Positions 1-64,000 of a stretch of DNA of 64,000 nucleotides are shown here, one piece after another. Numbering within the stretch: position 1 is the first letter of the stretch; every line of letters starts with the position of its first letter. The DNA is from Clostridiales bacterium (lineage in GTDB: Bacteria > Bacillota > Clostridia > Lachnospirales > Lachnospiraceae), in contig JAJQCD010000024.1 in assembly GCA_021202925.1 (NCBI GenBank), forward strand, positions 1 to 64,000. Reading direction: 5' to 3'. Position numbers and translations under genes: made by a program. Below the pieces are notes generated by a model. It searched no databases and was not told where the DNA came from. It saw nothing but the letters and a program-made list of their open reading frames with translations.

Positions 1-106
1 GGTAAGGGAAGAAGCGGATGAAATTCAATATGCAGTTTTGAAGGTATGTACAAAATTGGTTGCTTTATGCAATACTCAGACTGAGCAACCAGCTATGATA
101 TTATAT

Positions 107-179
107 TCCTCGATAGCTCAGTCGGTAGAGCACGCGGCTGTTAACCGCGCTGTCGTAGGTTCAAGTCCTACTCGGGGAG
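107..179 (+). tRNA. tRNA-Asn (GUU)
   Basis: A 73-nt cloverleaf. The 7-bp acceptor stem TCCTCGA/TCGGGGA contains one G-T pair, the anticodon loop reads CTGTTAA (anticodon GTT), and the T-arm carries GGTTCAAGTCC. The discriminator base is G and CCA is not encoded. It is the first of three closely spaced tRNA genes that end in one terminator, so they are probably one transcript. Confidence 0.97.
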
Positions 180-188
180 TTATTTTCA

Positions 189-260
189 GGCCCCATGGTC
201 AAGCGGTTAAGACATCGCCCTTTCACGGCGGTAACACGAGTTCAAATCTCGTTGGGGTCA
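189..260 (+). tRNA. tRNA-Glu (UUC)
   Basis: A 72-nt cloverleaf with acceptor stem GGCCCCA/TGGGGTC (one G-T pair), anticodon TTC in CTTTCAC, T-loop GTTCAAATC and discriminator A. It begins 9 nt after tRNA-Asn, in the same tRNA operon. Confidence 0.97.
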
Positions 261-277
261 CTCGTTATTATTTATAT

Positions 278-348
278 GGCGACATAGCCAAGTGGTAAGG
301 CGTGGGTCTGCAACACCCTGATCACCAGTTCAAATCTGGTTGTCGCCT
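278..348 (+). tRNA. tRNA-Cys (GCA)
   Basis: A 71-nt cloverleaf with acceptor stem GGCGACA/TGTCGCC, anticodon GCA in TCTGCAA, T-loop GTTCAAATC and discriminator T (U73, as expected for tRNA-Cys). It is the last gene of the tRNA cluster. Confidence 0.97.
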
Positions 349-351
349 CTG

Positions 352-381
352 AAGGAATCACAGAAATGTGGTTCCTTTTTT
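352..381 (+). terminator. Rho-independent terminator of the tRNA cluster
   Basis: An 11-bp stem (AAGGAATCACA with TGTGGTTCCTT, one G-T pair) closed by a GAAA tetraloop and followed by a run of T. It lies directly downstream of tRNA-Cys. Confidence 0.9.
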
Positions 382-450
382 CGGTTATTGTCATATAAAA
401 AATTATTGACGATTCATAAAATATAGTGTAGAAACCAACTTAATGTAGGC

Positions 451-687
451 GAGGATGATGTGCTGACGCTTCTGATTCATCTGGGGTATGTGGCATATGA
501 TGCGGCAGAGAAAGAAGGATATATCCCTAACCTGGAGGTTGCGGAAGCATTTCGTACCGCAGTGAAGGAAACGGACTGGAAAGCAGTGAATCAGGCTCTT
601 GCGAGGTCAGATGATTTGCTGAGAGCGACAATCCGAAAGGATAGTGATGCTGTCGCCGCAGCTCTGGAGGATATCCATTTATGTTGA
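451..687 (+). pseudogene. Fragment of an AAA-ATPase-like/PD-(D/E)XK nuclease family gene
   Basis: The reading frame from about 451 encodes DDVLTLLIHLGYVAYD, then PNLEVAEAFR, then LEDIH before a stop. This matches an internal piece of the intact protein at 45713-47302 (DDILTLLIHLGYLAYD, PNLEVAEAFRDAV, LEEIHEANFS). The ATPase half upstream and the nuclease half downstream are both absent, and the frame ends abruptly after the IH motif. Only about 78 codons remain of a roughly 530-codon gene. A GTG at 460 could start translation but has no convincing ribosome binding site. It is most simply a decayed remnant of a second copy of this multi-copy family. Confidence 0.8.
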
Positions 688-695
688 AAACACAA

Positions 696-728
696 GGGAA
701 TGAAACCGTATATTCCGATTTCATTCCC
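696..728. terminator. Stem-loop, probable terminator of the minus-strand PTS operon
   Basis: A perfect 10-bp stem (GGGAATGAAA with TTTCATTCCC) around a 13-nt loop. Read on the minus strand it lies 70 nt past the stop of the SorC-type regulator and is followed by TTGTGTTTT, a weak U-rich tail. On the plus strand it follows the pseudogene fragment without a T-run. Confidence 0.45.
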
Positions 729-795
729 CTTGCGTATGATCCCGATCGAATCTGAAGTTATTTTGCAATTAATGTAGCGCCGGATTCGTGAACCG

Positions 796-1737
796 TCAAA
801 CCATTTCCGTATCCAGATATTCTGCTATTACCAGATCTGTAATCAGAACGTCGATAAAACCGCCTTTTAATGCTGCTTTCGTAGTTTTCTTTTTTTCTTC
901 ACTTTCTACCACGCAAATTTTTCCGGGTATGGCTTTCAGCTGTGATGGGTTGATAGAGATGCAACGATCAGTAATATTTTTGCAACAGACCTCGGCAGCC
1001 TCGTTTAAAAAAGTGAGTGAAACTACATCACAGATTGCGCCCGCCTTCTTTAGATCTTCCAGATCGTCTTCTGAAATATAGCCGGATTTGCTAATGCTGC
1101 TGTCCTGAACCACTGGATTACCCAGACTGAACACCGCGTAATCCGCGTTTGCAGAACAATCCAGCACATCTTTAATCTGTCCATCACGGATTAAAATATT
1201 CTTTTCCCCTTTATCTGCAACCAGAGCAGGGGCATTCAATGAAAGTGATTTTCCTCCTGTCTTTTTGGCAAAATTTGCCGCAATCATTGTCGCATGCATA
1301 TCCAGTTCACTTTGCCCGTGTCCGCCGATAATCGGGGAGAAAATGAGATTCCTGCTGTTTATCGAATGAATATATTGCGGGATCTGACGGATCGTAGTTC
1401 CCCAACCTACAGCGATAGTTGCATCCTTTTTCAGGCAAAGTTCCAGATAATATGCCGCCGCCGCTGCTACCTGTTCCTTTGCTGCAGCTCCAAGAGAGGT
1501 ATCCACGATAACCACATCCTTTAGCTGATACTTTTGGCAAATTCGTTTTTCCAGTTCCAGATAGATCCCTGCGTAATTGATTGCTATATGTACAATCCCC
1601 TCATCTTTTGCCTTCTGTAACAGCCTGGACACCTTCATTCTGGATACATTTACCCGTTCTGCAATTTGTTGCTGCGTCATGTCATCCTCATAATACATTT
1701 TACTGACCTGTACCAGCATTCTACGATTCATATCCAT
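796..1737 (-). CDS. SorC/DeoR-type sugar-responsive transcriptional regulator
   Basis: This is a 313-aa protein with an N-terminal helix-turn-helix at about residues 20-41 (MTQQQIAERVNVSRMKVSRL). The rest is a sugar-phosphate binding domain of the SorC type, with GWGTT near the middle. Length and domain order are typical of the SorC family. Start ATG 1737 is preceded by AGAGGTG at good spacing. It is the last gene of the minus-strand PTS operon and so most likely controls it, with a phosphorylated sugar or polyol as inducer. The three TGTTCA/TGAACA palindromes at 7303-7335 and 8191-8208 are the obvious candidate operators. Family assignment is firm; effector and targets are inferred. Confidence 0.88.
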   Translation of the reverse strand: MDMNRRMLVQVSKMYYEDDMTQQQIAERVNVSRMKVSRLLQKAKDEGIVHIAINYAGIYLELEKRICQKYQLKDVVIVDTSLGAAAKEQVAAAAAYYLELCLKKDATIAVGWGTTIRQIPQYIHSINSRNLIFSPIIGGHGQSELDMHATMIAANFAKKTGGKSLSLNAPALVADKGEKNILIRDGQIKDVLDCSANADYAVFSLGNPVVQDSSISKSGYISEDDLEDLKKAGAICDVVSLTFLNEAAEVCCKNITDRCISINPSQLKAIPGKICVVESEEKKKTTKAALKGGFIDVLITDLVIAEYLDTEMV

Positions 1738-1782
1738 AACTATGCACCTCTGTCCCCTGAACGTAATCTGGGGATTTTTGCT

Positions 1783-3075
1783 TTACTGGATTACAATATC
1801 ATAGAAATCGTAAAATTTCAATATTCTTGCGAAGGTAAGGCGATTTTTAATATATGGAGACAGCTGCACAGATGGAGTTTTTAATGCTGACGATAGCCCA
1901 ATATTTTCTATGCTGATTTTTCCATGCACAATTTTTAACAGTTCTTCAAGTTCCTCACGCGGCGGAATTGTTTCGATCAGCTGAATAATTGATGCAGTCT
2001 TCGCCTCCAGGCGTGCAGGGTCAATCGCCGTCAGTGGATTCGGTGTATTTGTTTCCATGATCCGGGTTCGCAAATCCGGATTTTCAAACGCTTTTTCAAT
2101 TAATCCGGTTTCCACTTCCACATGGCTGCTGATTTTAAAATCGCCATTCTTTAAATAGGATAACGCTTTATGGTAGATGTCGCTCACGAGCAGAAGACCG
2201 ACACCTACTTTTTCTCCATGATACGCATCAACAGGATCATGGATGACAGCCATTTCCCAGAAATGAGCCAGTTGATGCTCTGCACCGGAAGCAGGGCGGG
2301 ACTGATTGGCCATCTGCATTGCCAGACCAGACAAAAGCAAACCATACATCAGTTTTTCGTAAGCATCAATTTCACCTCGCTCAAGGCCGGCCAGTGATTG
2401 CTTCAGATTCTCCAACGCGGTGTATTCCATGTCACAGATTCGCTGACAGATGTATTCGCCAGTCAGCAGATGTGCGATCCGCCAGTCTGCCAATGCTGTG
2501 TATTTTCCGAGAAGATCGCCAACCCCGGAAGCAGTCAGGCGCATGGGCGCTGCCGCAAGAATATTACTGTCTGCAACGACGAGAATTGGCGCGACTGCCT
2601 GCATGCTGTTTTTGAATCCATACCATGACATGGCCGCGGTAGTGGACACAAAGCCATCCACGCTGGCTGCTGTCGGTATGGAGATAAATGGAATTCTTTT
2701 CTGATAGGCAAGATATCTCGTCAGGTCATGGATCGTTCCGGACCCTACAGCCAGAAGGCAATCGACTTCCCCCACTCCGTCCAGTCCACATGCTGTTTTT
2801 CCCACACCGATTTCGTCAGCATGAAGGCCTTCCGATTTCAATTGCACAACCGGTATCCCGCCAAGCATTTTCTCAACCTGCCGTCCTGCAGCCTCGTATG
2901 TGTTCTCATCGCAGATTACTGCAAATTTATGATATTTTGCATATCGTTCGTTTTTTAATATTTCCGGAAGCCTTTTTAACGCTCCTGCTTCCAGGTAAAT
3001 CTCCTCCACGGCAAGCTGATGTGATTTCCCACAGATGCACTCCCCACGAAATAGACTCATATCCAATTTCTGCAT
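1783..3075 (-). CDS. sn-glycerol-1-phosphate dehydrogenase-like (EgsA/AraM family)
   Basis: This 430-aa protein belongs to the iron/zinc-dependent alcohol dehydrogenase fold. Residues 110-142 hold the NAD-binding VGSGTIHD segment and IPTAASVDGF, both typical of glycerol-1-phosphate dehydrogenase (EgsA, B. subtilis AraM). Family members interconvert dihydroxyacetone phosphate and sn-glycerol-1-phosphate with NAD(P)H. In this PTS operon it may instead oxidise an imported polyol phosphate. Candidate metal ligands include the His residues in EHQLAHFWE and DAYHGEKVG. Start ATG 3075 follows GAGGAG. It lies between the IIA gene and the regulator. The family is clear; the true substrate is not. Confidence 0.85.
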   Translation of the reverse strand: MQKLDMSLFRGECICGKSHQLAVEEIYLEAGALKRLPEILKNERYAKYHKFAVICDENTYEAAGRQVEKMLGGIPVVQLKSEGLHADEIGVGKTACGLDGVGEVDCLLAVGSGTIHDLTRYLAYQKRIPFISIPTAASVDGFVSTTAAMSWYGFKNSMQAVAPILVVADSNILAAAPMRLTASGVGDLLGKYTALADWRIAHLLTGEYICQRICDMEYTALENLKQSLAGLERGEIDAYEKLMYGLLLSGLAMQMANQSRPASGAEHQLAHFWEMAVIHDPVDAYHGEKVGVGLLLVSDIYHKALSYLKNGDFKISSHVEVETGLIEKAFENPDLRTRIMETNTPNPLTAIDPARLEAKTASIIQLIETIPPREELEELLKIVHGKISIENIGLSSALKTPSVQLSPYIKNRLTFARILKFYDFYDIVIQ

Positions 3076-3107
3076 TTTTTACTCCTCGCCTGAAGTCTGT
3101 CCACTGG

Positions 3108-3584
3108 TTACTGATTTTTCATATCCTTTGCAAAAAAATCATTCAGATACGCTGCGATTTCCTCTCGTGAATCCATTTGCTTTAACCGTTCCATGCCCTC
3201 ATAATTTTGAATCAGTCTTGCAAGGGTTGCAAGTACTTCAACCTGTCCCTCCACATTTTTTATTCCGAGGACAAATGCCATCTCTGCGTCTACTTCAACC
3301 TCCGGCATTCCAATATGAAGAAAACGAATCGGTTTTTTCAGGCGGACAAAAGATATACTGGTCTTTTCCACATAAATCGCATCCGTATGAGGAATCGCGA
3401 TCTGATGCGTTTCTGTTTTCAATCCGGTCGGGAATACCGCCTCTCTTTTTATCAGACCCTGACTAAATTCCTTCTTTACCAGACCTTTTTCATACAAACG
3501 TTCACCCATTGTCTCAAAAAACTGCGTTTGTGTCTCATATTCTTCATCCAGCCATATAAGCTCTTTTGAAAAAATCTGTTCCAT
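3108..3584 (-). CDS. PTS sugar transporter subunit IIA (galactitol/fructose type)
   Basis: A 158-aa cytoplasmic PTS_EIIA_2 domain. The phosphorylated histidine is most likely His66 in AIPHTD, with His60 nearby, as in GatA/FruA-type IIA proteins. It would accept phosphate from HPr and pass it to a IIB subunit. Start ATG 3584 is preceded by AAGGAG. The substrate cannot be read from the sequence. Its partners are the IIC at 4793-6049 and the Cys-containing IIB at 6995-7288; a Cys-less IIB-like protein is encoded immediately upstream. Confidence 0.9.
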   Translation of the reverse strand: MEQIFSKELIWLDEEYETQTQFFETMGERLYEKGLVKKEFSQGLIKREAVFPTGLKTETHQIAIPHTDAIYVEKTSISFVRLKKPIRFLHIGMPEVEVDAEMAFVLGIKNVEGQVEVLATLARLIQNYEGMERLKQMDSREEIAAYLNDFFAKDMKNQ

Positions 3585-3630
3585 ATTGCCCTTCTCCTTC
3601 CTGATTCATTTGTTAAAATCTTAATATTAA

Positions 3631-3672
3631 GAGGCGGCAGACACCCATCTTCCGATGCGGCACTGCCGTCTC
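3631..3672 (-). other. Intercistronic stem-loop between the IIB-like and IIA genes
   Basis: GAGGCGGCAG and CTGCCGTCTC form a 10-bp stem (one G-T pair) in the 150-nt gap between the two genes. On the minus strand it is followed by TTAATATTAAG, not a clean T-run. It may be an mRNA processing or stability element, or a weak attenuator. Confidence 0.35.
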
Positions 3673-3736
3673 CTGAGATTGCGGTAAGTTTCCGGATTTT
3701 TTTCAAACTCTGTCTGAAAAAATCCGACAAACGGTC

Positions 3737-4030
3737 TTAACCAGCCAGTTCGCTGATCTTCTTGTACAGTTCGTCCGTTCCCATCCAGGGGTACATCAGT
3801 CCCAGTCCCTGAATGACGGGCAGCGATGTACTGAGATTCTTGGTACTGACATTGACAACCACATCGTGATCCTTTTCGTAGCCAGACAGATCAGTAACTT
3901 CAAACAGATTGACAGCATCAATTTTTGCGTCGATTTTTCTCTCCTTCAGCGCCTTCTGCAGCGCCTGGACTACCTTCTCCGCCTTGTCCTGTTTCATCCC
4001 ACCCGCAAGCAGAATAGAAATACCGGCCAT
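3737..4030 (-). CDS. Cys-less PTS IIB-like protein
   Basis: A 97-aa protein, the same length as the second IIB of this operon. It keeps the galactitol-type IIB layout: an N-terminal beta strand, a helix, then NVSTKNLSTSLPVIQG and a C-terminal LYKKI helix. The position of the phosphorylated cysteine is different. The true IIB reads LVACGSGIATST with Cys10, whereas this one reads LLAGGMKQDKAE with Gly10, and the protein has no Cys. It should therefore be unable to carry phosphate through the usual residue. Start ATG 4030 has AAGGAG upstream; a longer frame to 4141 only overlaps deoC. It may be a regulatory or structural partner. The fold is inferred by eye. Confidence 0.7.
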   Translation of the reverse strand: MAGISILLAGGMKQDKAEKVVQALQKALKERKIDAKIDAVNLFEVTDLSGYEKDHDVVVNVSTKNLSTSLPVIQGLGLMYPWMGTDELYKKISELAG

Positions 4031-4043
4031 AAACTCACGCTCC

Positions 4044-4694
4044 TTAAAATTCTGCCGCGATCGCTTTTGTTCTGCTGACGCCAACTCGATCCGCACCAGC
4101 GGCAACCAGCGCTTCCACATCCGCACGGGTATGGATTCCACCTGCGGCCTTTACCCTTACTTTTGAGGATACGCTTGCACGCATCAGCTTGATGTTCTCG
4201 ACCGTCGCGCCCTCCGGAGCAAATCCGGTAGATGTCTTTACAAATGCGGCGCCAGCCTTCTCAACGAGTTCGCATCCCTTGACGATTTCTTCTTTGGTCA
4301 GGAACGCCGTCTCAAGGATTACCTTCACAATACCGGGAGTCGCATCAACAACTGCCTTGATATCTTCATAAACATCATCATACTCGCCGTTCTTCAGTGC
4401 GCCGATATCAATAACCATATCCAGCTCGACCGCACCTCTCGCGTAAGCGTCCTTGGCCTCTGCAACCTTCGTGAAGGTGGTGTGTGCGCCTGACGGGAAA
4501 CCAATCACGGTACCGATTTTTACATCAGAACCTTCCAGCACCTCTTTTGCCATATCCAGATTGCAGGGGTTGATGCAAACCGATGCACAGTGATTTTCCT
4601 TTGCGTACTGCAGACCATCCATGATTTCTGCTTTGGTTAAATTGGGCTTTAACAGAGAGTGATCGTTCATTGATAAAAATTCCTGCTTTGTCAT
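4044..4694 (-). CDS. deoC: Deoxyribose-phosphate aldolase
   Basis: A 216-aa class I aldolase of the DeoC family. It cleaves 2-deoxy-D-ribose 5-phosphate to glyceraldehyde 3-phosphate and acetaldehyde. The Schiff-base lysine is Lys153 in FVKTSTGF, with the second active-site lysine Lys182 in RVKAAGGI and Asp92 in ELDMVIDIG. Length is normal. Start ATG 4694 follows AAGGAG. No deoxynucleoside genes are nearby; it sits inside a PTS operon, so a 2-deoxy sugar (or a related sugar phosphate after oxidation) is a plausible substrate source. DeoC-like aldolases of other specificity cannot be excluded. Confidence 0.92.
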   Translation of the reverse strand: MTKQEFLSMNDHSLLKPNLTKAEIMDGLQYAKENHCASVCINPCNLDMAKEVLEGSDVKIGTVIGFPSGAHTTFTKVAEAKDAYARGAVELDMVIDIGALKNGEYDDVYEDIKAVVDATPGIVKVILETAFLTKEEIVKGCELVEKAGAAFVKTSTGFAPEGATVENIKLMRASVSSKVRVKAAGGIHTRADVEALVAAGADRVGVSRTKAIAAEF

Positions 4695-4792
4695 AATTAT
4701 TTTTCTCCTTTTTTTCTTATGATTTATTTATTTATTTAACGGACATGGCGTCAATTTTCCTCCCTGGAGTCAACGCCTTAACCGTCATCTGC

Positions 4793-6049
4793 TTAAAATG
4801 CGCCGCCAATCAGTCGACCTGCCTGGATAAACAGCCAGCTCAGAAGGTTTGCGCGGTCAAGGTTACCAATCAAAGTAGCTCCGGACGGAATCGTAACGCC
4901 CGCAGCAACTGCCAGCGGTGTTTCGATCTCGCCAAGGGTAGAAGCCATCAGCAGCACACAGGCCATAACGACCGTACCAATAATCAGAGAGCGAAAAATG
5001 TTTCTCTTGGACATTGCCGTAAACAGACAGACAATGTACGGGATAACGGCGAGATCCGCTAACGGCAGGATACGGTTACCCGGGATGATAACAGCCAGAA
5101 TCAGGGTAATCGGCACGAGTACCAGGCCAACAGCGATAACAGACGGCTCACCCAGAGAAACTGCTGCATCCAGGCCGATGTAAACTTCTTTGCCTTCGAA
5201 CCGCTTGCTCATGAAGTTCTGCGCTGCCTCAGAGATTGGCATCAGGCCTTCCATCAGGCAGGCAACCATTTTTGGCATCAAATACATAACTGCGGCAAGA
5301 CCGATACCAGTCTGCAGGATAACTTCCGGTTCTGAACCGGCAAGAATGGCCAGGATAATACCGATAATCAATCCCATCATCATCGGTTCGCCGAAGATAC
5401 CAAATTTCTTCCTCAGCCAGTCTGCGTCGATCTCTACCTTATTGATCCCGGGAATACGGTCAAGAATCCACATCATCACATACACGATTGGCAGGCAGCC
5501 CAGGGCTGTCAGATGCGGGAACGAGATACCTGGCATATCGAAGTACTTTTCTATGTACGGCTGTGTGAAATCTGCCAGAACCAGGGCAAGTGCGGAAATT
5601 AACGCACCGGCAACAATACCGATCACAATGCTGTCTGTAACCACGGAAACCGCAGCACCGACAAACGCGAACTGCCAGTAGTTCCAGATGTCAACGTTCA
5701 TCGTCTTTGTCAGGTTTAGCGCCAGAAGCACTACGTTGACCAGAAGGCATACCGGAATCATCAGGCCGGCTGCGCTCCATGCCCATGTAATGGAGGACAT
5801 GGCCGGCCAGCCAATATCAATGATGTCCATGTTCAGATTCATGCGTTCCGCCATCTGCTGAGCTACCGGGCTCAGCTGGGTTGACAGCAGGCCCGTCACC
5901 AGGTTGATACCAGTGAAGCCGATACCAATGGTAATGCCAGCCTTGAAAGACTTCGAAACTCCGGCCTGCATGATAATTCCCAATATAAAGATGATAATCG
6001 GCAGCATTACCGTTGCGCCGCAATTTAAAATAAAGTTTATGATAAACAT
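4793..6049 (-). CDS. PTS sugar transporter subunit IIC (galactitol family)
   Basis: A 418-aa polytopic membrane permease of the EIIC-GAT family. It begins with a hydrophobic helix (LPIIIFILGIIMQAGV), then GITIGIGFTGINLV, and later ISEAAQNFM and GLDAAVSLGEPSVIA, which are typical GatC-like segments. It moves the sugar across the membrane while IIB phosphorylates it. The ATG at 6049 is chosen over an in-frame TTG at 6055 because GAGGGGG lies 7 nt before the ATG and only 1 nt before the TTG. The family is clear; the substrate is unknown. Confidence 0.9.
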   Translation of the reverse strand: MFIINFILNCGATVMLPIIIFILGIIMQAGVSKSFKAGITIGIGFTGINLVTGLLSTQLSPVAQQMAERMNLNMDIIDIGWPAMSSITWAWSAAGLMIPVCLLVNVVLLALNLTKTMNVDIWNYWQFAFVGAAVSVVTDSIVIGIVAGALISALALVLADFTQPYIEKYFDMPGISFPHLTALGCLPIVYVMMWILDRIPGINKVEIDADWLRKKFGIFGEPMMMGLIIGIILAILAGSEPEVILQTGIGLAAVMYLMPKMVACLMEGLMPISEAAQNFMSKRFEGKEVYIGLDAAVSLGEPSVIAVGLVLVPITLILAVIIPGNRILPLADLAVIPYIVCLFTAMSKRNIFRSLIIGTVVMACVLLMASTLGEIETPLAVAAGVTIPSGATLIGNLDRANLLSWLFIQAGRLIGGAF

Positions 6050-6078
6050 TTGCAATCCCCCTCGTATCCCATTTGTTG

Positions 6079-6972
6079 TTACGGCACTTTATGCCCCTTT
6101 ACCGCGGTCCAGATCATGAACCATTCTTCTGCAGTCAGACGATATTTCAGCGCTTTTACTGGTCTTGACGCAAGCTTGATTTCACCGGAACCGGTAATCG
6201 GAATCAATCCGGCCGGATGAGAGAACAGCCAGGCGAAAGCAACTTCGTCAATGTCTTCCGCACCAATCTCTTCACGTATAATCTCCAGGGTCTCCCGCAG
6301 ATTCTTTTCCGTCTCTCCCTCACCAGTGAAAATCCGGCCACCTGCAAGCGGCGACCACAGCATCGGGTGAATTCTCTCCTCCATGCACATGTTAATCACG
6401 CCGTTTTCCAGATTATCCATCCGCAGGCAGGACAGTTCAACCTGATCGGTAATCAGCGGTACATTCAGATATGACTTCAATAACCGGAACTCATCCGGAA
6501 GGAAATTCGAAACACCAAAAGTCCTCACTTTGCCTTCTTTATACAGTTCATCGAACGCCTGGCTGATCTCAGCCGGATCCGCAAACGGACTGGGACGATG
6601 CAAAAGCAGCGTGTCGATATGGTCTGTTCCCATATATCGGAGTGATTTCTCGACCTGACCTTTGATATGCTCCACGCTGTAATCATAATACTTTACTCTG
6701 GCAGTCTCGGATTTATAGACAATACCGCACTTTGTAACGATCTGCATCCGGTTTCTCAGATCCGGTCTTTTTTTGATTGCTTCGCCAAATTTCTCTTCCA
6801 CGGTGTAGTTTCCGTAGATATCCGCATGATCCATGGTCGTAATACCGATGTCCATGCACTCCTCCAGATAGCGGATCAGCTCGTCCGTTGTCAGATTCCA
6901 GTCCAGCAGCCGCCAGAATCCGAGAACGACCCGAGAAAAATCAAGACCTTCTGCCATTTTCATATATTCCAT
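6079..6972 (-). CDS. Aldo/keto reductase (YdhF-like)
   Basis: A 297-aa TIM-barrel NAD(P)H-dependent oxidoreductase. The catalytic tetrad is visible as Asp48 and Tyr53 (DHADIYGNY), Lys81 (VTKCGI) and His125 (LLLHRPSPF). TFGVSNF and the late ITGSGE segment fit the COG4989/YdhF group. Start ATG 6972 has AGGAGG upstream; a longer frame to 7005 overlaps the IIB stop. Within this operon it could reduce an aldehyde product (for example the acetaldehyde expected from DeoC) or a sugar carbonyl. That role is inference. Confidence 0.88.
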   Translation of the reverse strand: MEYMKMAEGLDFSRVVLGFWRLLDWNLTTDELIRYLEECMDIGITTMDHADIYGNYTVEEKFGEAIKKRPDLRNRMQIVTKCGIVYKSETARVKYYDYSVEHIKGQVEKSLRYMGTDHIDTLLLHRPSPFADPAEISQAFDELYKEGKVRTFGVSNFLPDEFRLLKSYLNVPLITDQVELSCLRMDNLENGVINMCMEERIHPMLWSPLAGGRIFTGEGETEKNLRETLEIIREEIGAEDIDEVAFAWLFSHPAGLIPITGSGEIKLASRPVKALKYRLTAEEWFMIWTAVKGHKVP

Positions 6973-6994
6973 GATTTCCTGTCCTCCTTGCACT

Positions 6995-7288
6995 CTACTT
7001 TTCAAGACTTCCCATAATTTCCAGTATCTTTTTGTCTGTCGCTGCAGCGTTGACTCCGGTCAGATAATTGATCGCGAACACAGACGGGGTCGTGACACTG
7101 CTTGGTACTCTGGTACTGGAAACGATCAGATCGTAATCCCTTGCTCTGCTTTCTACCTCAGTGATTTTAACCTGCGTTACCGTCACGGTATATCCGTTTT
7201 CCTGACACAGGTTTTTAACTCTGTTCGCGATTACCGTACTGGTTGCAATGCCGCTTCCACACGCTACCAAAATTCTATACGTTTTCAT
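6995..7288 (-). CDS. PTS sugar transporter subunit IIB (galactitol type)
   Basis: A 97-aa IIB domain with the phosphocysteine Cys10 in LVACGSGIATST, followed by YDLIVSSTRV and FAINYLTG. It receives phosphate from IIA and phosphorylates the substrate bound to IIC. Start ATG 7288 is chosen because AAGGAG lies 7 nt upstream; an in-frame ATG at 7309 would lie inside an operator. The promoter and two operator palindromes are just upstream, so this gene can begin its own transcript as well as being read from the PHP gene. Confidence 0.92.
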   Translation of the reverse strand: MKTYRILVACGSGIATSTVIANRVKNLCQENGYTVTVTQVKITEVESRARDYDLIVSSTRVPSSVTTPSVFAINYLTGVNAAATDKKILEIMGSLEK

Positions 7289-7302
7289 GGCTTTCTCCTT
7301 TC

Positions 7303-7335
7303 TGTTCATTTGAACATGTTATGTTCTTATGAACA
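7303..7335. promoter_or_regulatory. Tandem operators for the PTS operon regulator
   Basis: Two 14-bp palindromes, TGTTCATTTGAACA (7303-7316) and TGTTCTTATGAACA (7322-7335), with centres 19 bp apart. They lie between the -10 box and the start of the IIB gene, where a bound repressor would block transcription. A third copy lies upstream of the PHP gene. The SorC-type regulator of the operon is the likely ligand. Confidence 0.7.
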
Positions 7336-7363
7336 CTCTACACCATTTCCATGTTTCTGTCAA
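7335..7363 (-). promoter_or_regulatory. Promoter upstream of the IIB gene
   Basis: On the minus strand, TTGACA (7363-7358), a 17-bp spacer, then TAGAGT (7340-7335). The -35 overlaps the stop codon of the PHP gene and the -10 abuts the second operator palindrome. Confidence 0.7.
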
Positions 7364-8151
7364 TACTGTTTCATAAAATCAGCAATTTCTCTAATAATTG
7401 TTGCATTATTTTGTGCATTTTTACTGTTTTTTGCTTTCATATTCTTTAAATATGTTTTTATCTTCTCTGCATCCGTAGTTAAAATCAGTTCTTCGGGAAA
7501 TTTACAGTAATTTACCAATTCCTCAATATAGCAAAAATTTCCGGCATCCGTATCCACATGAGCGTCGCTCCCCGTCGTGATTGGTTGTTCATACTGTTTG
7601 CATAAATCCAATATTGTCAGCGCGTTTTTTCTGGCGTTCAGGCGGAAACTGGCCGGAGAGAGCGAGGCGTTATTCAGTTCCAATAGCTTCCCGGTTTCCT
7701 TTGCTGTTTTTACAATCGTCTCATAATCTACCGGGAATTTTCCATCATCAGGATGTCCGAGAATATGAATATGCGGATTTTTCAGCGCATTCACATAAGC
7801 TGTGGTATTTTCTTTTTCGGAATGCTCCATCGAATAACATTGCTCATGGAGACTTGCAATCACGATGTCCAGTTTTTCATATACTTTTTCCGGAAGATCC
7901 ACTGTTCCTTCCGGATTCAGGATATTGAGTTCAACTCCAAACAGCAGTTCGACTCCTTCCATTTCTCGTGGAATCACATCTAAATTCAAAAAATAATACA
8001 CACCGCAGGACCAGCGCATCTTTGGTCCGTGTTCGGTCAATGCCTGCAGCCGCAATCCTCTTGCCTTTGCGGCTTTCGCCATCTCCCGGATCGTACTGTA
8101 CGCATGGCCGCTTACCAGTGTATGCGCATGCGTGTCTGCATAAAATTTCAT
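7360..8151 (-). CDS. PHP-domain phosphatase (YcdX-like)
   Basis: A 263-aa PHP-family metal-dependent hydrolase. Metal-binding motifs are DTHAHT near the N-terminus, LTEHG, the Glu of GVELN, SLHEQ, GHPDDG and GSDAHV near the C-terminus. This is the arrangement of YcdX/histidinol-phosphatase-like phosphoesterases that use three divalent metals. Start ATG 8151 has GGAGG at good spacing. As first gene of the PTS operon it may remove phosphate from a sugar phosphate that would otherwise build up; no substrate can be read from the sequence. Confidence 0.87.
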   Translation of the reverse strand: MKFYADTHAHTLVSGHAYSTIREMAKAAKARGLRLQALTEHGPKMRWSCGVYYFLNLDVIPREMEGVELLFGVELNILNPEGTVDLPEKVYEKLDIVIASLHEQCYSMEHSEKENTTAYVNALKNPHIHILGHPDDGKFPVDYETIVKTAKETGKLLELNNASLSPASFRLNARKNALTILDLCKQYEQPITTGSDAHVDTDAGNFCYIEELVNYCKFPEELILTTDAEKIKTYLKNMKAKNSKNAQNNATIIREIADFMKQY

Positions 8152-8190
8152 TTTCCACCTCCAAAATTTTCACAAGATAGCACATCAGAT

Positions 8191-8208
8191 AGTGTTCATA
8201 TGAACACT
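8191..8208. promoter_or_regulatory. Operator palindrome upstream of the PHP gene
   Basis: The 18-bp perfect palindrome AGTGTTCATATGAACACT. Its core TGTTCATATGAACA matches the two operators at 7303-7335. It lies in the 5' leader between the promoter and the PHP gene, a roadblock position. Confidence 0.75.
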
Positions 8209-8230
8209 ATACGTTAATATTATCAATTCT

Positions 8231-8259
8231 ATGATAATGATGTACCGGGTCTTTGTCAA
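8231..8259 (-). promoter_or_regulatory. Promoter of the PHP-PTS operon
   Basis: On the minus strand, TTGACA (8259-8254), a 17-bp spacer, then TATCAT (8236-8231). The operator palindrome begins about 15-20 nt after the expected start of transcription. Confidence 0.65.
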
Positions 8260-8360
8260 TGAGAAAATCTGCAGATACGGAAACAGGGGGACCTGTTTTT
8301 GCTGGCGTTAAATATATCTGTGAACGGTTGCCGATGGAAACATTCTGTTCGAAATTTCAT

Positions 8361-8389
8361 TTGACAGAGTATGCGCTGACGGCTATAAT
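8361..8389 (+). promoter_or_regulatory. Promoter of the molybdenum cofactor operon
   Basis: A perfect consensus promoter: TTGACA (8361-8366), 17-bp spacer, TATAAT (8384-8389). Transcription would start near 8396, giving a 220-nt leader before mobA-mobB. Confidence 0.88.
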
Positions 8390-8395
8390 AGTGAA

Positions 8396-8560
8396 ATAAT
8401 GATAAACAGATCCGAAGCGATATTTCCTAACGCTCTCAGAAGAGCCATGGGGATTTCGCCAGAAATCCGTCTGGATTTCTCAGGGTATGGCGGGAAACGG
8501 CTGTGCCTCCCACGTTTGGAAAGGAGAAGTTGATGAGCATCTGCGATTGTTGAACGATAT
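8396..8560 (+). promoter_or_regulatory. Probable Moco (molybdenum/tungsten cofactor) riboswitch
   Basis: The long leader of the cofactor operon folds into several helices. CAGAT (8407-8411) pairs with ATCTG (8539-8543) as a closing stem. GCTCT/AGAGC forms a short hairpin at 8432-8445. GCCAT (8444) pairs with ATGGC (8487) around a perfect GAAATCC/GGATTTC hairpin. GCCTCCCA followed by GGAAAGGAG fits my memory of the moco RNA consensus. A molybdenum cofactor gene cluster is the expected context. It would lower expression when the cofactor is abundant. The identification rests on memory of the motif and on context, not a covariance search. Confidence 0.62.
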
Positions 8561-8617
8561 CGTGGATGTCTGTTTTGGTTACTCTTTTCCGGAATATGAG
8601 GAGAAGGGTATTTTTTT

Positions 8618-9754
8618 ATGCAAAATAAGAGAAGTGTGGCGATTCTCTGCGGCGGACAGAGCAGCCGCATGGGACAGGATAAGGCGGGGTTGTGGTGGAG
8701 GGGAGAAAGCTTCCTGACGCGTCTGGAGGAGGAATTGGCTTCGGTCGGTACGTTGTATCTGTCAATGGGGGCCGACCGGACTTATAAAGGTACCCAGGGG
8801 ATTGCCGTAGTGGATCGCCATGCACACTGTGGTCCATTAGGCGGATTGCATGCGGTTCTGGAAAGGTGTGAGACGGAACAACTCTTTGTGGTGACGGTGG
8901 ATCAACCGCGGACGGATCGGGTGCTTGCGGAGGAGATACTGAGTTTCCTGGTGGATCCGGTTGATGCGGTGGTTCCGGTTGACGTTAAGGGAAGGATGCA
9001 TCCTCTATGCGCTGCATACCGGAAGTCAATCCTGCCGCTTGTGGAAAAGCAGATAGAAAACGGACAGTATCGTGTGCGGGATCTGCTCGACAGGCTCCGG
9101 GTGTGTTATGTGCCAGTCGGGAAGCTGACTGATGGAGCGACAAAACTGGATAACATCAATACACCGGAGGACTACCGGAGACTGTTAAACAGCCAGGTAG
9201 AGACGGTATGTGAGCGAGTGGATCCGGTGAGTTGTCTACGGGAAGAGATTCCTGTGTTTTCTGTTGTGGCGTATTCTGGCAGTGGGAAGACGACGTTCCT
9301 TGAGAAGCTGATCGCAGAACTGAAGAGGCGGGGGTTTCGTCTGGCGGTGATCAAACACGATGCACATGATTTTGAAATGGATCAGCCGGGAAAGGACAGC
9401 TTTCGTTTTACTCAGGCGGGAGCGGATACTGTGATCCTGGCTTCGGAGCGAAAGTCGGTGCGGATGGATCATTACCGGGTGAATGTGGAGGAATGGGTCG
9501 ACAGGATTCGTGGTGTGGATCTGATTCTGACGGAGGGATATAAGCATGGCGCTTACCGGAAAATTCTGCTCTTTCGGGAGGCGGCAGGAAAACCTCCTGC
9601 GTTTGACTGGAAAACGGAGCGGCCATTTTGTATCGTCAGTGATCGGGAGGAATGGCCGGACGCGGGGTGTCCGGTGTTTGGGCTGGATGATGTGAATGAG
9701 ATTGCCCGGTTGCTGGAAAACAGCATCAGGCGGGAAGGATCCGAAGAGGGATGA
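8618..9754 (+). CDS. mobAB: MobA-MobB fusion (molybdenum cofactor guanylyltransferase and GTP-binding adaptor)
   Basis: A 378-aa two-domain protein. Residues 1-190 are MobA: the nucleotide-binding ILCGGQSSRMGQDKA (9-23), then CGPLGGL and VTVDQP. MobA attaches GMP to molybdopterin to make the bis-MGD form used by DMSO-reductase-family enzymes. Residues 211-378 are MobB, with the Walker A loop YSGSGKTT (219-226) and ILTEGYKHG. Fusion of the two is known in several bacteria. ATG 8618 follows GAGGAGAAGGG. It is the first gene of a tightly packed operon behind the Moco leader, and its stop overlaps the moeA start. Confidence 0.92.
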   Translation: MQNKRSVAILCGGQSSRMGQDKAGLWWRGESFLTRLEEELASVGTLYLSMGADRTYKGTQGIAVVDRHAHCGPLGGLHAVLERCETEQLFVVTVDQPRTDRVLAEEILSFLVDPVDAVVPVDVKGRMHPLCAAYRKSILPLVEKQIENGQYRVRDLLDRLRVCYVPVGKLTDGATKLDNINTPEDYRRLLNSQVETVCERVDPVSCLREEIPVFSVVAYSGSGKTTFLEKLIAELKRRGFRLAVIKHDAHDFEMDQPGKDSFRFTQAGADTVILASERKSVRMDHYRVNVEEWVDRIRGVDLILTEGYKHGAYRKILLFREAAGKPPAFDWKTERPFCIVSDREEWPDAGCPVFGLDDVNEIARLLENSIRREGSEEG

Positions 9755-10992
9755 ATGTTTCGATCGAGGAAGCACAGGCAAGGCTGATGGAAGCTTCGGT
9801 TATGCTGGGAATTCAGAAAAAGAAAATAACCGATTGCCTTGGAGATGTACTGGCGGAAGACGTTGTTGCAGCGGCCATGCAGCCACCTTTCCCGCGTTCG
9901 GCGATGGATGGCTATGCACTTCATGCGGCGGATGTTGAGTCTGCAAACCGGGACAGGCCGGTGAGACTGCCGGTCAGGGGGACGATATACGCGGGTGATT
10001 CGCTGCCGGAGAGACTTTCGCGGGGCAAGACTGTGAGAATTATGACGGGAGCGCCGATTCCGCAAGGCGCGGATCTGGTCATTCCGCAGGAAGCGACCGA
10101 TTGCGGGGAACAGGAAGTGACGTTCTATGAGAGTGGCAAAGCGGGAGAGAATTGCTGCCCGGCGGGAGAGGATTTTCGGCGGGGCGAGATTCTTGCAGAA
10201 AAGGGCAACCCTGCAGACCCATATACAATGGCGGCAGCGGCAGCCGGGGGTGTGCGGGAAGTCTGTGTCCGTGAGCGGATTCGCGCAGCCGTGATCACGA
10301 CGGGGAATGAACTTGTTCCGGTGGATGAAGAACTACCGGCAGGGAAGATTTATAATTCGAGTCTGGTGTATTTTGTGAGCCGCTTATCGGAACTGGGATG
10401 CGAGGTGGTTTCGGCTGTAACGGTTTCGGATGAGGAAGAAGAAATTGCAGAAGCAATCCGGAATGCGGCGGTTGTGGCGGATCTGATTCTGACGACAGGT
10501 GGCGTATCGGTCGGAAGGCGGGATTGTCTGCCGGAGGTCATCCGGAGACTGGGGGCGACGGTTCTGTTCCGGGGGCTTTCCATTAAGCCGGGAATGCCGA
10601 CGATGGCGGCGAGCTTTAAGGAGCGGACGATCCTTTGCCTGTCGGGAAATCCCTATTCGGCGATTGCCATGTTTGAGATTCTGTATCCGGCTTATGAGAA
10701 GAAAGCGCAGGGACGAAACCGGATGCGGCTGGGACGCAGCCGGGGCGTGATGGGAAACACGTTCCCCAAATCGAGTCCGAGCCGCAGACTGGTGCGGGGA
10801 ATTCTGAAGGGGAACGATGTCTTTGTGCCGGAGATGCAGGGAAACGGACAGCTCCTGGCGGGAGTGGGGAGCAATTGCCTGGTGGACATCCCTGCGGGGA
10901 GCGGTCCGGTGATGCAGGGGGAAGAAGTGGAGCTTTTTGTTTTACCGGGAATCATTATGATGAATACCTATGACAGGGGGAGAGAACGATGA
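9751..10992 (+). CDS. moeA: Molybdopterin molybdenumtransferase MoeA
   Basis: A 413-aa MoeA with the usual domain set. The conserved loop PPFPRSAMDGYA is at about residues 45-56, then MTGAPIPQGADLVIPQE near 95. The MoCF-binding fold carries TTGGVSVGRRDCLPEVI, SIKPGMP and LSGNPYSA, and a C-terminal beta domain follows. It inserts molybdate into adenylylated molybdopterin. It overlaps mobAB by 4 nt and the next gene by 4 nt, which implies translational coupling. Confidence 0.94.
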   Translation: MNVSIEEAQARLMEASVMLGIQKKKITDCLGDVLAEDVVAAAMQPPFPRSAMDGYALHAADVESANRDRPVRLPVRGTIYAGDSLPERLSRGKTVRIMTGAPIPQGADLVIPQEATDCGEQEVTFYESGKAGENCCPAGEDFRRGEILAEKGNPADPYTMAAAAAGGVREVCVRERIRAAVITTGNELVPVDEELPAGKIYNSSLVYFVSRLSELGCEVVSAVTVSDEEEEIAEAIRNAAVVADLILTTGGVSVGRRDCLPEVIRRLGATVLFRGLSIKPGMPTMAASFKERTILCLSGNPYSAIAMFEILYPAYEKKAQGRNRMRLGRSRGVMGNTFPKSSPSRRLVRGILKGNDVFVPEMQGNGQLLAGVGSNCLVDIPAGSGPVMQGEEVELFVLPGIIMMNTYDRGRER

Positions 10993-12047
10993 AACTGATA
11001 CAAACGAAGGATGCGGTTGGCACGGTGCTTTGCCACGATATTACACAGATTATCCGGGGGGTGACCAAGGATGCCGTGTTCCGCAAGGGCCATATTGTGA
11101 CGGAGGAGGATATCCCGGTGCTTCTCAGTGTCGGCAAGGAAAGCCTGTACGTCTGGGAGCAGGAAGAAGGAATCCTGCATGAAAATGATGCCGCCGAGAT
11201 TCTGTGTACGATGTGCAGGGATGAGCACATGAATCGTTCGGGAGTGAAGGAAGGCAAAATTGAACTGACGGCGGCCTGTGACGGTCTGTTTAAGGTGAAC
11301 CGGGAAGGGCTGAAGGCGGTGAACCGCTTCGGGCGGATGATGATTGCGACCCGTCACGGGAATGTTACGGTAAGAAAGGGCGATAAACTCGCGGGTATGC
11401 GGATTATTCCGTTGATGATTGAGGCGGATCAGATGGAAGCGGCCCGGCGGGCGGCGATGGAGGCCACGGGCGGAGCGCCGATCCTTGCGATTCGGCCATT
11501 TGTACATAAGAAGGTCGGAATTGTCACAACAGGCAATGAAGTCTATTCCGGACGGATTGCGGATACCTTTACGCCGGTGATCCGGGAGAAGGTGGCAGAG
11601 TTTGATTCCGAAGTAATCGGGCATGAGATCTGGAATGACGACAATGAGAAGGTGACAGGCGCGATTCTGCGTCTGATTGAAGCGGGGGCGGACGTCGTGC
11701 TCTGTACGGGTGGAATGAGTGTGGATCCGGACGACAGGACGCCGCTTGCGATTAAGAATACCGGGGCGAATATCGTATCTTACGGGTTGCCGGTTCTGCC
11801 AGGAGCGATGTTCCTGCTGGCTTATTATACGGTTCAGGAAGGAGAGAATCCGCGGACCGTGGCAATCATGGGAGTTCCTGGCTGCGCAATGTACAGTCGG
11901 CGCACGATCCTGGATCTGATTCTTCCGCGTGTCATGGCGGACGATGTGGTGACTGCGGACGAGCTGGCGTCGCTGGGAGAGGGAGGCTTCTGCCTGAACT
12001 GTAAGGTCTGCACGTTTCCGAACTGCGGATTTGGAAAGGGAATGTAG
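10989..12047 (+). CDS. MoeA-like molybdopterin-binding protein with Cys-rich tail
   Basis: A 352-aa protein with a MoCF-type molybdopterin-binding domain in its second half: [32 protein letters not shown] and [12 protein letters not shown]. The N-terminal part lacks the PPFxxSxMDGYA loop of true MoeA. The C-terminus ends in [17 protein letters not shown], four Cys that could bind metal. Such proteins occur beside moeA in many anaerobic Firmicutes and may serve a variant metal-insertion or Moco-carrier step. That function is inferred. It overlaps moeA by 4 nt; moaC starts 2 nt after its stop. Confidence 0.82.
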
Positions 12048-12049
12048 CC

Positions 12050-12535
12050 ATGAGCGAATTTACTCATTTTGATCAGAACGGGAATGCAGTGATGGTAGAT
12101 GTCACTGAGAAAGGCGAGACGATCCGGGAGGCGCTTGCCTGTGGAAGAATCACCATGAGCCGGGCATGCTACGAAAAGGTAGCAATGGGAGAGATTGGCA
12201 AAGGAGATGTCCTCGGCGTGGCACGGATTGCCGGTATTATGGGCGCGAAGCGAACGTCGGAACTGATTCCCTTATGCCATCTTCTGCGGCTGACAAAAGT
12301 GGAGATCGATTTTGAACTCCTCGAAGCACAGGCTGCCGTGGAAGCCCGTTGCCGGGTGCGGACGGTGGGGAAGACTGGTGTGGAGATGGAGGCATTGACG
12401 GGCGTTCAGATTGCGTTACTTACGATCTATGATATGTGCAAGGCTGTGGATAAGGGAATGCAGATGGACGGTATTCGTCTGCTGAAAAAATCCGGCGGCA
12501 AAAGCGGAGACTGGGAGGCCATGAAGCAGGCATGA
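12050..12535 (+). CDS. moaC: Cyclic pyranopterin monophosphate synthase MoaC
   Basis: A 161-aa MoaC. Recognisable blocks are [42 protein letters not shown] and [26 protein letters not shown]. It converts the product of MoaA to cyclic pyranopterin monophosphate, the first committed intermediate of molybdopterin. The length is normal for the family. It overlaps moaA by 4 nt. Confidence 0.96.
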
Positions 12536-13497
12536 AGGATGCGTTTGGCAGAGAAATCAATTATATGCGGATTTCCATTACCGACCGCTGCAATTTGAGA
12601 TGCCGCTACTGCATGCCGGAGGGGATCCAGTGCGTGCCGATGCAGGATATTCTGACCTTTGAGGAGATCGAGCGGGTATGCCGGGAAGCGGTCGGGCTTG
12701 GGATTACCAGGTTTAAGATTACGGGCGGTGAGCCGTTAGTCAGGCTTGGCTGCCCGGCGCTTGTGAGGATGATCCGGCGAATTCCGGGCGTGTGCGAGGT
12801 GACCATGACGACCAATGGAGTCGCTTTGAAGCAATATCTGCCGGAACTTCTGGTGGCAGGGCTGGACGCAGTCAATATCAGCCTGGATACGCTTGACCGG
12901 GAGAAATTTCGGCAGATTACGGGATTTGACCGGCTGACCCGGGTGTGGGATTCCATCGACGCCGCATTGGAGTCTGGCCTGCGGGTGAAGATTAACACGG
13001 TTTTGCAGCGTGGAATCAACGATGGAGAATGGGAAAAACTGCTGCTTCTGGCAGAGAAGCGTGCGTTGGATGTCCGTTTCATTGAACTGATGCCGATCGG
13101 GTACGGGGCAAACGGCGGTATGGTATCCAATGTTGACCTGATGAGGCGGATCCGGGAGCGATATCCGCAGATAGAGCCGGATGCGACCGTCCATGGAAAT
13201 GGGCCGGCTACTTACTGGCGGATCCCGGGCTTTGAGGGTGGCGTCGGGTTTATCAGCGCGATTCATGGAAAGTTCTGTACCCGGTGCAATCGGATTCGCA
13301 TGACAGCGGTTGGAGAGGTCAAACCATGTCTCTGTTATGAACGGTCGTTTGACATCCGGCACGCATTACGGGACGGATCGGGGGACGAGGTGCGTGAGAC
13401 GTTGCTTTGCGCAATTCAGGCAAAGCCGGATATGCACTGCTTTGAAGAGAGAGAAGCCGTGACCGAGAGAAGGTTGATGGCGAAAATCGGAGGATGA
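12532..13497 (+). CDS. moaA: GTP 3',8-cyclase MoaA (radical SAM)
   Basis: A 321-aa radical SAM enzyme. The SAM-binding cluster motif is CNLRCRYC, followed by [11 protein letters not shown] second, substrate-binding cluster is held by [20 protein letters not shown] in the last third. The protein ends in Gly-Gly (MAKIGG), the conserved tail needed for catalysis. With MoaC it starts molybdopterin synthesis from GTP. MoaD and MoaE, needed for the next step, are not in this window. Confidence 0.96.
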
Positions 13498-13498
13498 G

Positions 13499-14434
13499 AT
13501 GGGACGTATTATCGCGATATGCATCAGCGAGGTGCGGGGAACACAAAAGTATGAGGTGGAGACGGCGCAGATTGTAGAAGGCTGGGGACTGGAAGGAGAC
13601 GCCCATGGAGGAAACTGGCATCGGCAGGTGAGCCTGTTGTCTTATGAAAAAATCGAGGAATTTCGCGCCAGGGGCGCGGAGGTGGAGCCGGGAGCCTTTG
13701 GGGAAAATCTGATTGTCGAGGGATTTGATTTTCGGACACTGCCGGTGGGAACGCGGTTTTACATCGGGGATGCGGTGCTGGAGATGACGCAGATCGGAAA
13801 GGAATGTCACAGCCACTGTCCGATCTATCAGAAGATGGGGGATTGTATCATGCCGCGCGAGGGAGTGTTTGCGCAGGTGGTAAAGGGCGGAGCCATTCAC
13901 AGGGGAGATGTGGTGGAGATGCTTCCTCCGGCCGCGGACAGGCCGTTTACGGCGGCGGTGATCACGCTGAGCGATAAGGGCGCGGCGGGGGAACGCAAAG
14001 ATGAGAGTGGGCCGACTGTGGTACGCCTGCTCACAGAGGCCGGTTACGATGTGAAGGAGACGATGATTCTGCCGGATGAGAGACAGCCGCTGGAGCTTCA
14101 GCTGAAAAGACTGGCCGATCAACGGCAGGTGGATGTGATCATGACGACCGGAGGAACCGGATTTTCACCGAGAGATATTACGCCGGAGGCGACGGTTGCG
14201 GTCTGTGACCGTATGGCAAATGGGATTGCGGAGGCGATTCGTGCGTATTCGCTGACCATTACGCCCCGTGCGATGCTCAGCCGGGCGGTATCCGGAATCC
14301 GTGGAAAAACGCTGATCGTCAATCTTCCGGGAAGTCCGAAGGCGGTGACGGAGGCGCTGGAATACATTTTGCCGAGTCTTGGCCACGGGCTGGGGATCCT
14401 GCGGGGGACAGAGGGAGAATGTGCCCGGAAGTAA
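13499..14434 (+). CDS. MOSC domain-MogA/MoaB fusion protein
   Basis: A 311-aa fusion. Residues 1 to about 145 are a MOSC domain (GLEGDAHGG, HRQVSLLS, PGAFGENL, then the Cys-containing ECHSHCPIY). From about 150 on, the protein is a MogA/MoaB-type domain (AVITLSDKGAAGERKDESGP, IMTTGGTGFSPRDITPEAT, LPGSPKAV). MogA adenylylates molybdopterin before MoeA adds the metal. MOSC domains bind or modify molybdenum cofactor, often as sulfur carriers. The fusion fits the cofactor operon, starting 1 nt after moaA. Confidence 0.92.
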   Translation: MGRIIAICISEVRGTQKYEVETAQIVEGWGLEGDAHGGNWHRQVSLLSYEKIEEFRARGAEVEPGAFGENLIVEGFDFRTLPVGTRFYIGDAVLEMTQIGKECHSHCPIYQKMGDCIMPREGVFAQVVKGGAIHRGDVVEMLPPAADRPFTAAVITLSDKGAAGERKDESGPTVVRLLTEAGYDVKETMILPDERQPLELQLKRLADQRQVDVIMTTGGTGFSPRDITPEATVAVCDRMANGIAEAIRAYSLTITPRAMLSRAVSGIRGKTLIVNLPGSPKAVTEALEYILPSLGHGLGILRGTEGECARK

Positions 14435-14609
14435 CCGGAGCCTGACAGAATAAGATTTTTGTACATGCGGCGACGATGGGATCTGTTATTGGCAGCTTTC
14501 TTCGTACACTCTGGCAAAGAGAATGGAAGCGGAAATGGGTTCGTGGTCGTGTCACGCATGTATGAAGATAGATTACATCCCGGTATAAGGGGAAAGGAGA
14601 AATTTTATT

Positions 14610-15566
14610 ATGAAAAAACAGGTATCACTGGCATTGGTTGCAGCCCTGGCGACAATGAGCCTGGCGGCTTGCGGAAGTTCTTCGTCGACCGCGACGACTG
14701 CGGCGGCGACAGAAGCGGCAACGGAAGCAGCGACGGAAGTCGCAGCCGAAGAAACGGAGGCGTCTGAGACCGAAGCGGCGGAAGAAACAGAAGCGGAGAC
14801 GGAGACCGAAGCTGCGGATGCGGGCGAGGAGACGGAGCTGATCGTTTTTGCGGCGGCGTCCATGACGGAGACGTTGACGGAAATCGCAGATCTGTACAAA
14901 GAGGTTGCCCCGAATGTCACGCTGACGTTCAATTTTGATTCGTCGGGAACGCTGAAGACACAGATTCAGGAAGGCGCGGACTGCGATATTTTTATCTCTG
15001 CGGGTCAGAAGCAGATGAATCAGCTGGATAAGGATGCGAGTGCGGACGTCAATACAGAAGGGCTGGATTTTGTGGACGGCGCAACCCGGATTGATCTGCT
15101 GGAGAACAGAGTGACATTGTGTACGCCGGAGGGAAATCCGGGAGGCGTGGAGAGTTTTGACGACCTGGCGGACAAGCTGGCAAACAGCGATATCCTGCTT
15201 GCAATGGGCAACAGTGATGTGCCGGTGGGACAGTATACGCAGAAGATTCTGGCGTACTATGGTCTGGATGAAGAAGAGCTTGCCAGTGCGGGTAAGATTA
15301 CATATGGAACCAATGTCAAGGAAGTGACCACGCAGGTAACGGAAGCAAGCGTGGATTGCGGCGTGGTTTACTGCACAGATGCTTACAGCGCGGGACTCAC
15401 TCCGGTCGACTATGCGACGGCTGAGATGTGTGGTCAGGTTATCTATCCGGCGGCCGTACTCAATGTCAGTGCTTCTCCGGATGCAGCGGCTGCGTTTCTG
15501 GAGTATCTGACCGGAGCGGATGCGATGGCGGTGTTCGAGAGCGTGGGATTTGCGCCGGTGGAGTAA
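14610..15566 (+). CDS. modA: Molybdate ABC transporter substrate-binding lipoprotein ModA
   Basis: A 318-aa lipoprotein with signal peptide and lipobox LAAC (Cys21), then a long low-complexity Thr/Glu/Ala linker to about residue 75. The ModA domain starts LIVFAAASMTETLTEIA; GTLKTQIQEGADCDIFISA and CGVVYCTDAY follow. It captures molybdate (or tungstate) outside the membrane. It comes 175 nt after the MOSC-MogA gene, with AAAGGAG before ATG 14610, and leads modBC. Confidence 0.93.
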   Translation: MKKQVSLALVAALATMSLAACGSSSSTATTAAATEAATEAATEVAAEETEASETEAAEETEAETETEAADAGEETELIVFAAASMTETLTEIADLYKEVAPNVTLTFNFDSSGTLKTQIQEGADCDIFISAGQKQMNQLDKDASADVNTEGLDFVDGATRIDLLENRVTLCTPEGNPGGVESFDDLADKLANSDILLAMGNSDVPVGQYTQKILAYYGLDEEELASAGKITYGTNVKEVTTQVTEASVDCGVVYCTDAYSAGLTPVDYATAEMCGQVIYPAAVLNVSASPDAAAAFLEYLTGADAMAVFESVGFAPVE

Positions 15567-15596
15567 AGATTTAGCGGAAAGGAGAACGAGAACGAT

Positions 15597-16271
15597 ATGG
15601 ATCTGTATCCGCTTTGGAATTCTCTGAGAATTGCGGCGATCAGCAGTGTGCTGGTTTTCTTTTCCGGCATCTTTCTCGCTTATTATGCGGCGCGGCTGCC
15701 CAGTGCGGTAAAAGGAATTCTCGATGTGCTGCTGACGCTGCCGATGGTGCTTCCGCCGACTGTGTGCGGCTATTTCCTGTTGATTTTATTTGGCGCGCGT
15801 CGTCCGCTTGGCATGTTTCTGGCGGAATATGGGATCAAATTTACGATGACCTGGTACGGTGGGATTCTGGCCGCCGCGGTCGTTGCGTTTCCGCTCATGT
15901 ACCGGACGGCGCGGGGAGCGTTTGAGAGTTTTGATGAGACGCTGGCGTATTCCGGACAAACGCTGGGGCTGTCCAATACTTATATTTTCTGGAGGATCCG
16001 TATGCCGGCCTGCCGGCAGGGGATCCTGGCGGGTACAGTGCTGGCCTTTGCCCGTGCGCTGGGGGAGTACGGTGCGACCAGTATGCTGATTGGTTATACG
16101 CCAGGCAAGACGGCGACCATCTCAACGACGGTTTACCAGCTCTGGCGCACGAATGACAATGAAGGGGCGTTTCGCTGGGTGATGATTAATGTGGCGATTT
16201 CGGCGGTGGTCCTTCTGGCGGTGAATATGCTGGAGACAAAGCAGAAACGTGTGAGCAGGAGGGGAAAATGA
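15597..16271 (+). CDS. modB: Molybdate ABC transporter permease ModB
   Basis: A 224-aa membrane protein with about five or six transmembrane helices. LTLPMVLPPTVCGYFLL near the start and the cytoplasmic EAA loop (GILAGTVLAFARALGEYGAT) are diagnostic of ModB. It forms the membrane channel with ModC. It overlaps modC by 4 nt. Confidence 0.95.
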   Translation: MDLYPLWNSLRIAAISSVLVFFSGIFLAYYAARLPSAVKGILDVLLTLPMVLPPTVCGYFLLILFGARRPLGMFLAEYGIKFTMTWYGGILAAAVVAFPLMYRTARGAFESFDETLAYSGQTLGLSNTYIFWRIRMPACRQGILAGTVLAFARALGEYGATSMLIGYTPGKTATISTTVYQLWRTNDNEGAFRWVMINVAISAVVLLAVNMLETKQKRVSRRGK

Positions 16272-17311
16272 GTCTGTCCGTTTCAATCAGAAAAAATTTC
16301 GGAAGCTTCAAACTGGATACCTCCTTTGAGACCAATGAGGCTGTACTTGGTTTCCTTGGCGCTTCTGGCTGTGGGAAATCGATGACACTCAAATGCATCG
16401 CGGGGATTGAGCGGCCGGATGAAGGGCGGATTGTCCTGAACGGGCGCGTCCTGTTTGACAGCCAGGCACATATCAATCTCCGGCCACAGGAACGCAGGGT
16501 TGGTTATCTGTTCCAGAACTACGGCCTGTTTCCCAATATGACGCTGGAACAGAACATTCGCTGCGGCCTTTGCCGGGAAAAGGATGCGGACAGGAGAGAG
16601 CGGGCGCTGCGGGAGATTATTGATCAGATGGTTTTAAGCGGGCTGGAGGATCATCGTCCGTCGCAGTTATCCGGCGGACAGCAGCAGCGTACCGCGCTTG
16701 CGAGAATTCTGGTAAACGGGCCGGAGATTCTTTTGCTGGACGAGCCGTTCAGTGCGCTGGACGCCTATCTGAAGCTGCAGCTGGAGACGGAGATGAAACA
16801 GATTCTGCGTGAGTTTGGAGGGGACGCCATTCTTGTAAGCCACAGCCGCGATGAGATTTACCGGCTATGCGACGAGGTGGCAATCATGGACAGTGGGCAC
16901 CTGCTGGGAAAAGGCAGTGTGAAAAAGATGTTTTCCGATCCGGGGAGCCGTCAGGGTGCGGTGCTGACCGGCTGTAAGAATATTGAAGCGGCGGAAAAAA
17001 GCGGCGAGTACGAGGTCTATGTCCCACGCTGGGGGATGCGATTCACAACGGCAACCCCGGTGGAGGATCATCTGTGCGCGATCGGAATCCGGGCGCATCA
17101 TTTCCGGCCGGACGTGGAGGTCAACCGCGGCAGGGTAATTTTTGTGGATGAGACGGAAGAACCCTTTGAGTGGATTGAGAAATTTCGCTATGAGAGCGCA
17201 AATGAAAATTGCGAGCCGGTCTGGTGGCGGCTCGCAAAGGAAGCGAAACCACAGGATCCCCCACAGGTGCTGGGCGTGGCTCCGGAAAATATTATGTTGT
17301 TGTATCAGTGA
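16268..17311 (+). CDS. modC: Molybdate ABC transporter ATPase ModC
   Basis: A 347-aa ABC ATPase. Walker A is GASGCGKS (31-38), the signature is LSGGQQQR, Walker B is ILLLDEPFSALD and the switch His is in LVSHSRDE. A C-terminal region of about 110 residues resembles the TOBE-type regulatory domain of ModC. It powers molybdate uptake by ModAB. Its TGA ends exactly where the stop codon of the convergent esterase gene begins, so no room is left for a terminator. Confidence 0.94.
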   Translation: MSLSVSIRKNFGSFKLDTSFETNEAVLGFLGASGCGKSMTLKCIAGIERPDEGRIVLNGRVLFDSQAHINLRPQERRVGYLFQNYGLFPNMTLEQNIRCGLCREKDADRRERALREIIDQMVLSGLEDHRPSQLSGGQQQRTALARILVNGPEILLLDEPFSALDAYLKLQLETEMKQILREFGGDAILVSHSRDEIYRLCDEVAIMDSGHLLGKGSVKKMFSDPGSRQGAVLTGCKNIEAAEKSGEYEVYVPRWGMRFTTATPVEDHLCAIGIRAHHFRPDVEVNRGRVIFVDETEEPFEWIEKFRYESANENCEPVWWRLAKEAKPQDPPQVLGVAPENIMLLYQ

Positions 17312-18433
17312 TTATTTGACCTGTTCAAACAGCCAGTCCCTGAGCACGCTGATTTTGTATGGGTGGTCGAAGGAATACATGTGTTCGTTGCCTTCGAAGC
17401 CCTCCATGTCATCGGGGAGTACGCTTCCCTTTTCCCAGCTGACAAAGTTAGCGGAATATCCCTGTGCGATTACGTCAGTGACGCCTTGCGCAATCGTTTC
17501 TTCAGAATCTTTTGCGTTGAGGATGTTTTTTCCGTAGCTGACGCCGTCGGCGTCAAACATGTCGATGACATTCTGCATGCCGGTTGATGCCCTCTCGTCG
17601 CCTTCCGCGGCAAAATAGAAGAATGTCTGTTCCTCGAGCGGCGACAGGATGTCGGTACTCCACTGCCCGTCGACATAAAGGCTGGCCGCGAACAGATCCG
17701 GGTAAGTTCCGTTCAGATAGAGCGCAGTCATACAGCCCATGGACTGTCCCGTGATATAGATGCGGTTTTCATCGATCTGGTAGGTCTCCTGCACAGAGAC
17801 CAGAAGGTTGAGGAGAGCGTCCACATATTCACTGGCGGTTCCTTCTCCGACCAGGATGTTTTCAGGGAATTCCGGGGCGATGACGAAGGAAGGATGTTTT
17901 TGCTGATCCTCGTCGGTAACCCAGACCAGAGCGCCGTATCCCTGGGTGAGAGCGGCGGTCGTTTCCTTTCCTACAACACTGGAATCGGTGATAAATAAAA
18001 CCAGCGGGTATTCCTGAGATTCATCGTATCCATCCGGGATAAAGAAATTGTAGGCGAAGGATTTCCCTGTTGCCTCATCGGTGTAGTCAATCTGCGTAAA
18101 TTTTTCCTGTGTTTCTGCTAAAAGCGTGTTTAACGTTTCATCTCCGCTTTTGTCAATCGTACCGCCACCGTTTCGTCGGTCTGGTCCTTCGTGTCCCTGT
18201 GCAGGAGGTTCATTCGCTTCGTCAGAATCGTTTCCCCTGTTTGCACCAGGCCGTGCAACGGCTTTGGCAGGGGCGGTCATGGTGCTCTCTGCTTCTACCG
18301 TTTCTGTTTCCATATTTTCTGTTTCTGCTACCGTTGTCTGGGCGGTACTCGTCTGAGTCTGAGCGGATTGGCTGGAACAGCCGGCCAAGAGAACTGCCGC
18401 CAGTGAAAGACTGATTAATTTTTTGAGTTTCAT
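17312..18433 (-). CDS. Lipoprotein alpha/beta hydrolase (PHB depolymerase/esterase-like)
   Basis: A 373-aa protein with a lipoprotein signal (lipobox LLAGC, Cys18) and a Ser/Thr/Glu-rich linker to about residue 100. The hydrolase domain has FAYNFFIPDGYD, the nucleophile elbow GQSMGCM and a late EHMYSFDHP that may supply the catalytic His. It resembles surface-anchored esterases of the LpqC/PHB-depolymerase group; the substrate is unknown. Start ATG 18433 is chosen for its AAGGAGG and because the signal peptide begins there; the longer frame is 5' leader. It converges with modC at zero distance. Confidence 0.82.
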   Translation of the reverse strand: MKLKKLISLSLAAVLLAGCSSQSAQTQTSTAQTTVAETENMETETVEAESTMTAPAKAVARPGANRGNDSDEANEPPAQGHEGPDRRNGGGTIDKSGDETLNTLLAETQEKFTQIDYTDEATGKSFAYNFFIPDGYDESQEYPLVLFITDSSVVGKETTAALTQGYGALVWVTDEDQQKHPSFVIAPEFPENILVGEGTASEYVDALLNLLVSVQETYQIDENRIYITGQSMGCMTALYLNGTYPDLFAASLYVDGQWSTDILSPLEEQTFFYFAAEGDERASTGMQNVIDMFDADGVSYGKNILNAKDSEETIAQGVTDVIAQGYSANFVSWEKGSVLPDDMEGFEGNEHMYSFDHPYKISVLRDWLFEQVK

Positions 18434-18692
18434 GTATTCCTCCTTCTCAACAAAACTGTTGCGCTGAACCGAGGACTTTTCACCTGGATTCAGAAAATGG
18501 TGTACTCGTTGCTTTGCGGATATCAGGCAGTTCAATGCAACCACAAGGCAAGAGGAACGGATCACATGCAGTATAACACAGGATCAACGAACCAATAAGG
18601 GATTTCTGCTTTTTTCACAAAATCTACTTATTTTTTATGATGGGGAGGACAGATGGTGTAAATCGCTGATCAAACAGGATGGTGGTTCGCTA

Positions 18693-18722
18693 TTGACAAA
18701 TCCACTCCTTTGCGCCTATAAT
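18693..18722 (+). promoter_or_regulatory. Promoter of the T-box/trpXYZ operon
   Basis: TTGACA (18693-18698), an 18-bp spacer and TATAAT (18717-18722). Transcription would begin near 18729, at the start of the T-box leader. Confidence 0.85.
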
Positions 18723-18728
18723 TGGTGT

Positions 18729-19077
18729 TGACAGAAAAACCTGTGAGGAAGAGTAGTAACCGGCGAAGGTCAGACCGCAGAGAACCCCGGATGGTGGAAT
18801 CGGGGCGTCAGGATAACCGGCGAATGGACTTCTGAGGGCGGCTTTGAACGGGGATTGACGCGGCGGTGCCGGTGCATTTGTTGGGAAGAGAGCATCCGGG
18901 AGATGCGCAAGCGTGGTATTCCTGAGCAGGGGCTGACGGGACCCACCCGTTATCCATCGGGGCGCGTATGATGGTACGCGTAGTGAGCGGATGTCTTTTT
19001 CGAAGGCATCAATTTGGGTGGTATCGCAGAAGTGAATGCTTTTGTCCCATGTAACGATGGGGCAGAAGTATTTTTTT
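18729..19077 (+). promoter_or_regulatory. T-box riboswitch, Trp specificity
   Basis: A full-length T-box leader. GAGTAGTAACC and the distal stem I element CAGAGAACCCC...GGTGGAA are present, followed by the specifier loop GAA-TGG-ACTTCTGAG. The specifier TGG (18825-18827) is the Trp codon. The T-box sequence AATTTGGGTGGTATCGCAG lies at 19011-19029. The intrinsic terminator is at 19035-19077: a long stem (GCTTTTGTCCCAT with ATGGGGCAGAAGT) and seven T. Uncharged tRNA-Trp would stabilise the antiterminator and turn on the transporter. The variable UGGN base is U, which would pair with A73, or wobble with the usual G73 of tRNA-Trp. Confidence 0.92.
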
Positions 19078-19163
19078 GCTTTTTCATGGTTTGAAAACTG
19101 CCAAAACATCCACGTAATCCGCGTTGCGAACACCATCAATCAAAGAAAAGAGGAGAGATTATA

Positions 19164-20249
19164 ATGAAAAAGAACCTGAAACAATTCCTGGCTGTTGGTA
19201 CCGCTGCTGTCCTGGCGTCTTCTCTGACCGCCTGCTCAACTGCATCTTCTACGACTGCCGCAACCACAGCGGCTGCTGAGGCTGAGACGGAATCCCAGAG
19301 CACGGAGGGCGCAGAGAGCGCATCCGCGGAGGAAGATACGACGGATACTGCGGAATATAACATTGCAATTGTCAAACAGCTGGATCACGCGTCTCTGGAT
19401 GAGATCACAAACGCGATTGAGGCAGAACTGGACGCGATTGCAGCGGAAAAGAATGTCACAATCCATTACACCACATATTCCGGTCAGAATGACCAGACGA
19501 CGTTAAAGCAGATTGGCGACCAGGCCATTGCGGACGGCGTGGATGCGGTGATTCCGGTGGCAACGCTGGCGGCGCAGGTCATGACGGTATGTGCCGAGGA
19601 GACGGAGACGCCGGTGGTGTACGCGGCCATTTCTGATCCGGAGGCGGCTGATCTCACTGGTATCAGCTATGTGACTGGCACCAGCGATGCACTGAATACC
19701 AGTTTCATTCTTGACATGATGACGGCAGTTGACGGAGATATTCAGACGGTTGGTCTGCTCTATTCGTTATCCGAAGCCAATTCCGCTACGCCAATCGCGG
19801 ATGCCAAGACTTATCTGGATGCGGCGGGTATCGCCTACACCGAGCAGACAGCCAATACCAATGATGAGGTGATTACGGCAGTTTCTGCTCTGATTGCTGA
19901 TGGAGTGGATGCAATCTTTACACCCACCGACAATGTGATTATGGCTGCGGAGCTGGCAGTCTATGAGAGTCTCAAGGATGCCGGTATTCCTCACTATACC
20001 GGAGCGGATTCTTTTGTCCGGAATGGTGCGTTTGCTACCTGTGGTGTGAATTATACCGATCTGGGCGCAAAAACGGCGGATCTGGCATATACCGCGATTA
20101 CCGAGGGCATGGATAATCTGGAGGATTATTACCTGATGGACGGCGGCATTATCACGGTAAATACCGAGACGGCAGAAGCGTTGGACATTGATTATTCGGT
20201 TTATTCGGATATGGGCGAACTGGTTGAGGTTACTACGACAGAAGATTAA
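19164..20249 (+). CDS. trpX: Tryptophan ABC transporter substrate-binding lipoprotein (TrpX-like)
   Basis: A 361-aa lipoprotein (lipobox LTAC, Cys24) with a short Thr/Ala/Glu linker. The binding domain is of the ABC_sub_bind type: YNIAIVKQLDHASLDEI, YSGQNDQTTLKQIGDQ, VIPVATLAAQ, VVYAAISDP and the C-terminal CGVNYTDLGAKTADLAY. These proteins pair with branched-chain-like permeases. The Trp T-box upstream identifies the likely ligand as tryptophan or an indole precursor, as for predicted trpXYZ systems of other Firmicutes. The family is certain; the ligand is inferred from the leader. Confidence 0.87.
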   Translation: MKKNLKQFLAVGTAAVLASSLTACSTASSTTAATTAAAEAETESQSTEGAESASAEEDTTDTAEYNIAIVKQLDHASLDEITNAIEAELDAIAAEKNVTIHYTTYSGQNDQTTLKQIGDQAIADGVDAVIPVATLAAQVMTVCAEETETPVVYAAISDPEAADLTGISYVTGTSDALNTSFILDMMTAVDGDIQTVGLLYSLSEANSATPIADAKTYLDAAGIAYTEQTANTNDEVITAVSALIADGVDAIFTPTDNVIMAAELAVYESLKDAGIPHYTGADSFVRNGAFATCGVNYTDLGAKTADLAYTAITEGMDNLEDYYLMDGGIITVNTETAEALDIDYSVYSDMGELVEVTTTED

Positions 20250-20275
20250 ATGATTCGCAAACGAGGAGGTGTCCC

Positions 20276-21304
20276 GTGTTTTATATTTCACAAACAGCTC
20301 TGGAACTGGGGTTCCTCTATGCGCTGGTTCCCCTGGCGCTGTTCCTGAGCTACCGGATTCTCGATATCGCTGACATGACGACGGACGGCTGTTTTGTACT
20401 TGGAACGGCCGTATCGGTCAGCTTTGCCGCAGCGGGTCATCCGTTCCTGGCAATTCCGGCGGCGATGCTTGCCGGCGTCTGCGCCGGGTTTGTGACGGCT
20501 TTTTTGCAGACGCGTCTTGGTGTGCCATCTATTCTGGCCGGAATCGTGACCAATATGGGGCTCTATACCATCAATCTGATGGCGATGGGCTGGAGTTCCA
20601 ATATCAGCCTGCTTAAGACGGCGACAATTTTTACGATTTTCCATGCGACGGGAATTGGCGGTCAATGGTATGAGGCTCTGCTGGCCGGTTTCGTCACGAT
20701 TGCAGCAGGAATCCTCCTTGTGCTTTTCCTTGGCACAAGGCTTGGACTTTCCATCCGCGCGACCGGTGATAATATTGACATGGTGCGGGCGTCTTCCATC
20801 AATCCTGCGTTTACCATCACGGTCGGTTTGTGCGTTTCCAATGCTTTGACTGCGCTCTCCGGTGCCATGGTTGGTCAGTATCAGAATACGGCCGATATTA
20901 ACGCCGGTACCGGCATTGTTGTCATTGGGCTTGCCTGCCTGATCATCGGTGAGACGGTGCTTGGCCGCCGGTCGATGATCCGGGGAGTCATTGCCGCTAT
21001 CCTGGGTTCTGTTATTTATCGCTTCATTTATGCCTATGTCCTGTATACGAAAATCATGCCGGTACAGGCGCTGAAGCTGGTAACTGCCGTGATTGTGGCG
21101 CTGGCGATTGCCTTCCCGACCATACGGGCATGGGTGCAGTTCCAGAAACGCAAGATGGCTGCTCCGAGAAGAATCGTGCCGAGAACAATATCCCATCCTG
21201 TCGATACCGGAAATCCGGCCGAACCGGCAGAGACGGGAGAGTCTGCCGGCTCCGTTGAGAATACTACGGCAGACACATCCCCATCCGATAAGGAGGTGCG
21301 TTGA
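20276..21304 (+). CDS. trpY: ABC transporter permease (TrpY-like)
   Basis: A 342-aa membrane protein with about eight or nine transmembrane helices. RILDIADMTTDGCFVLG, TRLGVPSILAGIVTNMGLY, IRATGDNIDMVRASSINPAF and GLACLIIGETVLG are typical of the BPD_transp_2 permeases that partner ABC_sub_bind proteins. It starts with GTG 20276 after GAGGAGG. The C-terminal 45 residues are hydrophilic and Pro/Glu-rich. It overlaps the frame of trpZ by a few bases. Confidence 0.88.
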   Translation: MFYISQTALELGFLYALVPLALFLSYRILDIADMTTDGCFVLGTAVSVSFAAAGHPFLAIPAAMLAGVCAGFVTAFLQTRLGVPSILAGIVTNMGLYTINLMAMGWSSNISLLKTATIFTIFHATGIGGQWYEALLAGFVTIAAGILLVLFLGTRLGLSIRATGDNIDMVRASSINPAFTITVGLCVSNALTALSGAMVGQYQNTADINAGTGIVVIGLACLIIGETVLGRRSMIRGVIAAILGSVIYRFIYAYVLYTKIMPVQALKLVTAVIVALAIAFPTIRAWVQFQKRKMAAPRRIVPRTISHPVDTGNPAEPAETGESAGSVENTTADTSPSDKEVR

Positions 21305-21306
21305 TC

Positions 21307-22107
21307 ATGCTTGATCTTGTTTCGATTTCCAAAACCTTCAATCCGGGCACGATCAATGCCAAAACGGCGGTTTCCAACCTGTCCCTTCACCTGGATGACG
21401 GAGATTTTGTAACGATCATCGGTTCCAATGGAGCAGGCAAATCCACATTGTTTAACGCGATTGCGGGTGCTTTCTATGTCGATGATGGCGCGATTCTTCT
21501 GGACGGACTGGATATTACCTTTGTTCCGGAATATCGGCGCAGCCGTGTGATTGGTCGTCTGTTTCAGGATCCGTTGAAGGGTACGGCGCCGGGAATGACG
21601 ATTGAGGAAAATCTGGCACTTGCCTTCCTGCGTTCCTCGGAGAACTCGCATCCGTTTTCCCGTATTTCCAAAAAGGACAAGGATTTGTTCCGTGAGCGCC
21701 TGTCGCTTCTGGGTATGGGACTGGAGGATCGCATGAAACAGCCGGTCGGATTGCTTTCCGGCGGCCAGCGTCAGGCACTGACCCTGTTGATGGCTACGCT
21801 TGTCACGCCCAAGATTCTGCTGCTGGATGAACACACCGCGGCTCTCGACCTGGGTACGGCCGATAAGGTTCTGGATCTGACGCGGGAGATTGTCGCCAGA
21901 GAGAACATTACCTGCCTGATGATTACACACAATATGAAGCAGGCGTTGGAACTGGGCAACCGGACGTTTATGATGGCCGATGGCAATATTGTCCTGGATG
22001 TGGGAGGCGAAGAACGCAGCCGCATGAGTGTGGAAGACCTGATCGCCCGCTTTAAGATTGGAGCCGGGAAGGAACTTGACAATGATCGGATTCTGCTGTC
22101 TACATAA
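21307..22107 (+). CDS. trpZ: ABC transporter ATPase (TrpZ-like)
   Basis: A 266-aa ABC ATPase: Walker A GSNGAGKST, Q-loop LFQDP, signature LSGGQRQAL, Walker B ILLLDEHTAALD, switch His in MITHNM. It energises TrpXY. ATG 21307 lies 10 nt after AGGAGG. An in-frame TTG at 21301, 4 nt after it, is the alternative and would overlap the trpY stop. Only 13 nt separate its stop from the HipA-like gene, with no terminator between. Confidence 0.88.
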   Translation: MLDLVSISKTFNPGTINAKTAVSNLSLHLDDGDFVTIIGSNGAGKSTLFNAIAGAFYVDDGAILLDGLDITFVPEYRRSRVIGRLFQDPLKGTAPGMTIEENLALAFLRSSENSHPFSRISKKDKDLFRERLSLLGMGLEDRMKQPVGLLSGGQRQALTLLMATLVTPKILLLDEHTAALDLGTADKVLDLTREIVARENITCLMITHNMKQALELGNRTFMMADGNIVLDVGGEERSRMSVEDLIARFKIGAGKELDNDRILLST

Positions 22108-22120
22108 CAGAGGTGTTGGT

Positions 22121-23674
22121 ATGATGCAATATGACTTAATGCATAAGAATGACAGATGTGGCAGTATTCTGTATGATGAAAATACAGGAAAGATTACCGA
22201 TTATCGTGACGCCGGAAATGGTCTATCTCCGTTCCTGGGAAACAGCAATTTAAAAAAGATCGCAAAATGGTGGGAAATGCGGGCGATACCGGCGTCCCGA
22301 GCTTCTTTGCAGGATATTTTAAAAAATGCCGGTTGTTTTACACCGGGTAATTTTCTGGCAAAAAATCTTGCATTAAGCATATCGGATACGTACTGGATTC
22401 GTCCATTTCATGCTCATGTATCTTATGAGGATGAAAAATTAACAAATTTTGCGATTTTTCATGACAGTAAAATTCCTTATCATAACGCCACATCCTATGA
22501 TCCAAACGCATCACTGGGCGGACAGATGGAAAAATACTGGGAGATCCATGCAGGGAATCCGGTATTAGTAAAAGTGAGCAGCCGTTTTTTTGGACAGCAA
22601 TCTCTGAATGAAGTGTTTGCGACTCGCATTCATGAACGGCAGGATAGTGGTATTCCTTATGTAAAATATTATGCGTCGATTGAAGAAGATCGTTCTGTTT
22701 CCTGCAAATGCAATGCCTTCACTTCGGAAAACGCAGAGTTTGTTTCTGCTTATGAGATCATGGAAAGCAGTAAGATACCGAATAACATGGCATTGTACGA
22801 TGCCTATATCGATCTTTGTGCAAAACAGGGAATTGATCGTGGAAGGATGCAGGACTTTATGGATTATCAGACACTGACCGATTTCATTATCAGCAATACC
22901 GATGAGCACCTGTTAAATTTCGGAGTTCTGCGAAATCCGGATTCGATGGAGCTGCTCGGCCCGGCTCCCATTTTTGATTCCGGGAACAGCATGTTTTACG
23001 CGGAAGAACGCAGAATTCCATATACCAGAGCGGGAATATTGGATAGAAAGATTACCAGTTTTTATGAAAAAGAGGAAAAGCTTTTAAAACGGGTACAGAA
23101 CCGTAATATCGTAAAAGTTGACCTGCTTCCATCGCCGCAGGAAGTGAAGGAATTTTATGTGCAGGCCATGCTTCCGGAATGGAAAGCAGATATGATCAGC
23201 CTGAATTATGCTGTCAAATGCGAACTTTTCCGGGAATTCCAACAGGGAAAAACGATTTCGTTTTATCAGGAAACACAGATCGAAAAGGAAACTGTTCGGA
23301 AGGATAAAGTAAAAAAATCCGCATCCCAGAAATTTATCATGGTGTGTGGTCTTCCGGGATCCGGTAAAACAGTTCAGGCGTATGAGTTACAGGAGTCATA
23401 TGTGCGGCGGGGATATCGTCCGGTCATTGCGGAAAAGTTTTATGATTCGGATCGCATGATTCATGATATGGCATATATCCTGGATCGGAGACGTGTGTTA
23501 GACGCTTTACCGGCGATACCAGGCTATGAGAAGACGGTCACAATCATTGCCCCGGACGATATCCGGAAAGAACTGTATGAAAAGGCCGGAGAGTGCCGCG
23601 AAGATCTTGTGCTTCTGATATGCGGAAGCGCGCGTAAAGACAGCCTTAAAAAGTGGCTCCACCGTGATTTATGA
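22121..23674 (+). CDS. HipA-like kinase fused to a P-loop kinase domain (frameshifted)
   Basis: This 517-codon frame has two parts. The first, to about residue 385, looks HipA-like: LVKVSSRFFGQQSLNE, then FIISNTDEHLLNFG with a candidate catalytic Asp261, and PIFDSGNSMF with Asp286 as candidate metal ligand. The second starts near residue 404 with Walker A GLPGSGKT (410-417) and resembles AAA_33/polynucleotide-kinase-like P-loop kinases. The frame ends early in LKKWLHRDL; the expected continuation VIYEASNLTKESR lies in the next frame. ATG 22121 has AGAGGTG. The gene is more A+T-rich than its neighbours. No HipB-like antitoxin is adjacent. It may be read from the Trp T-box operon. Confidence 0.72.
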   Translation: MMQYDLMHKNDRCGSILYDENTGKITDYRDAGNGLSPFLGNSNLKKIAKWWEMRAIPASRASLQDILKNAGCFTPGNFLAKNLALSISDTYWIRPFHAHVSYEDEKLTNFAIFHDSKIPYHNATSYDPNASLGGQMEKYWEIHAGNPVLVKVSSRFFGQQSLNEVFATRIHERQDSGIPYVKYYASIEEDRSVSCKCNAFTSENAEFVSAYEIMESSKIPNNMALYDAYIDLCAKQGIDRGRMQDFMDYQTLTDFIISNTDEHLLNFGVLRNPDSMELLGPAPIFDSGNSMFYAEERRIPYTRAGILDRKITSFYEKEEKLLKRVQNRNIVKVDLLPSPQEVKEFYVQAMLPEWKADMISLNYAVKCELFREFQQGKTISFYQETQIEKETVRKDKVKKSASQKFIMVCGLPGSGKTVQAYELQESYVRRGYRPVIAEKFYDSDRMIHDMAYILDRRRVLDALPAIPGYEKTVTIIAPDDIRKELYEKAGECREDLVLLICGSARKDSLKKWLHRDL

Positions 23675-23888
23675 GGCCTCCAACCTGACAAAAGAGAGCC
23701 GGGAACGGTTCTTAAATATTTCTTATGAGGCAGGAATTCAGAATAAAGAACTCCATATCATGCATAGAGATTCCGGGTATTCGGAAACCGGCATATCACA
23801 GGAACGGATGGCTCGGATGACTGAAGAATTCCAGGGAAATTATCCTTCATTTGATGAAGGTTGGACGGAGATCGTGGAACACGAGTGA
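23664..23888 (+). CDS. Displaced C-terminal part of the HipA-like/P-loop kinase
   Basis: This frame encodes VIYEASNLTKESRERFLNIS, then YPSFDEGWTEIVEHE. These are the 'DATNL...R' and 'P...EGW' segments that close an AAA_33/polynucleotide kinase-like domain. It continues the protein of 22121-23674 after a +1 shift. Deleting one A from the run of five at 23648-23652 would join the two frames into one protein of about 588 aa. GTG 23664 is only the first possible start, without a ribosome binding site. It is a displaced tail rather than an independent gene, unless the shift is a sequencing error. Confidence 0.7.
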   Translation: MIYEASNLTKESRERFLNISYEAGIQNKELHIMHRDSGYSETGISQERMARMTEEFQGNYPSFDEGWTEIVEHE

Positions 23889-24003
23889 GAGGTGGACTTG
23901 AAACGGGGTGTGAATCCGGACGATGACTCGGGACTGGTAGAAATCTGTGCCGTCGGTTAACAAAGAAAATGCACAAATTGACAAAGAAAGACCCTTGTCG
24001 CCT

Positions 24004-24033
24004 TTGTGGCTTTTGTAGTATGATTAATATAAT
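24004..24033 (+). promoter_or_regulatory. Candidate promoter of the GH3 gene
   Basis: TTGTGG (24004-24009), an 18-bp spacer and TATAAT (24028-24033). The leader contains a 6-bp GACGGC/GCCGTC hairpin with TGTA loop (24061-24076) just before the AGGAGG of the gene. Confidence 0.5.
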
Positions 24034-24094
24034 TATGCAATTCAACAACCTGCACACCCCGACGGCTGTAGCCGTCAAAAGGAGGAATCATACT

Positions 24095-26326
24095 ATGGCA
24101 AAAGCAAGCGACCAGGTCAAACGCTATCAGAACCCCAACGGTCCCACCATCGGCACCGTCTCCCGGAATATCATGGAGCAGGATGGCCTGTACTTTAAGG
24201 ACATCGACGGATCCGGCCAGGTCACAGCAGTCAACGACTGGCGGTTGTCCCCGGCGGAGCGGGCCGCGGCCTACGTCAGGACTCTGACGGTGGACGAGAA
24301 GATCGCCCAGCTGTTCATTTCCGACTGGCGCATGGGGCCTAAGTATCCATGCCCGGTTCCCGATCATCGGTTTTCTACGGATGAATCCGGCCTGCTGGAC
24401 GATGCGGAAATGAACGGAAAAACCATCTTTGGCGAGCAGCACCTGCCCGGTACGACTACTCTCATTAAGGAGTGGTTCTCCCGGCACCTGATCCTGCGGG
24501 CCAACGCCACGCCGGAGGATCTGGCGGACTGGCTGAATCAGCTCCATGCCGTGGCGGAGCAGTGTGACCACTTTGTTCCCGTCAGCGTGGCTTCCAACTC
24601 CCGGAATGAGAATGGCGAAGTGGTGTTTGGCATGAATGACGCCTCTGGCATCTTTGCCACCTGGCCCGGCACCCTTGGTATCACCGCTGCTGTCCGGGGC
24701 GACAGTCTGGATATCATTGATAAATTTGCCGACTGCGTCCGGAGGGAATGGAATGCCTGTGGCCTGAAGAAGGGATATATGTACATGGCCGACGTGGTCT
24801 CCGACCCTCGCTGGCAGCGGACTTTCGGTACCTTTGGCGAGGATCCGGAGCTGATCACCGCCATCTTTGAACGACTGATCCCGGGTATTCAGGGCAGTGA
24901 AAATGGCGTTACTCCCGACGGCGTTTCCATGACGGTGAAACATTTCCCTGGCGGCGGCGCCCGTGAGAATGGTTTCGACCCCCACTATGCTGCAGGACAG
25001 TGGAATGTATATGCCACAGAGGGCTCTTTGCAGAAGTATCATATTCCCACTTTCCAGCCTGCGGTGAAGTATCATGCTGCTTCTATCATGCCCTACTATT
25101 CCAAGCCTGCGGCTGCCAAGAGCGCCCCTCAGACCGATATGAATGGCGATCCCATTGAGTTAAATCCGTATGGCTTTGCCTACAACAAAGTGTTTATTGA
25201 CAAGGTGCTCCGGGGACAGATGGGCTTTGACGGCTATATCAACTCTGATACCGGCATCGTCCACAATATGAGCTGGGGTGTGGAAGCTCTGGATCTTCCG
25301 GAACGGATCGGCTATGCCGTTACTCAGTCCGGCGTGGATATTATCAGCGGACTGTTTGATAATGAAGCAGGAAGAGAGGCCTATGAGCGTGCCACCAACG
25401 GCTATTATGACACGCATCCTGTCCCGGAGGGGTTCCGGAAAGAAGACCTGGTGCTGACCGATGAAAGCCTGGATCGTGCGGTCAGCCGTACCCTGACCGA
25501 ATTATTCCAGCAGGGCATGTTTGAGAATCCTTATGCGGATCCGGCGAATGCGGTAAAGGTGGTGTCCGACCAGACTGACTGGGACGAGGCTTCCCTGACG
25601 CACCGCAAGAGCGTCGTCCTGTTGAAAAATCAGGATGTGCTCCCCCTGACCGCAGAGAAACGGATCGGGAAAAAGTTTTATGTGGAGGCGTTCGCTAAGG
25701 GCGATGCTGCCGCCGCTACCGCTGCACTGCGCGAGATGCTGGGTGACTGTACGATGACCGACGACCCCGCCGAGGCAGACTACGCGATTCTGATGGTCAG
25801 TCCTTCCTCCGGCAACTATTTCAGCGCCACTCCCGGCTATCTGGAAATCGACATCTGTGAAAACAAGGTGGTTCCCGATGTGGACGAGAAGAGTTGTCCT
25901 CTGGACACCACTCACCTGGAGACGACTCTGACCGGTGCGAACCGCATCTCCGCTATCGCCGCAGCGGTTCACGCAAACGGCGGCAAGGTCATTGCCAACA
26001 TTAACTTTCCGCTGGCCTGGATGGTGGGCAACGTGGAGCGTTATGCTGACGCATTGACCGCAGGGTTTGATGCTTATCCATCCGCTACTCTGGATGTGAT
26101 CTTTGGCCGGTTCGATCCGGTGGGCAGGCTGCCCATCACCCTGCCGAGGAACGATGCGGTACTGGCTGTCAGCAGCGACGGCGTCTGCGTCAGTCCCAAC
26201 GACGTACCCGGTTACGACAAGGACTGGTATATGCCTGAGGAGTTAAAGGATGAAAACGGCAAGGCGTATGCTTACCGCGACACCGTCGGCAACTACTATG
26301 AATTGAACTTCGGATTGAAGTACTAA
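24095..26326 (+). CDS. Glycoside hydrolase family 3 protein (beta-glucosidase-like)
   Basis: A 743-aa GH3 enzyme without a signal peptide, so probably cytoplasmic. The barrel domain contains VSDPRWQRTFGTFGEDPEL, MTVKHFPGGGARENG and GFDGYINSDTG. In the last, Asp385 is the expected nucleophile, in SDT rather than the common SDW. The C-terminal domain has HRKSVVLLKNQDVLPL and GRLPITLP. It would release sugars from a beta-glycoside. The start is ATG 24095 with AGGAGG; codons upstream to 23969 overlap the promoter. It faces the AraC regulator convergently and may serve the same glycan pathway as the GH2 gene. The substrate is unknown. Confidence 0.9.
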   Translation: MAKASDQVKRYQNPNGPTIGTVSRNIMEQDGLYFKDIDGSGQVTAVNDWRLSPAERAAAYVRTLTVDEKIAQLFISDWRMGPKYPCPVPDHRFSTDESGLLDDAEMNGKTIFGEQHLPGTTTLIKEWFSRHLILRANATPEDLADWLNQLHAVAEQCDHFVPVSVASNSRNENGEVVFGMNDASGIFATWPGTLGITAAVRGDSLDIIDKFADCVRREWNACGLKKGYMYMADVVSDPRWQRTFGTFGEDPELITAIFERLIPGIQGSENGVTPDGVSMTVKHFPGGGARENGFDPHYAAGQWNVYATEGSLQKYHIPTFQPAVKYHAASIMPYYSKPAAAKSAPQTDMNGDPIELNPYGFAYNKVFIDKVLRGQMGFDGYINSDTGIVHNMSWGVEALDLPERIGYAVTQSGVDIISGLFDNEAGREAYERATNGYYDTHPVPEGFRKEDLVLTDESLDRAVSRTLTELFQQGMFENPYADPANAVKVVSDQTDWDEASLTHRKSVVLLKNQDVLPLTAEKRIGKKFYVEAFAKGDAAAATAALREMLGDCTMTDDPAEADYAILMVSPSSGNYFSATPGYLEIDICENKVVPDVDEKSCPLDTTHLETTLTGANRISAIAAAVHANGGKVIANINFPLAWMVGNVERYADALTAGFDAYPSATLDVIFGRFDPVGRLPITLPRNDAVLAVSSDGVCVSPNDVPGYDKDWYMPEELKDENGKAYAYRDTVGNYYELNFGLKY

Positions 26327-26380
26327 TTGCGTGGTGGAATCCCGGTATGGGTAAGGCTGGCATGAATCATGAAAATATAT

Positions 26381-26520
26381 AGGAAACGTCATAATTATTT
26401 TCCTTATGACGTTTCCTGCGCCGATTTTTGCTGCGTGTAAACGCAGAATCTACCTTGCAAAAATCGTGCGCATCCCCCGGAGGGATTATAGTAAACGGCA
26501 AATTTATTTGTCGTTTACTA
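26381..26520. repeat. Cluster of strong hairpins after the GH3 gene
   Basis: Three palindromes in a row. AGGAAACGTCATAA/TTATGACGTTTCCT is a perfect 14-bp stem (26381-26417). GATTTTTGC/GCAAAAATC with flanking GCGC encloses CTGCGT/ACGCAG (26417-26470). TATAGTAAACG/CGTTTACTATA extends to about 17 bp (26486-26521). None has a T-run. The TATAGTAAAC sequence recalls the ends of the repeat units at 32.0-32.5 kb. Confidence 0.7.
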
Positions 26521-26521
26521 T

Positions 26522-26565
26522 AAAAAGGCAGACGGCTCTCGTTTGAAAGAGCCTGTCTGCCTTTT
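26522..26565. terminator. Bidirectional terminator between GH3 and AraC genes
   Basis: AAAAAGGCAGAC-GGCTCT pairs with AGAGCC-T-GTCTGCCTTTT (one bulge), with an A-run on one side and a T-run on the other. It therefore works on both strands between the convergent GH3 and AraC-type genes. Confidence 0.9.
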
Positions 26566-26633
26566 GGCGGTTTTATGGACAGAGGGGAACCTGTTTCACC
26601 CGACTGCTTCTGCTGTGCAGCCAGAACGTTGCT

Positions 26634-27911
26634 TTAATCGGAACAACGCCTGTGGTTATTCCAGTTGTTGTTGGATAAAGAATGAAAATTGTTATATGTA
26701 GCGGTTTCCCTGTATACCTTTGGAGTCATACCCGCAATCTGTTTAAAAAGGCGGCTGAAATAGTGAATATCGGAAAAGCCGCATTGCTGTGCAATGTCCT
26801 TGATGGGGATATCCGTAATCAGCAGCAGCTTTTGTGCGTGCCGGATTCTTTTGTTATTCACATAATCTGTCAGCGACACGCCGACTTCCTTTTTGAACAG
26901 AGAGGAAAGGTAGCTGGCATTGACAGAGAGGATCCCGGACAGGGATTTCAGACTCAGATCGGCACTGAGATCGGTATCGATGCAGACAATGGCCTTTTGG
27001 GTCAGCAAAGAGTAGTTTTTCAGGGCATTTGTCCGGACAAGCTGACAATAGCCCTGAATCATTTTCATCCGGAGATTATGGCATTGTTCCACACTTGTAA
27101 GACATTCAATATTCTGTATATTCCGGTTGGAAAATGTATCAATACGAATGGGATGAACACCGGTAGCCTCGGCTGCTTTGCGAAGAAGTGTGTTCAGGGT
27201 AATGCAGTAATCCTTGTGATCCCGGAGCGAGTTGGTAAGACGAGGGGGGATCAGACTGGAAATCAACTGCGTATGCATTTCCAGAGCCTTCTTTTCGTTC
27301 CCATTTATAACGGCATTGATGATACCTGCTTCCAGTTGATAGCGGTTTTCAACCAGCTGAATGCTTAAAAACGGTTTTTCCGGTATACGAAAACAGCCGT
27401 TGTAGTTTTTATACCATTCTCCCAGTTCGTTGAAATCTGCATAGACGATTTCATAACCATGTTCGCCAAATATATTCTCTGCCAGAAGAGTAAAAAAACT
27501 GAACCAAAAGGACTGGAGAGGGAAAAAAGCCAGCGAGTGGTAATAATCCTGGATCGGTTCATGAAGCGGTTCTGGAATATGGAGCTTTTCCATGATTTCC
27601 GTCAGCCTGGATGCATTGATCTGTTCCGTGAGGACGGGGCCGCAGATCATCAGCTCATCCAAATCAGGAAAGCGAAAGAATACATAATTGCATTCAAAAT
27701 TGTCTGTAATGAAATAAACGTTTCGTGGCTGGATCCGGTCAAACATTCGATTGACCGCGTCTGTCACATGATCCATATTTAAAATGGTTTTTCGAAGACC
27801 CTGGTCTAATAAAGAGGGATCGTTACAGGGTGGATGCACCATATGGGCTGGAATGTGGTTGCGCTCCATGAGTTGTTGGGCAAAGGTGATCAACAGGGTT
27901 GTTTTTTCCAT
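26634..27911 (-). CDS. AraC-family transcriptional regulator
   Basis: A 425-aa protein. The C-terminal 100 residues are an AraC DNA-binding domain (SLKSLSGILSVNASYLSSLFKKEVGVSLTDYVNNKR, then IKDIAQQCGFSDIHYFSRLFKQIAGMTPKVYR). The long N-terminal region (about 300 aa) is an uncharacterised sensing domain without a clear cupin motif. It is transcribed divergently from the GH2-GPH genes across a 328-nt A+T-rich spacer, so it probably controls them in response to an oligosaccharide or glucuronide. Confidence 0.88.
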   Translation of the reverse strand: MEKTTLLITFAQQLMERNHIPAHMVHPPCNDPSLLDQGLRKTILNMDHVTDAVNRMFDRIQPRNVYFITDNFECNYVFFRFPDLDELMICGPVLTEQINASRLTEIMEKLHIPEPLHEPIQDYYHSLAFFPLQSFWFSFFTLLAENIFGEHGYEIVYADFNELGEWYKNYNGCFRIPEKPFLSIQLVENRYQLEAGIINAVINGNEKKALEMHTQLISSLIPPRLTNSLRDHKDYCITLNTLLRKAAEATGVHPIRIDTFSNRNIQNIECLTSVEQCHNLRMKMIQGYCQLVRTNALKNYSLLTQKAIVCIDTDLSADLSLKSLSGILSVNASYLSSLFKKEVGVSLTDYVNNKRIRHAQKLLLITDIPIKDIAQQCGFSDIHYFSRLFKQIAGMTPKVYRETATYNNFHSLSNNNWNNHRRCSD

Positions 27912-28239
27912 AGAAATTCATCTCTTTTAACTGAAAAATGCAAAAATAACTAAAAATAATCTATCGTCAAACTTTCAAATCATTACTATAATTAAACCAA
28001 ACAAAAAAAGATAAAAACATAATTTTTTGTACAAAATGAACACATTATGCAAATTTGGTCACGGCAAAAGAGCTGACAAAATGGCTTTGCGTACACGGGC
28101 AATTATTGAAAATTGACAAGTTCTGATGCGGTAGTTTCTTAAAGAGAATCATAAAATATGACTCGTCAAATGTCAATAAAAATTTCCTGAAATAAGAAGG
28201 GAAAAGAATATAAAAAATAAAAGCAACAGGAGGAATGAT
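27912..28239. promoter_or_regulatory. Divergent A+T-rich control region, AraC gene / GH2 gene
   Basis: This 328-nt gap holds no gene. It is A+T-rich next to the AraC start and contains TTGACA at 28113-28118 without a well-placed -10. A TATAGT on the minus strand lies near 27990. No clear operator repeat is visible; activator-dependent promoters would look like this. The GH2 ribosome binding site is CAGGAGGAATGAT. Confidence 0.4.
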
Positions 28240-30510
28240 ATGCGCAACATAATTAATCTCAACGATGACTGGTGTTTCATTCAGAAGGATGTGGGGTTGC
28301 CCACGGAATTGCCGACGGACTGGCAGCGGATCAATTTGCCGCATACCTGGAACGCAATTGACGGTCAGGATGGAAACGGGAAATACGATCGAGGCCGATA
28401 CTGGTATGCCAAATCCTTCGAAACGCCTTGTCAGCCGTTGAAAGGAGGGCGCGTCTTTGTGGAGATCCTGGCTGCGGGACAGCAGGCGACCGTGTACGTC
28501 AACGGCGAAGAGGTGATCTACCATGAAGGCGGATATTCCGCTTTTCGCGCGGATATTACCGATCGGTGCAGAGAAGAAGGGGAGAATCTTCTGGTTGTCG
28601 CCTGCAGCAATGAAGATAAGAGCAGCGTCTATCCTCAGACAGCGGACTTTACCTTTTATGGCGGTCTGTATCGCGGCGTCAATCTGATCAGCGTACCGGA
28701 GACTCATTTCGATCTGGAATATTATGGTTCCTCAGGATTGCAGGTAACACCGAAGCCCTGTCCGTGCGGCGGAGCAACCTTTGATCTGAAATCCTGGGTG
28801 GTTCATGCGGATGAAAATTTCACGGTTCTGTATACGGTGAAAGACGCGGATGGGAAGGAAGTTGCTTCGGCTTCCCGCCCGGCGGATACCCCGGATGTAA
28901 CGTTTTTTGTCCCGGATATTACCAGATGGGATATTGACAATCCTTATCTGTATACGGTGAGTGCGGTTCTGCAGCGCAGAAATGAGGCTTATGATGAAGT
29001 CAGCGCCCGGGTTGGCGTCCGCAGCTTTTCCTGTGACCCGGATAAGGGTTTTATCATTAATGACGTTCAGACCCCTCTGCGCGGGGTGAGCCGTCATCAG
29101 GATATGCTTTACAAGGGCAATGCACTGACAAGAGAAGACCACTATCTTGACGCAAAACTGATCAAGGAGCTGGGCGCCAACACGATTCGCCTGGCGCATT
29201 ATCAGCATTCGCAGGATTTTTATGACGCCTGTGATGAGATGGGATTTGTGATCTGGGCGGAGATTCCTTTTATCAGCGTGATGAACGAAGACCCGGCGGC
29301 GCATCAGAACTGCATCAGTCAGATGAAGGAGCTGATCGCACAGAATTATAATCATCCTTCCATCTGCTTCTGGGGTGTTTCCAATGAAATCCTCATTGGC
29401 GGCATTTCGGACCAGCTGGTTGAAAACCATAAAGAATTAAATGCTCTGTGTAAGAAAATGGATCCGACTCGTCTGACCACCATTGCGCATGTCACCATGA
29501 CGCCGGTAGAGAGCCCGATGCACCATATTACGGACGTCATCAGCTATAATCATTACTTCGGATGGTATGGCGGCAGGATGGAAGACAATGGCCCCTGGTT
29601 TGACAGGTTCCACGCAAAGCATCCGGATCTTTGTGTCGGCGTGTCCGAGTATGGCTGCGAGGGAATCGTCACCTATCATGGGCCGAATCCCGCCTGTAAG
29701 GATTACAGCGAAGAATATCAGGCTCTGTATCACGAGCATATGGCAAAGGTTCTGGATGAGCGTCCCTGGCTCTGGTCGAGCCATGTATGGAACATGTTCG
29801 ATTTCGGATGTGCAGCCCGTGATGAAGGCGGAGTCGCCGGGCGGAACAACAAGGGCCTGATGACGATAGACCGCAAGACGAAGAAGGACAGCTATTACAT
29901 TTATCAGGCCTACTGGACCAGGGATCCGATGGTTCATCTGTGTGGCAAACGATATGCGCAGCGCACCGGAGAGACCACTCAGATCCGCGTTTACTCGAAC
30001 CAGCCTTCGGTTACGCTGTATCAGAACGGAAAATTGCTGGAGGCAAAGGCAGCAGAAAAAGTATTTGTCTTTGATGTGGCTCTGGAAGAAGGATTTAACA
30101 CGATCGTTGCAGAGGCAGGCGGCCTGAAAGACAGCATGACCATTGAGAAGGTGGAGAAGGAACCGGATATCTATGTCCTGCCGGAAGTCAATGAGAGGGC
30201 GGAAGGCGTCGCCAACTGGTTTAAGCTGGCAGGGGATCTGGATCTGAAAGCGGAGATGGAATTCCCGGAGGGCAAATACAGTGTCAGGGATAAGCTGGAG
30301 GAGATCGCAAAGAATCCGGAAGCCATGGAGATCACCGCAAAGGCGCTGAAACTGGCTACCAATTTTATCCTTGAGCCAGGCACAGGCATGTGGGATATGA
30401 TGAGGACCATGACCCCTACGGACATGATGGATATGACCGGAAACATGATGCCGGAAGGATTCCTTGAGAGCCTGAACGCGCAGCTGATCCGATTTGATAA
30501 AGCAGATTAA
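28240..30510 (+). CDS. Glycoside hydrolase family 2 protein (beta-galactosidase/glucuronidase-like)
   Basis: A 756-aa GH2 enzyme without a signal peptide. The sugar-binding domain carries LPHTWNAIDGQDG and RGRYWYAKSF; an Ig-like domain follows, then the catalytic barrel. Glu383 in WGVSNE is the acid/base and Glu470 in GVSEYGCEG the nucleophile. The last 100 residues form a Met-rich extension (WDMMRTMTPTDMMDMTGNMM) of unknown role. The start is ATG 28240 with AGGAGG. It is followed by a GPH symporter, so the pair probably imports and cleaves a beta-galactoside or beta-glucuronide; motifs alone do not decide which. Confidence 0.9.
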   Translation: MRNIINLNDDWCFIQKDVGLPTELPTDWQRINLPHTWNAIDGQDGNGKYDRGRYWYAKSFETPCQPLKGGRVFVEILAAGQQATVYVNGEEVIYHEGGYSAFRADITDRCREEGENLLVVACSNEDKSSVYPQTADFTFYGGLYRGVNLISVPETHFDLEYYGSSGLQVTPKPCPCGGATFDLKSWVVHADENFTVLYTVKDADGKEVASASRPADTPDVTFFVPDITRWDIDNPYLYTVSAVLQRRNEAYDEVSARVGVRSFSCDPDKGFIINDVQTPLRGVSRHQDMLYKGNALTREDHYLDAKLIKELGANTIRLAHYQHSQDFYDACDEMGFVIWAEIPFISVMNEDPAAHQNCISQMKELIAQNYNHPSICFWGVSNEILIGGISDQLVENHKELNALCKKMDPTRLTTIAHVTMTPVESPMHHITDVISYNHYFGWYGGRMEDNGPWFDRFHAKHPDLCVGVSEYGCEGIVTYHGPNPACKDYSEEYQALYHEHMAKVLDERPWLWSSHVWNMFDFGCAARDEGGVAGRNNKGLMTIDRKTKKDSYYIYQAYWTRDPMVHLCGKRYAQRTGETTQIRVYSNQPSVTLYQNGKLLEAKAAEKVFVFDVALEEGFNTIVAEAGGLKDSMTIEKVEKEPDIYVLPEVNERAEGVANWFKLAGDLDLKAEMEFPEGKYSVRDKLEEIAKNPEAMEITAKALKLATNFILEPGTGMWDMMRTMTPTDMMDMTGNMMPEGFLESLNAQLIRFDKAD

Positions 30511-30578
30511 CGGAGCGGTCGCAGACTCGGGCCGGAAATGTGCATTTGTATTTTACAGAAAAGAAAGAGAGAAAAACA

Positions 30579-31976
30579 ATGGCGAAAACTTCAACGAACA
30601 AAGCAGTGCGTCCTTTTGGGATGTCTGATAAGATTGGCTATATGTTTGGTGATTTCGGGAATGATTTCACCTTCATACTGTCCTCCAGTTTCATGATGAA
30701 ATTTTATACGGATGTAATGGGGATTGACGCCGCATTGGTTGGCCTGCTGATGATGGCTGCCCGTTTCGTCGACGCGTTTACCGATGTGACCATGGGGCAG
30801 ATCGTAGACCGTTCCAAACCGACGAAGGATGGAAAGTTCCGCCCCTGGATCAAGCGCATGTGCGGCCCGGTGGCGATCGCTTCCTTCCTGATCTACCAGT
30901 CAGGATTCGCCGGGATGCCCTATGGGTTTAAGGTGTTCTGGATGTTCCTGACCTACATCCTGTGGGGATCCATCTTCTATACGTCGATCAACATCCCGTA
31001 TGGTTCGATGGCATCCGCGATTTCCAATGACCCGGATGACCGTGCGCAGCTGTCAACCTGGCGCAGCATCGGCGCGACCCTGGCCAGCCTGGTAATTGGC
31101 ACCGGCACTCCGATCGTAGCGTATGTGGTGGTTGACGGTAAGACGGTTCTGTCGGGGAGTCGTATGACAATCCTGGCTGGCGTGTTTGCAATCTGTGCGA
31201 TTATCTGCTATATGCTGTGCTTCAATCTGGTACGGGAGCGTGTGGAGGTTCCTGCCAATACTTCCAAACTGGAAATCGGCAAATTGTTAAAGAGCCTGGT
31301 AACCAACCGTTCGCTGATCGGCATTATTGCGGCGGCGATTCTCCTGCTGCTGGCTATGCTGGGTATGCAGGGCCTTGCCGGTTATGTATATCCGAACTAC
31401 TATGGCAACGCGGCCGCGCAGTCCGCAGGGTCTCTGGCCAGCAGTCTCGCGATTCTGTTTATCTGCGCACCCCTTGCGGCCAGAATGGCAGCCAGGGTCG
31501 GTAAAAAAGAGTTGTCCACGGTTGCCTGCTTCTGTGGAGCGGTGTTTTATATCATCTGCTACTTTGTCCGTCCGGCCAGTGCGTATATGTATGTTGTGTT
31601 CTATGTGCTTGCATACGGGAGCCTGGGATTCTTTAATACGGTGATCTGGGCAATGATTACAGACGTCATCGATGACGCAGAGGTAAAGAACGGTATCCGG
31701 GAAGATGGTACGATCTATTCGGTTTATTCCTTCGCCCGGAAGCTGGGACAGGCGTTTTCGGCCGGCATGATCGGCGGACTGCTGAGCATGATCGGTTATA
31801 CTGCCGAGACCGCCTTTGATGAAGCTGTGATCAATGGTATTTTTACCATTTCCTGTTGGGTGCCTGCATGCGGTCTGATTGCGGTTTCTCTGGCTTTGTT
31901 CTTCCTCTATCCTCTGGATAAGAAGAAAGTAGATGAGAACGTCGCGATCCTTGCGGAACGCAACAAAAACCGGTAA
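30579..31976 (+). CDS. GPH-family sugar:cation symporter (MelB-like)
   Basis: A 465-aa, roughly 12-helix MFS transporter of the glycoside-pentoside-hexuronide group. Typical segments are KIGYMFGDFGNDFTF, ARFVDAFTDVTMGQIVDRS, KFRPWIK and MITDVIDDAEVKNGIREDGTIYSVYSFARKLGQAF. It would take up the glycoside cleaved by the GH2 enzyme encoded 69 nt upstream. ATG 30579 is the family-typical start; the frame extends upstream without a better site. Confidence 0.9.
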   Translation: MAKTSTNKAVRPFGMSDKIGYMFGDFGNDFTFILSSSFMMKFYTDVMGIDAALVGLLMMAARFVDAFTDVTMGQIVDRSKPTKDGKFRPWIKRMCGPVAIASFLIYQSGFAGMPYGFKVFWMFLTYILWGSIFYTSINIPYGSMASAISNDPDDRAQLSTWRSIGATLASLVIGTGTPIVAYVVVDGKTVLSGSRMTILAGVFAICAIICYMLCFNLVRERVEVPANTSKLEIGKLLKSLVTNRSLIGIIAAAILLLLAMLGMQGLAGYVYPNYYGNAAAQSAGSLASSLAILFICAPLAARMAARVGKKELSTVACFCGAVFYIICYFVRPASAYMYVVFYVLAYGSLGFFNTVIWAMITDVIDDAEVKNGIREDGTIYSVYSFARKLGQAFSAGMIGGLLSMIGYTAETAFDEAVINGIFTISCWVPACGLIAVSLALFFLYPLDKKKVDENVAILAERNKNR

Positions 31977-31984
31977 AAGGGAAG

Positions 31985-32500
31985 CGGTGAATCCGCCTGT
32001 AAACAGATAAAGCGAACGACTATGCTAAGCTCAGTCTGCGCCTGCGGCTTGACTTCGCTTGCTTTGCATACATGAAAGCAACCAATCGTCCATCGCCTAT
32101 GGCTCAGACTCTTGGGCTTTCATTGTAAAGCGCCGCTGTATACATGAAACTTAACGCTCAGCTTTGCTTCGCTGAGTTTCATAGTAAACTCCCATGCCCC
32201 GCGTTGGCACCACTGCGCATGAAAGTCAGCTGCTCCGCGCTTACGCGCACCCGCAGCTGCCGGGAGTATTCGCAATTCGCACTATTGTGCTACTTGCTCA
32301 TACTCCCTAGCCCGTCCGATGTCGGTATGTCTCCGCGTGCAAGCACGCAGTCCATACCGCCGCCGTCCGGGACTTTCATAGTAAACAGCTATGCTAAGCT
32401 CAGTCTGCGCCTGCGGCTTGACTTCGCTAAGCGCCGCTGCATACATGAAAGTTGCCAATCATCCTGCGCCTTGCGGCTTGGATTCTTGGACTTTCATAGT
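31985..32500. repeat. Array of palindromic repeat units
   Basis: This non-coding stretch is built of nested inverted repeats. Four units begin with ATGAAAG or ATGAAAC and end with the complement followed by AGTAAA or TGTAAA: 32072-32123, 32144-32182, 32219-32379 and 32445-32497. Their interiors contain further hairpins such as CTCAGC/GCTGAG, CAGCTGC/GCAGCTG, GGGAGTAT/ATACTCCC and GCGTGC/GCACGC. A 40-bp segment is repeated exactly at 32020-32059 and 32389-32428. The stretch is not a CRISPR array and has no protein of its own. Confidence 0.8.
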
Positions 32501-32541
32501 AAAAATGCGTTCGTTGCAATTTGGGCAATGGACGCATTTTT
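32501..32541. terminator. Bidirectional terminator-like hairpin
   Basis: AAAAATGCGT (32501-32510) pairs with ACGCATTTTT (32532-32541). It closes the repeat array and stands before the AraC gene promoter. Confidence 0.65.
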
Positions 32542-32582
32542 ACTGGAACTGATGTAATTGAAAACGCAATGAAATTGAGCGG

Positions 32583-32611
32583 TTGTGAAGAATTGAGAAA
32601 AATGATATACT
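32583..32611 (+). promoter_or_regulatory. Promoter of the rhamnose regulator gene
   Basis: TTGTGA (32583-32588), a 17-bp spacer and TATACT (32606-32611), about 85 nt before the AraC-type start codon. Confidence 0.6.
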
Positions 32612-32702
32612 CAACATAAAAAATGTGAGAGAGTGAACCATAGCAATGTTATATATGAACTATATCGTGATGCGGGGAGTTTTGTGAACCAGGGGGAGTG
32701 AT

Positions 32703-33680
32703 ATGAACGCAGAATTATTCCGTATGCTGAAACGAATTACACCGGAAGAAAGAGAAGCCCTGGATGGCAGGAAAAACATCCAGTGGTCGATTTATACGGA
32801 TCAGCCGCAGCAAAGTATTGTGGAGCACGAAAAACTGTTGACGGAAAACCGGCTGATTACGGCCAGGAAGCATACCCGTTTTGTCTATTTTCCGCCGCAT
32901 AAGCATAATTATGTGGAATTTTTCTATGTCCTGTCCGGTTCGATTACCCATAGAGTAGAAGGGAAAAAGCTGGTTGTGGGCAGTGGAGAACTGTTGTTTA
33001 TGAATCAGCATACAGAGCATGAAATTCTCCCCTGTGGGGCGGACGACCTGGCCATCAATCTGATTATCATGCCCGCTTTCTTTGAACAGGTCAGGGAGAT
33101 GGTGGGCAAGGAAAACATCCTGGCGGAATTTATGGTAAACGTGCTGCAACGCGAAGAAAGTGTCGCACAATATCTTTATTTTCCGGTGTCGAAGGATCTT
33201 TGTATTCAGAATCTGGCGGAAAATATTGTCTATTCGATCCTGTGTAAACAGCATAATGAGGAGCGGGTTCTCAGCATTTCCATGGGGCTGCTTTTTCTGC
33301 ATCTGCTGAATGTGGCGGAACAGGTACAGATTCCGTCAGACAGTGCGGACGCGAATATGCTGATCCTGGCAGTGGAGCAGTATATTCAGGAGGAGTATCG
33401 GACGGGGACGTTGAGTGAACTGGCGTTTCGCACCGGCTATTCCGCTTCTACGCTCAGCCGGCTGATCAAAAAGTACACGGGAACCACCTTTAAGGAAATA
33501 CAGGCCAGACAGCGCATGGAACAGGTGATGAAGCGGCTGCGTGACACGGATCAGTCGATCAGTGAGATTGCTGTTTCTGTGGGATACGAAAATCAAAGCT
33601 TTTTTTATAAACGGTTTCAGCGGGAATTTGGCATGAATCCCGGAGAGGCACGACAGAAGCTGCGCAATCCGGCTTTATGA
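32703..33680 (+). CDS. AraC-family regulator with cupin domain (rhamnose operon)
   Basis: A 325-aa protein. An N-terminal cupin sensing domain (FPPHKHNYVEFFYVLSGS, HTEHEILPCG) is followed by a C-terminal AraC-type DNA-binding domain. The latter contains GTLSELAFRTGYSASTLSRLIKKYTG and ISEIAVSVGYENQSFFYKRF. ATG 32703 follows GGGGGAG. It stands immediately upstream of rhaB on the same strand and has its own terminator, so it is probably a separately transcribed activator of the rhamnose genes. Confidence 0.9.
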   Translation: MNAELFRMLKRITPEEREALDGRKNIQWSIYTDQPQQSIVEHEKLLTENRLITARKHTRFVYFPPHKHNYVEFFYVLSGSITHRVEGKKLVVGSGELLFMNQHTEHEILPCGADDLAINLIIMPAFFEQVREMVGKENILAEFMVNVLQREESVAQYLYFPVSKDLCIQNLAENIVYSILCKQHNEERVLSISMGLLFLHLLNVAEQVQIPSDSADANMLILAVEQYIQEEYRTGTLSELAFRTGYSASTLSRLIKKYTGTTFKEIQARQRMEQVMKRLRDTDQSISEIAVSVGYENQSFFYKRFQREFGMNPGEARQKLRNPAL

Positions 33681-33686
33681 CGAATG

Positions 33687-33724
33687 AAATCCATCTCAAT
33701 AGCGCCTGAGTGAGATGGATTTTT
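33687..33724 (+). terminator. Terminator after the rhamnose regulator gene
   Basis: A perfect stem AAATCCATCTCA/TGAGATGGATTT (33687-33698 and 33711-33722) with a short loop and T-run, just after the regulator stop codon. Confidence 0.9.
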
Positions 33725-33835
33725 GTGCTTTTTACCATATTTTTTTCTGTTCTTCCTTTCATTCGGAATACAATTAAACAAATAATGTCAGTGGAAAGAT
33801 CAAAAATTGTCATTTTTAAATAGAAAATTCCATTT

Positions 33836-33841
33836 TATAAT
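33836..33841 (+). promoter_or_regulatory. -10 box of the rhamnose operon promoter
   Basis: A TATAAT 43 nt before rhaB. At the proper distance upstream only TTTTTA is found, and a TTGTCA is 23 bp away. An activator-dependent promoter, as expected for an AraC-controlled operon, would look like this. Confidence 0.5.
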
Positions 33842-33883
33842 CAGAATATCAAAGGTGAAAACGAGGCAGAGAGGTGAAACAGG

Positions 33884-35329
33884 ATGAATAACTATTATCT
33901 CGCGATTGATATCGGCGCTTCGTCCGGACGGCATATTCTGGGACAGGTGAAGGATGGCAGACTGGTTCTGGAGGAGGTCTATCGCTTCGAGAATCGACAG
34001 CTGCGGTGCGACGGCCATGACTGCTGGGATATGGAGAATCTCTGGAACGGTATCTTAAATGGCCTGAAAACCTGTAAGGAGATCGGAAAAATTCCTGCTA
34101 CCGCAGGCATCGATACCTGGGCTGTGGATTATGTTCTCCTGGACGAGAAGGATCAGGTGTCAGGCGATGCCGTGGCCTACCGGGACAGCCGTACCGAGGG
34201 AATGGACAGGATCGTCGAGTCTGTCCTTTCTCCGGAGGAACTGTATGCCAGAACCGGTATTCAGAAACAGGTTTTCAACACGATTTATCAGCTTACGGCG
34301 CAAAAGCAGGAACACCCGGAACAGCTGGGACGGGCAAAAAGTTTTCTGATGATTCCGGATTACTTCCATTTTCTGCTGACCGGGGTGAAAAAGCAGGAGT
34401 ACACCAATGCGACCAGCACCAATCTGGTGAATGCCAGGCAGAAGGAGTGGGATTATGAACTGATTTCCAGGCTGGGATTTCCGACGGAATGGTTCGGTGA
34501 GCTTTCCATGCCGGGGACGGTTGCAGGCAGTTTCTCTCCGGAAATTCAGGCGCAGGTCGGGTTTGATTGTACGGTTGTTCTGCCGGCCACCCATGACACG
34601 GGTTCCGCTTTCCTGGCTGTTCCGGCCAGGGATGATCACGCGGTGTATCTTTCCAGCGGTACCTGGTCCTTGCTGGGGGTAGAGAACGAGGCACCAATCA
34701 CCAGTGAAGAAAGCCGCAGACAGAATTTTACCAATGAAGGCGGCGCCTGGTATCGGTACCGTTATCTGAAGAACATTATGGGTCTGTGGATGATCCAGTC
34801 CATTCGCCGGGAGCTCAATGGCGTCAATTATGTCGCCGGTAAGACCGGGCGGACTGCTGCTGAAAAACAATGGTCGTTCCCGGACCTGATTGCTGCCGCG
34901 AAGGCCGCGAAGGGTTTCTCTTCGGTGGTGGATGTGGATGACGCCGGTTTCCTGGCACCGGAGAGTATGATTCAGGCCGTAAAGGATGCCTGCGCCAGGA
35001 GCGGCCAGGCAGTTCCGGAGACGGTGGGCGAGATCATGCAGTGTGTTTATCTCAGCCTGGCGCGCCGCTATGCCGAAGCCATCCGCGATCTGGAGAAGCT
35101 GACCGGGAAGACATACACCAGTATCAACATAGTGGGCGGCGGCTGTCAGGACGATTATCTGAACCAGCTGACGGCCGACGCTTCCGGTCTTCCGGTCTAT
35201 GCGGGGCCGGTGGAAGGCACGGCAATCGGAAATCTTCTGGTGCAGATGATCCGGGCAGGCGAATTTGACAGTCTGCAGGCAGCGCGGGATGCCGTGCGAA
35301 AGAGCTTTGATATCCGGAGAATTCAGTAA
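33884..35329 (+). CDS. rhaB: Rhamnulokinase
   Basis: A 481-aa FGGY-family kinase. The phosphate-binding motif YLAIDIGASSGRHILG is at the N-terminus. CWDMENLW, AGIDTWAVDYVLLD and AYRDSRTEGM are RhaB-like, and the C-terminal domain carries YLSSGTWSLLGVE and NIVGGGCQDDYLNQLTAD. It phosphorylates L-rhamnulose. ATG 33884 follows GAGGTG. It is the first gene of rhaB-isomerase-rhaM-rhaD-fucO. Confidence 0.94.
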   Translation: MNNYYLAIDIGASSGRHILGQVKDGRLVLEEVYRFENRQLRCDGHDCWDMENLWNGILNGLKTCKEIGKIPATAGIDTWAVDYVLLDEKDQVSGDAVAYRDSRTEGMDRIVESVLSPEELYARTGIQKQVFNTIYQLTAQKQEHPEQLGRAKSFLMIPDYFHFLLTGVKKQEYTNATSTNLVNARQKEWDYELISRLGFPTEWFGELSMPGTVAGSFSPEIQAQVGFDCTVVLPATHDTGSAFLAVPARDDHAVYLSSGTWSLLGVENEAPITSEESRRQNFTNEGGAWYRYRYLKNIMGLWMIQSIRRELNGVNYVAGKTGRTAAEKQWSFPDLIAAAKAAKGFSSVVDVDDAGFLAPESMIQAVKDACARSGQAVPETVGEIMQCVYLSLARRYAEAIRDLEKLTGKTYTSINIVGGGCQDDYLNQLTADASGLPVYAGPVEGTAIGNLLVQMIRAGEFDSLQAARDAVRKSFDIRRIQ

Positions 35330-35352
35330 ATTAAAACATGGAGGGTGACAAT

Positions 35353-36771
35353 ATGTTAGTAAACACGAAAGCAAGGATTGGCGTTTTTTCCATTGCGCTG
35401 GGCGCTTATCTGCCCCAGTTTCCATCGCTGGTGCCGGAATTTCAGGCGCAGTATGAGGCGTTTAAGAAAACGATTCCGGACACCGTGGAGATTGTGGATG
35501 GCGGTCTGGTGACGACAAAGGAACAGTCCCAGGCAGCAGGAGATCGTTTCCGCAGCGCAGATGTCGATCTGGTTTTTCTGCAGCTGCTCACCTATGCGAC
35601 ATCCTATAATATGCTGCCGGCGGTGAAGGATCTGGATGTTCCGGTGGTGCTGGTCAATGTCCAGAAGCTGAAGGCGCTGGATTATGATCATACGGATATC
35701 GCCTCCTGGCTGGGCGAGGGGTATGCCTGCGGCGCGGTAGGAGAGATGGTTGCAGATCTGGAACGGTTCGGTAAGCGCCATGCGGTGATTACCGGCGTGG
35801 TAGAAGGCGGGGATGACCTGGTGCAGGCGGAGATCGAGGACTGGTGCCGGGCGGCGCAGGTTCGTCGGCGTTTCCGTGATACCAATATCGCTCAGATTGG
35901 CCGCCCCTATCCGGGAATGATGGACCTGTACATCGACGAATCCAATCTTTACCGGCGGATGCATCTGTATACAAAACAGTTCGACTGGGAAAAGATGTGG
36001 GCAATTGCCGATGATGTCGACGATGAGGAGGTGATCCGCATAAAGGCACAGGAGATTCTGGACACCTTTGATATCGAGGGCGGCGGCAGCATCGAAGAGG
36101 TCTGGGAGATGGCCAGATATGTGGTAGCCTTTGAAAAATGGGTGCAGGAGGAAAAACTCGGCCTGATCGCTTCTCACTATGACGGGTATGCGCAGGGGAA
36201 GGCCGGCGTGCTGGACAGCATGCTGATTCCCGCGTTCTCGATGTTAATCAAACAGGGAACGGCCTGTGCGGTAGAAGGCGATATGAAGGTTGCCATGGCC
36301 ATGAGTATCCTTAAAACCATCTCCGGTACCGGCCAGCTGGCCGAGATGTATTCCCTGGATTTTAATGATGACATTGCGATTATCGGCCACAGTGGGTCCG
36401 GCGATGCGGACATTTCCGACAAAAAACCTACCATGAAGATTGTGAAGGTATTTCACGGAAAGACGGGAGGCGGCTATCTGACCCAGTTCTATCCTTATAC
36501 CGGGCCGGTTACTTACCTGGCGATCACGCAGGATGGCAACGGTAGCTTTAAGTTTGTCGTGGCAGAGGGCGTCAACGAGGAAGGCAAGATTTTGTCATTT
36601 GGCGATACCAATATGCGTACCCGCTTTACCTGCGGGGCGAGAGAGTTTGTAACCCGCTGGAGCGAGTGTGGGCCGACGCATCACTTTGCGGCAGCGACAG
36701 GACGTCACATTGATACCATTTTGAAGGTTGCGAAAATATTTAATGTTCCGGTGGATATCGTAACCCGATAA
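35353..36771 (+). CDS. L-fucose/L-arabinose isomerase-family protein, probable rhamnose isomerase
   Basis: A 472-aa protein of the fucose/arabinose isomerase fold (COG2407-like). It has TTKEQSQAAGDRF, LLTYATSYNMLPAVKDLDVPVVLVN, GHSGSGDADISDKKP and the C-terminal GPTHHFAAATGRH. It stands where an L-rhamnose isomerase is needed, between rhaB and rhaM, and no RhaA-type gene is present in the window. By context it would convert L-rhamnose to L-rhamnulose. ATG 35353 is used because GGAGGGTG lies about 9 nt upstream. The family is fairly sure; the reaction is inferred. Confidence 0.82.
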   Translation: MLVNTKARIGVFSIALGAYLPQFPSLVPEFQAQYEAFKKTIPDTVEIVDGGLVTTKEQSQAAGDRFRSADVDLVFLQLLTYATSYNMLPAVKDLDVPVVLVNVQKLKALDYDHTDIASWLGEGYACGAVGEMVADLERFGKRHAVITGVVEGGDDLVQAEIEDWCRAAQVRRRFRDTNIAQIGRPYPGMMDLYIDESNLYRRMHLYTKQFDWEKMWAIADDVDDEEVIRIKAQEILDTFDIEGGGSIEEVWEMARYVVAFEKWVQEEKLGLIASHYDGYAQGKAGVLDSMLIPAFSMLIKQGTACAVEGDMKVAMAMSILKTISGTGQLAEMYSLDFNDDIAIIGHSGSGDADISDKKPTMKIVKVFHGKTGGGYLTQFYPYTGPVTYLAITQDGNGSFKFVVAEGVNEEGKILSFGDTNMRTRFTCGAREFVTRWSECGPTHHFAAATGRHIDTILKVAKIFNVPVDIVTR

Positions 36772-36837
36772 AGATGTCGTCCCACAGACAGAGAGTTTGT
36801 GATCGTGGCGGCTTAAAACAGGACAGGAGTGCATGGA

Positions 36838-37170
36838 ATGAAGGAGCAGAAGGTGGAGCGGTATGCGTGGAAGGGACGCGTGATACCGGGCAAACAGGCG
36901 GAGTATAAGCGTCGTCATGATGCGATCTGGCCGGAAATGAAACAGGTTCTGAAGGACGCCGGTATCCGTCATTACAGCATCTGGATGACCGGAGAGGAAC
37001 TGTTTGGTTATTATGAATGTGAGAAGGGCATTGAATATGCTGCCAGGGTGCAGGCGCAAAGCGAGGTCGTCGCCCGCTGGGATGAGTATATGAAGGATGT
37101 CCTGGAAATGGAGAAGGATTCGGAGACCGGCGCGCAGCCATTGCTGACGCAGGTATTCTGGCTGGAATAA
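36838..37170 (+). CDS. rhaM: L-rhamnose mutarotase
   Basis: A 110-aa RhaM. YAWKGRVIPGKQAEYKRRHDAIWPEMKQVLKDAGIRHYSIWM, seen in pieces across the N-terminal half, is characteristic, with the active-site His in KRRHDAIWP. It interconverts alpha and beta anomers of L-rhamnose. ATG 36838 lies 8 nt after AGGAG; an upstream GTG at 36829 is part of that site. Confidence 0.95.
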   Translation: MKEQKVERYAWKGRVIPGKQAEYKRRHDAIWPEMKQVLKDAGIRHYSIWMTGEELFGYYECEKGIEYAARVQAQSEVVARWDEYMKDVLEMEKDSETGAQPLLTQVFWLE

Positions 37171-37207
37171 TTACGACATCGGGCAGATGTCAGGGAAGGA
37201 GAATAAG

Positions 37208-38038
37208 ATGAAGGTTTTGGATGCAGAATTTATGAAGGGATTCATGCGCATGGCGGACGATGGCTGGCAGCAGGGCTGGCACGAACGCAATGGCGGCAAT
37301 CTCACCTATCGGATGAAAGCGGAGGAGGTAGAAGCGGTTCGCGAGGATCTTTCGTTTGACGGGGAATGGAAGGAGATCGGCACCAGCGTGCCGGGGCTGG
37401 CCGGTGAGTTCTTTGTTTCTACCGGGTCGGGAAAGTATATGCGCAATGTCATGCGCGCTCCGGAGGATTCCTGCGCCATCTGTGAGATTGATGAAGCGGG
37501 CGAAAAGTACCGGGTGTGCTGGGGCCTGGTAAACGGAGGCAGACCGACCAGTGAGTTCCCGTCGCATCTGATGAACCATGAGGTGAAAAAAGCCGCTACC
37601 AATGGCGCACATCGTGTGATTTATCATGCGCATCCGGCCAATACGATTGCGCTGACTTTTGTGCTTCCGCTGACAGACGAGGCGTTTACCCGTGAGTTGT
37701 GGGAGATGGCGACCGAGTGCCCGGTGGTATTTCCGAGCGGAATCGGCGTGGTGCCGTGGATGGTTCCCGGCGGACGGGATATTGCCGTAGCGACGTCGGA
37801 ACTGATGAAGCAGTATGATGTGGCGATCTGGGCGCATCATGGCATGTTCTGTTCTGGTGAAGATTTTGACCTGACTTTTGGCCTGATGCATACGGTGGAG
37901 AAATCCGCGGAGATTCTGGTAAAGGTACTGTCGATAACCGGCGGCACAAAACGCCAGACAATTCAGCCAGATGATTTCCGGCACCTGGCTGTGGATTTCG
38001 GCGTGACCCTTCCGGAAAAGTTTCTGTACGAAAAATAA
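37208..38038 (+). CDS. rhaD: Rhamnulose-1-phosphate aldolase
   Basis: A 276-aa class II aldolase. WHERNGGNLTYR, FFVSTGSGKYMRNV and the zinc ligands in VIYHAHPANTIALT and IWAHHGMFCSG are seen. It splits L-rhamnulose 1-phosphate into dihydroxyacetone phosphate and L-lactaldehyde. ATG 37208 follows AAGGAG; the longer frame starts before the ribosome binding site. Confidence 0.95.
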   Translation: MKVLDAEFMKGFMRMADDGWQQGWHERNGGNLTYRMKAEEVEAVREDLSFDGEWKEIGTSVPGLAGEFFVSTGSGKYMRNVMRAPEDSCAICEIDEAGEKYRVCWGLVNGGRPTSEFPSHLMNHEVKKAATNGAHRVIYHAHPANTIALTFVLPLTDEAFTRELWEMATECPVVFPSGIGVVPWMVPGGRDIAVATSELMKQYDVAIWAHHGMFCSGEDFDLTFGLMHTVEKSAEILVKVLSITGGTKRQTIQPDDFRHLAVDFGVTLPEKFLYEK

Positions 38039-38058
38039 ATGAAAGAGAGGATTATATC

Positions 38059-39201
38059 ATGGTGAATCGTTTTGTATTGAATGGGATTTCTTATCACGGC
38101 AAGGGAGCGATCCAGGAGATTCCGGGAATCATTCAGAGCAAGGGCTTTCAGAAGGCGTTTATTGCTTCCGATCCGGATCTTGTGAAGTTCCAGGTTACGA
38201 AGAAGATCACGGATCTGCTGGATGCGGCAGGGATGGCTTATGAGGTTTATTCAGATATTAAGCCCAATCCTACGATTGAGAACGTTCTTGCCGGCGTAGA
38301 GGCTTACAAAAAGTCAGGCGCGGATTATATGATTACGGTTGGCGGTGGTTCTTCGATGGATACCGGAAAAGCGATCGGAATCATCATCAATAACCCGGAG
38401 TTTGCCGATGTCCGTTCTCTGGAAGGCGTGGCGCCGACCAGGAATCGCACCGTCTATACAATCGCGGTTCCTACGACCGCCGGTACTGCCGCAGAGGCCA
38501 CGATCAACTACGTCATTACGGATGTAGAGAAGAAGCGTAAATTTGTCTGTGTCGATGTCAATGACATTCCGGATATTGCCATTGTTGACCCGGATATGAT
38601 GTCTACGATGCCGAAGGGTCTGACCGCTTCCACGGGTATGGACGCCCTGACTCACGCGATTGAGGGGTATACGACCAAAGCAGCCTGGGAACTGGCGGAT
38701 TGCCTGAACCTGGAAGCGATCAGGCTGATTTCCAAAAACCTGCGTGCCGCGGTGCAGAATGAGCAGGAAGGTCGGGAAGGAATGGCGTTGGGGCAGTTCG
38801 TTACCGGTATGGCGTTTTCCAATGTCGGTCTGGGTATCGCTCACTCGATGGCGCACACGCTGGGCGCGGTGTATGACACTCCTCATGGTGTGGCCTGCGC
38901 GATGATGCTGCCGATCGTGATGGAATTCAATGCCGATGCGACGGGCGATAAGTTCAAATATATCGCCGAGGCGATGGGCGTGGATACTGCAGGTATGGAT
39001 CAGGCGACTTATCGAAAGGCCGCCATTGACGCAGTCCGTCAGCTGTCGATCGATGTGGGTATCCCCACGAAGCTGGATAAGCTGAAAGAAGAGGATCTGG
39101 ATTTCCTGGCAGAATCCGCCGCTGCGGACGCCTGCGCCCCCGGCAATCCGAAAGACGCTTCCATCGAGGACTTTAAGGCGTTGTTCCGCAAGCTGATGTA
39201 A
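38059..39201 (+). CDS. fucO: Lactaldehyde reductase (1,2-propanediol oxidoreductase)
   Basis: A 380-aa iron-dependent alcohol dehydrogenase. The NAD-binding VGGGSSMDTGKA and the iron ligands in GMDALTHAIEGY (Asp, His), AHSMAHTLGA (His) and DTPHGVA (His) are all present. It reduces L-lactaldehyde from RhaD to 1,2-propanediol, regenerating NAD+. ATG 38059 is preceded by GAGAGGA. It is the last gene before the operon terminator. Confidence 0.94.
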   Translation: MVNRFVLNGISYHGKGAIQEIPGIIQSKGFQKAFIASDPDLVKFQVTKKITDLLDAAGMAYEVYSDIKPNPTIENVLAGVEAYKKSGADYMITVGGGSSMDTGKAIGIIINNPEFADVRSLEGVAPTRNRTVYTIAVPTTAGTAAEATINYVITDVEKKRKFVCVDVNDIPDIAIVDPDMMSTMPKGLTASTGMDALTHAIEGYTTKAAWELADCLNLEAIRLISKNLRAAVQNEQEGREGMALGQFVTGMAFSNVGLGIAHSMAHTLGAVYDTPHGVACAMMLPIVMEFNADATGDKFKYIAEAMGVDTAGMDQATYRKAAIDAVRQLSIDVGIPTKLDKLKEEDLDFLAESAAADACAPGNPKDASIEDFKALFRKLM

Positions 39202-39286
39202 GATGGGTGGTGCGGCATCCATTCGGTTGCCCTACGGCAATTGTTATGATTCCTGAATGCAGGCGCATTCAGACAAACCTTTCTAC

Positions 39287-39344
39287 AAAACACAGACGCT
39301 CAAATCTTTGCTTTTTGCTCGGATTTGGGCGCCTGTGTTTTTTT
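39287..39344 (+). terminator. Terminator of the rhamnose operon
   Basis: A stem of nearly 20 bp (39287-39306 with 39321-39340; AAACACAG pairs with CTGTGTTT and CAAATC with GGTTTG-like GGATTTG) followed by seven T. A second small hairpin, GAATGC/GCATTC, precedes it at 39255-39270. Confidence 0.92.
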
Positions 39345-39382
39345 AATCGGTCAGGAGCTGATGAGTCGGACCGGCGGCCGAC

Positions 39383-39452
39383 AACTAATAAATTTATTAG
39401 TTACCTATAATTTGCCTTGTATCTTGAAAAGTATGAGCAATCAGTATAAAAT
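39383..39452 (+). promoter_or_regulatory. Promoter with upstream palindrome, copy 1 (DUF401 permease gene)
   Basis: The 20-bp perfect palindrome AACTAATAAATTTATTAGTT (39383-39402) is followed by TTGAAA (39424-39429), a 17-bp spacer and TAAAAT (39447-39452). From 39384 to 39429 this matches the block at 40710-40755 at 42 of 46 positions. The palindrome centre lies near -66 from the expected start of transcription, an activator position. Confidence 0.75.
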
Positions 39453-39494
39453 GACATCCAGCAAATCAGAGGGACAGAGGAGGAAGTGGAACCG

Positions 39495-40697
39495 ATGGAG
39501 GTCTTATATTTGGGATTGGTGTTTGTGGTAATTATTGCGCTTCTGGCGCTGCGCCGCCCGTTGTATCAGGCAATCCTGGGGGGACTGCTGGCGATTGCGG
39601 TATTGTTTCGGATTCCGATTGCTGACGCAGCGTTCTGTACCTCGCGGGTCATTACCGTATGGTCCTCTTTTTCCGTGCTGGTGGTGTTCTACCTGATCAC
39701 CTTTCTGCAACGGATTCTGGAAGCACGTCAGCAGATTCGTCTGGCACAACAGGATCTGAATGGGATCTTTCATAACCGGCGCGTGAATGTGGCAGGTGCC
39801 TCGCTCTTTATCGGATTGCTGCCATCCGCGGCGGCGATGATCCTCTGCGGAGATATCGTCAGGGACGCGACGGACGGCTATCTGAATCCCAGAGAGCAGG
39901 CATTTGTTACATCCTGGTTCCGGCATATCCCGGAGAGTGCACTTCCGACTTATACGGCGGTGTTGTTGATGATGAGTTTATCCGGCGTGGAACTGTCAAG
40001 TTTTCTTCCTGGGATGATCGTGCCGGTGCTTACGCTGGCACTGTTGGGGTATGTGGCTTATCTGCGGAAGATTCCAAAGGATCCGGGTACACCGCTCAGT
40101 CAGTCGAGAGGAAAAGATGTGGTTCATCTGTTTGAACATCTGTGGTCGCTGCTGCTGATTCTTGTGCTGATCCTGGGGTTCGGGCTGGATGTGGTTTCTG
40201 CAGTTTTTCTGGTCATTCTCGCATCGATTGTTGTGTATCGGGTGACAGTTGCGGAGTTGAAGCAGATGGTTTTTTCCGCTTTTGAAAAGAAAATGCTGGG
40301 CAACACGTTTCTGGTTCTGGTCTTAAAGGAATTTATTTCCTATACCGGTGTCTTGGAACAGTTGCCGGAACTGATGGCCGGTCTGCCGTTGCCGCCATAT
40401 CTGGTGTTTGCGGTGCTGATGTTCGCCGCGACGGTGATCAGCGGCTCTACCGGAGCGATCGCCATGGGAACACCGCTGGCGTTCGCCGCGATTCCGGGCG
40501 GTATGCCGTTAATGGTTTATCTGATGTGTGTGACACACGCCGCGAGCCAGATTTCGCCGACGCATGTGTGTCTGGTGGTGGCATCGGATTATTACCATAT
40601 TTCACTGGGAGAACTGGTGAGGAAGACGATCCCGTTTTCCTTGGCATTCTGCGTATTGATGACCGTGTATTATCAGATTTTGCTGATACTTGTTTGA
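39495..40697 (+). CDS. DUF401 family integral membrane protein
   Basis: A 400-aa, very hydrophobic protein with about ten transmembrane helices. NVAGASLFIGLLPSAAAMILCG, TSWFRHIPESALPTYTAVLL, ISGSTGAIAMGTPLAFAAIP and THAASQISPTHVCLVVASDYY match the DUF401 (COG1906) group. These proteins have a permease-like fold with two homologous halves and no agreed substrate. The ATG at 39495 has AGGAGG upstream; GTG 39486 overlaps that site. It shares its promoter architecture with the downstream molybdoenzyme operon, so it may move that enzyme's substrate or product. That link is inference. Confidence 0.82.
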   Translation: MEVLYLGLVFVVIIALLALRRPLYQAILGGLLAIAVLFRIPIADAAFCTSRVITVWSSFSVLVVFYLITFLQRILEARQQIRLAQQDLNGIFHNRRVNVAGASLFIGLLPSAAAMILCGDIVRDATDGYLNPREQAFVTSWFRHIPESALPTYTAVLLMMSLSGVELSSFLPGMIVPVLTLALLGYVAYLRKIPKDPGTPLSQSRGKDVVHLFEHLWSLLLILVLILGFGLDVVSAVFLVILASIVVYRVTVAELKQMVFSAFEKKMLGNTFLVLVLKEFISYTGVLEQLPELMAGLPLPPYLVFAVLMFAATVISGSTGAIAMGTPLAFAAIPGGMPLMVYLMCVTHAASQISPTHVCLVVASDYYHISLGELVRKTIPFSLAFCVLMTVYYQILLILV

Positions 40698-40708
40698 AAG
40701 AGAATGCA

Positions 40709-40778
40709 TACTAATAAATTTATTAGTTACCCGTCATTTGCCTGGTATCTTGAAAGAACGAAATGTTTCATATAAAAT
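40709..40778 (+). promoter_or_regulatory. Promoter with upstream palindrome, copy 2 (molybdoenzyme operon)
   Basis: The palindrome ACTAATAAATTTATTAGT (40710-40727), then TTGAAA (40750-40755), a 17-bp spacer and TAAAAT (40773-40778). Palindrome position, -35, spacer length and -10 are the same as in copy 1 at 39383-39452. A 110-nt leader follows before the ferredoxin gene. Confidence 0.75.
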
Positions 40779-40891
40779 ATAAAACAGAAACAACAGGAAT
40801 GAGAGACCATGCAGGGAATGTCCGATTCGACTGCATGGCCTTTTGAAACATGGAAACAGGGAACAGAAGGGAAAAGGAGGGGAGGTTTGTC

Positions 40892-41440
40892 ATGAGTCGT
40901 TGGGGGTTTCTTTTCGATCAGACCAGGTGTGTGGGCTGTAATGCCTGTCAGATGGCCTGCAAGGACAAAAACAACCTGGAGCTGGGGCAGTTTTTCCGCC
41001 GGGTGGTGACTTATGAGACGGTGAAAGACGGGAAAACATTCTGCGTAAATTATTCCGGAGCGTGCAACCATTGCAAGGATGCGGCCTGTGTGAAAGGTTG
41101 TCCGACGGGAGCGATGCATTACCGGGAGGACGGGACGGTCGCCCATGATGATGAGAAGTGTATTGGCTGTGCAACCTGTGTCTGGGTATGTCCGTATGGG
41201 GCGCCTTCTCTGAGTCATAAGCGGGGAATTGCGCTCAAATGTACCTCGTGCGCGGATCTTCGCAGCGAGGGGAGGAATCCTGCCTGTGTGGATGCCTGTA
41301 TTATGCATTGCCTGGAATTTGTGGATCTGGATGAACTGGATGCGGAATCGGAGAAAAGGATGGTCCGGGAACTGCCGTTTTTACCGGAAGCCTCCCTGAC
41401 CGATCCTTCTTTGCGGATTCTTCCGAAACGGGGTGAGTGA
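40892..41440 (+). CDS. DmsB-like four-cluster ferredoxin subunit
   Basis: A 182-aa electron-transfer protein with four [4Fe-4S] binding motifs: CVGCNACQMAC, CNHCKDAACVKGCP, CIGCATCVWVCPYG and CTSCAD with a later CVDAC. This is the pattern of DmsB/NrfC/PhsB-type subunits, which wire molybdopterin enzymes to a redox partner. ATG 40892 follows AGGAGGGGAGG; an upstream in-frame ATG at 40850 is before the site. It is the first gene of the operon and overlaps the next frame. No DmsC-type membrane anchor is encoded nearby. Confidence 0.92.
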   Translation: MSRWGFLFDQTRCVGCNACQMACKDKNNLELGQFFRRVVTYETVKDGKTFCVNYSGACNHCKDAACVKGCPTGAMHYREDGTVAHDDEKCIGCATCVWVCPYGAPSLSHKRGIALKCTSCADLRSEGRNPACVDACIMHCLEFVDLDELDAESEKRMVRELPFLPEASLTDPSLRILPKRGE

Positions 41441-41442
41441 CA

Positions 41443-42666
41443 ATGGCAGAGATTGTGATATTGGGAAATGGAATTGCCGCGTATTCGGCGGCGAAAGAGA
41501 TTCGCAAATATGACAGGGAGTCGCGGATCACTTTTATTTCGGAAGAGAAGAGCAGCACTTATCTGCGCCCTCTCCTGAGCAAGACGTATTTTAAGTCCTT
41601 TCAGAAGGAAAAGATTCGACTGGAGACGGATGCCTGGTATGAGGCGCAGGGGATGCGGCAGATTCTGGGAGTAAGAATCACCGGGATGTCGACAGAAGAA
41701 AAGAAGATTATCTTGGATGATGGCAGGGAAGTGCCGTATGATTCCTGCGTTTATGCGCTGGGAGCAAGCTGCTTTGTGCCGCCTTTCGGAGGAAAGGACA
41801 GAAAGGGCGTAATGGTCGTCCGTTCGTTTAAAGATTTTGACGATATCCGCAGGAACCTTTATACTGCGTCTAACGCGGTGGTGATTGGAGGCGGGGTGAT
41901 CGGTCTGGAGATGGCCTGGGAATTAAAGCAGATGAATTGTGGACTGACGATTCTGGAGGCGGGACCGCGGCTGATGGGGCGGCTGCTGGATGAACAGTCG
42001 GCGGGCGTTTTAAGCGAGGCGATCCGCAGGCAGGGGATTACCGTGGAAGCGGGTGTCAATATTAAGGAGATTACGGGAGATGAGTCGGCGACCGGCGTAG
42101 CCTGCGCAGACGGCTCCTGGTATCCGGCGGACGTGGTGATTGTTTCATGCGGCGTCCGTGCCAACAGCCAGATTGCCAGGGAAGCAGGGCTATCATGCGA
42201 CCGTGGCGTGGTGGTGGATGAATGGATGCGGACGAGCGATCCGCATATCTATGCCGCAGGAGACTGTATGCAGGCCGCGTCGCCGAATCCGTCCCTGTGG
42301 TCATATTCTAAAGTATCGGGAGAGACGGCAGGCTATAATCTCTGTCATCCGGACGCGCCGCGAGCGTTTGTCGCGCCGCCGTCGCCGGTTATCATTTCCG
42401 GGTTTGGGACAAATCTTTTTTCGATTGGCGATGTGTCGGTCGGGGAAGGTGTGACGGTCGTGGATGAAGACGGTCAGAATGAAGTGGATGGATCGGCCTT
42501 GTCTGTCGATACGGAGAACGTGTGGAAGAGATTCCGGGTGAATGAGGCAAGAGGCGGTGATACGCATTATTCGCGGCGTTTTTACCGGGATGGGAAACTG
42601 AAAGGTGCGGTTCTGCTTGGCGATCTGTCCGAGATGGCGGCGATCAAGGCGGAGCTGGGATTCTAA
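41443..42666 (+). CDS. FAD-dependent NAD(P)H oxidoreductase (NirB/rubredoxin-reductase-like)
   Basis: A 407-aa pyridine nucleotide-disulfide family flavoprotein. The N-terminal FAD loop is IVILGNGIAAYSAAKEIR, the NAD(P)H loop is VVIGGGVIGLEMAWELK, and the second FAD motif is IYAAGDCMQA. It resembles the FAD domain of nitrite reductase large subunits and rubredoxin reductases and lacks redox-active CxxC at the flavin. It probably feeds electrons from NAD(P)H through the ferredoxin subunit to the molybdoenzyme. ATG 41443 sits 2 nt after the stop of the ferredoxin gene. Confidence 0.87.
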   Translation: MAEIVILGNGIAAYSAAKEIRKYDRESRITFISEEKSSTYLRPLLSKTYFKSFQKEKIRLETDAWYEAQGMRQILGVRITGMSTEEKKIILDDGREVPYDSCVYALGASCFVPPFGGKDRKGVMVVRSFKDFDDIRRNLYTASNAVVIGGGVIGLEMAWELKQMNCGLTILEAGPRLMGRLLDEQSAGVLSEAIRRQGITVEAGVNIKEITGDESATGVACADGSWYPADVVIVSCGVRANSQIAREAGLSCDRGVVVDEWMRTSDPHIYAAGDCMQAASPNPSLWSYSKVSGETAGYNLCHPDAPRAFVAPPSPVIISGFGTNLFSIGDVSVGEGVTVVDEDGQNEVDGSALSVDTENVWKRFRVNEARGGDTHYSRRFYRDGKLKGAVLLGDLSEMAAIKAELGF

Positions 42667-42676
42667 GGAGGGGCAG

Positions 42677-45550
42677 ATGGACAGACGGGAATACAGGATT
42701 TATTCAGATTTACTCTCATGCGCGTCGTTCTTCTGGCGCCGTGATTATGGCGTGTCGATCATCAAAGAGATGACGGACTGGAGGGAACACACAGAGCGCG
42801 AGTGGGAACTGGAATACGATGCGCTGTATCGTGGGACAAACGCGGATTATCGCATGCCGCTCTGGGCGTCCGTCTTTCTGGGCGATAAGGCGCTCCTGAA
42901 CCAGACGACGCTGGAGGTGATTCAGACCTATCACAAATGGGGATATGAGCCTGTGCGGATGGAGGGAAATCCTCCGGATTATATCGGCGAGCAGTTCCGC
43001 TTCCTTGCCTATCTGACGGCGGCAGGCATTTATGCATCGGAACACGGTGAAAACGATGTGGCTGAGGAGATATGGGAAGAGAGAGAAGCGTTTATTCTCT
43101 ATTATACCTGCGGTGAGATGCGGATGATGAAGGATGCCGCAATGAAAAATAAGACTTACCAGGGATACATCAATCTGCTGGAAAAGTACCTGGTATTTCT
43201 GGCGGATGAGAACCATGAGAAGGGTGGTTTCCCGTTGCCGGAGGGCTTTCAGGATGAGGAACTGGAACAGGTTAAGCTGCATGGCAGACATGCGGAGATT
43301 CCCAATGAAAAGGCTCACGTCATTCCGACCGGCGGACTCAACAACTGTGGCGGCATCTGTGTGATTCGTCCGACGGTGCAGGAGGGTTGTATGCTGTCGA
43401 TCGAGTCCGATTGTACCAGCAATCATCCGCAGATTCGCGCCTGTGTGCGTGGATGCGGTTATCGCAAGACCTTTCTGAATCCGGACCGGCTTCGCTATCC
43501 GATGAAGCAGATCGGGGAGCGGGGAAGCGGGAAGTTTGAGCGGATTAGCTGGGACGAGGCGATTTCCATTATCTATGAGAACTGGGTGCGGATCCGCGAT
43601 ACCTATGGGCCGGGATCGCGTTACCTGATCTATGGCACGGGCGTGACCGGTATCATGCGTCCAGGCAATCTGATTAAGAGATTACTGGCAATGGACGGAG
43701 GCTATCTGGATTATTTTAACTCCTACAGTTCCGCACAGGTCAACTATATCATGAACTATGTGTACGGATCGACGAGTGGTTCGAACAGTGCGGCGGATCT
43801 CCTGAATACAAAACTTCTGATTCTCTGGGGACACAATCCGTCGGAAACGATCTTCGGGCCGGAACGCAATTATTATCTGTCGGAATTAAAGAAGAAAGAT
43901 GTGCGGGTGATTGCGATCGATCCGAGACTGAACAATACGGCGGCGGCCTATGCGGATGAATGGATTGCGCCGCGCCCGGCGACGGACTGTGCGCTGGCAG
44001 ACGCCATGGCCTATGTGATCTGGTCGGAGGGACTCCAGGATCAGCATTTTATGGACACCTACTGTATCGGTTTTGATGAGGAGCACATGCCGGAGGGGGT
44101 GCCGTGGGGAGAGAGCTATCACACTTACCTGTTTGGGGAGAAGGACGGCGTGCCGAAGACGCCGGAGTGGGCGGAACCGATTACCGGTGTCCGCGCGAAT
44201 GTGATTCGCAGACTGGCCAGAGAACTGGCGACGACCAGACCGGCCTGTATTCAGGCAGGACTGGGGCTGCAGCGGCATGGAAACGGTGAACAGAATGCGC
44301 GGGGCATTATGATGCTGAGCTGTCTGACGGGCAATGTCGGCATTCCCGGTGGAAGTCCGGGAGGGAATGCCAGCAACCTGGAGGAGCATAACACACCGTC
44401 TCTGTTTACCAATAAGGTTACCAATCCCTATCCGGGTAAGATTCCGGTCTTCTTGTGGACAAAGGCGATCGAGCATGGGACGGAGATGACGCCGCGGGAG
44501 GATCGGCTAAAGGGTGTGGATCATCTGGACAGCAACATTAAGATGCTGTTCAACATCGCCAGCAATACGCTGATCAATCAGCATTCGGACATCAACGACA
44601 CGATCCGGATTCTGAAGGACGATACGAAATGTGAGTTTATTCTCTGCTCGGATATCTTCATGACGCCGAGCGCCCGCTATGCGGACGTGGTCCTGCCGGC
44701 CACTTCGGTTTTTGAAGGGAATAATATCGTGGCCTCATGGGCGGGCGGCAATTATTTCCTGAGGAACAACAAGGTGGTGGAGCCGTTGTTTGATTGCCGC
44801 TTCGAGTGGGAGTGGATCAAGGAAATCGCGGGGCGTCTTGGTATCCGGGAGGAATTCACGGACCACATGGAGGATGCCGAGGACTGGCTGCGCGCCAATT
44901 ACGAGATTCTGCGTGAGAAAGAGCCGGGACTGCCGGAGTATGAGGAGTTTTGCCGACTGGGTGGCTGGCAATATTCGGATCCGATCAATGGAATCCCGTT
45001 CTACGACCAGATTCATGATCCGGAGCATGCTCGTTTCCATACTCCGTCCGGTAAGATCGAGATCTTTTCGAAGGAACTGTATGACTTTGGCCAACCTGAC
45101 GATATTCCGGCGATTCCGAAGTATGTTCCCACGCCGAGAGGATATGAGGATCCGTTGCGGGAGAAGTATCTGCTGCAGCTGATTGGCTGGCATACCCGCA
45201 GGCGTTGCCATTCGATTCACGATAATAACGAATGGCAGGATGAAGTCGAGATGCCGTCGGTATGGATGAATCCGGCGGATGCGGACAGTCGCGGTATCGA
45301 GAACGGAGATCTGGTGGAGGTCTACAATGAGATTGGCCGGGTCCGGCTTCCGGCGACACTGACAAACCGGATTATGGAGGGCGTCGCGGCGATGTCTCAG
45401 GGCGCCTGGTATACACCCGATGCGGACGGAACGGATATCCGTGGGTCCATCAATGTGCTGACATCGGCAGCAGAACCGTCGCCGCTTGCCAAGGGGAATC
45501 CGCAGCATACGAATCTGGTGGAAATCTGTGCCGCGACGGCGACAAAGTGA
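42677..45550 (+). CDS. TorD-chaperone domain fused to a DMSO-reductase-family molybdopterin oxidoreductase
   Basis: A 957-aa protein. Residues 1-195 look like a TorD/DmsD chaperone: an all-helical region with NPPDYIGEQFRFLAYL (98-113), the family's PPDH..E..FL signature. From about 215 the DmsA-type catalytic part begins. The FS0 cluster region reads GLNNCGGIC...ACVRGC, with Cys224, Cys228 and Cys256 but Gly220 where DmsA has its first Cys. Later come LLILWGHNPSET, IAIDPRLNNT, GLQRHGNGEQ, LTGNVGIPGG and a C-terminal molydopterin-binding domain; Ser371 is a candidate Mo ligand. There is no Tat signal. ATG 42677 follows AAGGAGGGG. The substrate is unknown. Confidence 0.88.
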   Translation: MDRREYRIYSDLLSCASFFWRRDYGVSIIKEMTDWREHTEREWELEYDALYRGTNADYRMPLWASVFLGDKALLNQTTLEVIQTYHKWGYEPVRMEGNPPDYIGEQFRFLAYLTAAGIYASEHGENDVAEEIWEEREAFILYYTCGEMRMMKDAAMKNKTYQGYINLLEKYLVFLADENHEKGGFPLPEGFQDEELEQVKLHGRHAEIPNEKAHVIPTGGLNNCGGICVIRPTVQEGCMLSIESDCTSNHPQIRACVRGCGYRKTFLNPDRLRYPMKQIGERGSGKFERISWDEAISIIYENWVRIRDTYGPGSRYLIYGTGVTGIMRPGNLIKRLLAMDGGYLDYFNSYSSAQVNYIMNYVYGSTSGSNSAADLLNTKLLILWGHNPSETIFGPERNYYLSELKKKDVRVIAIDPRLNNTAAAYADEWIAPRPATDCALADAMAYVIWSEGLQDQHFMDTYCIGFDEEHMPEGVPWGESYHTYLFGEKDGVPKTPEWAEPITGVRANVIRRLARELATTRPACIQAGLGLQRHGNGEQNARGIMMLSCLTGNVGIPGGSPGGNASNLEEHNTPSLFTNKVTNPYPGKIPVFLWTKAIEHGTEMTPREDRLKGVDHLDSNIKMLFNIASNTLINQHSDINDTIRILKDDTKCEFILCSDIFMTPSARYADVVLPATSVFEGNNIVASWAGGNYFLRNNKVVEPLFDCRFEWEWIKEIAGRLGIREEFTDHMEDAEDWLRANYEILREKEPGLPEYEEFCRLGGWQYSDPINGIPFYDQIHDPEHARFHTPSGKIEIFSKELYDFGQPDDIPAIPKYVPTPRGYEDPLREKYLLQLIGWHTRRRCHSIHDNNEWQDEVEMPSVWMNPADADSRGIENGDLVEVYNEIGRVRLPATLTNRIMEGVAAMSQGAWYTPDADGTDIRGSINVLTSAAEPSPLAKGNPQHTNLVEICAATATK

Positions 45551-45562
45551 GAGAAACGATAT

Positions 45563-45624
45563 AACGGATGGCGTGTCTATGCGTGTGGCCAATGACCAGA
45601 CGCATAGACACGCCATCTGTTTTG
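45563..45624 (+). terminator. Terminator of the molybdoenzyme operon
   Basis: A very long stem: ATGGCGTGTCTATGCGT pairs perfectly with ACGCATAGACACGCCAT, extended by AACGG/CTGTT-type pairs, and followed by TTTTG. It lies just after the oxidoreductase stop. Confidence 0.88.
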
Positions 45625-45639
45625 CTGTGGAAACCGCGA

Positions 45640-45668
45640 TTGCATTCAGAGAGAACGACTGTTATAAT
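45640..45668 (+). promoter_or_regulatory. Promoter of the AAA-ATPase-like gene
   Basis: TTGCAT (45640-45645), a 17-bp spacer and TATAAT (45663-45668), 45 nt before the start codon. Confidence 0.7.
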
Positions 45669-45712
45669 GATAAGGGAAACAGGGCGGTTTTGGAGACGGG
45701 AGGTGCGTGAAC

Positions 45713-47302
45713 ATGGGTGATTACCTGAATCCGGGGAATGAAGCGTTTCGGACAATTTGCAATGAAATTTATGTGGATAAAACAGGATTGATTGCTTATA
45801 TAAACGGTACGATCAATACACCACGCAAACTGACCAGTTTTAGCCGACCAAGGCGTTTTGGAAAATCATTTGCGGCGAAGATGCTGTGTGCCTATTATGA
45901 CAGAAGCTGTGACTCCCGTGTATTGTTTGAAGGGCTTGAGATATCAAAGGCGGATTCGTACGAGAAATATTTGAATCAGTTTGATGTGATTTATCTGGAT
46001 ATCGTGCAGTTCGTGTCAAACTGCATGGATAGAAAGAATGTTGTCAAAGATTTACAGATGCGGGTGATTCGGGAGCTGAAGATGAATTACCCGGAGATTG
46101 CAGATCTGGAGGAGACAGTTTTGCCCTATGTGTTATCGGCGATCGTGGCAAAGACAAACAGGAAATTTATTATAATCATAGATGAGTGGGATGCGTTGTT
46201 CCGTGAGGCCAAAGACGATCTGGCCTTGCAGGAAGAGTATGTCCGCTTGCTGAGAGGAATTTTTAAAGCCGGGCCAATGACAGATAAGATCATTGCGGGC
46301 GCTTATATGACAGGGATTCTTCCGATTAAGAAGTATGGAACGCAGTCGGCGTTGACGGATTTCCGGGAATTTACGATGATTGAGCCGTTTGGGTTGTCGG
46401 AGTATGTTGGCTTTACGGAGGATGAAGTCTGCGCGCTGGGCAAGGCTCACGATCTGGATCTGGATGAGATGAAGCAGTGGTATGACGGATATTCTTTTCG
46501 TGAGACGCAACATGTTTATAGTCCTAATTCTGTTATGAGCGCGGTTTATAATAGAAAATGTCGGAATTACTGGACGTCATCTGAAACTTACGAATCGCTG
46601 AAAAGCTATATCAGTCAGAACTTTGACGGTCTGAAGGATGCGGTTGTCGCCATGCTTGGCGGCGGGAAAATCCGGATTAATACGTCCAGATTTCAGAATG
46701 ATATGACGTCCTTTAAGAGCCGGGATGATATTCTGACGTTGTTGATTCACCTGGGCTATCTGGCCTATGACGAATCGTCTGCAAAGGTATTTATCCCGAA
46801 TCTCGAAGTTGCGGAGGCTTTCCGTGATGCGGTGGAAGGAGAAGGGTGGGAGGAGATTGAGAAGGCACTGATGGCGTCGGAGGATCTTCTGGAGGCAACG
46901 ATTGACGGAGCGTGTTCCGCAGTGGAACAGGCATTGGAAGAAATTCATGAAGCGAATTTTTCGATTCTCCGATACAACGATGAAAATTCTCTGAGCTGTG
47001 CCATCACACTTGCTTATTATACGGCGCGCAATTACTACGAGATGATTCGTGAACTTCCGGCGGGAAAGGGGTTTGCGGATCTGGCCTTTTTGCCCAGAAA
47101 GCATGTGGATAAACCAGCCATACTTGTAGAGTTAAAATATGACAGGGATGCGGACAGCGCCATTCGACAGATCAAAGAGAACCATTACGATGGCATATTA
47201 AAGAAATACTTCGGAAACCTGCTTCTGGTAGGGATCAATTATGATAAAAATGCGAAGGGCGAGAAGATGAAGAAGCATTCGTGCATGATCGAGCGTGTGT
47301 AG
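45713..47302 (+). CDS. AAA-ATPase-like / PD-(D/E)XK nuclease superfamily protein
   Basis: A 529-aa protein of the AAA-ATPase_like plus DUF1703 type, common in multiple copies in Clostridia and Bacteroidetes. The N-terminal ATPase has the Walker-A-like SRPRRFGKSFAAKM and Walker B FIIIIDEWDALF; YVDKTGLIAYI near the start is also typical. The C-terminal nuclease-like domain has FADLAFLPRK and the Glu-x-Lys pair ILVELKYDRDAD. Function is not established; mobile or defence roles have been suggested for relatives. ATG 45713 follows GGGAGGTG; GTG 45707 is closer to that site. A fragment of a second copy is at 451-687. Confidence 0.9.
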   Translation: MGDYLNPGNEAFRTICNEIYVDKTGLIAYINGTINTPRKLTSFSRPRRFGKSFAAKMLCAYYDRSCDSRVLFEGLEISKADSYEKYLNQFDVIYLDIVQFVSNCMDRKNVVKDLQMRVIRELKMNYPEIADLEETVLPYVLSAIVAKTNRKFIIIIDEWDALFREAKDDLALQEEYVRLLRGIFKAGPMTDKIIAGAYMTGILPIKKYGTQSALTDFREFTMIEPFGLSEYVGFTEDEVCALGKAHDLDLDEMKQWYDGYSFRETQHVYSPNSVMSAVYNRKCRNYWTSSETYESLKSYISQNFDGLKDAVVAMLGGGKIRINTSRFQNDMTSFKSRDDILTLLIHLGYLAYDESSAKVFIPNLEVAEAFRDAVEGEGWEEIEKALMASEDLLEATIDGACSAVEQALEEIHEANFSILRYNDENSLSCAITLAYYTARNYYEMIRELPAGKGFADLAFLPRKHVDKPAILVELKYDRDADSAIRQIKENHYDGILKKYFGNLLLVGINYDKNAKGEKMKKHSCMIERV

Positions 47303-47335
47303 CGAGAATATGAACATATGTAGCTTACCCAATGA

Positions 47336-47375
47336 AGCCCCCAGGCACCTTGAGATTGAAGGATATCCGGGGGCT
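47336..47375. terminator. Stem-loop between convergent genes
   Basis: AGCCCCC (47336-47342) pairs with GGGGGCT (47369-47375), with an inner CCTT/AAGG pair. No T-run follows on either strand. It lies between the ATPase gene and the convergent GntR gene. Confidence 0.4.
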
Positions 47376-47424
47376 AAAGTGTCAGGGAACGTCATGGATT
47401 TGACATGGATTTTCTGAAAGGTAC

Positions 47425-48120
47425 TTACAGGACAAAATAATCAGGAAACTTTTCTCTTGCCGCAGATTTGTCTATTTCGAAGCGCATGATATGTTCTTCC
47501 AACAGTTTTGCTGCAGTTTCGCGGTGGTGAGCTTTTATTTCCTCTAGTATGTGAACATGATCGTCGCACAGTTTGTAAAGTGGAACCACTTGCATGGTAA
47601 GGTATCTCAGCCGGTTCAGGTGAACGACATAATCGTTGACAATGGAGTAGGTGCGGTTTTTGCCGCAGATATCATACATGAGTCGGTGAAATTGATCGTC
47701 TTCTGTTCGGAATTTATCATCCATGTTTCGTAGTAAATAAAATTTTTGCATTGCAATACTTTCGTCTAAAGGTTCCAGTGCGTTTTTATCCATAGAACAC
47801 AATATTTCTACAATGGCTTTTTCACAGATGCATCGCAAAAATGTTGTTTCTTCCACCATATCTAGGTCTATTTTTGAAACTCTCGTACCTTTCTGTGGGA
47901 AAATTTCTACGAGGCCGATTTTACTTAAATCCAGAAAAGCTTCCCTTACCGGTGTCTTGGAAAGTCCCAGTTGCCTTGCGATTGCATTTTCGCTAATCAG
48001 ACTGCCAGGCGGTATATTTAAATTAATGATATTTTCTTTTATTATGTTTTTTACATACTCTGTTATACTTTCCCCCGCAGGCTTTTCTACAATATCTATT
48101 TTTTCTATTTTTGTTCTCAC
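47425..48120 (-). CDS. GntR-family regulator, FadR/FCD type
   Basis: A 231-aa regulator. The winged helix (PPGSLISENAIARQLGLSKTPVREAFLDL) is followed by an FCD domain with DDQFHRLMYDICG and a late HILEEIKAHHRET, whose His and Asp residues usually bind a metal and a small organic acid. It starts with GTG 48120 after GGGAG. It lies at the distal end of the TRAP operon on the same strand, after a 224-nt gap, and is the natural candidate for the TAGTATTACAA operator at 54603-54613. Confidence 0.9.
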   Translation of the reverse strand: MRTKIEKIDIVEKPAGESITEYVKNIIKENIINLNIPPGSLISENAIARQLGLSKTPVREAFLDLSKIGLVEIFPQKGTRVSKIDLDMVEETTFLRCICEKAIVEILCSMDKNALEPLDESIAMQKFYLLRNMDDKFRTEDDQFHRLMYDICGKNRTYSIVNDYVVHLNRLRYLTMQVVPLYKLCDDHVHILEEIKAHHRETAAKLLEEHIMRFEIDKSAAREKFPDYFVL

Positions 48121-48344
48121 TCGTCGTCTCCCAACTGTGTTTTTTCGTGCGGCATCACTTAATCCTGTCAGAGAAATTGCGTGATTAAGAATTCGATCAA
48201 TTCAACCGGATGATTAACGGCCGTATGAACAGATCGAAAATTACCATAGATAAAGCTACGTCTCACAGGGCGATCAGCTTATGAAGCGCAGCCATTCAAA
48301 ATCTGAAAAGAAAATTCATCGCATTTCATTCTATCACATCCACA

Positions 48345-49274
48345 TTAAAAAGCCAACAGATTTTGAAATTCTTCGACAATGTGTTCCTTTGTGAGCCCAT
48401 ATTCCAGGAACAATTCGTCTGGTGTGCCGGACTTTCCAAACTTATCTTCTACACCGATTTTTGCGAAAGCGGCGCCGGGATGCCCGGCAAGCACATCAGC
48501 TACTGCAGATCCAAGGCCACCGATTACAGAATGTTCTTCAGCCGTCACAATTGCCCTGAATTTTCTGTTCGCGTCAAGAATATAGTTCCGGTCAATGGGT
48601 TTGATGGAGGAGATGTTCGCGACCTCCGCTGAAATTCCATGCCTGTGCAGCTGTTCTGCGGCTTCGAGGGCGATATTGACCAGAAGACCGGTTGCCATGA
48701 TACAGACATCCTCACCCTTTCGCAGGACAGACGCTTTGCCGATCACAAAGGGGGCGTCCCGCCCTGTGATATCAGGACCTGGCTGGCGTGAAATGCGCAG
48801 ATATACAGGGCCGTTCAGCTTTGCGGCCGCGAATACGGCTTTTTCTGTTTCCAGACAGTCACATGGCGACAGGACGGTCATATTGGGGATGCTTCTCATG
48901 AGGGAGATGTCCTCGAGGGCCTGGTGGGAACCGCCATCTTCGCCGACGCTGATGCCGGGATGAGTACAGGCCAGTTTTACGTTGGCCCCGGAATAGGCGA
49001 CTGCGTTTCTCATCTGTTCATAAGCGCGTCCTGTTCCGAACATCGCAAAACTGCTTACAAAAGGAATCAGCCCGGAGTGAGCCATGCCCGCGGCGGCGCA
49101 GATCATATTCTGTTCTGCAATACCAAAATTAAAGAATCGTTCCGGATATTTTTGCCTGAAAATATTTGTCATTGTGGCGGCGGAGACATCGGCGTCACAT
49201 ACGACGATCTTATCGTTGACGGCTCCTAATTTTACGAGAGCCTCGCCGTAAGCGGTCCTGAGCATTTTATCCAT
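48345..49274 (-). CDS. Transketolase, C-terminal subunit
   Basis: A 309-aa protein equal to the C-terminal half of transketolase: MRTAYGEALVKLG, DADVSAATMT, FFNFGIAEQNMICAAAGMA, GEDGGSHQALEDISLMRSIPN and AEEHSVIGGLGSAVAD. It works with the N-terminal subunit encoded upstream, whose stop it overlaps by 8 nt. Together they form a thiamine diphosphate enzyme moving two-carbon units between sugar phosphates. Confidence 0.93.
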   Translation of the reverse strand: MDKMLRTAYGEALVKLGAVNDKIVVCDADVSAATMTNIFRQKYPERFFNFGIAEQNMICAAAGMAHSGLIPFVSSFAMFGTGRAYEQMRNAVAYSGANVKLACTHPGISVGEDGGSHQALEDISLMRSIPNMTVLSPCDCLETEKAVFAAAKLNGPVYLRISRQPGPDITGRDAPFVIGKASVLRKGEDVCIMATGLLVNIALEAAEQLHRHGISAEVANISSIKPIDRNYILDANRKFRAIVTAEEHSVIGGLGSAVADVLAGHPGAAFAKIGVEDKFGKSGTPDELFLEYGLTKEHIVEEFQNLLAF

Positions 49275-50079
49275 TTTCCTGCACCTCCAGTTCCTCTAAT
49301 GCTTTTTTGAGCTGCTTTGCATCCGGGACCTTTCCGTGCCAGGCCGTCTGGTTTTCCATGAAAGAAACCCCTTTGCCTTTTACCGTACGGCACTCAATGA
49401 ATTTGGGTCGTCCGTCAGAATTGGCGAGAAGCGCTTCTGCGATGGCGTCGATATCGTGCCCATCCACGGAAAAGCATTGAAAGCCGAAGGCGTCAAATTT
49501 TCTGCAGATATCGCCGAGACTCATAATTTCCTCTATCGGGCCATCCAGCTGGATGCCATTGTGGTCAAGCAATACGGTGAAATTGTCCGCTCTATAGTTG
49601 GTTGCTGCCATGGCCATTTCCCACACAAGTCCTTCCTGGCATTCGCCGTCCCCGATCAGCGCATAAACTTTATAGTCTTTTTCCTGATATTTAGCGGCCA
49701 ACGCCATGCCCAGGGCAATGGAAACTCCCTGCCCAAGAGAGCCTGTGCTCACATCAATTCCCGGAGTCTTATGCATATCCGGGTGTCCCTGGAGATCGCT
49801 GCTGATCTTTCTCAGTGTCCACAGATCCTTTTCCGGGAAAAAACCGAGATCAGCCAGGATTACATATAAAGTAGGGCAACCGTGACCTTTGCTCATGACA
49901 AAACGATCCCTGTCATCCCATTGCGGGTCGTGAGGGTTTATATTCATCACGTTGTAATACAATGCTGTCAGAATTTCTACGCAGGACAGAGAACCGCCAG
50001 GGTGTCCGGAACCGGCCTGAAACAGCATTTTCAATACTTTTTTGCGGATTTCCGTTGTTTTTGTTTGATAATCTGTCAT
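49267..50079 (-). CDS. Transketolase, N-terminal subunit
   Basis: A 270-aa protein equal to the N-terminal, thiamine diphosphate-binding half of transketolase: SGHPGGSLSCVEILTALYY, DRFVMSKGHGCPTLY, GSLGQGVSIALGMA and the ThDP motif GDGECQEGLVWEMAMAATNYRADN. ATG 50079 is preferred over GTG 50088, which touches the AAGG site. It follows the isomerase gene and overlaps the C-terminal subunit gene. Confidence 0.93.
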   Translation of the reverse strand: MTDYQTKTTEIRKKVLKMLFQAGSGHPGGSLSCVEILTALYYNVMNINPHDPQWDDRDRFVMSKGHGCPTLYVILADLGFFPEKDLWTLRKISSDLQGHPDMHKTPGIDVSTGSLGQGVSIALGMALAAKYQEKDYKVYALIGDGECQEGLVWEMAMAATNYRADNFTVLLDHNGIQLDGPIEEIMSLGDICRKFDAFGFQCFSVDGHDIDAIAEALLANSDGRPKFIECRTVKGKGVSFMENQTAWHGKVPDAKQLKKALEELEVQENG

Positions 50080-50100
50080 ATACTTCACACCTTCTGTAGT

Positions 50101-50997
50101 TTAGTCACTTTGTTCAAATTGTTCTCTGATGTATGCAAGTCCTTTTCGCATGGTATTTATGCGTGCCTCTTTGTCGGCGTCGCAGGTGAGGTCTCTCCAC
50201 ATACGCATGTTATAAGTGGATGGCCCGTCAAAGGAAACGACGGCTTCTATGGTCACTGCTTTATCGTAACCGATGCTGCGCAAGGTTCTTCCGATCTTCG
50301 GCCAGTCTATGCGCGCCGTATGCCAGGGAAGCATACGATTTGGTTCCGAGACATGAAAATGGCCAATGCGGCCGGCTGCGGAACGAATGGCTGCGCAGAT
50401 ATCATCCTCCTCGATATTCATGTGGAATACATCCAGGAGAAGGTTACAGAATCTGCTTCCGATTTCCTCGCATAATGCGAGACCCTCCGCGACTGTGTTG
50501 ACTGTGTAGCCTTCATAACGATTGATAACCTCCAGATTGACCGGCATCTCAATCTCTTCCGCGAGAATCATCGCCTCACGCAGGCCTTCCAGGCATCGTT
50601 GTCGGCGGTCATAGCGTTCCTCTTTGGTGAGCATGTCGTTTCCATAATTCGTCGGCCATTGGGAATAGAGCACGCCACCGATCTCCAGACCTCCGAGCTC
50701 TTTTGCCGTATAGATGCCCTGCTTCAGATATTCGACCGCTTTCCGTCGGACGCTCCGGTCCGCTGAGCGCATGTCGATCCCGGCAGGATAGGCTAAGCAA
50801 AAGACCATGTCTAGATGATTTTCGTCAGCAAGTCTGCGAAGCCTGCATATTTCGTGCGTGTTTCCTTCCATGGCGGCGTCGGGAGGGCGAAATTCGATCG
50901 TCTGGGCGCCGGCTCGCGCTGCGTCAGAGAAGAATGTAGAGATATCATTTGGGTCAAAATAACTGCCCCATGTCATTTTATGCAAACCATATTTCAT
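50101..50997 (-). CDS. Sugar phosphate isomerase/epimerase (xylose isomerase-like TIM barrel)
   Basis: A 298-aa AP_endonuc_2-type TIM barrel. Metal-site segments are MPVNLEVINRYEG (Glu), LLLDVFHMNIEEDDI (Asp, His), HFHVSEPNRMLPWHT and VTIEAVVSF (Glu). This is the pattern of tagatose/psicose 3-epimerase-like enzymes. In the TRAP operon it probably isomerises or epimerises the imported sugar. The exact substrate is unknown. Confidence 0.85.
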   Translation of the reverse strand: MKYGLHKMTWGSYFDPNDISTFFSDAARAGAQTIEFRPPDAAMEGNTHEICRLRRLADENHLDMVFCLAYPAGIDMRSADRSVRRKAVEYLKQGIYTAKELGGLEIGGVLYSQWPTNYGNDMLTKEERYDRRQRCLEGLREAMILAEEIEMPVNLEVINRYEGYTVNTVAEGLALCEEIGSRFCNLLLDVFHMNIEEDDICAAIRSAAGRIGHFHVSEPNRMLPWHTARIDWPKIGRTLRSIGYDKAVTIEAVVSFDGPSTYNMRMWRDLTCDADKEARINTMRKGLAYIREQFEQSD

Positions 50998-51057
50998 ATT
51001 TCAGTCCATCCTCATCTTATCGTTGGATTTTTGCGATTGCTTTCCGGGCTGCCGCCG

Positions 51058-52338
51058 TTATGACACCATGTTTGGTAAAAATGTAATAATCTGCGGGAAA
51101 AACACCAGCAGTATGATGACAAAGGCTACCGGTACAATATAGGGTATACATGCTTTGATTACGGTTTCCAATGGCACCTCTGCCACCTTGGCCAGGACAA
51201 ACAGAACCATGCCAAAGGGAGGAGTCAGCAGGCCGATCATCAGAGTAAGGATCATGATGACGCCAAAAGCCAGTGTATCGTATTCGACCGCGGTCAGAAC
51301 GGGAATGAAGATGGGCGTCATAATCGTGATGATGGCAATGTTTTCCATAAAACATCCAAGTACAAGCAAAAAGGCTACAAGAAGTAAGCAGATCGCATAT
51401 TTGTTTGTAGTAAGCAGCAGCAGTGAGTTCGCAATTTTGACTGCCACCTGAGACTTGGTAATCACATAGCCATAAATGGATGCGCAGTAGCATACCATCA
51501 TGATCGATCCTGTATCAATTACAGTTTCATAAAAAATCTGATAGAGTCCTTTTAAGTCAATATCCCTGTAAATGATCGTCGAGAGGATGGTGGCGTAAAG
51601 CGCTGCCATTGCGGCGGCTTCTGTAGCTGTAAACATACCGCTTACCATACCGCCAATCAATATGACAGGGGTCAGGAGCGATAGAAACGCCTTTTTAAAC
51701 TTAAGCCAGATGTCAGCGGGATCGAATCTGGTATCGGCAGGATATCTGCGCTTCTTGGCAAGCCATTCCACGCGAACGCTGACCGCGAGAGCCAGAAGAA
51801 TACCCGGGACAAAGCCGCTGATCAGCAGCTTTCCAATGGAAACGCCGCTCATCATGCCGTAGATTACCAGGGGTACGCTTGGCGGGATGATTGGTCCGAT
51901 CAGGGAGGAACCGCCTGTGACGCCTAAAACAAAGTCATCGTCGTACCCGGCTTCCCGCATGGCCTGAATCTCGATTGCCCCAAGTCCGGAAGCATCCGAT
52001 GTCGCGGTACCGGTCATCCCGGCGAATACGACGGAGGCAAGGACATTTACGTGTCCCAGGCCGCCGTGCAGCCATCCTACCAGAGATTTACAGAAGTCGA
52101 AGATACGGTTTGTGATTTTGCCTGTATTCATAACCTTCCCGGCATAGAGGAACAGGGGGACGGACAGTAACAGGAAATTGTTCAGCCCGTAAGCACTCTT
52201 TTGGGCGATAATAGCAGGGGTGAAAGCAGAAAGTCCCTTTTCTGTGACCAGAAAGAAGGTTGCCGTCCCGCCCAGGGAGACCGCTACCGGAATACCAATC
52301 ATAAACGCTATCAGTAAAAGGGCAAAATATTCAATCAT
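51058..52338 (-). CDS. TRAP transporter large permease (DctM-like)
   Basis: A 426-aa, roughly 12-helix DctM protein. FAGMTGTATSDASGLGAIEIQAM in parts, IIPPSVPLVIYGMMSGVSIG, GMFTATEAAAMAALYA and the late GLLTPPFGMVLFV are typical. It is the main transport subunit and uses a sodium gradient. ATG 52338 follows GAGAGGAA and overlaps the DctQ stop by 8 nt; the longer frame lies within dctQ. Confidence 0.93.
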   Translation of the reverse strand: MIEYFALLLIAFMIGIPVAVSLGGTATFFLVTEKGLSAFTPAIIAQKSAYGLNNFLLLSVPLFLYAGKVMNTGKITNRIFDFCKSLVGWLHGGLGHVNVLASVVFAGMTGTATSDASGLGAIEIQAMREAGYDDDFVLGVTGGSSLIGPIIPPSVPLVIYGMMSGVSIGKLLISGFVPGILLALAVSVRVEWLAKKRRYPADTRFDPADIWLKFKKAFLSLLTPVILIGGMVSGMFTATEAAAMAALYATILSTIIYRDIDLKGLYQIFYETVIDTGSIMMVCYCASIYGYVITKSQVAVKIANSLLLLTTNKYAICLLLVAFLLVLGCFMENIAIITIMTPIFIPVLTAVEYDTLAFGVIMILTLMIGLLTPPFGMVLFVLAKVAEVPLETVIKACIPYIVPVAFVIILLVFFPQIITFLPNMVS

Positions 52339-52801
52339 CCGACGTTCCTCTCTTTCTGAATGTGTCAATACTTTCAATCAGCGTATAGAATACCGTCAGA
52401 CCGGCTCCGATGATCAAAGCCACATAAGTCGCGCCGTTGCTGACGGCAGGTAATGACTGAAAGTATGTATTTTTTACTTTGCCAAACATCTGAACCGCTC
52501 CGAACCACATGATGGAAAAGAACAGCACAATCACGATTTTCATAACGACATACAGTACAGCCTGAACGGCTTTTGGCAGACGGCTTGTCAATACATCAAT
52601 AATGATAAACTGTTTTTCCCTTGCGGCAATCGCCGTTCCAAGGAACCCGGCGTAAATAAATAACAGTCGACTCAATTCCTCTGTCCATGGAACGCTGATC
52701 TTCAAAATTGTTCTAAAAAGAATCTGTAACAGGGTCGTAACCATCATTGCGATAAACGCCAGTATCGTCACAATGTCGACAACTTTATTCAAAACTTTCA
52801 T
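52331..52801 (-). CDS. TRAP transporter small permease (DctQ-like)
   Basis: A 156-aa protein with four transmembrane helices. WTEELSRLLFIYAGFLGTAIAAREKQFIIIDVL is the DctQ signature region, read here in overlapping parts. It pairs with DctM. ATG 52801 follows AAAGGAA. Confidence 0.92.
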   Translation of the reverse strand: MKVLNKVVDIVTILAFIAMMVTTLLQILFRTILKISVPWTEELSRLLFIYAGFLGTAIAAREKQFIIIDVLTSRLPKAVQAVLYVVMKIVIVLFFSIMWFGAVQMFGKVKNTYFQSLPAVSNGATYVALIIGAGLTVFYTLIESIDTFRKRGTSDD

Positions 52802-52919
52802 ATACGTTCCTTTCCGTCTTGCAGAATAACCCAAATTGGAGAAAAACAGTATGCAGGCATGAGAAGAGCGCCTGCATACTGTCAAATCAAGTGTGTTTTG
52901 ATTTTGCGTTTATCAGTGG

Positions 52920-54023
52920 TTATTGATAAGAAGCAATCTCTTCCGGAGTGGTAACCGTCCAGGTTTCTTCGAAGAATTTTGCAACAACGTCTTTCGTAGC
53001 TTCAAGATAAGGGGTCATGTCTCCCATCTGTAAAATCTCAACGCCTGCGTCAATGCACTGCTGCTTCAGAGGCTCCTCCATCTCCTTGCTCAGATTCGTT
53101 CCATACTCCATGGTTTCAGCTGAGACTTCGTCGATCAGGTTTTGATAAGCTTCCGGCAGGCCGGCATAAAAATCAGAATTCATGAAAAACGTGGAGGTAG
53201 CATAATAATACTGTGATTCGATGATATAGTCCTGAACCTCATACAGTTTATTTGTCACCAACTGATCCCATGGTCCCTCGGAAGCCTCGCACACTCCTGT
53301 CTGCAAGGCAGTGAAAAGTTCGGTTAAGGCGATCGGAACCGGGACGCATCCAAGAGCGGCAAAGGTATCGACAAAAGTAGCGCCCTGCGGCGTGCGGATG
53401 ACCAGCCCCTGCATGTCATCAATGCTGTTGATCGCTTTATTGGAGCTGATGTGACGATATCCCCGCCCCATCATGCCAAGCGCATGGAAACCAAGGCTTT
53501 CCAGTTTCTCCCGGCATCCGTCACCGATTGCTCCATTCCATACTCTCAGCATATGCTCGCTTCCCTCGAAGACGAATGGGCAATCAAAGAAACCATATTC
53601 AGGGGTGTAGGTAACAATCGGCAGTGTGCCGGTGACAATCATGTCGGCCTCTCCGACCATCAGTGCTTCGGCCTGCTCCGCTTCCCCTCCGGTCTGACCG
53701 CTGGGGAGAATCGTCATGGTAATCTTCCCGCTGGTTTCCTCATCCAGACGGGATTTCATATATTCGGCCGCTTCAATACTGGCTGTGCCGGGTTCCATGG
53801 CCGAGACACACAGAATTTCGATGGAATTAAGGTCTGCATATGGATCCGCTTCGGCTTCTTCGCCGGCCGGCGCCGCCTCTTCCGCTGCGGTTTCCGCTGC
53901 AGTTGCAGCCTGTGTTTCCGCGGCCTGGGATCCTGAACTGCCTGAACTGCCGCCACAGGCTGAGAGTGACATGACCATGGCAGCTGAGAGAGTCAGTGCA
54001 AGTAATCTGTTGTTTTTTTTCAT
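52920..54023 (-). CDS. TRAP transporter substrate-binding lipoprotein (DctP-like)
   Basis: A 367-aa lipoprotein (lipobox LSAC, Cys23) with a Ala/Glu/Thr linker, then a DctP domain. YMKSRLDEETSGKITMTILPSG, MVGEADMIVTGTLPI, GYRHISSNKAINSIDDMQGL, IRTPQG and ALQTGVCEASEGPWDQL are visible. The Arg of VIRTPQG is the usual carboxylate anchor, so the ligand is probably a sugar acid or similar organic acid. ATG 54023 follows AAGGAG. Confidence 0.93.
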   Translation of the reverse strand: MKKNNRLLALTLSAAMVMSLSACGGSSGSSGSQAAETQAATAAETAAEEAAPAGEEAEADPYADLNSIEILCVSAMEPGTASIEAAEYMKSRLDEETSGKITMTILPSGQTGGEAEQAEALMVGEADMIVTGTLPIVTYTPEYGFFDCPFVFEGSEHMLRVWNGAIGDGCREKLESLGFHALGMMGRGYRHISSNKAINSIDDMQGLVIRTPQGATFVDTFAALGCVPVPIALTELFTALQTGVCEASEGPWDQLVTNKLYEVQDYIIESQYYYATSTFFMNSDFYAGLPEAYQNLIDEVSAETMEYGTNLSKEMEEPLKQQCIDAGVEILQMGDMTPYLEATKDVVAKFFEETWTVTTPEEIASYQ

Positions 54024-54040
54024 TTCTGTTTTTCTCCTTT

Positions 54041-54502
54041 TCACTTATAAAGCTTTTCCGCATATTCTCTTTGAAGTTCGGCCATTCGGTTGATTTTCCA
54101 GGTGGAGGCGTTTTCTTCATATTTTGCCTCAAGCCAGATATCCAGAAGCATCTTGGCAATCTGGGGGGTCACGACTCTGGAACCCATGCAACAGACGTTT
54201 GCGTCGTTATCGGGGACACAGCGGGCTGCGGTAAATGGATTTTCAATCGTTACCGCGCGGATCCCGGGAATCTTGTTGGCCATCATTGCCATGCCGACGC
54301 CTGTTCCGCAAAGGATGATCCCTCTTTCGCATTCACCACTGATTACATGTTCACAGACCATTGCACTGTATTCCGCCCAATTTACCTGATCTGTCGAGTG
54401 GCATCCTACATCCATCACCTCGTGTTTCTTTTCGATCAGGTAAGATTTCAAATCCTCCTTCAGATAAAATCCGGCCTGATCACAGCCAATCGATATTTTC
54501 AA
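54041..54502 (-). CDS. RpiB/LacAB-family sugar-phosphate isomerase
   Basis: A protein of about 153 aa: KISIGCDQAGFYLKEDL, VGCHSTDQVNWAEYSAMV, GIILCGTGVGMAMMANKIPGIRA and NDANVCCMGSRVV. This is the RpiB (ribose-5-phosphate isomerase B)/LacA/LacB family, with the active-site Cys in LCGTG. TTG 54502 is chosen because GGAGG lies 7 nt upstream and family members begin M-K-I. The ATG at 54508 is the alternative but touches the binding site. It is the first gene of the TRAP operon. Confidence 0.87.
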   Translation of the reverse strand: MKISIGCDQAGFYLKEDLKSYLIEKKHEVMDVGCHSTDQVNWAEYSAMVCEHVISGECERGIILCGTGVGMAMMANKIPGIRAVTIENPFTAARCVPDNDANVCCMGSRVVTPQIAKMLLDIWLEAKYEENASTWKINRMAELQREYAEKLYK

Positions 54503-54602
54503 AAACATCCCTCCCATTCTTGGCCTGCTTGGACCTGCCTGAACAAATGATCCGCTGAGAATGTGTTCCACGCATTTGCCTGTAACAGTTAACCGGCCAT
54601 AT

Positions 54603-54641
54603 TTGTAATACTAGAATACCAGTTATCCCAAAGCCTGTCAA
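54603..54641 (-). promoter_or_regulatory. Promoter and predicted FadR-type operator of the TRAP operon
   Basis: On the minus strand, TTGACA (54641-54636), a 17-bp spacer and TATTCT (54618-54613). TAGTATTACAA (54613-54603) directly follows and fits TNGT-N3-ACNA, the operator pattern of FadR-type GntR regulators. The GntR gene at 47425-48120 is the likely binder. Confidence 0.7.
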
Positions 54642-54765
54642 TAGCGATTTGTAAAAAAACATAATAATATGACAAATTAAACGATAAAAATGTAAAAAAT
54701 ATATAAGGATATTGGTTGCCCCCAGAATCATAAACTGGTAAAAATAGAATTTACAGATGCGGTAA

Positions 54766-54801
54766 GGGGACAGCAGGCCGAATGATCAGCCTGCTGTCCC
54801 C
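54766..54801. terminator. Strong stem-loop after the DAACS symporter gene
   Basis: A perfect 13-bp stem GGGGACAGCAGGC/GCCTGCTGTCCCC with a 10-nt loop, located 36 nt past the symporter stop on the minus strand. No T-run follows, so it may act as an mRNA 3'-end rather than a classic terminator. Confidence 0.55.
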
Positions 54802-54836
54802 CCCCTGTTGAATAAGCCTTATGTCAGCCGAAAGGA

Positions 54837-56024
54837 TTACAGATTGACTGTGATTTTTTCTTCCTTGATGTGATGTTTCTTCGCGTATCCGGTCAGCATC
54901 AGGGTCAGCGCGCCGTCGCCGGTCACGTTGCATGCGGTACCGAAGGAATCCTGCAGGGCGAAGATCGTCAGCATCAGGCCGGTACCGGTCTCGTCAAAGC
55001 CAAGAACGGAAATGATCAGACCGAGAGAAGCCATAACCGTGCCGCCCGGGACGCCCGGGGCGCCAACGGCGAAGATGCCCAGAAGCAGGCAGAACAGCAC
55101 CATGGATCCGAGGGACGGCAGCTGTCCGTAAAGAATCTTGGACACTACCATGACGAAGAAGGTCTCTGTCAGAACAGAACCACACAGGTGAATGTTGGCG
55201 AACAGCGGGATACCGAACTCGACCATATCGGAACGCAGCACTTTGCTCTTCTTCGCGCAGCTTAAAGCTACGGACAGGGTTGCCGCGGAGCTCATGGTCC
55301 CGACCGCAGTCAGATAGGCCGGCGCATAATGCTTCAGAACCTCCAGCGGATTGCTCCCGGAATAGGCTCCCGCAAGGCTGTACAGGACAGCAAGCCAGAT
55401 ATAATGACCGGCCATAACGATCAGGATGACCTTGACGAAGACCGGGAACTGGCCGGTGATCGTGCCGTCGTATGCCAGACCGGCAAAGGTTGTGGCGATG
55501 AAGAAGGGCAGGATCGGGATCACGACCTTGGTTACGATATCCAGCACTACACGCTGAAACTCATCGAGTACAGCGGTAATGACTTTAGCCTTTGTCCAGA
55601 CTGCGGCAAGTCCGATCAGAATGGAAAAGACCAGCGCACTCATTACCGGCATGATCTGTGGAATGTCCAGCTGGAAAGCAACCGCCGGGAGATCACGCAG
55701 GCCGTCCACGTTGCTGACGATGTGCATTCCTGGAATTACAGCAAATCCGGTTGTCATGGAGATTAAAGCGGCGCAGACAGACGATGTGTAAGCCAGAATC
55801 AGGGCGACTGCCAGCATCCGCGACGCGCTTGAGCCCAGCTTCGTGATGGATGGCGCGATAAAACCGATGATGATCAGCGGCACACAGAAATTGATCAGCT
55901 GACCAAGAATATATTTGATCGTAACGATGACCGTCATCAGGCTTTCCGGTGCGTACAGCCCGACGATGATACCAATAACCAGACCAATGACCAGTTTAGC
56001 TGGCAGACTCTTTAACAGTTTCAT
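54837..56024 (-). CDS. Dicarboxylate/amino acid:cation symporter (DAACS family)
   Basis: A 395-aa membrane protein with about eight to ten helices plus re-entrant loops. GTMSSAATLSVALSCAKK corresponds to the first Ser-rich loop, and FCVPLIIIGFIAPSITKLG, GVPGGTVMASLGLI and DSFGTACNVTGDGAL to the core. It belongs with the SstT/DctA transporters that take up Ser, Thr or dicarboxylates with sodium. The CyuA-like gene immediately upstream makes cysteine or serine a likely substrate. That choice is inference. Confidence 0.88.
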   Translation of the reverse strand: MKLLKSLPAKLVIGLVIGIIVGLYAPESLMTVIVTIKYILGQLINFCVPLIIIGFIAPSITKLGSSASRMLAVALILAYTSSVCAALISMTTGFAVIPGMHIVSNVDGLRDLPAVAFQLDIPQIMPVMSALVFSILIGLAAVWTKAKVITAVLDEFQRVVLDIVTKVVIPILPFFIATTFAGLAYDGTITGQFPVFVKVILIVMAGHYIWLAVLYSLAGAYSGSNPLEVLKHYAPAYLTAVGTMSSAATLSVALSCAKKSKVLRSDMVEFGIPLFANIHLCGSVLTETFFVMVVSKILYGQLPSLGSMVLFCLLLGIFAVGAPGVPGGTVMASLGLIISVLGFDETGTGLMLTIFALQDSFGTACNVTGDGALTLMLTGYAKKHHIKEEKITVNL

Positions 56025-56065
56025 ACTATCCTCCTATGTTTTGTATATCACTGTATACTATGATC

Positions 56066-57340
56066 TTATCCGATCATAATATCAATGATTTCCTCGTTGG
56101 TTTCCTTCATCCCTTCGCGGGCCAGGCGGCCTACGTTGCGGATGGTATTTTCGACGCCTTTGGTGACGATGCCGTCCCCTCCGTGGAATTGCTGGCCACG
56201 GATGTACATATTATATCCGAGAATGCCGGCGTCTACGGCCTCGGCAATCTTGGCTGCGCAGGAGGCTTTCGCTCCGTCACAGACCATACCGGAGACAATG
56301 GCGACAGCATTGACGACTGTGTGAACGATCTCCTGATATCCGCCGCCGCACAGATAGGCAATTCCTGCTCCTGCGCCCGCTCCCGCGTTGACTGCGCCAC
56401 AGTAGGCGGAGAGTCGTCCGATCGGTGTCTTCTGGTGGATGGCAGTCAGATTGGAAAGTGCCAGTGCCCGATACAGCTTCTCACGGCTGACGCCCAGTTC
56501 CTCCGCATAGACGATTACAGGAACCGAGGCGGTAATCCCCTGGTTGCCGCTGCCTGAATTGATGATGACCGGCAGTTCACAGCCATTCATCCTTGCGTCC
56601 GAACCGGCGGCTGCCATGGCGCGCGCTCTGGTGCGGATATCATCACCGTTCATATCCAGAAGAACGCTGCCGATGTTTGCTCCGTAATCACCGCGCAGCC
56701 CTTCCCAGGCAATGGCCATATTGTACTTGATCTGCCGCTCCAGGATCTCTTCGATATCTGCGGTATCCACCGTGGTGATAAAATCCCAGATGTCTTCCAT
56801 ATTGAGAAGCGAGCGGTCAGTCAGATTCGCTTCGCTTTCGCCCTCTATCTTTTCCTCTTTCAGGATTTCACCGTTCTTTTCAATCAGCACGATATTGGTA
56901 TGGAAATTGGCGATACGGACCTTTGCGTAATCCTCGCCCCTGTAGAGCGTTACCACAATGTCAAAGGTCAGCCCGTTGTCAATGTGCTCTACTTCGATCG
57001 CCGTCTGCTCCAGGAACGTCTGCATCTGCGCAATCTGTTCCGGGGTCACACTGGCAATCACTTCCAGCTCCCGGTCCGGGTCGCCCGCCACAATTCCGGC
57101 AGTGGCCGCTGCGGCAATGCCTTTCATGTGATTGGTATTCGGTACGATAACGGATTTGACGTTCTTGATGATGCTGCCGCTGGCGCCGATGACCACACGG
57201 TCCGGCAGGTCGCCAAGCGTTCTTCTGGCGACGGCGGCTCCGTAGGCAAGCGCGATCGGCTCCGTGCATCCCATCGCCGGCTGGAGTTCTTCACGGAGAA
57301 TCTGGATATATGCGTTATATTTTTTGTCTGTTTTGTCCAT
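56066..57340 (-). CDS. L-cysteine desulfidase / UPF0597 family protein (CyuA-like)
   Basis: A 424-aa protein of the serine dehydratase alpha-like (UPF0597, YhaM/CyuA) family. GCTEPIALAYGAA with Cys25, NGCELPVIINSGSGNQGI, LSAYCGAVNAGAGAG and MVCDGAKASCAAKI are present; the conserved Cys residues would bind an oxygen-sensitive [4Fe-4S] cluster. Related enzymes break cysteine to pyruvate, ammonia and sulfide. ATG 57340 follows GGAGGGAG. It is first in an operon with the DAACS symporter and is divergent from a LysR regulator. The specificity (Cys or Ser) is not decided by sequence. Confidence 0.85.
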   Translation of the reverse strand: MDKTDKKYNAYIQILREELQPAMGCTEPIALAYGAAVARRTLGDLPDRVVIGASGSIIKNVKSVIVPNTNHMKGIAAAATAGIVAGDPDRELEVIASVTPEQIAQMQTFLEQTAIEVEHIDNGLTFDIVVTLYRGEDYAKVRIANFHTNIVLIEKNGEILKEEKIEGESEANLTDRSLLNMEDIWDFITTVDTADIEEILERQIKYNMAIAWEGLRGDYGANIGSVLLDMNGDDIRTRARAMAAAGSDARMNGCELPVIINSGSGNQGITASVPVIVYAEELGVSREKLYRALALSNLTAIHQKTPIGRLSAYCGAVNAGAGAGAGIAYLCGGGYQEIVHTVVNAVAIVSGMVCDGAKASCAAKIAEAVDAGILGYNMYIRGQQFHGGDGIVTKGVENTIRNVGRLAREGMKETNEEIIDIMIG

Positions 57341-57420
57341 GGCATCTCCCTCCCTGGATTCATCCCGCATCGATACAGGGCCCTGTTTTTCTTTTGCGGT
57401 CTTGTATTAATTTCAAAACA

Positions 57421-57449
57421 ATTGTATCATAGAAGTGTCTGAAAGTAAA
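57421..57449 (-). promoter_or_regulatory. Promoter of the cyuA-like operon
   Basis: On the minus strand, TTTACT (57449-57444), a 17-bp spacer and TACAAT (57426-57421), about 80 nt before the start codon. The weak -35 fits activation by the divergent LysR regulator. Confidence 0.5.
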
Positions 57450-57506
57450 ATTTACAGTTTTTAACTTACCATTAAAAATAATTTATGGGTTGAGAGGGGC
57501 AAGAGT

Positions 57507-58394
57507 ATGGAAATCCGGGAGATTCAGACGTTTCTGTTAGCCGCGAGGCTGGAGAGCTTTTCCAGGGCCGCCAGAGAACTGGGGTATTCTCAGGCGGCGG
57601 TTACCATTCAGATCCGGAATCTGGAGAAAGAGCTGGATGCGCGGCTCTTTGACCGCATCGGCAGAAAGACGGTTCTTACGCATACCGGCCAGATCTTTTA
57701 TGGACATGCGCTGACGATTTCCAGAGAGCTTTCCGCCGCCAAATCGGATATTGCCCGCAAGAGCGAGCTGACCGGTTCGCTTTCGCTTGGTGCGATCGAC
57801 TCCGTATGCACCAATATTTTTCCGGAATTGCTTGAAGCATATCATCGAAGCTATCCTGCCGTCACCATCCGCATCGTCCCGGATTCTCCGGCGATTCTTC
57901 TGGATGAGCTGGCAAAGAATTCCCTCGATCTGGTTTATCTGCTGGATCAGCGGGTTTATGACCCGAAGTTTAAGAAGGTGATTGAGGAGCCGGAGGAGAT
58001 GATTTTTGTCACCGCAGCCTCGCATCCCGCTGCAAAAAGGGAGTCTCTTACTCTGGACGAGGTGATTTCCTGGCCGTTCATTCTGACCGAGAAGAACGCC
58101 AGTTACCGGTTTGCACTGGATCAGTATCTGACAGCGACCGGCCGCTCACTGAAGCCTTTTCTGGAGACCAGAAATACGGAACTGATTGTCAAATTGCTGA
58201 AATCTGGTTCTGCGATCTCCTTCCTTCCCCGCTTCACGGTACAGCAGGAGATTGCCGCCGGAAATCTGGTCGGGCTTAGTGTCAGTGATTACCATCTTCG
58301 TGCCTGGCGGCAGGTGCTTTATCATAAGGATAAATGGATCACCCGCGAGATGACCGCGTTTATCCAGCTGGCGCAGGCGGTGAGACAGGAGTAG
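57507..58394 (+). CDS. LysR-family transcriptional regulator
   Basis: A 295-aa protein with the N-terminal winged helix (IREIQTFLLAARLESFSRAARELGYSQAAVTIQIRNLEKEL) seen in parts, and a periplasmic-binding-like effector domain (LSLGAIDSVCTNIFPELLEAYHRSYP). It is divergent from the cyuA-symporter pair across 166 nt, the classic arrangement for a LysR activator of that operon. The effector is probably the amino acid taken up. Confidence 0.91.
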   Translation: MEIREIQTFLLAARLESFSRAARELGYSQAAVTIQIRNLEKELDARLFDRIGRKTVLTHTGQIFYGHALTISRELSAAKSDIARKSELTGSLSLGAIDSVCTNIFPELLEAYHRSYPAVTIRIVPDSPAILLDELAKNSLDLVYLLDQRVYDPKFKKVIEEPEEMIFVTAASHPAAKRESLTLDEVISWPFILTEKNASYRFALDQYLTATGRSLKPFLETRNTELIVKLLKSGSAISFLPRFTVQQEIAAGNLVGLSVSDYHLRAWRQVLYHKDKWITREMTAFIQLAQAVRQE

Positions 58395-58510
58395 AGGAGG
58401 AAGAAGGATTCTCGCTTGCGTCGGTGTTGGGGGCGGTGTTATAATTGTTTTCAGCAAATGACGTGGTTTCAGGACAGGCGGTTGGAGCTGTCACAGGAAA
58501 GGAGCAGAAT

Positions 58511-59134
58511 ATGAAAATTACATGGCTGGGGCATGCATGCTTCAAAATTGAAAAAGCTGGTTTTGTTCTGATCATCGACCCGTATCAGGATGGGAGCGTG
58601 CCGGGGCTTTTGCCGATCCGGGAGAAGGCTGATCTGGTACTGTGCAGCCATGAACACAGGGATCACAACGGCAGAGAACTGGTAGAACTGCGCAAGGGGC
58701 CGGAGAATCCGTTCACGATTGAGACGATCGATACCTGGCACGATGAGGTGCATGGGGCGAAACGGGGAGCGACCCGGATGTTTGTGATTGATGACGGCGA
58801 GACCCGGATCGCGCATCTCGGTGATCTTGGCTGTGAGCCGGAGCCGGAACAGCTGAAGCAGCTTGCCGGGCTGGATGTGGTGCTGATTCCGGTGGGCGGG
58901 CATTACACGATTGACGGAAGAGAGGCGGCAGAACTGCTTGCGAAGCTTCGGCCGCGGATTGCCATTCCGATGCATTATCGGGATGATGAGGCGGGGTTTG
59001 GGTATGATGTGATCGGAACCGTTGCAGATTTTACCAGGTATTTTGACCGGGTGGAGATGGCGAGTGGGAGCGAGATTGAGACGGGAGACACCTCTACGGC
59101 TCCGGTTGTCGTGCTGCGGCCTGCGAGAAGATAA
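58511..59134 (+). CDS. MBL-fold metal-dependent hydrolase (UlaG/UPF0173-like)
   Basis: A 207-aa metallo-beta-lactamase-fold protein. WLGHACFKIE, LVLCSHEHRDHNG (metal His residues), IAHLGDLG and IPMHYRDDEAG are visible. UPF0173/UlaG-like proteins have broad or unknown specificity. ATG 58511 follows AAAGGAG. The rhomboid gene follows after about 20 nt and is probably cotranscribed. Confidence 0.85.
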   Translation: MKITWLGHACFKIEKAGFVLIIDPYQDGSVPGLLPIREKADLVLCSHEHRDHNGRELVELRKGPENPFTIETIDTWHDEVHGAKRGATRMFVIDDGETRIAHLGDLGCEPEPEQLKQLAGLDVVLIPVGGHYTIDGREAAELLAKLRPRIAIPMHYRDDEAGFGYDVIGTVADFTRYFDRVEMASGSEIETGDTSTAPVVVLRPARR

Positions 59135-59155
59135 GAATACAGGAGAATATATGTG

Positions 59156-59725
59156 ATGAGAAACCGATGGAAACTTTCTTTTAATTCGCCGGTGATTCTG
59201 TCGTTTGCGATGCTTTGCTTTGTGGCGACGGTACTGAATTATGTGACCGGCGGCAAGAGCAATGCGCTGCTGTTTATGACCTATCATTCCTCGCTGAAAC
59301 AGCCCCTGACGTACCTGCGTTTTTTTACTCACGTTCTTGGACACAGCGGCTGGGAGCATCTGATTGGCAATATGACGTATATCCTTCTTCTGGGGCCGAT
59401 GCTGGAGGAAAAGCATGGCCCGGGCCGGATCCTGGGAATTATTGCGCTGACGGCGGTTGTCACCGGAGTTGTGAACTATGTGTTTTTCCCGAACGTGGCG
59501 TTGTGCGGCGCAAGCGGCATGGTATTTGCCTTTATCCTTTTGGTGTCGTTTACGGGATTTGACGACGGCACGATTCCGATTACTTTTATTCTTGTAGCGG
59601 TTCTGTTTGGCGGGCAGCAGATTTACGAGGGGCTTACCCTGCAGGATAATGTGTCGAATCTGGCGCATATCCTCGGCGGCGTGGTCGGTGCGTTCTGGGG
59701 GTATTTCCTGAACAGACGGCGTTGA
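59156..59725 (+). CDS. Rhomboid-family intramembrane serine protease
   Basis: A 189-aa protein with about six transmembrane helices. GHSGWEHLIGNMTYILLLG is the rhomboid oxyanion-hole region, the catalytic Ser120 lies in CGASGMVFAF, and His171 in NLAHILGG. It would cleave transmembrane segments. ATG 59156 and GTG 59153 are both compatible with the AGGAG at 59141. Substrates are unknown. Confidence 0.9.
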   Translation: MRNRWKLSFNSPVILSFAMLCFVATVLNYVTGGKSNALLFMTYHSSLKQPLTYLRFFTHVLGHSGWEHLIGNMTYILLLGPMLEEKHGPGRILGIIALTAVVTGVVNYVFFPNVALCGASGMVFAFILLVSFTGFDDGTIPITFILVAVLFGGQQIYEGLTLQDNVSNLAHILGGVVGAFWGYFLNRRR

Positions 59726-59739
59726 AGGGAGAGAACCGG

Positions 59740-59898
59740 GTGAATTGCTGTGTGGGGTGTGGTACGAAGCTGGAGAATATCGGAAAACAGGTGGATTCGG
59801 GCAGAGCGTGGTCATCTGACGCTCCGCCCGGTCATTGTGAATGGAGTGCCATTGGCACCTGGCAACGGCGCGGGAATGCGTCAGGATGCATTCCTTAA
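59740..59898 (+). CDS. Possible small zinc-ribbon-like ORF (52 codons)
   Basis: GTG 59740 follows AGGGAGAG and opens a frame beginning NCCVGCGTKLENIGKQ, which looks like the first half of a zinc ribbon (CxxC). The second Cys pair is not regular (later Cys at residues 33 and 50). The DNA also forms several hairpins. It may be a truncated zinc-ribbon gene or chance. Confidence 0.3.
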   Translation: MNCCVGCGTKLENIGKQVDSGRAWSSDAPPGHCEWSAIGTWQRRGNASGCIP

Positions 59899-60180
59899 TC
59901 CATTTTTTTACATCGGAAGCAAAGTCCGGGAGGGTATTGGAATCGCGTTAATCTGGAACAGTCATAAAATCGTAAGATAAATGTTCAAAAATCTCAAATA
60001 TTTTGTAAATTAAATAATATACTTTTGCTCCTCTTACTGATAAAATAGAAACAAAAATCGAATATATTCGTAAACAGAACGGATACGTATCGCTGCAATT
60101 TCTCTGTGTGGGGGAGGAATGGATGGCGGTTTGTATAGAAAAGAATTTAAGATTTCAGTAAGAAAGGAAAGGTGAGGAAA
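59899..60180. other. A+T-rich leader before the surface protein gene
   Basis: No gene is seen in these 282 nt. The stretch 59960-60080 is strongly A+T-rich and probably carries the promoter of the surface protein, but no well-spaced -35/-10 pair stands out. AAAGGAAAGG near 60168 gives the ribosome binding site. Confidence 0.4.
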
Positions 60181-63100
60181 ATGAGTGCGAGGCAATGGAT
60201 TCACAGGCATTATCTGTTGTTTCGGCGCACGCTTGCGTGGTTGATGATCACGGTGATGATGATCACGAATGTCGGTGCCAATGTGACGTCAACGTTTGCG
60301 GCGGGCGAGGAAGAGAGCGCCCTGTTTCTTGTGGACGGACAGGAACTTCGGGAGGCGATTGAGGACGCAAAGGAATCCGGGACGCAGTTCCGGTATGCGT
60401 CACTGTATCTGACTGCGGATAAGAGCAGCAAGAAAGGCGCCTATTCAAAATTGCTGGGCGGCAAGGGCGCGGACGTTTATGAACTGGATGTGGACGTCGA
60501 TGACAGTTATGCTCCGGAGGGGACAGAGCTGCGCCTGTTTTACAACGACACAACAGAGGATGTCATTTTCCTGTTTGTCAATGAGACGGAATCCGAGATT
60601 ATGTTCCGTGCTAATGTGGATGGCTATGAGACCGCCAGACTGAGCGTGAAGCCATATGAAACGGAAGGAGAGGGCGTGGATCCGGTCGAGATTGATGCGA
60701 CTCCGGCAAACGCGTCTGTTTCCGTACATGAGACGAATCTGGTCGGCATCGCCATTGACGATGGAGAATCGGAGACAACGGAGGATGCGGCGGAGGAACT
60801 TCTTCTGACAGAGGAGGAAGACGAAATCGAGATTGTCCTTGAAGAGGAAGCTGAGGCGGACGAGGAAGAAGAAGCCGCAGAGGATGTTGAGGAGATCGAG
60901 GAGACCGGGGAAGAGGAAATCACGGAGACGGAGGAAGCCGAACCAGAGGAAGAAACCGTGGAGACGGCCGAGGAAACCGAGACAGAAGAAATCGCGGTGA
61001 CGGTCGGGGAAGCGGAGACGACAGAAGAAGCTTCGGTCACTGCGGAGGAAGAGACGAAAGCGGCTGCGGAGACGACAGAGACAATAGTCGAGCCGGAGAC
61101 GGAGGAAGAGACGGGGGCGCCGGAGATTGTGATTCTTACCGATGAAGAAGAGCAGGAGACCGATGAGCCGGAAGTCAGCAATCCTTCGGAGGTCACAATC
61201 CTTCCGGATGAGGAATACCTCCTGGAGGATGAGAGCATTCAGAATTTTGGCACCCTGAAAGGGAAGGCACTCAGTACGGTGCTCCTCTCAAATTCGGCGA
61301 CGGCAAGGGCACTTCGCATATCGCTGGCTGATCTGACCGAGATCATCGGAACGGCAGAAGAAGAGGAGTATCCGGCGTTTGAGCAGTCGAAAGAGCTTGG
61401 CGGTGTGACGGTGAGCGTGACGGCTGAAGAAGGCGTCCTTCCGGAAGGAACCAGCCTGGAAGTGGAAGATGTCACGGAAGAACTGCAGGAAGCGTTGATT
61501 GAGAAGCTGAATGAAGAGCTGGGAATCGAGGAAGAAACCCTTGCGGACGAGGATGAGGCGGAAGCGGGCTATCAGGCCGGAGATATGCTTCTGTATCGTG
61601 TGCGTCTGACGTTGGACGGCGAAGAGCTGGACGGCAGCTGGGCGGAGAACGGCTCCGTGCAGGTGAGCTTCAGCGGCGCACAGGTCGGGGAGCTGGCGGA
61701 TGACGATGGCACAGTTCAGGTTCTGTCGCTTGACGAGGAGTCTGCGCAGATCACCGCGGACGACCTGAGCTATGAGACGGTCGCGGTGGCGGCTGTGGAT
61801 GACGGAAGCGTGAGTTTCGAGACGGATGATGTCACGACTTACGCAGTGACGGCGCCCGGGCCGGGCGGACAGCTGCCGGGACCGCAGACACAGACAACGG
61901 TGGATCACATCGATATCGGGATAGAAGCAACGGCGACGCTGGAAGTGAATGGGGAGAAGCTGACACAGGAGGTAACGCTGACCCGATCCGATTTTGAAAA
62001 CGGAAATCTGACAATTACCGCTACGCAAAACGGCGAGTCAGTTACCTATACTCAGAGTTCCTATTCGAGCAGTACGGGATCGAGCGGGGTCGAGCAGATC
62101 CGCATCAATGGAACATATCCGGTTGGTACGAAGGAAAATCCGGTTGTGTATACGGTTACGCTGACAAAGGATGTAACCTTCACGGACAGCAATGGGAATA
62201 CTTATACCGTGACTGTAACCTTTACGGCATCATTTAATTACTGGGATGAGAATAATGACTGCCCGGGTCTTGAAAACAGCACGACGGAGTGGCAGCAGGG
62301 TTCCGTGATCCAGGGGAGCGGAATGGATTTCTTGCTGGGCGCGGATGATACGGAGTCCATGCAGACGATCACGATCACGAAGGAAATTGTGGATGCAGAG
62401 GGGAATCCGATCACACTGGAAGATGGGCAGACGTATACCTTCTATCTGTATTCCTATGATGAAAATACAGGCACAAGTGTACTGGCTGATACGATTACAG
62501 TAACCGTTGCGGCGGGTGAGTCTTCCCAAATCGTCATAACGATGTCAGCAGCCCTTACACCCGGGACCTACTATCTGATGGAAGAACCGGTTGAGACGGT
62601 GAATGACACGCTGCAATTCCGCTCGGTGAGTTATGCAATTGACGATGGTGAGAGTACGGAAGCTGCAGATGACTACAAATCAGGCGTGTTTACGATCAGC
62701 GAGGGAGGTGCAGTATCCGTCACGGCGACGAATGTCTACACGGAAGATACAACAGAACTGACCGTGAATAAGGTCTGGGTCGATGGCGGGAACACAAATC
62801 AGTCCAGACCGGAATCAATTACGGTGACGCTGTATCAGAATGATGAAATTTATGGTGAGCCGGTTACTTTGACGGAGACAGATAGCTGGGATAGCTGGTC
62901 GTATACCTGGACGGGGTTGCCCGGGACAGATACGGAGGGCACAGCGTATATCTATACGGTGCAGGAAGAAGCCGTGGAAGGGTACACTGGTGATGCTGTG
63001 AGTTTACCTGCCTCATTTGAGGATGGCGTAGCGACGATCACCAACACGATCGAAGATCTAATGAACGAATCCATCTCCGGCACCAAGACCTGGGTGGATG

Positions 63101-64000
63101 GCGGAAAGCTACATGACAACAATACCGAGATTACACTGAAACTTTATCGGACGAGCGCGAAAGAGGGCTCGACGGAAGAAGAGGTGACCGGTTTCACGGT
63201 GGACTGGACGGATAATACTTATACCATATCGGGCCTGGATCAATACGACGAGGAAGGATATCCGTATACATACCGGATCGGAGAGGTAAGGGTAAGCGGC
63301 TACCAGGATGGTGTGGTTGATGGATATAACATCACCAACACGATAGAAGATCCGATGGACGCATTCATTACCGGAACGAAGACCTGGAAGGACGGGAGCA
63401 GTAGTCTGACTCATGCTAATGCCGAGGAAGTGAAACTGACCCTGTACCGTCAGACAACGGAAGACGGTTCAGACAAGGAAGAGGTAACCGATGACTACAG
63501 CGTGGCGTGGATGGATGAAGACGGAGATGGATATGCCGAAACATGGACGATCAGCGGGCTGAAAACGTATGATGCGACCGGGCAAAAGTATATCTATTCC
63601 GTAGAGGAAGAGGCCATTGAGGGGTACAGCACGGTCATCAATGGTGAATCTATTATCAATACGCGGACAGAAAAGACAGAGGTCAGCGGGACAAAGACCT
63701 GGAAGGATTCATCCTTCTTATCATGGTTGTTCCACGATAATGAGAATGAAGTGACACTGACATTGTGGCGTTCGACCGATGGCGAGAATTATGTCCGGGT
63801 AACAAATGCGACACCGGAATGGAGTGGCAATACGTATACATTCAGTGATCTGGATGTGTTTGACGAGGATGGAAATCTTTACGATTATAAAGTAACAGAA
63901 GGAAGTGTTCCGGGATATAAATCGACGTCAGACGGGAATAACTTTACTAATACGGAAACAGGGGACAGCACGGTTGATGTAACCGGAACCAAAATCTGGG
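60181..64000 (+). CDS. Large Cna-B repeat surface protein (N-terminal part, runs off the window)
   Basis: At least 1273 codons from ATG 60181, open to the window end. A signal peptide (TLAWLMITVMMITNVGAN, cleavage after TFA-A) is followed by about 150 residues with a Val/Tyr-rich fold. A very acidic Glu/Thr/Ala tract comes next (about residues 195-345). A middle region and then Cna-B type domains follow. These begin with VNKVWVDGG (62.76 kb), GTKTWVDGG (63.08), GTKTWKDGS (63.37), GTKTWKDSS (63.69) and GTKIW (63.98), each ending in EGYS/GYT-like and a NT motif. Cna-B domains form stiff stalks of adhesins or pili, often with isopeptide bonds. A cell-wall anchor is expected beyond the window. 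Confidence 0.88.
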   Translation, partial: MSARQWIHRHYLLFRRTLAWLMITVMMITNVGANVTSTFAAGEEESALFLVDGQELREAIEDAKESGTQFRYASLYLTADKSSKKGAYSKLLGGKGADVYELDVDVDDSYAPEGTELRLFYNDTTEDVIFLFVNETESEIMFRANVDGYETARLSVKPYETEGEGVDPVEIDATPANASVSVHETNLVGIAIDDGESETTEDAAEELLLTEEEDEIEIVLEEEAEADEEEEAAEDVEEIEETGEEEITETEEAEPEEETVETAEETETEEIAVTVGEAETTEEASVTAEEETKAAAETTETIVEPETEEETGAPEIVILTDEEEQETDEPEVSNPSEVTILPDEEYLLEDESIQNFGTLKGKALSTVLLSNSATARALRISLADLTEIIGTAEEEEYPAFEQSKELGGVTVSVTAEEGVLPEGTSLEVEDVTEELQEALIEKLNEELGIEEETLADEDEAEAGYQAGDMLLYRVRLTLDGEELDGSWAENGSVQVSFSGAQVGELADDDGTVQVLSLDEESAQITADDLSYETVAVAAVDDGSVSFETDDVTTYAVTAPGPGGQLPGPQTQTTVDHIDIGIEATATLEVNGEKLTQEVTLTRSDFENGNLTITATQNGESVTYTQSSYSSSTGSSGVEQIRINGTYPVGTKENPVVYTVTLTKDVTFTDSNGNTYTVTVTFTASFNYWDENNDCPGLENSTTEWQQGSVIQGSGMDFLLGADDTESMQTITITKEIVDAEGNPITLEDGQTYTFYLYSYDENTGTSVLADTITVTVAAGESSQIVITMSAALTPGTYYLMEEPVETVNDTLQFRSVSYAIDDGESTEAADDYKSGVFTISEGGAVSVTATNVYTEDTTELTVNKVWVDGGNTNQSRPESITVTLYQNDEIYGEPVTLTETDSWDSWSYTWTGLPGTDTEGTAYIYTVQEEAVEGYTGDAVSLPASFEDGVATITNTIEDLMNESISGTKTWVDGGKLHDNNTEITLKLYRTSAKEGSTEEEVTGFTVDWTDNTYTISGLDQYDEEGYPYTYRIGEVRVSGYQDGVVDGYNITNTIEDPMDAFITGTKTWKDGSSSLTHANAEEVKLTLYRQTTEDGSDKEEVTDDYSVAWMDEDGDGYAETWTISGLKTYDATGQKYIYSVEEEAIEGYSTVINGESIINTRTEKTEVSGTKTWKDSSFLSWLFHDNENEVTLTLWRSTDGENYVRVTNATPEWSGNTYTFSDLDVFDEDGNLYDYKVTEGSVPGYKSTSDGNNFTNTETGDSTVDVTGTKIW

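Follow-up and report, generated by a model that had tools for sequence, protein, structure and literature searches.

Chaperones of the TorD family are thought to guard the leader of their client and to aid Fe-S and Moco insertion into it, two roles that are hard to separate. For DmsD and NarJ, passages of the review PMC10609526 describe two sites, one for the N-terminal leader or its remnant and a second for insertion of FS0 and then Moco, and a passage of PMC5123574 likewise describes a two-site action of NarJ. Leaderless DmsA gives a soluble, active and less stable DmsAB (a further passage of PMC10609526), and the abstract and passages of PMC12096835 name methionine sulfoxide, nicotinamide N-oxide and pyrimidine N-oxide as substrates of DmsABC. 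Delta-alpha fusions are mentioned in one sentence of PMC6147048 (BMC Genomics 2018), in a section without sequences, taxa, partners, any FS0 change or a mechanism for them; Table 4 of new fusions in that paper omits PF02613. Beyond this sentence, we found no account in the open-licence literature of the system described below: the words 'fused' and 'fusion' are absent from the NarJ-subfamily survey PMC4464133, as are 'TorD', 'chaperone' and 'fused' from the MopB survey PMC10100899.

Here we report a TorD-DmsA fusion protein, hereafter T-A, from a Clostridiales bacterium of the Lachnospiraceae, encoded in a window of 64,000 nucleotides (the whole stretch of DNA analysed). Its components belong to known families. 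Together, the data delineate a branch of the DmsA family that is cytoplasmic and apparently NADH-linked, in anaerobes mostly without TatC; we found no description of this branch. The features of the window are as follows:

8400..8540, + strand: Moco/W riboswitch preceding the cluster of Moco genes (RF01055, 70.3 bits, gathering threshold 36)
8618..14434, + strand: Moco biosynthesis genes MobA-MobB, MoeA, MoeA-like, MoaC, MoaA and MOSC-MogA-like (Pfam)
14610..17311, + strand: ABC transporter, ModABC-like by position (Pfam SBP_bac_11, BPD_transp_1, ABC_tran)
39486..40697, + strand: DUF401 membrane transporter, possible partner (PF04165, 2.1e-21)
40892..41440, + strand: B, DmsB-like ferredoxin subunit with four [4Fe-4S] motifs (Fer4 domains; TIGR02951; DmsB identity)
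41443..42666, + strand: R, FAD/NAD(P)H oxidoreductase (Pyr_redox_2; PF07992, 5e-61)
42677..45550, + strand: T-A, 957-aa TorD-DmsA fusion (ORF, Pfam, NCBIfam, BLASTP)
42677..43291, + strand: TorD/NarJ chaperone domain of T-A, about residues 1-205, PF02613 core 30-139 (Pfam; motif P99-x-D101-Y102)
43310..45547, + strand: DmsA-type bis-MGD catalytic domain of T-A, with presumed Mo ligand S351 (Pfam, NCBIfam, BLASTP)
43334..43453, + strand: altered FS0 of T-A, with G220 at the place of DmsA's first Cys, C224, C228, extra C238 and C256-x-R258-G259
45563..45621, + strand: terminator-like hairpin closing the B-R-TA operon (inverted repeat)

T-A occupies a single stop-free frame that starts with an ATG downstream of TAAGGAGGGGCAG and is preceded by a strong ribosome-binding site, TAAGGAGGGGCAGATGG. 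The sequence-only reading had placed a TorD and a DMSO-reductase-type domain in one chain, and profile searches confirmed both: PF02613 (Pfam name Nitrate_red_del) matches residues 30-139 with 52.6 bits (cut-off 22.2; 6.4e-14), the Pfam molybdopterin oxidoreductase domains PF00384 and PF01568 lie at residues 271-719 and 833-945, and TIGR02166 (NCBIfam, DMSO/selenate reductase A subunit) covers residues 210-951 with 884.2 bits against a cut-off of 777.7. This cut-off is also passed by the proteins of loci L018, L027, L061 and L081 and of unfused L112; that of L115 falls under it (763.1). Residues 202-950 are 45% identical to E. coli DmsA (BLASTP). No stop or frameshift between the TorD and catalytic parts was found elsewhere either, and the presence of both in a common frame in 67 loci (the window and 66 others) rules out separate genes or a frame error; among the 66, seven frames leave the contig end (L017, L023, L032, L041, L046, L055, L075), and that of L044 stops early, past the TorD/catalytic junction and 73 bases short of the contig end. 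The claim that T-A has no Tat motif also held on inspection by eye: no Tat-like leader was seen, and neither of the N-terminal RR pairs (DRREYRI, WRRDYGV) is followed by a hydrophobic stretch.

The fusion gene comes last in a compact B-R-TA operon with gaps of 2 and 10 bases, and the hairpin behind it folds strongly (45556-45640: -50 kcal/mol, z -9.3). The four-cluster ferredoxin and FAD/NAD(P)H oxidoreductase genes noted upstream from the sequence alone were both substantiated, R by its Pyr_redox_2 match (5e-61) and B by four ferredoxin motifs that hold 16 of its 18 Cys residues. B shares 40% identity with E. coli DmsB and scores 176.6 bits against TIGR02951, under the cut-off of 214.1. R starts at ATG 41443, with GTG 41437 in frame as well, and its second dinucleotide site ends acidic (LTILEAG); an acidic residue at this place is the usual sign of NADH use. 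R resembles the NADH-dependent FAD proteins NirB (N-terminal part), HcaD and PadH, with the NirB N-terminal part as its best NCBIfam match, but unlike these proteins it is paired with a DmsA-type enzyme, and it scores under their cut-offs.

Compared with E. coli DmsABC/DmsD, the T-A system has the same TIGR02166 catalytic subunit, B-type ferredoxin, conserved Ser and TorD-family chaperone, but it differs in carrying the chaperone in cis, in having R, in lacking a Tat leader and DmsC, and in its FS0, where the first Cys is replaced and C238 is extra. The cytoplasmic location and S-oxide substrates proposed for T-A recall BisC, a cytoplasmic Mo reductase for S-oxides such as biotin and methionine sulfoxide; unlike T-A, BisC is not known to have a TorD domain or a B or R partner, and T-A lies outside bisC_fam (380.9 bits; cut-off 1017.55). 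NarGHI/NarJ shares with T-A a cytoplasmic catalytic subunit and a PF02613 chaperone for FS0 and Moco insertion (passages of PMC10609526 and PMC5123574), whereas NarJ is a separate protein and NarG is membrane bound and belongs to a different catalytic clade.

When the TorD part served as query, matches came up in 6 of the 299 genomes surveyed from this family, the source genome counted, and a seventh genome of the family with a match (G246) was found later. Among the 299, the genus of the source is represented by a single further genome (G172), which has neither the TorD part nor DmsA, so the distribution is patchy. A combined pattern and tblastn scan of 84,980 species, one genome per species, returned 68 loci, of which 66 are fused and two (L082, L083) encode a catalytic part that lacks TorD. 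The scan patterns were derived from fused proteins and favour these; unfused relatives are under-sampled, many loci come from metagenome bins, and the counts are numbers of rows and not of independent events. The survey for the same fusion with the same neighbours, suggested from the sequence alone, thus yielded 66 further fused loci, with B and R beside many of them. Domains were assigned with a profile (A1) built from six fused proteins, and the far members L079 and L081 were therefore assigned by single-sequence matches; their TorD parts fell below PF02613 detection in the genome search. Fused loci occur in anaerobic Bacillota, Spirochaetota and Synergistaceae. By record title they belong to Lachnospiraceae, Oscillospiraceae-type taxa (Dysosmobacter, Oscillibacter), Erysipelotrichaceae/Solobacterium, Clostridium, unnamed Clostridia, Treponema, other Spirochaetota and one member of the Synergistaceae, and the fusion is carried by Acetitomaculum ruminis DSM 5522 and Clostridium sp. 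DSM 17811. Many locus titles name ruminant gut sites and one names horse faeces; judging from isolate codes, other loci presumably come from termites or digesters.

Across the window and the 66 loci, 49 chains are T-A, 11 carry an R part in front (R-T-A) and 7 a B part (B-T-A), where B and R, as in all counts for other loci given here, were called by similarity to the window's proteins. The record titles of the R-T-A chains all name Solobacterium or Erysipelotrichaceae, those of the B-T-A chains all Lachnospiraceae, and complete frames measure about 1360 aa in the former and about 1120-1170 aa in the latter; one chain of each kind was confirmed with Pfam (L027 for R-T-A, L018 for B-T-A). On a quick catalytic-part tree, R-T-A requires at minimum one change and B-T-A two. 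At four T-A loci (L040, L043, L052, L065) the neighbouring B and R are fused to each other. Because B or R is fused to T-A, or B to R, in these lineages, both are tied to the T-A enzyme. Upstream sequence of 2.5 kb or more is available for 56 fused loci; B lies in the chain or within 2 kb in 46 of these, counting a 79-aa partial match at L081, and R in 38, or 36 once L019 and L024 are removed: Pfam identified the R candidate beside L019 as a Pyr_redox/rhodanese/sulfite-reductase-type protein, and the one beside L024 was judged the same kind from length and position only. At ten of the 56 both B and R are missing, and none of the B-T-A chains was found to have a true R beside it, which means that not all lineages share this donor. 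Judged by the gene fusions, B and R would form the electron path to the T-A enzyme, though not in every lineage. A MobA-like match lies within 3 kb of 19 of the 66 fused loci and also at unfused L082 and L083. At L012 the fusion adjoins a flavodiiron-like gene and, by eye, a desulfoferrodoxin-like gene.

Taking the domain, operon and locus comparisons together, we consider it likely that T-A is a DmsA-family reductase of S- or N-oxides, cytoplasmic and NADH-linked, with its maturation chaperone in cis, the leader and Tat role having gone. We infer the chaperone action, NADH use, electron path and substrate from sequence comparison. NADH would reduce the FAD of R, and electrons from R would cross the four clusters of B and a putative remodelled FS0 site to Mo-bisMGD, which would reduce a small S- or N-oxide. 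The tethered TorD domain would hold the apo catalytic funnel open for FS0 and Moco insertion, with the Moco machinery loading bis-MGD into T-A; it would act like NarJ or DmsD at the second, non-leader site, with leader binding and Tat proofreading gone. In a fermenter, the enzyme may serve as an electron sink or in the repair of oxidised metabolites. With the leader gone and the chaperone tied 1:1 to its client, the insertion role could be studied alone, and the fusion and its kin with added parts offer a clean route to how such enzymes receive their metal cofactor.

The genome context is consistent with this reading. In the source genome (completeness 100), T-A is the sole PF02613 match and the sole PF00384 match, and neither TatC nor DmsC (PF04976) was found, which rules out Tat export or a DmsC anchor for T-A there. 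Without TatC, DmsC, a second PF02613 or a second PF00384 protein in the genome, the T-A enzyme should be cytoplasmic. The sequence-only proposal that the enzyme is soluble, cytoplasmic and driven by NAD(P)H, and has its assembly factor built in, is favoured by these comparative data: TatC and DmsC are absent, R or B is fused to the enzyme elsewhere, and Moco genes with a riboswitch lie in the window. The presumed substrate of the ABC transporter at 14610..17311 is read from its neighbouring genes. MoaE was not detectable in the source genome, so Moco supply is incompletely explained.

The catalytic part deviates from DmsA at FS0 and has an added invariant Cys, two features that the sequence-only reading had overlooked. 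The DmsA motif is C-x3-C-x3-C-xn-C (a passage of the preprint PMC12636705), and the E. coli DmsA sequence displays it. We compared 61 fused rows, made up of L115, L119 and the 59 rows that are complete in alignment A2; 8 incomplete fused loci were dropped. The first Cys is replaced in 60 of the 61 (Gly 50, Ser 9, Asn 1), with Cys kept only at L115, so the window protein, with Gly, departs from the DmsA motif; Gly also stands there in all five unfused relatives. C238, in VQEGC ten residues past the third motif Cys, is present in all 61 fused rows, in none of the five unfused relatives (Lys there) and in none of four DmsA-type rows of the Tat kind. Six residues (C224, C228, C238, C256, R258 and S351) are invariant across the 59 complete fused rows. 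S351, which we take to be the Mo-coordinating Ser, aligns with YSS of E. coli DmsA. DmsA is Ser-coordinating at Mo according to a part of PMC10100899. That C238 plainly substitutes for the lost first FS0 Cys as a ligand is weakened because L115 has both Cys residues and the five unfused relatives have neither. FS0 in T-A may be a three-Cys cluster, may take C238 as a ligand or may be lost.

TorD and C238 are thus present or absent together, which provides a natural comparison. In a first catalytic-part tree, the unfused relatives are nested among the fused rows (support 95); in a second, with long rows and near-copies removed, they lie outside a fused clade (support 84, not starred). The two trees disagree on direction, and joint loss of TorD and C238 in the unfused relatives is a candidate history. 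Near-copies are among the rows, and the tree shows roughly one change of the trait, so the co-change counts as one correlated event, and under either tree it is, as reconstructed, a single event. Tentatively, and with more doubt than belief, we also entertain a self-maturing clade in which the TorD domain would work as a unit with C238 and partly replace the classical FS0 in cofactor loading or electron entry; the chaperone would then be permanent, perhaps redox-linked, and the NADH-to-Mo chain would be condensing into one polypeptide, as in R-T-A and B-T-A.

The TorD domain itself is under purifying selection, with dN/dS of 0.10-0.29 in eight of nine close pairs and saturation in the remaining one, and evolves faster than the catalytic part (0.05-0.11). 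Residues G53, W63, S65, P99 and D101 are invariant across 59 fused rows. A DH pair (EPxDH-type motif) is the family mark of TorD chaperones, and in DmsD its His has been implicated in leader binding. The pair is present in all four free TorDs compared; in the fused domains the Asp, D101, is kept in 59 of 59 rows and the His occurs in one, position 102 being Y in 51, F in 6, D in 1 and H in 1. The domain therefore belongs to the TorD/NarJ family by PF02613 score and departs from it in the DH pair. Loss of the His fits a chaperone that keeps cofactor insertion and drops leader binding, and it fits lost chaperone function too, so that the chaperone activity of the fused domain is putative. In the five close unfused relatives, whose genomes have no detectable PF02613, the TorD domain is dispensable.

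The domain could instead have ceased to be a chaperone and become a permanent structural or docking part, for example one on which B and R or the MobA/MoeA machinery would sit, or one that would shield the FS0 site. Its covalent retention, the absent DH His (58 of 59 rows), its faster evolution and its co-variation with C238 (61/61 fused, 0/5 unfused) would suit such a role, but five residues of the domain are invariant, the domain is present at loci without B or R too, and cis action on the apoenzyme matches the second site of NarJ and DmsD (a passage of PMC10609526). We regard a purely structural part as unlikely.

As to the substrate, the sequence-only reading held that it could not be guessed; this stands for the exact molecule and not for the class, where family membership and the conserved Ser favour S-/N-oxides. 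The class is suggested because the nearest outgroup on the tree, which holds few outgroup rows, is E. coli DmsA/YnfF, and DmsABC reduces S-/N-oxides (a section of PMC12096835). Another class, be it selenate, N-hydroxy compounds or organic acids imported by the DUF401 transporter, would agree with TIGR02166 being a DMSO/selenate family and with DUF401-type transporters close to the fusion at four other loci (two Pfam-confirmed), five with the window. The transporter cluster is found in only these five of the compared loci, however, and both the outgroup and the DmsABC substrates point the other way, which leaves a different class improbable to a similar degree as the structural role. S- or N-oxide reduction by a cytoplasmic, chaperone-fused enzyme remains our preferred reading.

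That T-A is an ordinary respiratory DmsA, its leader replaced by chance and its electrons drawn from a membrane quinol dehydrogenase elsewhere, agrees with a DmsA-like catalytic part and a DmsB-like B but is very improbable, given that DmsC occurs in 0 of 52 fusion genomes, the source genome has no TatC, and R stands in the operon and is fused in kin. The earlier claim that no DmsC gene is present thereby extends from the source genome to all 52 fusion genomes searched for PF04976, which comprise 6 from the family survey together with the genomes behind 46 of the 68 loci; the other 22 loci were left out as the same genomes as in the survey (5), unfused (2), or short contigs or near kin (15). 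TatC was found in 4 of the 52 and not in the other 48. As a mark of fusion genomes its absence was ruled out, being the family norm (TatC over the cut-off in 12 of 299 genomes of the same family). With the genomes of the two unfused loci added, PF02613 was detected in 51 of 54, the misses being G203 (fused, too divergent) and both unfused genomes. The matched frames are 892-1370 aa long, apart from a 572-aa frame in G299, which is a different TorD fusion, and stand-alone TorD frames in G298 (242 aa) and G219 (216 aa), the only ones among the 54. G298 offers a useful contrast: besides TatC it has a DmsA-like protein whose leader reads SRREFLK, with a free TorD adjoining, and it carries the T-A fusion elsewhere in its genome.

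DmsA-like proteins without a TorD domain were found at the following loci, in genomes in which a search for the TorD family (PF02613) gave no detectable match:

L112:6502-8751, DmsA-like protein without TorD
L113:6405-8606, DmsA-like protein without TorD
L114:4914-7118, DmsA-like protein without TorD
L082:7989-10271, DmsA-like protein without TorD
L083, DmsA-like protein without TorD

All of them carry Gly at the first cysteine position of FS0 and Lys at the position of C238, the additional cysteine of the fused proteins. We searched near L082 and L083 for the DmsB-like four-cluster ferredoxin and the FAD/NAD(P)H reductase that directly precede the fusion in the window, and matched neither; around L112, L113 and L114, where neighbours were scanned by eye, neither was evident. 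A divergent TorD-DmsA fusion keeps the first FS0 cysteine and has a C238 equivalent:

L115:6117-9029, minus strand, divergent TorD-DmsA fusion

The fusion can also occur twice per genome, as in a Synergistaceae genome (G344) with two paralogues (L080 and L119), and the PF02613 genome search returned two long frames each in G336, G337 and G342. TorD is also fused to a different partner, in the genome of L016, within an operon whose other products include a molybdoenzyme of another kind and a protein of the NAD-binding/DHODB type; an unfused counterpart has TorD as its own gene:

L117:6604-8319, plus strand, 571-aa fusion of TorD with a Fer4_22 ferredoxin domain
L118:6739-8378, plus strand, unfused counterpart

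Repeatedly near the TorD-DmsA fusion, we observed a small membrane protein (weak PF09819 match) together with a short protein for which no Pfam match was found, often accompanied by MobA; the two are possibly an uptake pair:

L035:10893-11994, minus strand, small membrane protein and short protein (equivalents in other loci, e.g. L031 and L082)

MoaE (PF02391), the large subunit of MPT synthase, had no match in a search of the window's genome, despite the presence of MoaA, MoaC, MoeA and MobA genes in the window, and, across a set of 52 fusion genomes that includes this one, was matched in only 10 (21-41 bits). MoaE may be highly divergent here, or a different route may be used.

Further window features comprise:

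32220-32378, minus strand, Clostridiales-1 small RNA (RF01699, 110 bits)
35338-39201, plus strand, rhamnose-type sugar genes (Pfam/NCBIfam-type domain matches)
45707-47302, plus strand, AAA-ATPase_like/PDDEXK_9 protein, the next gene 3' of the fusion operon

The sugar genes encode rhamnulose-1-phosphate aldolase, mutarotase and lactaldehyde reductase. They also include one for an unusual isomerase whose resemblance to fucose/arabinose isomerases is weak.
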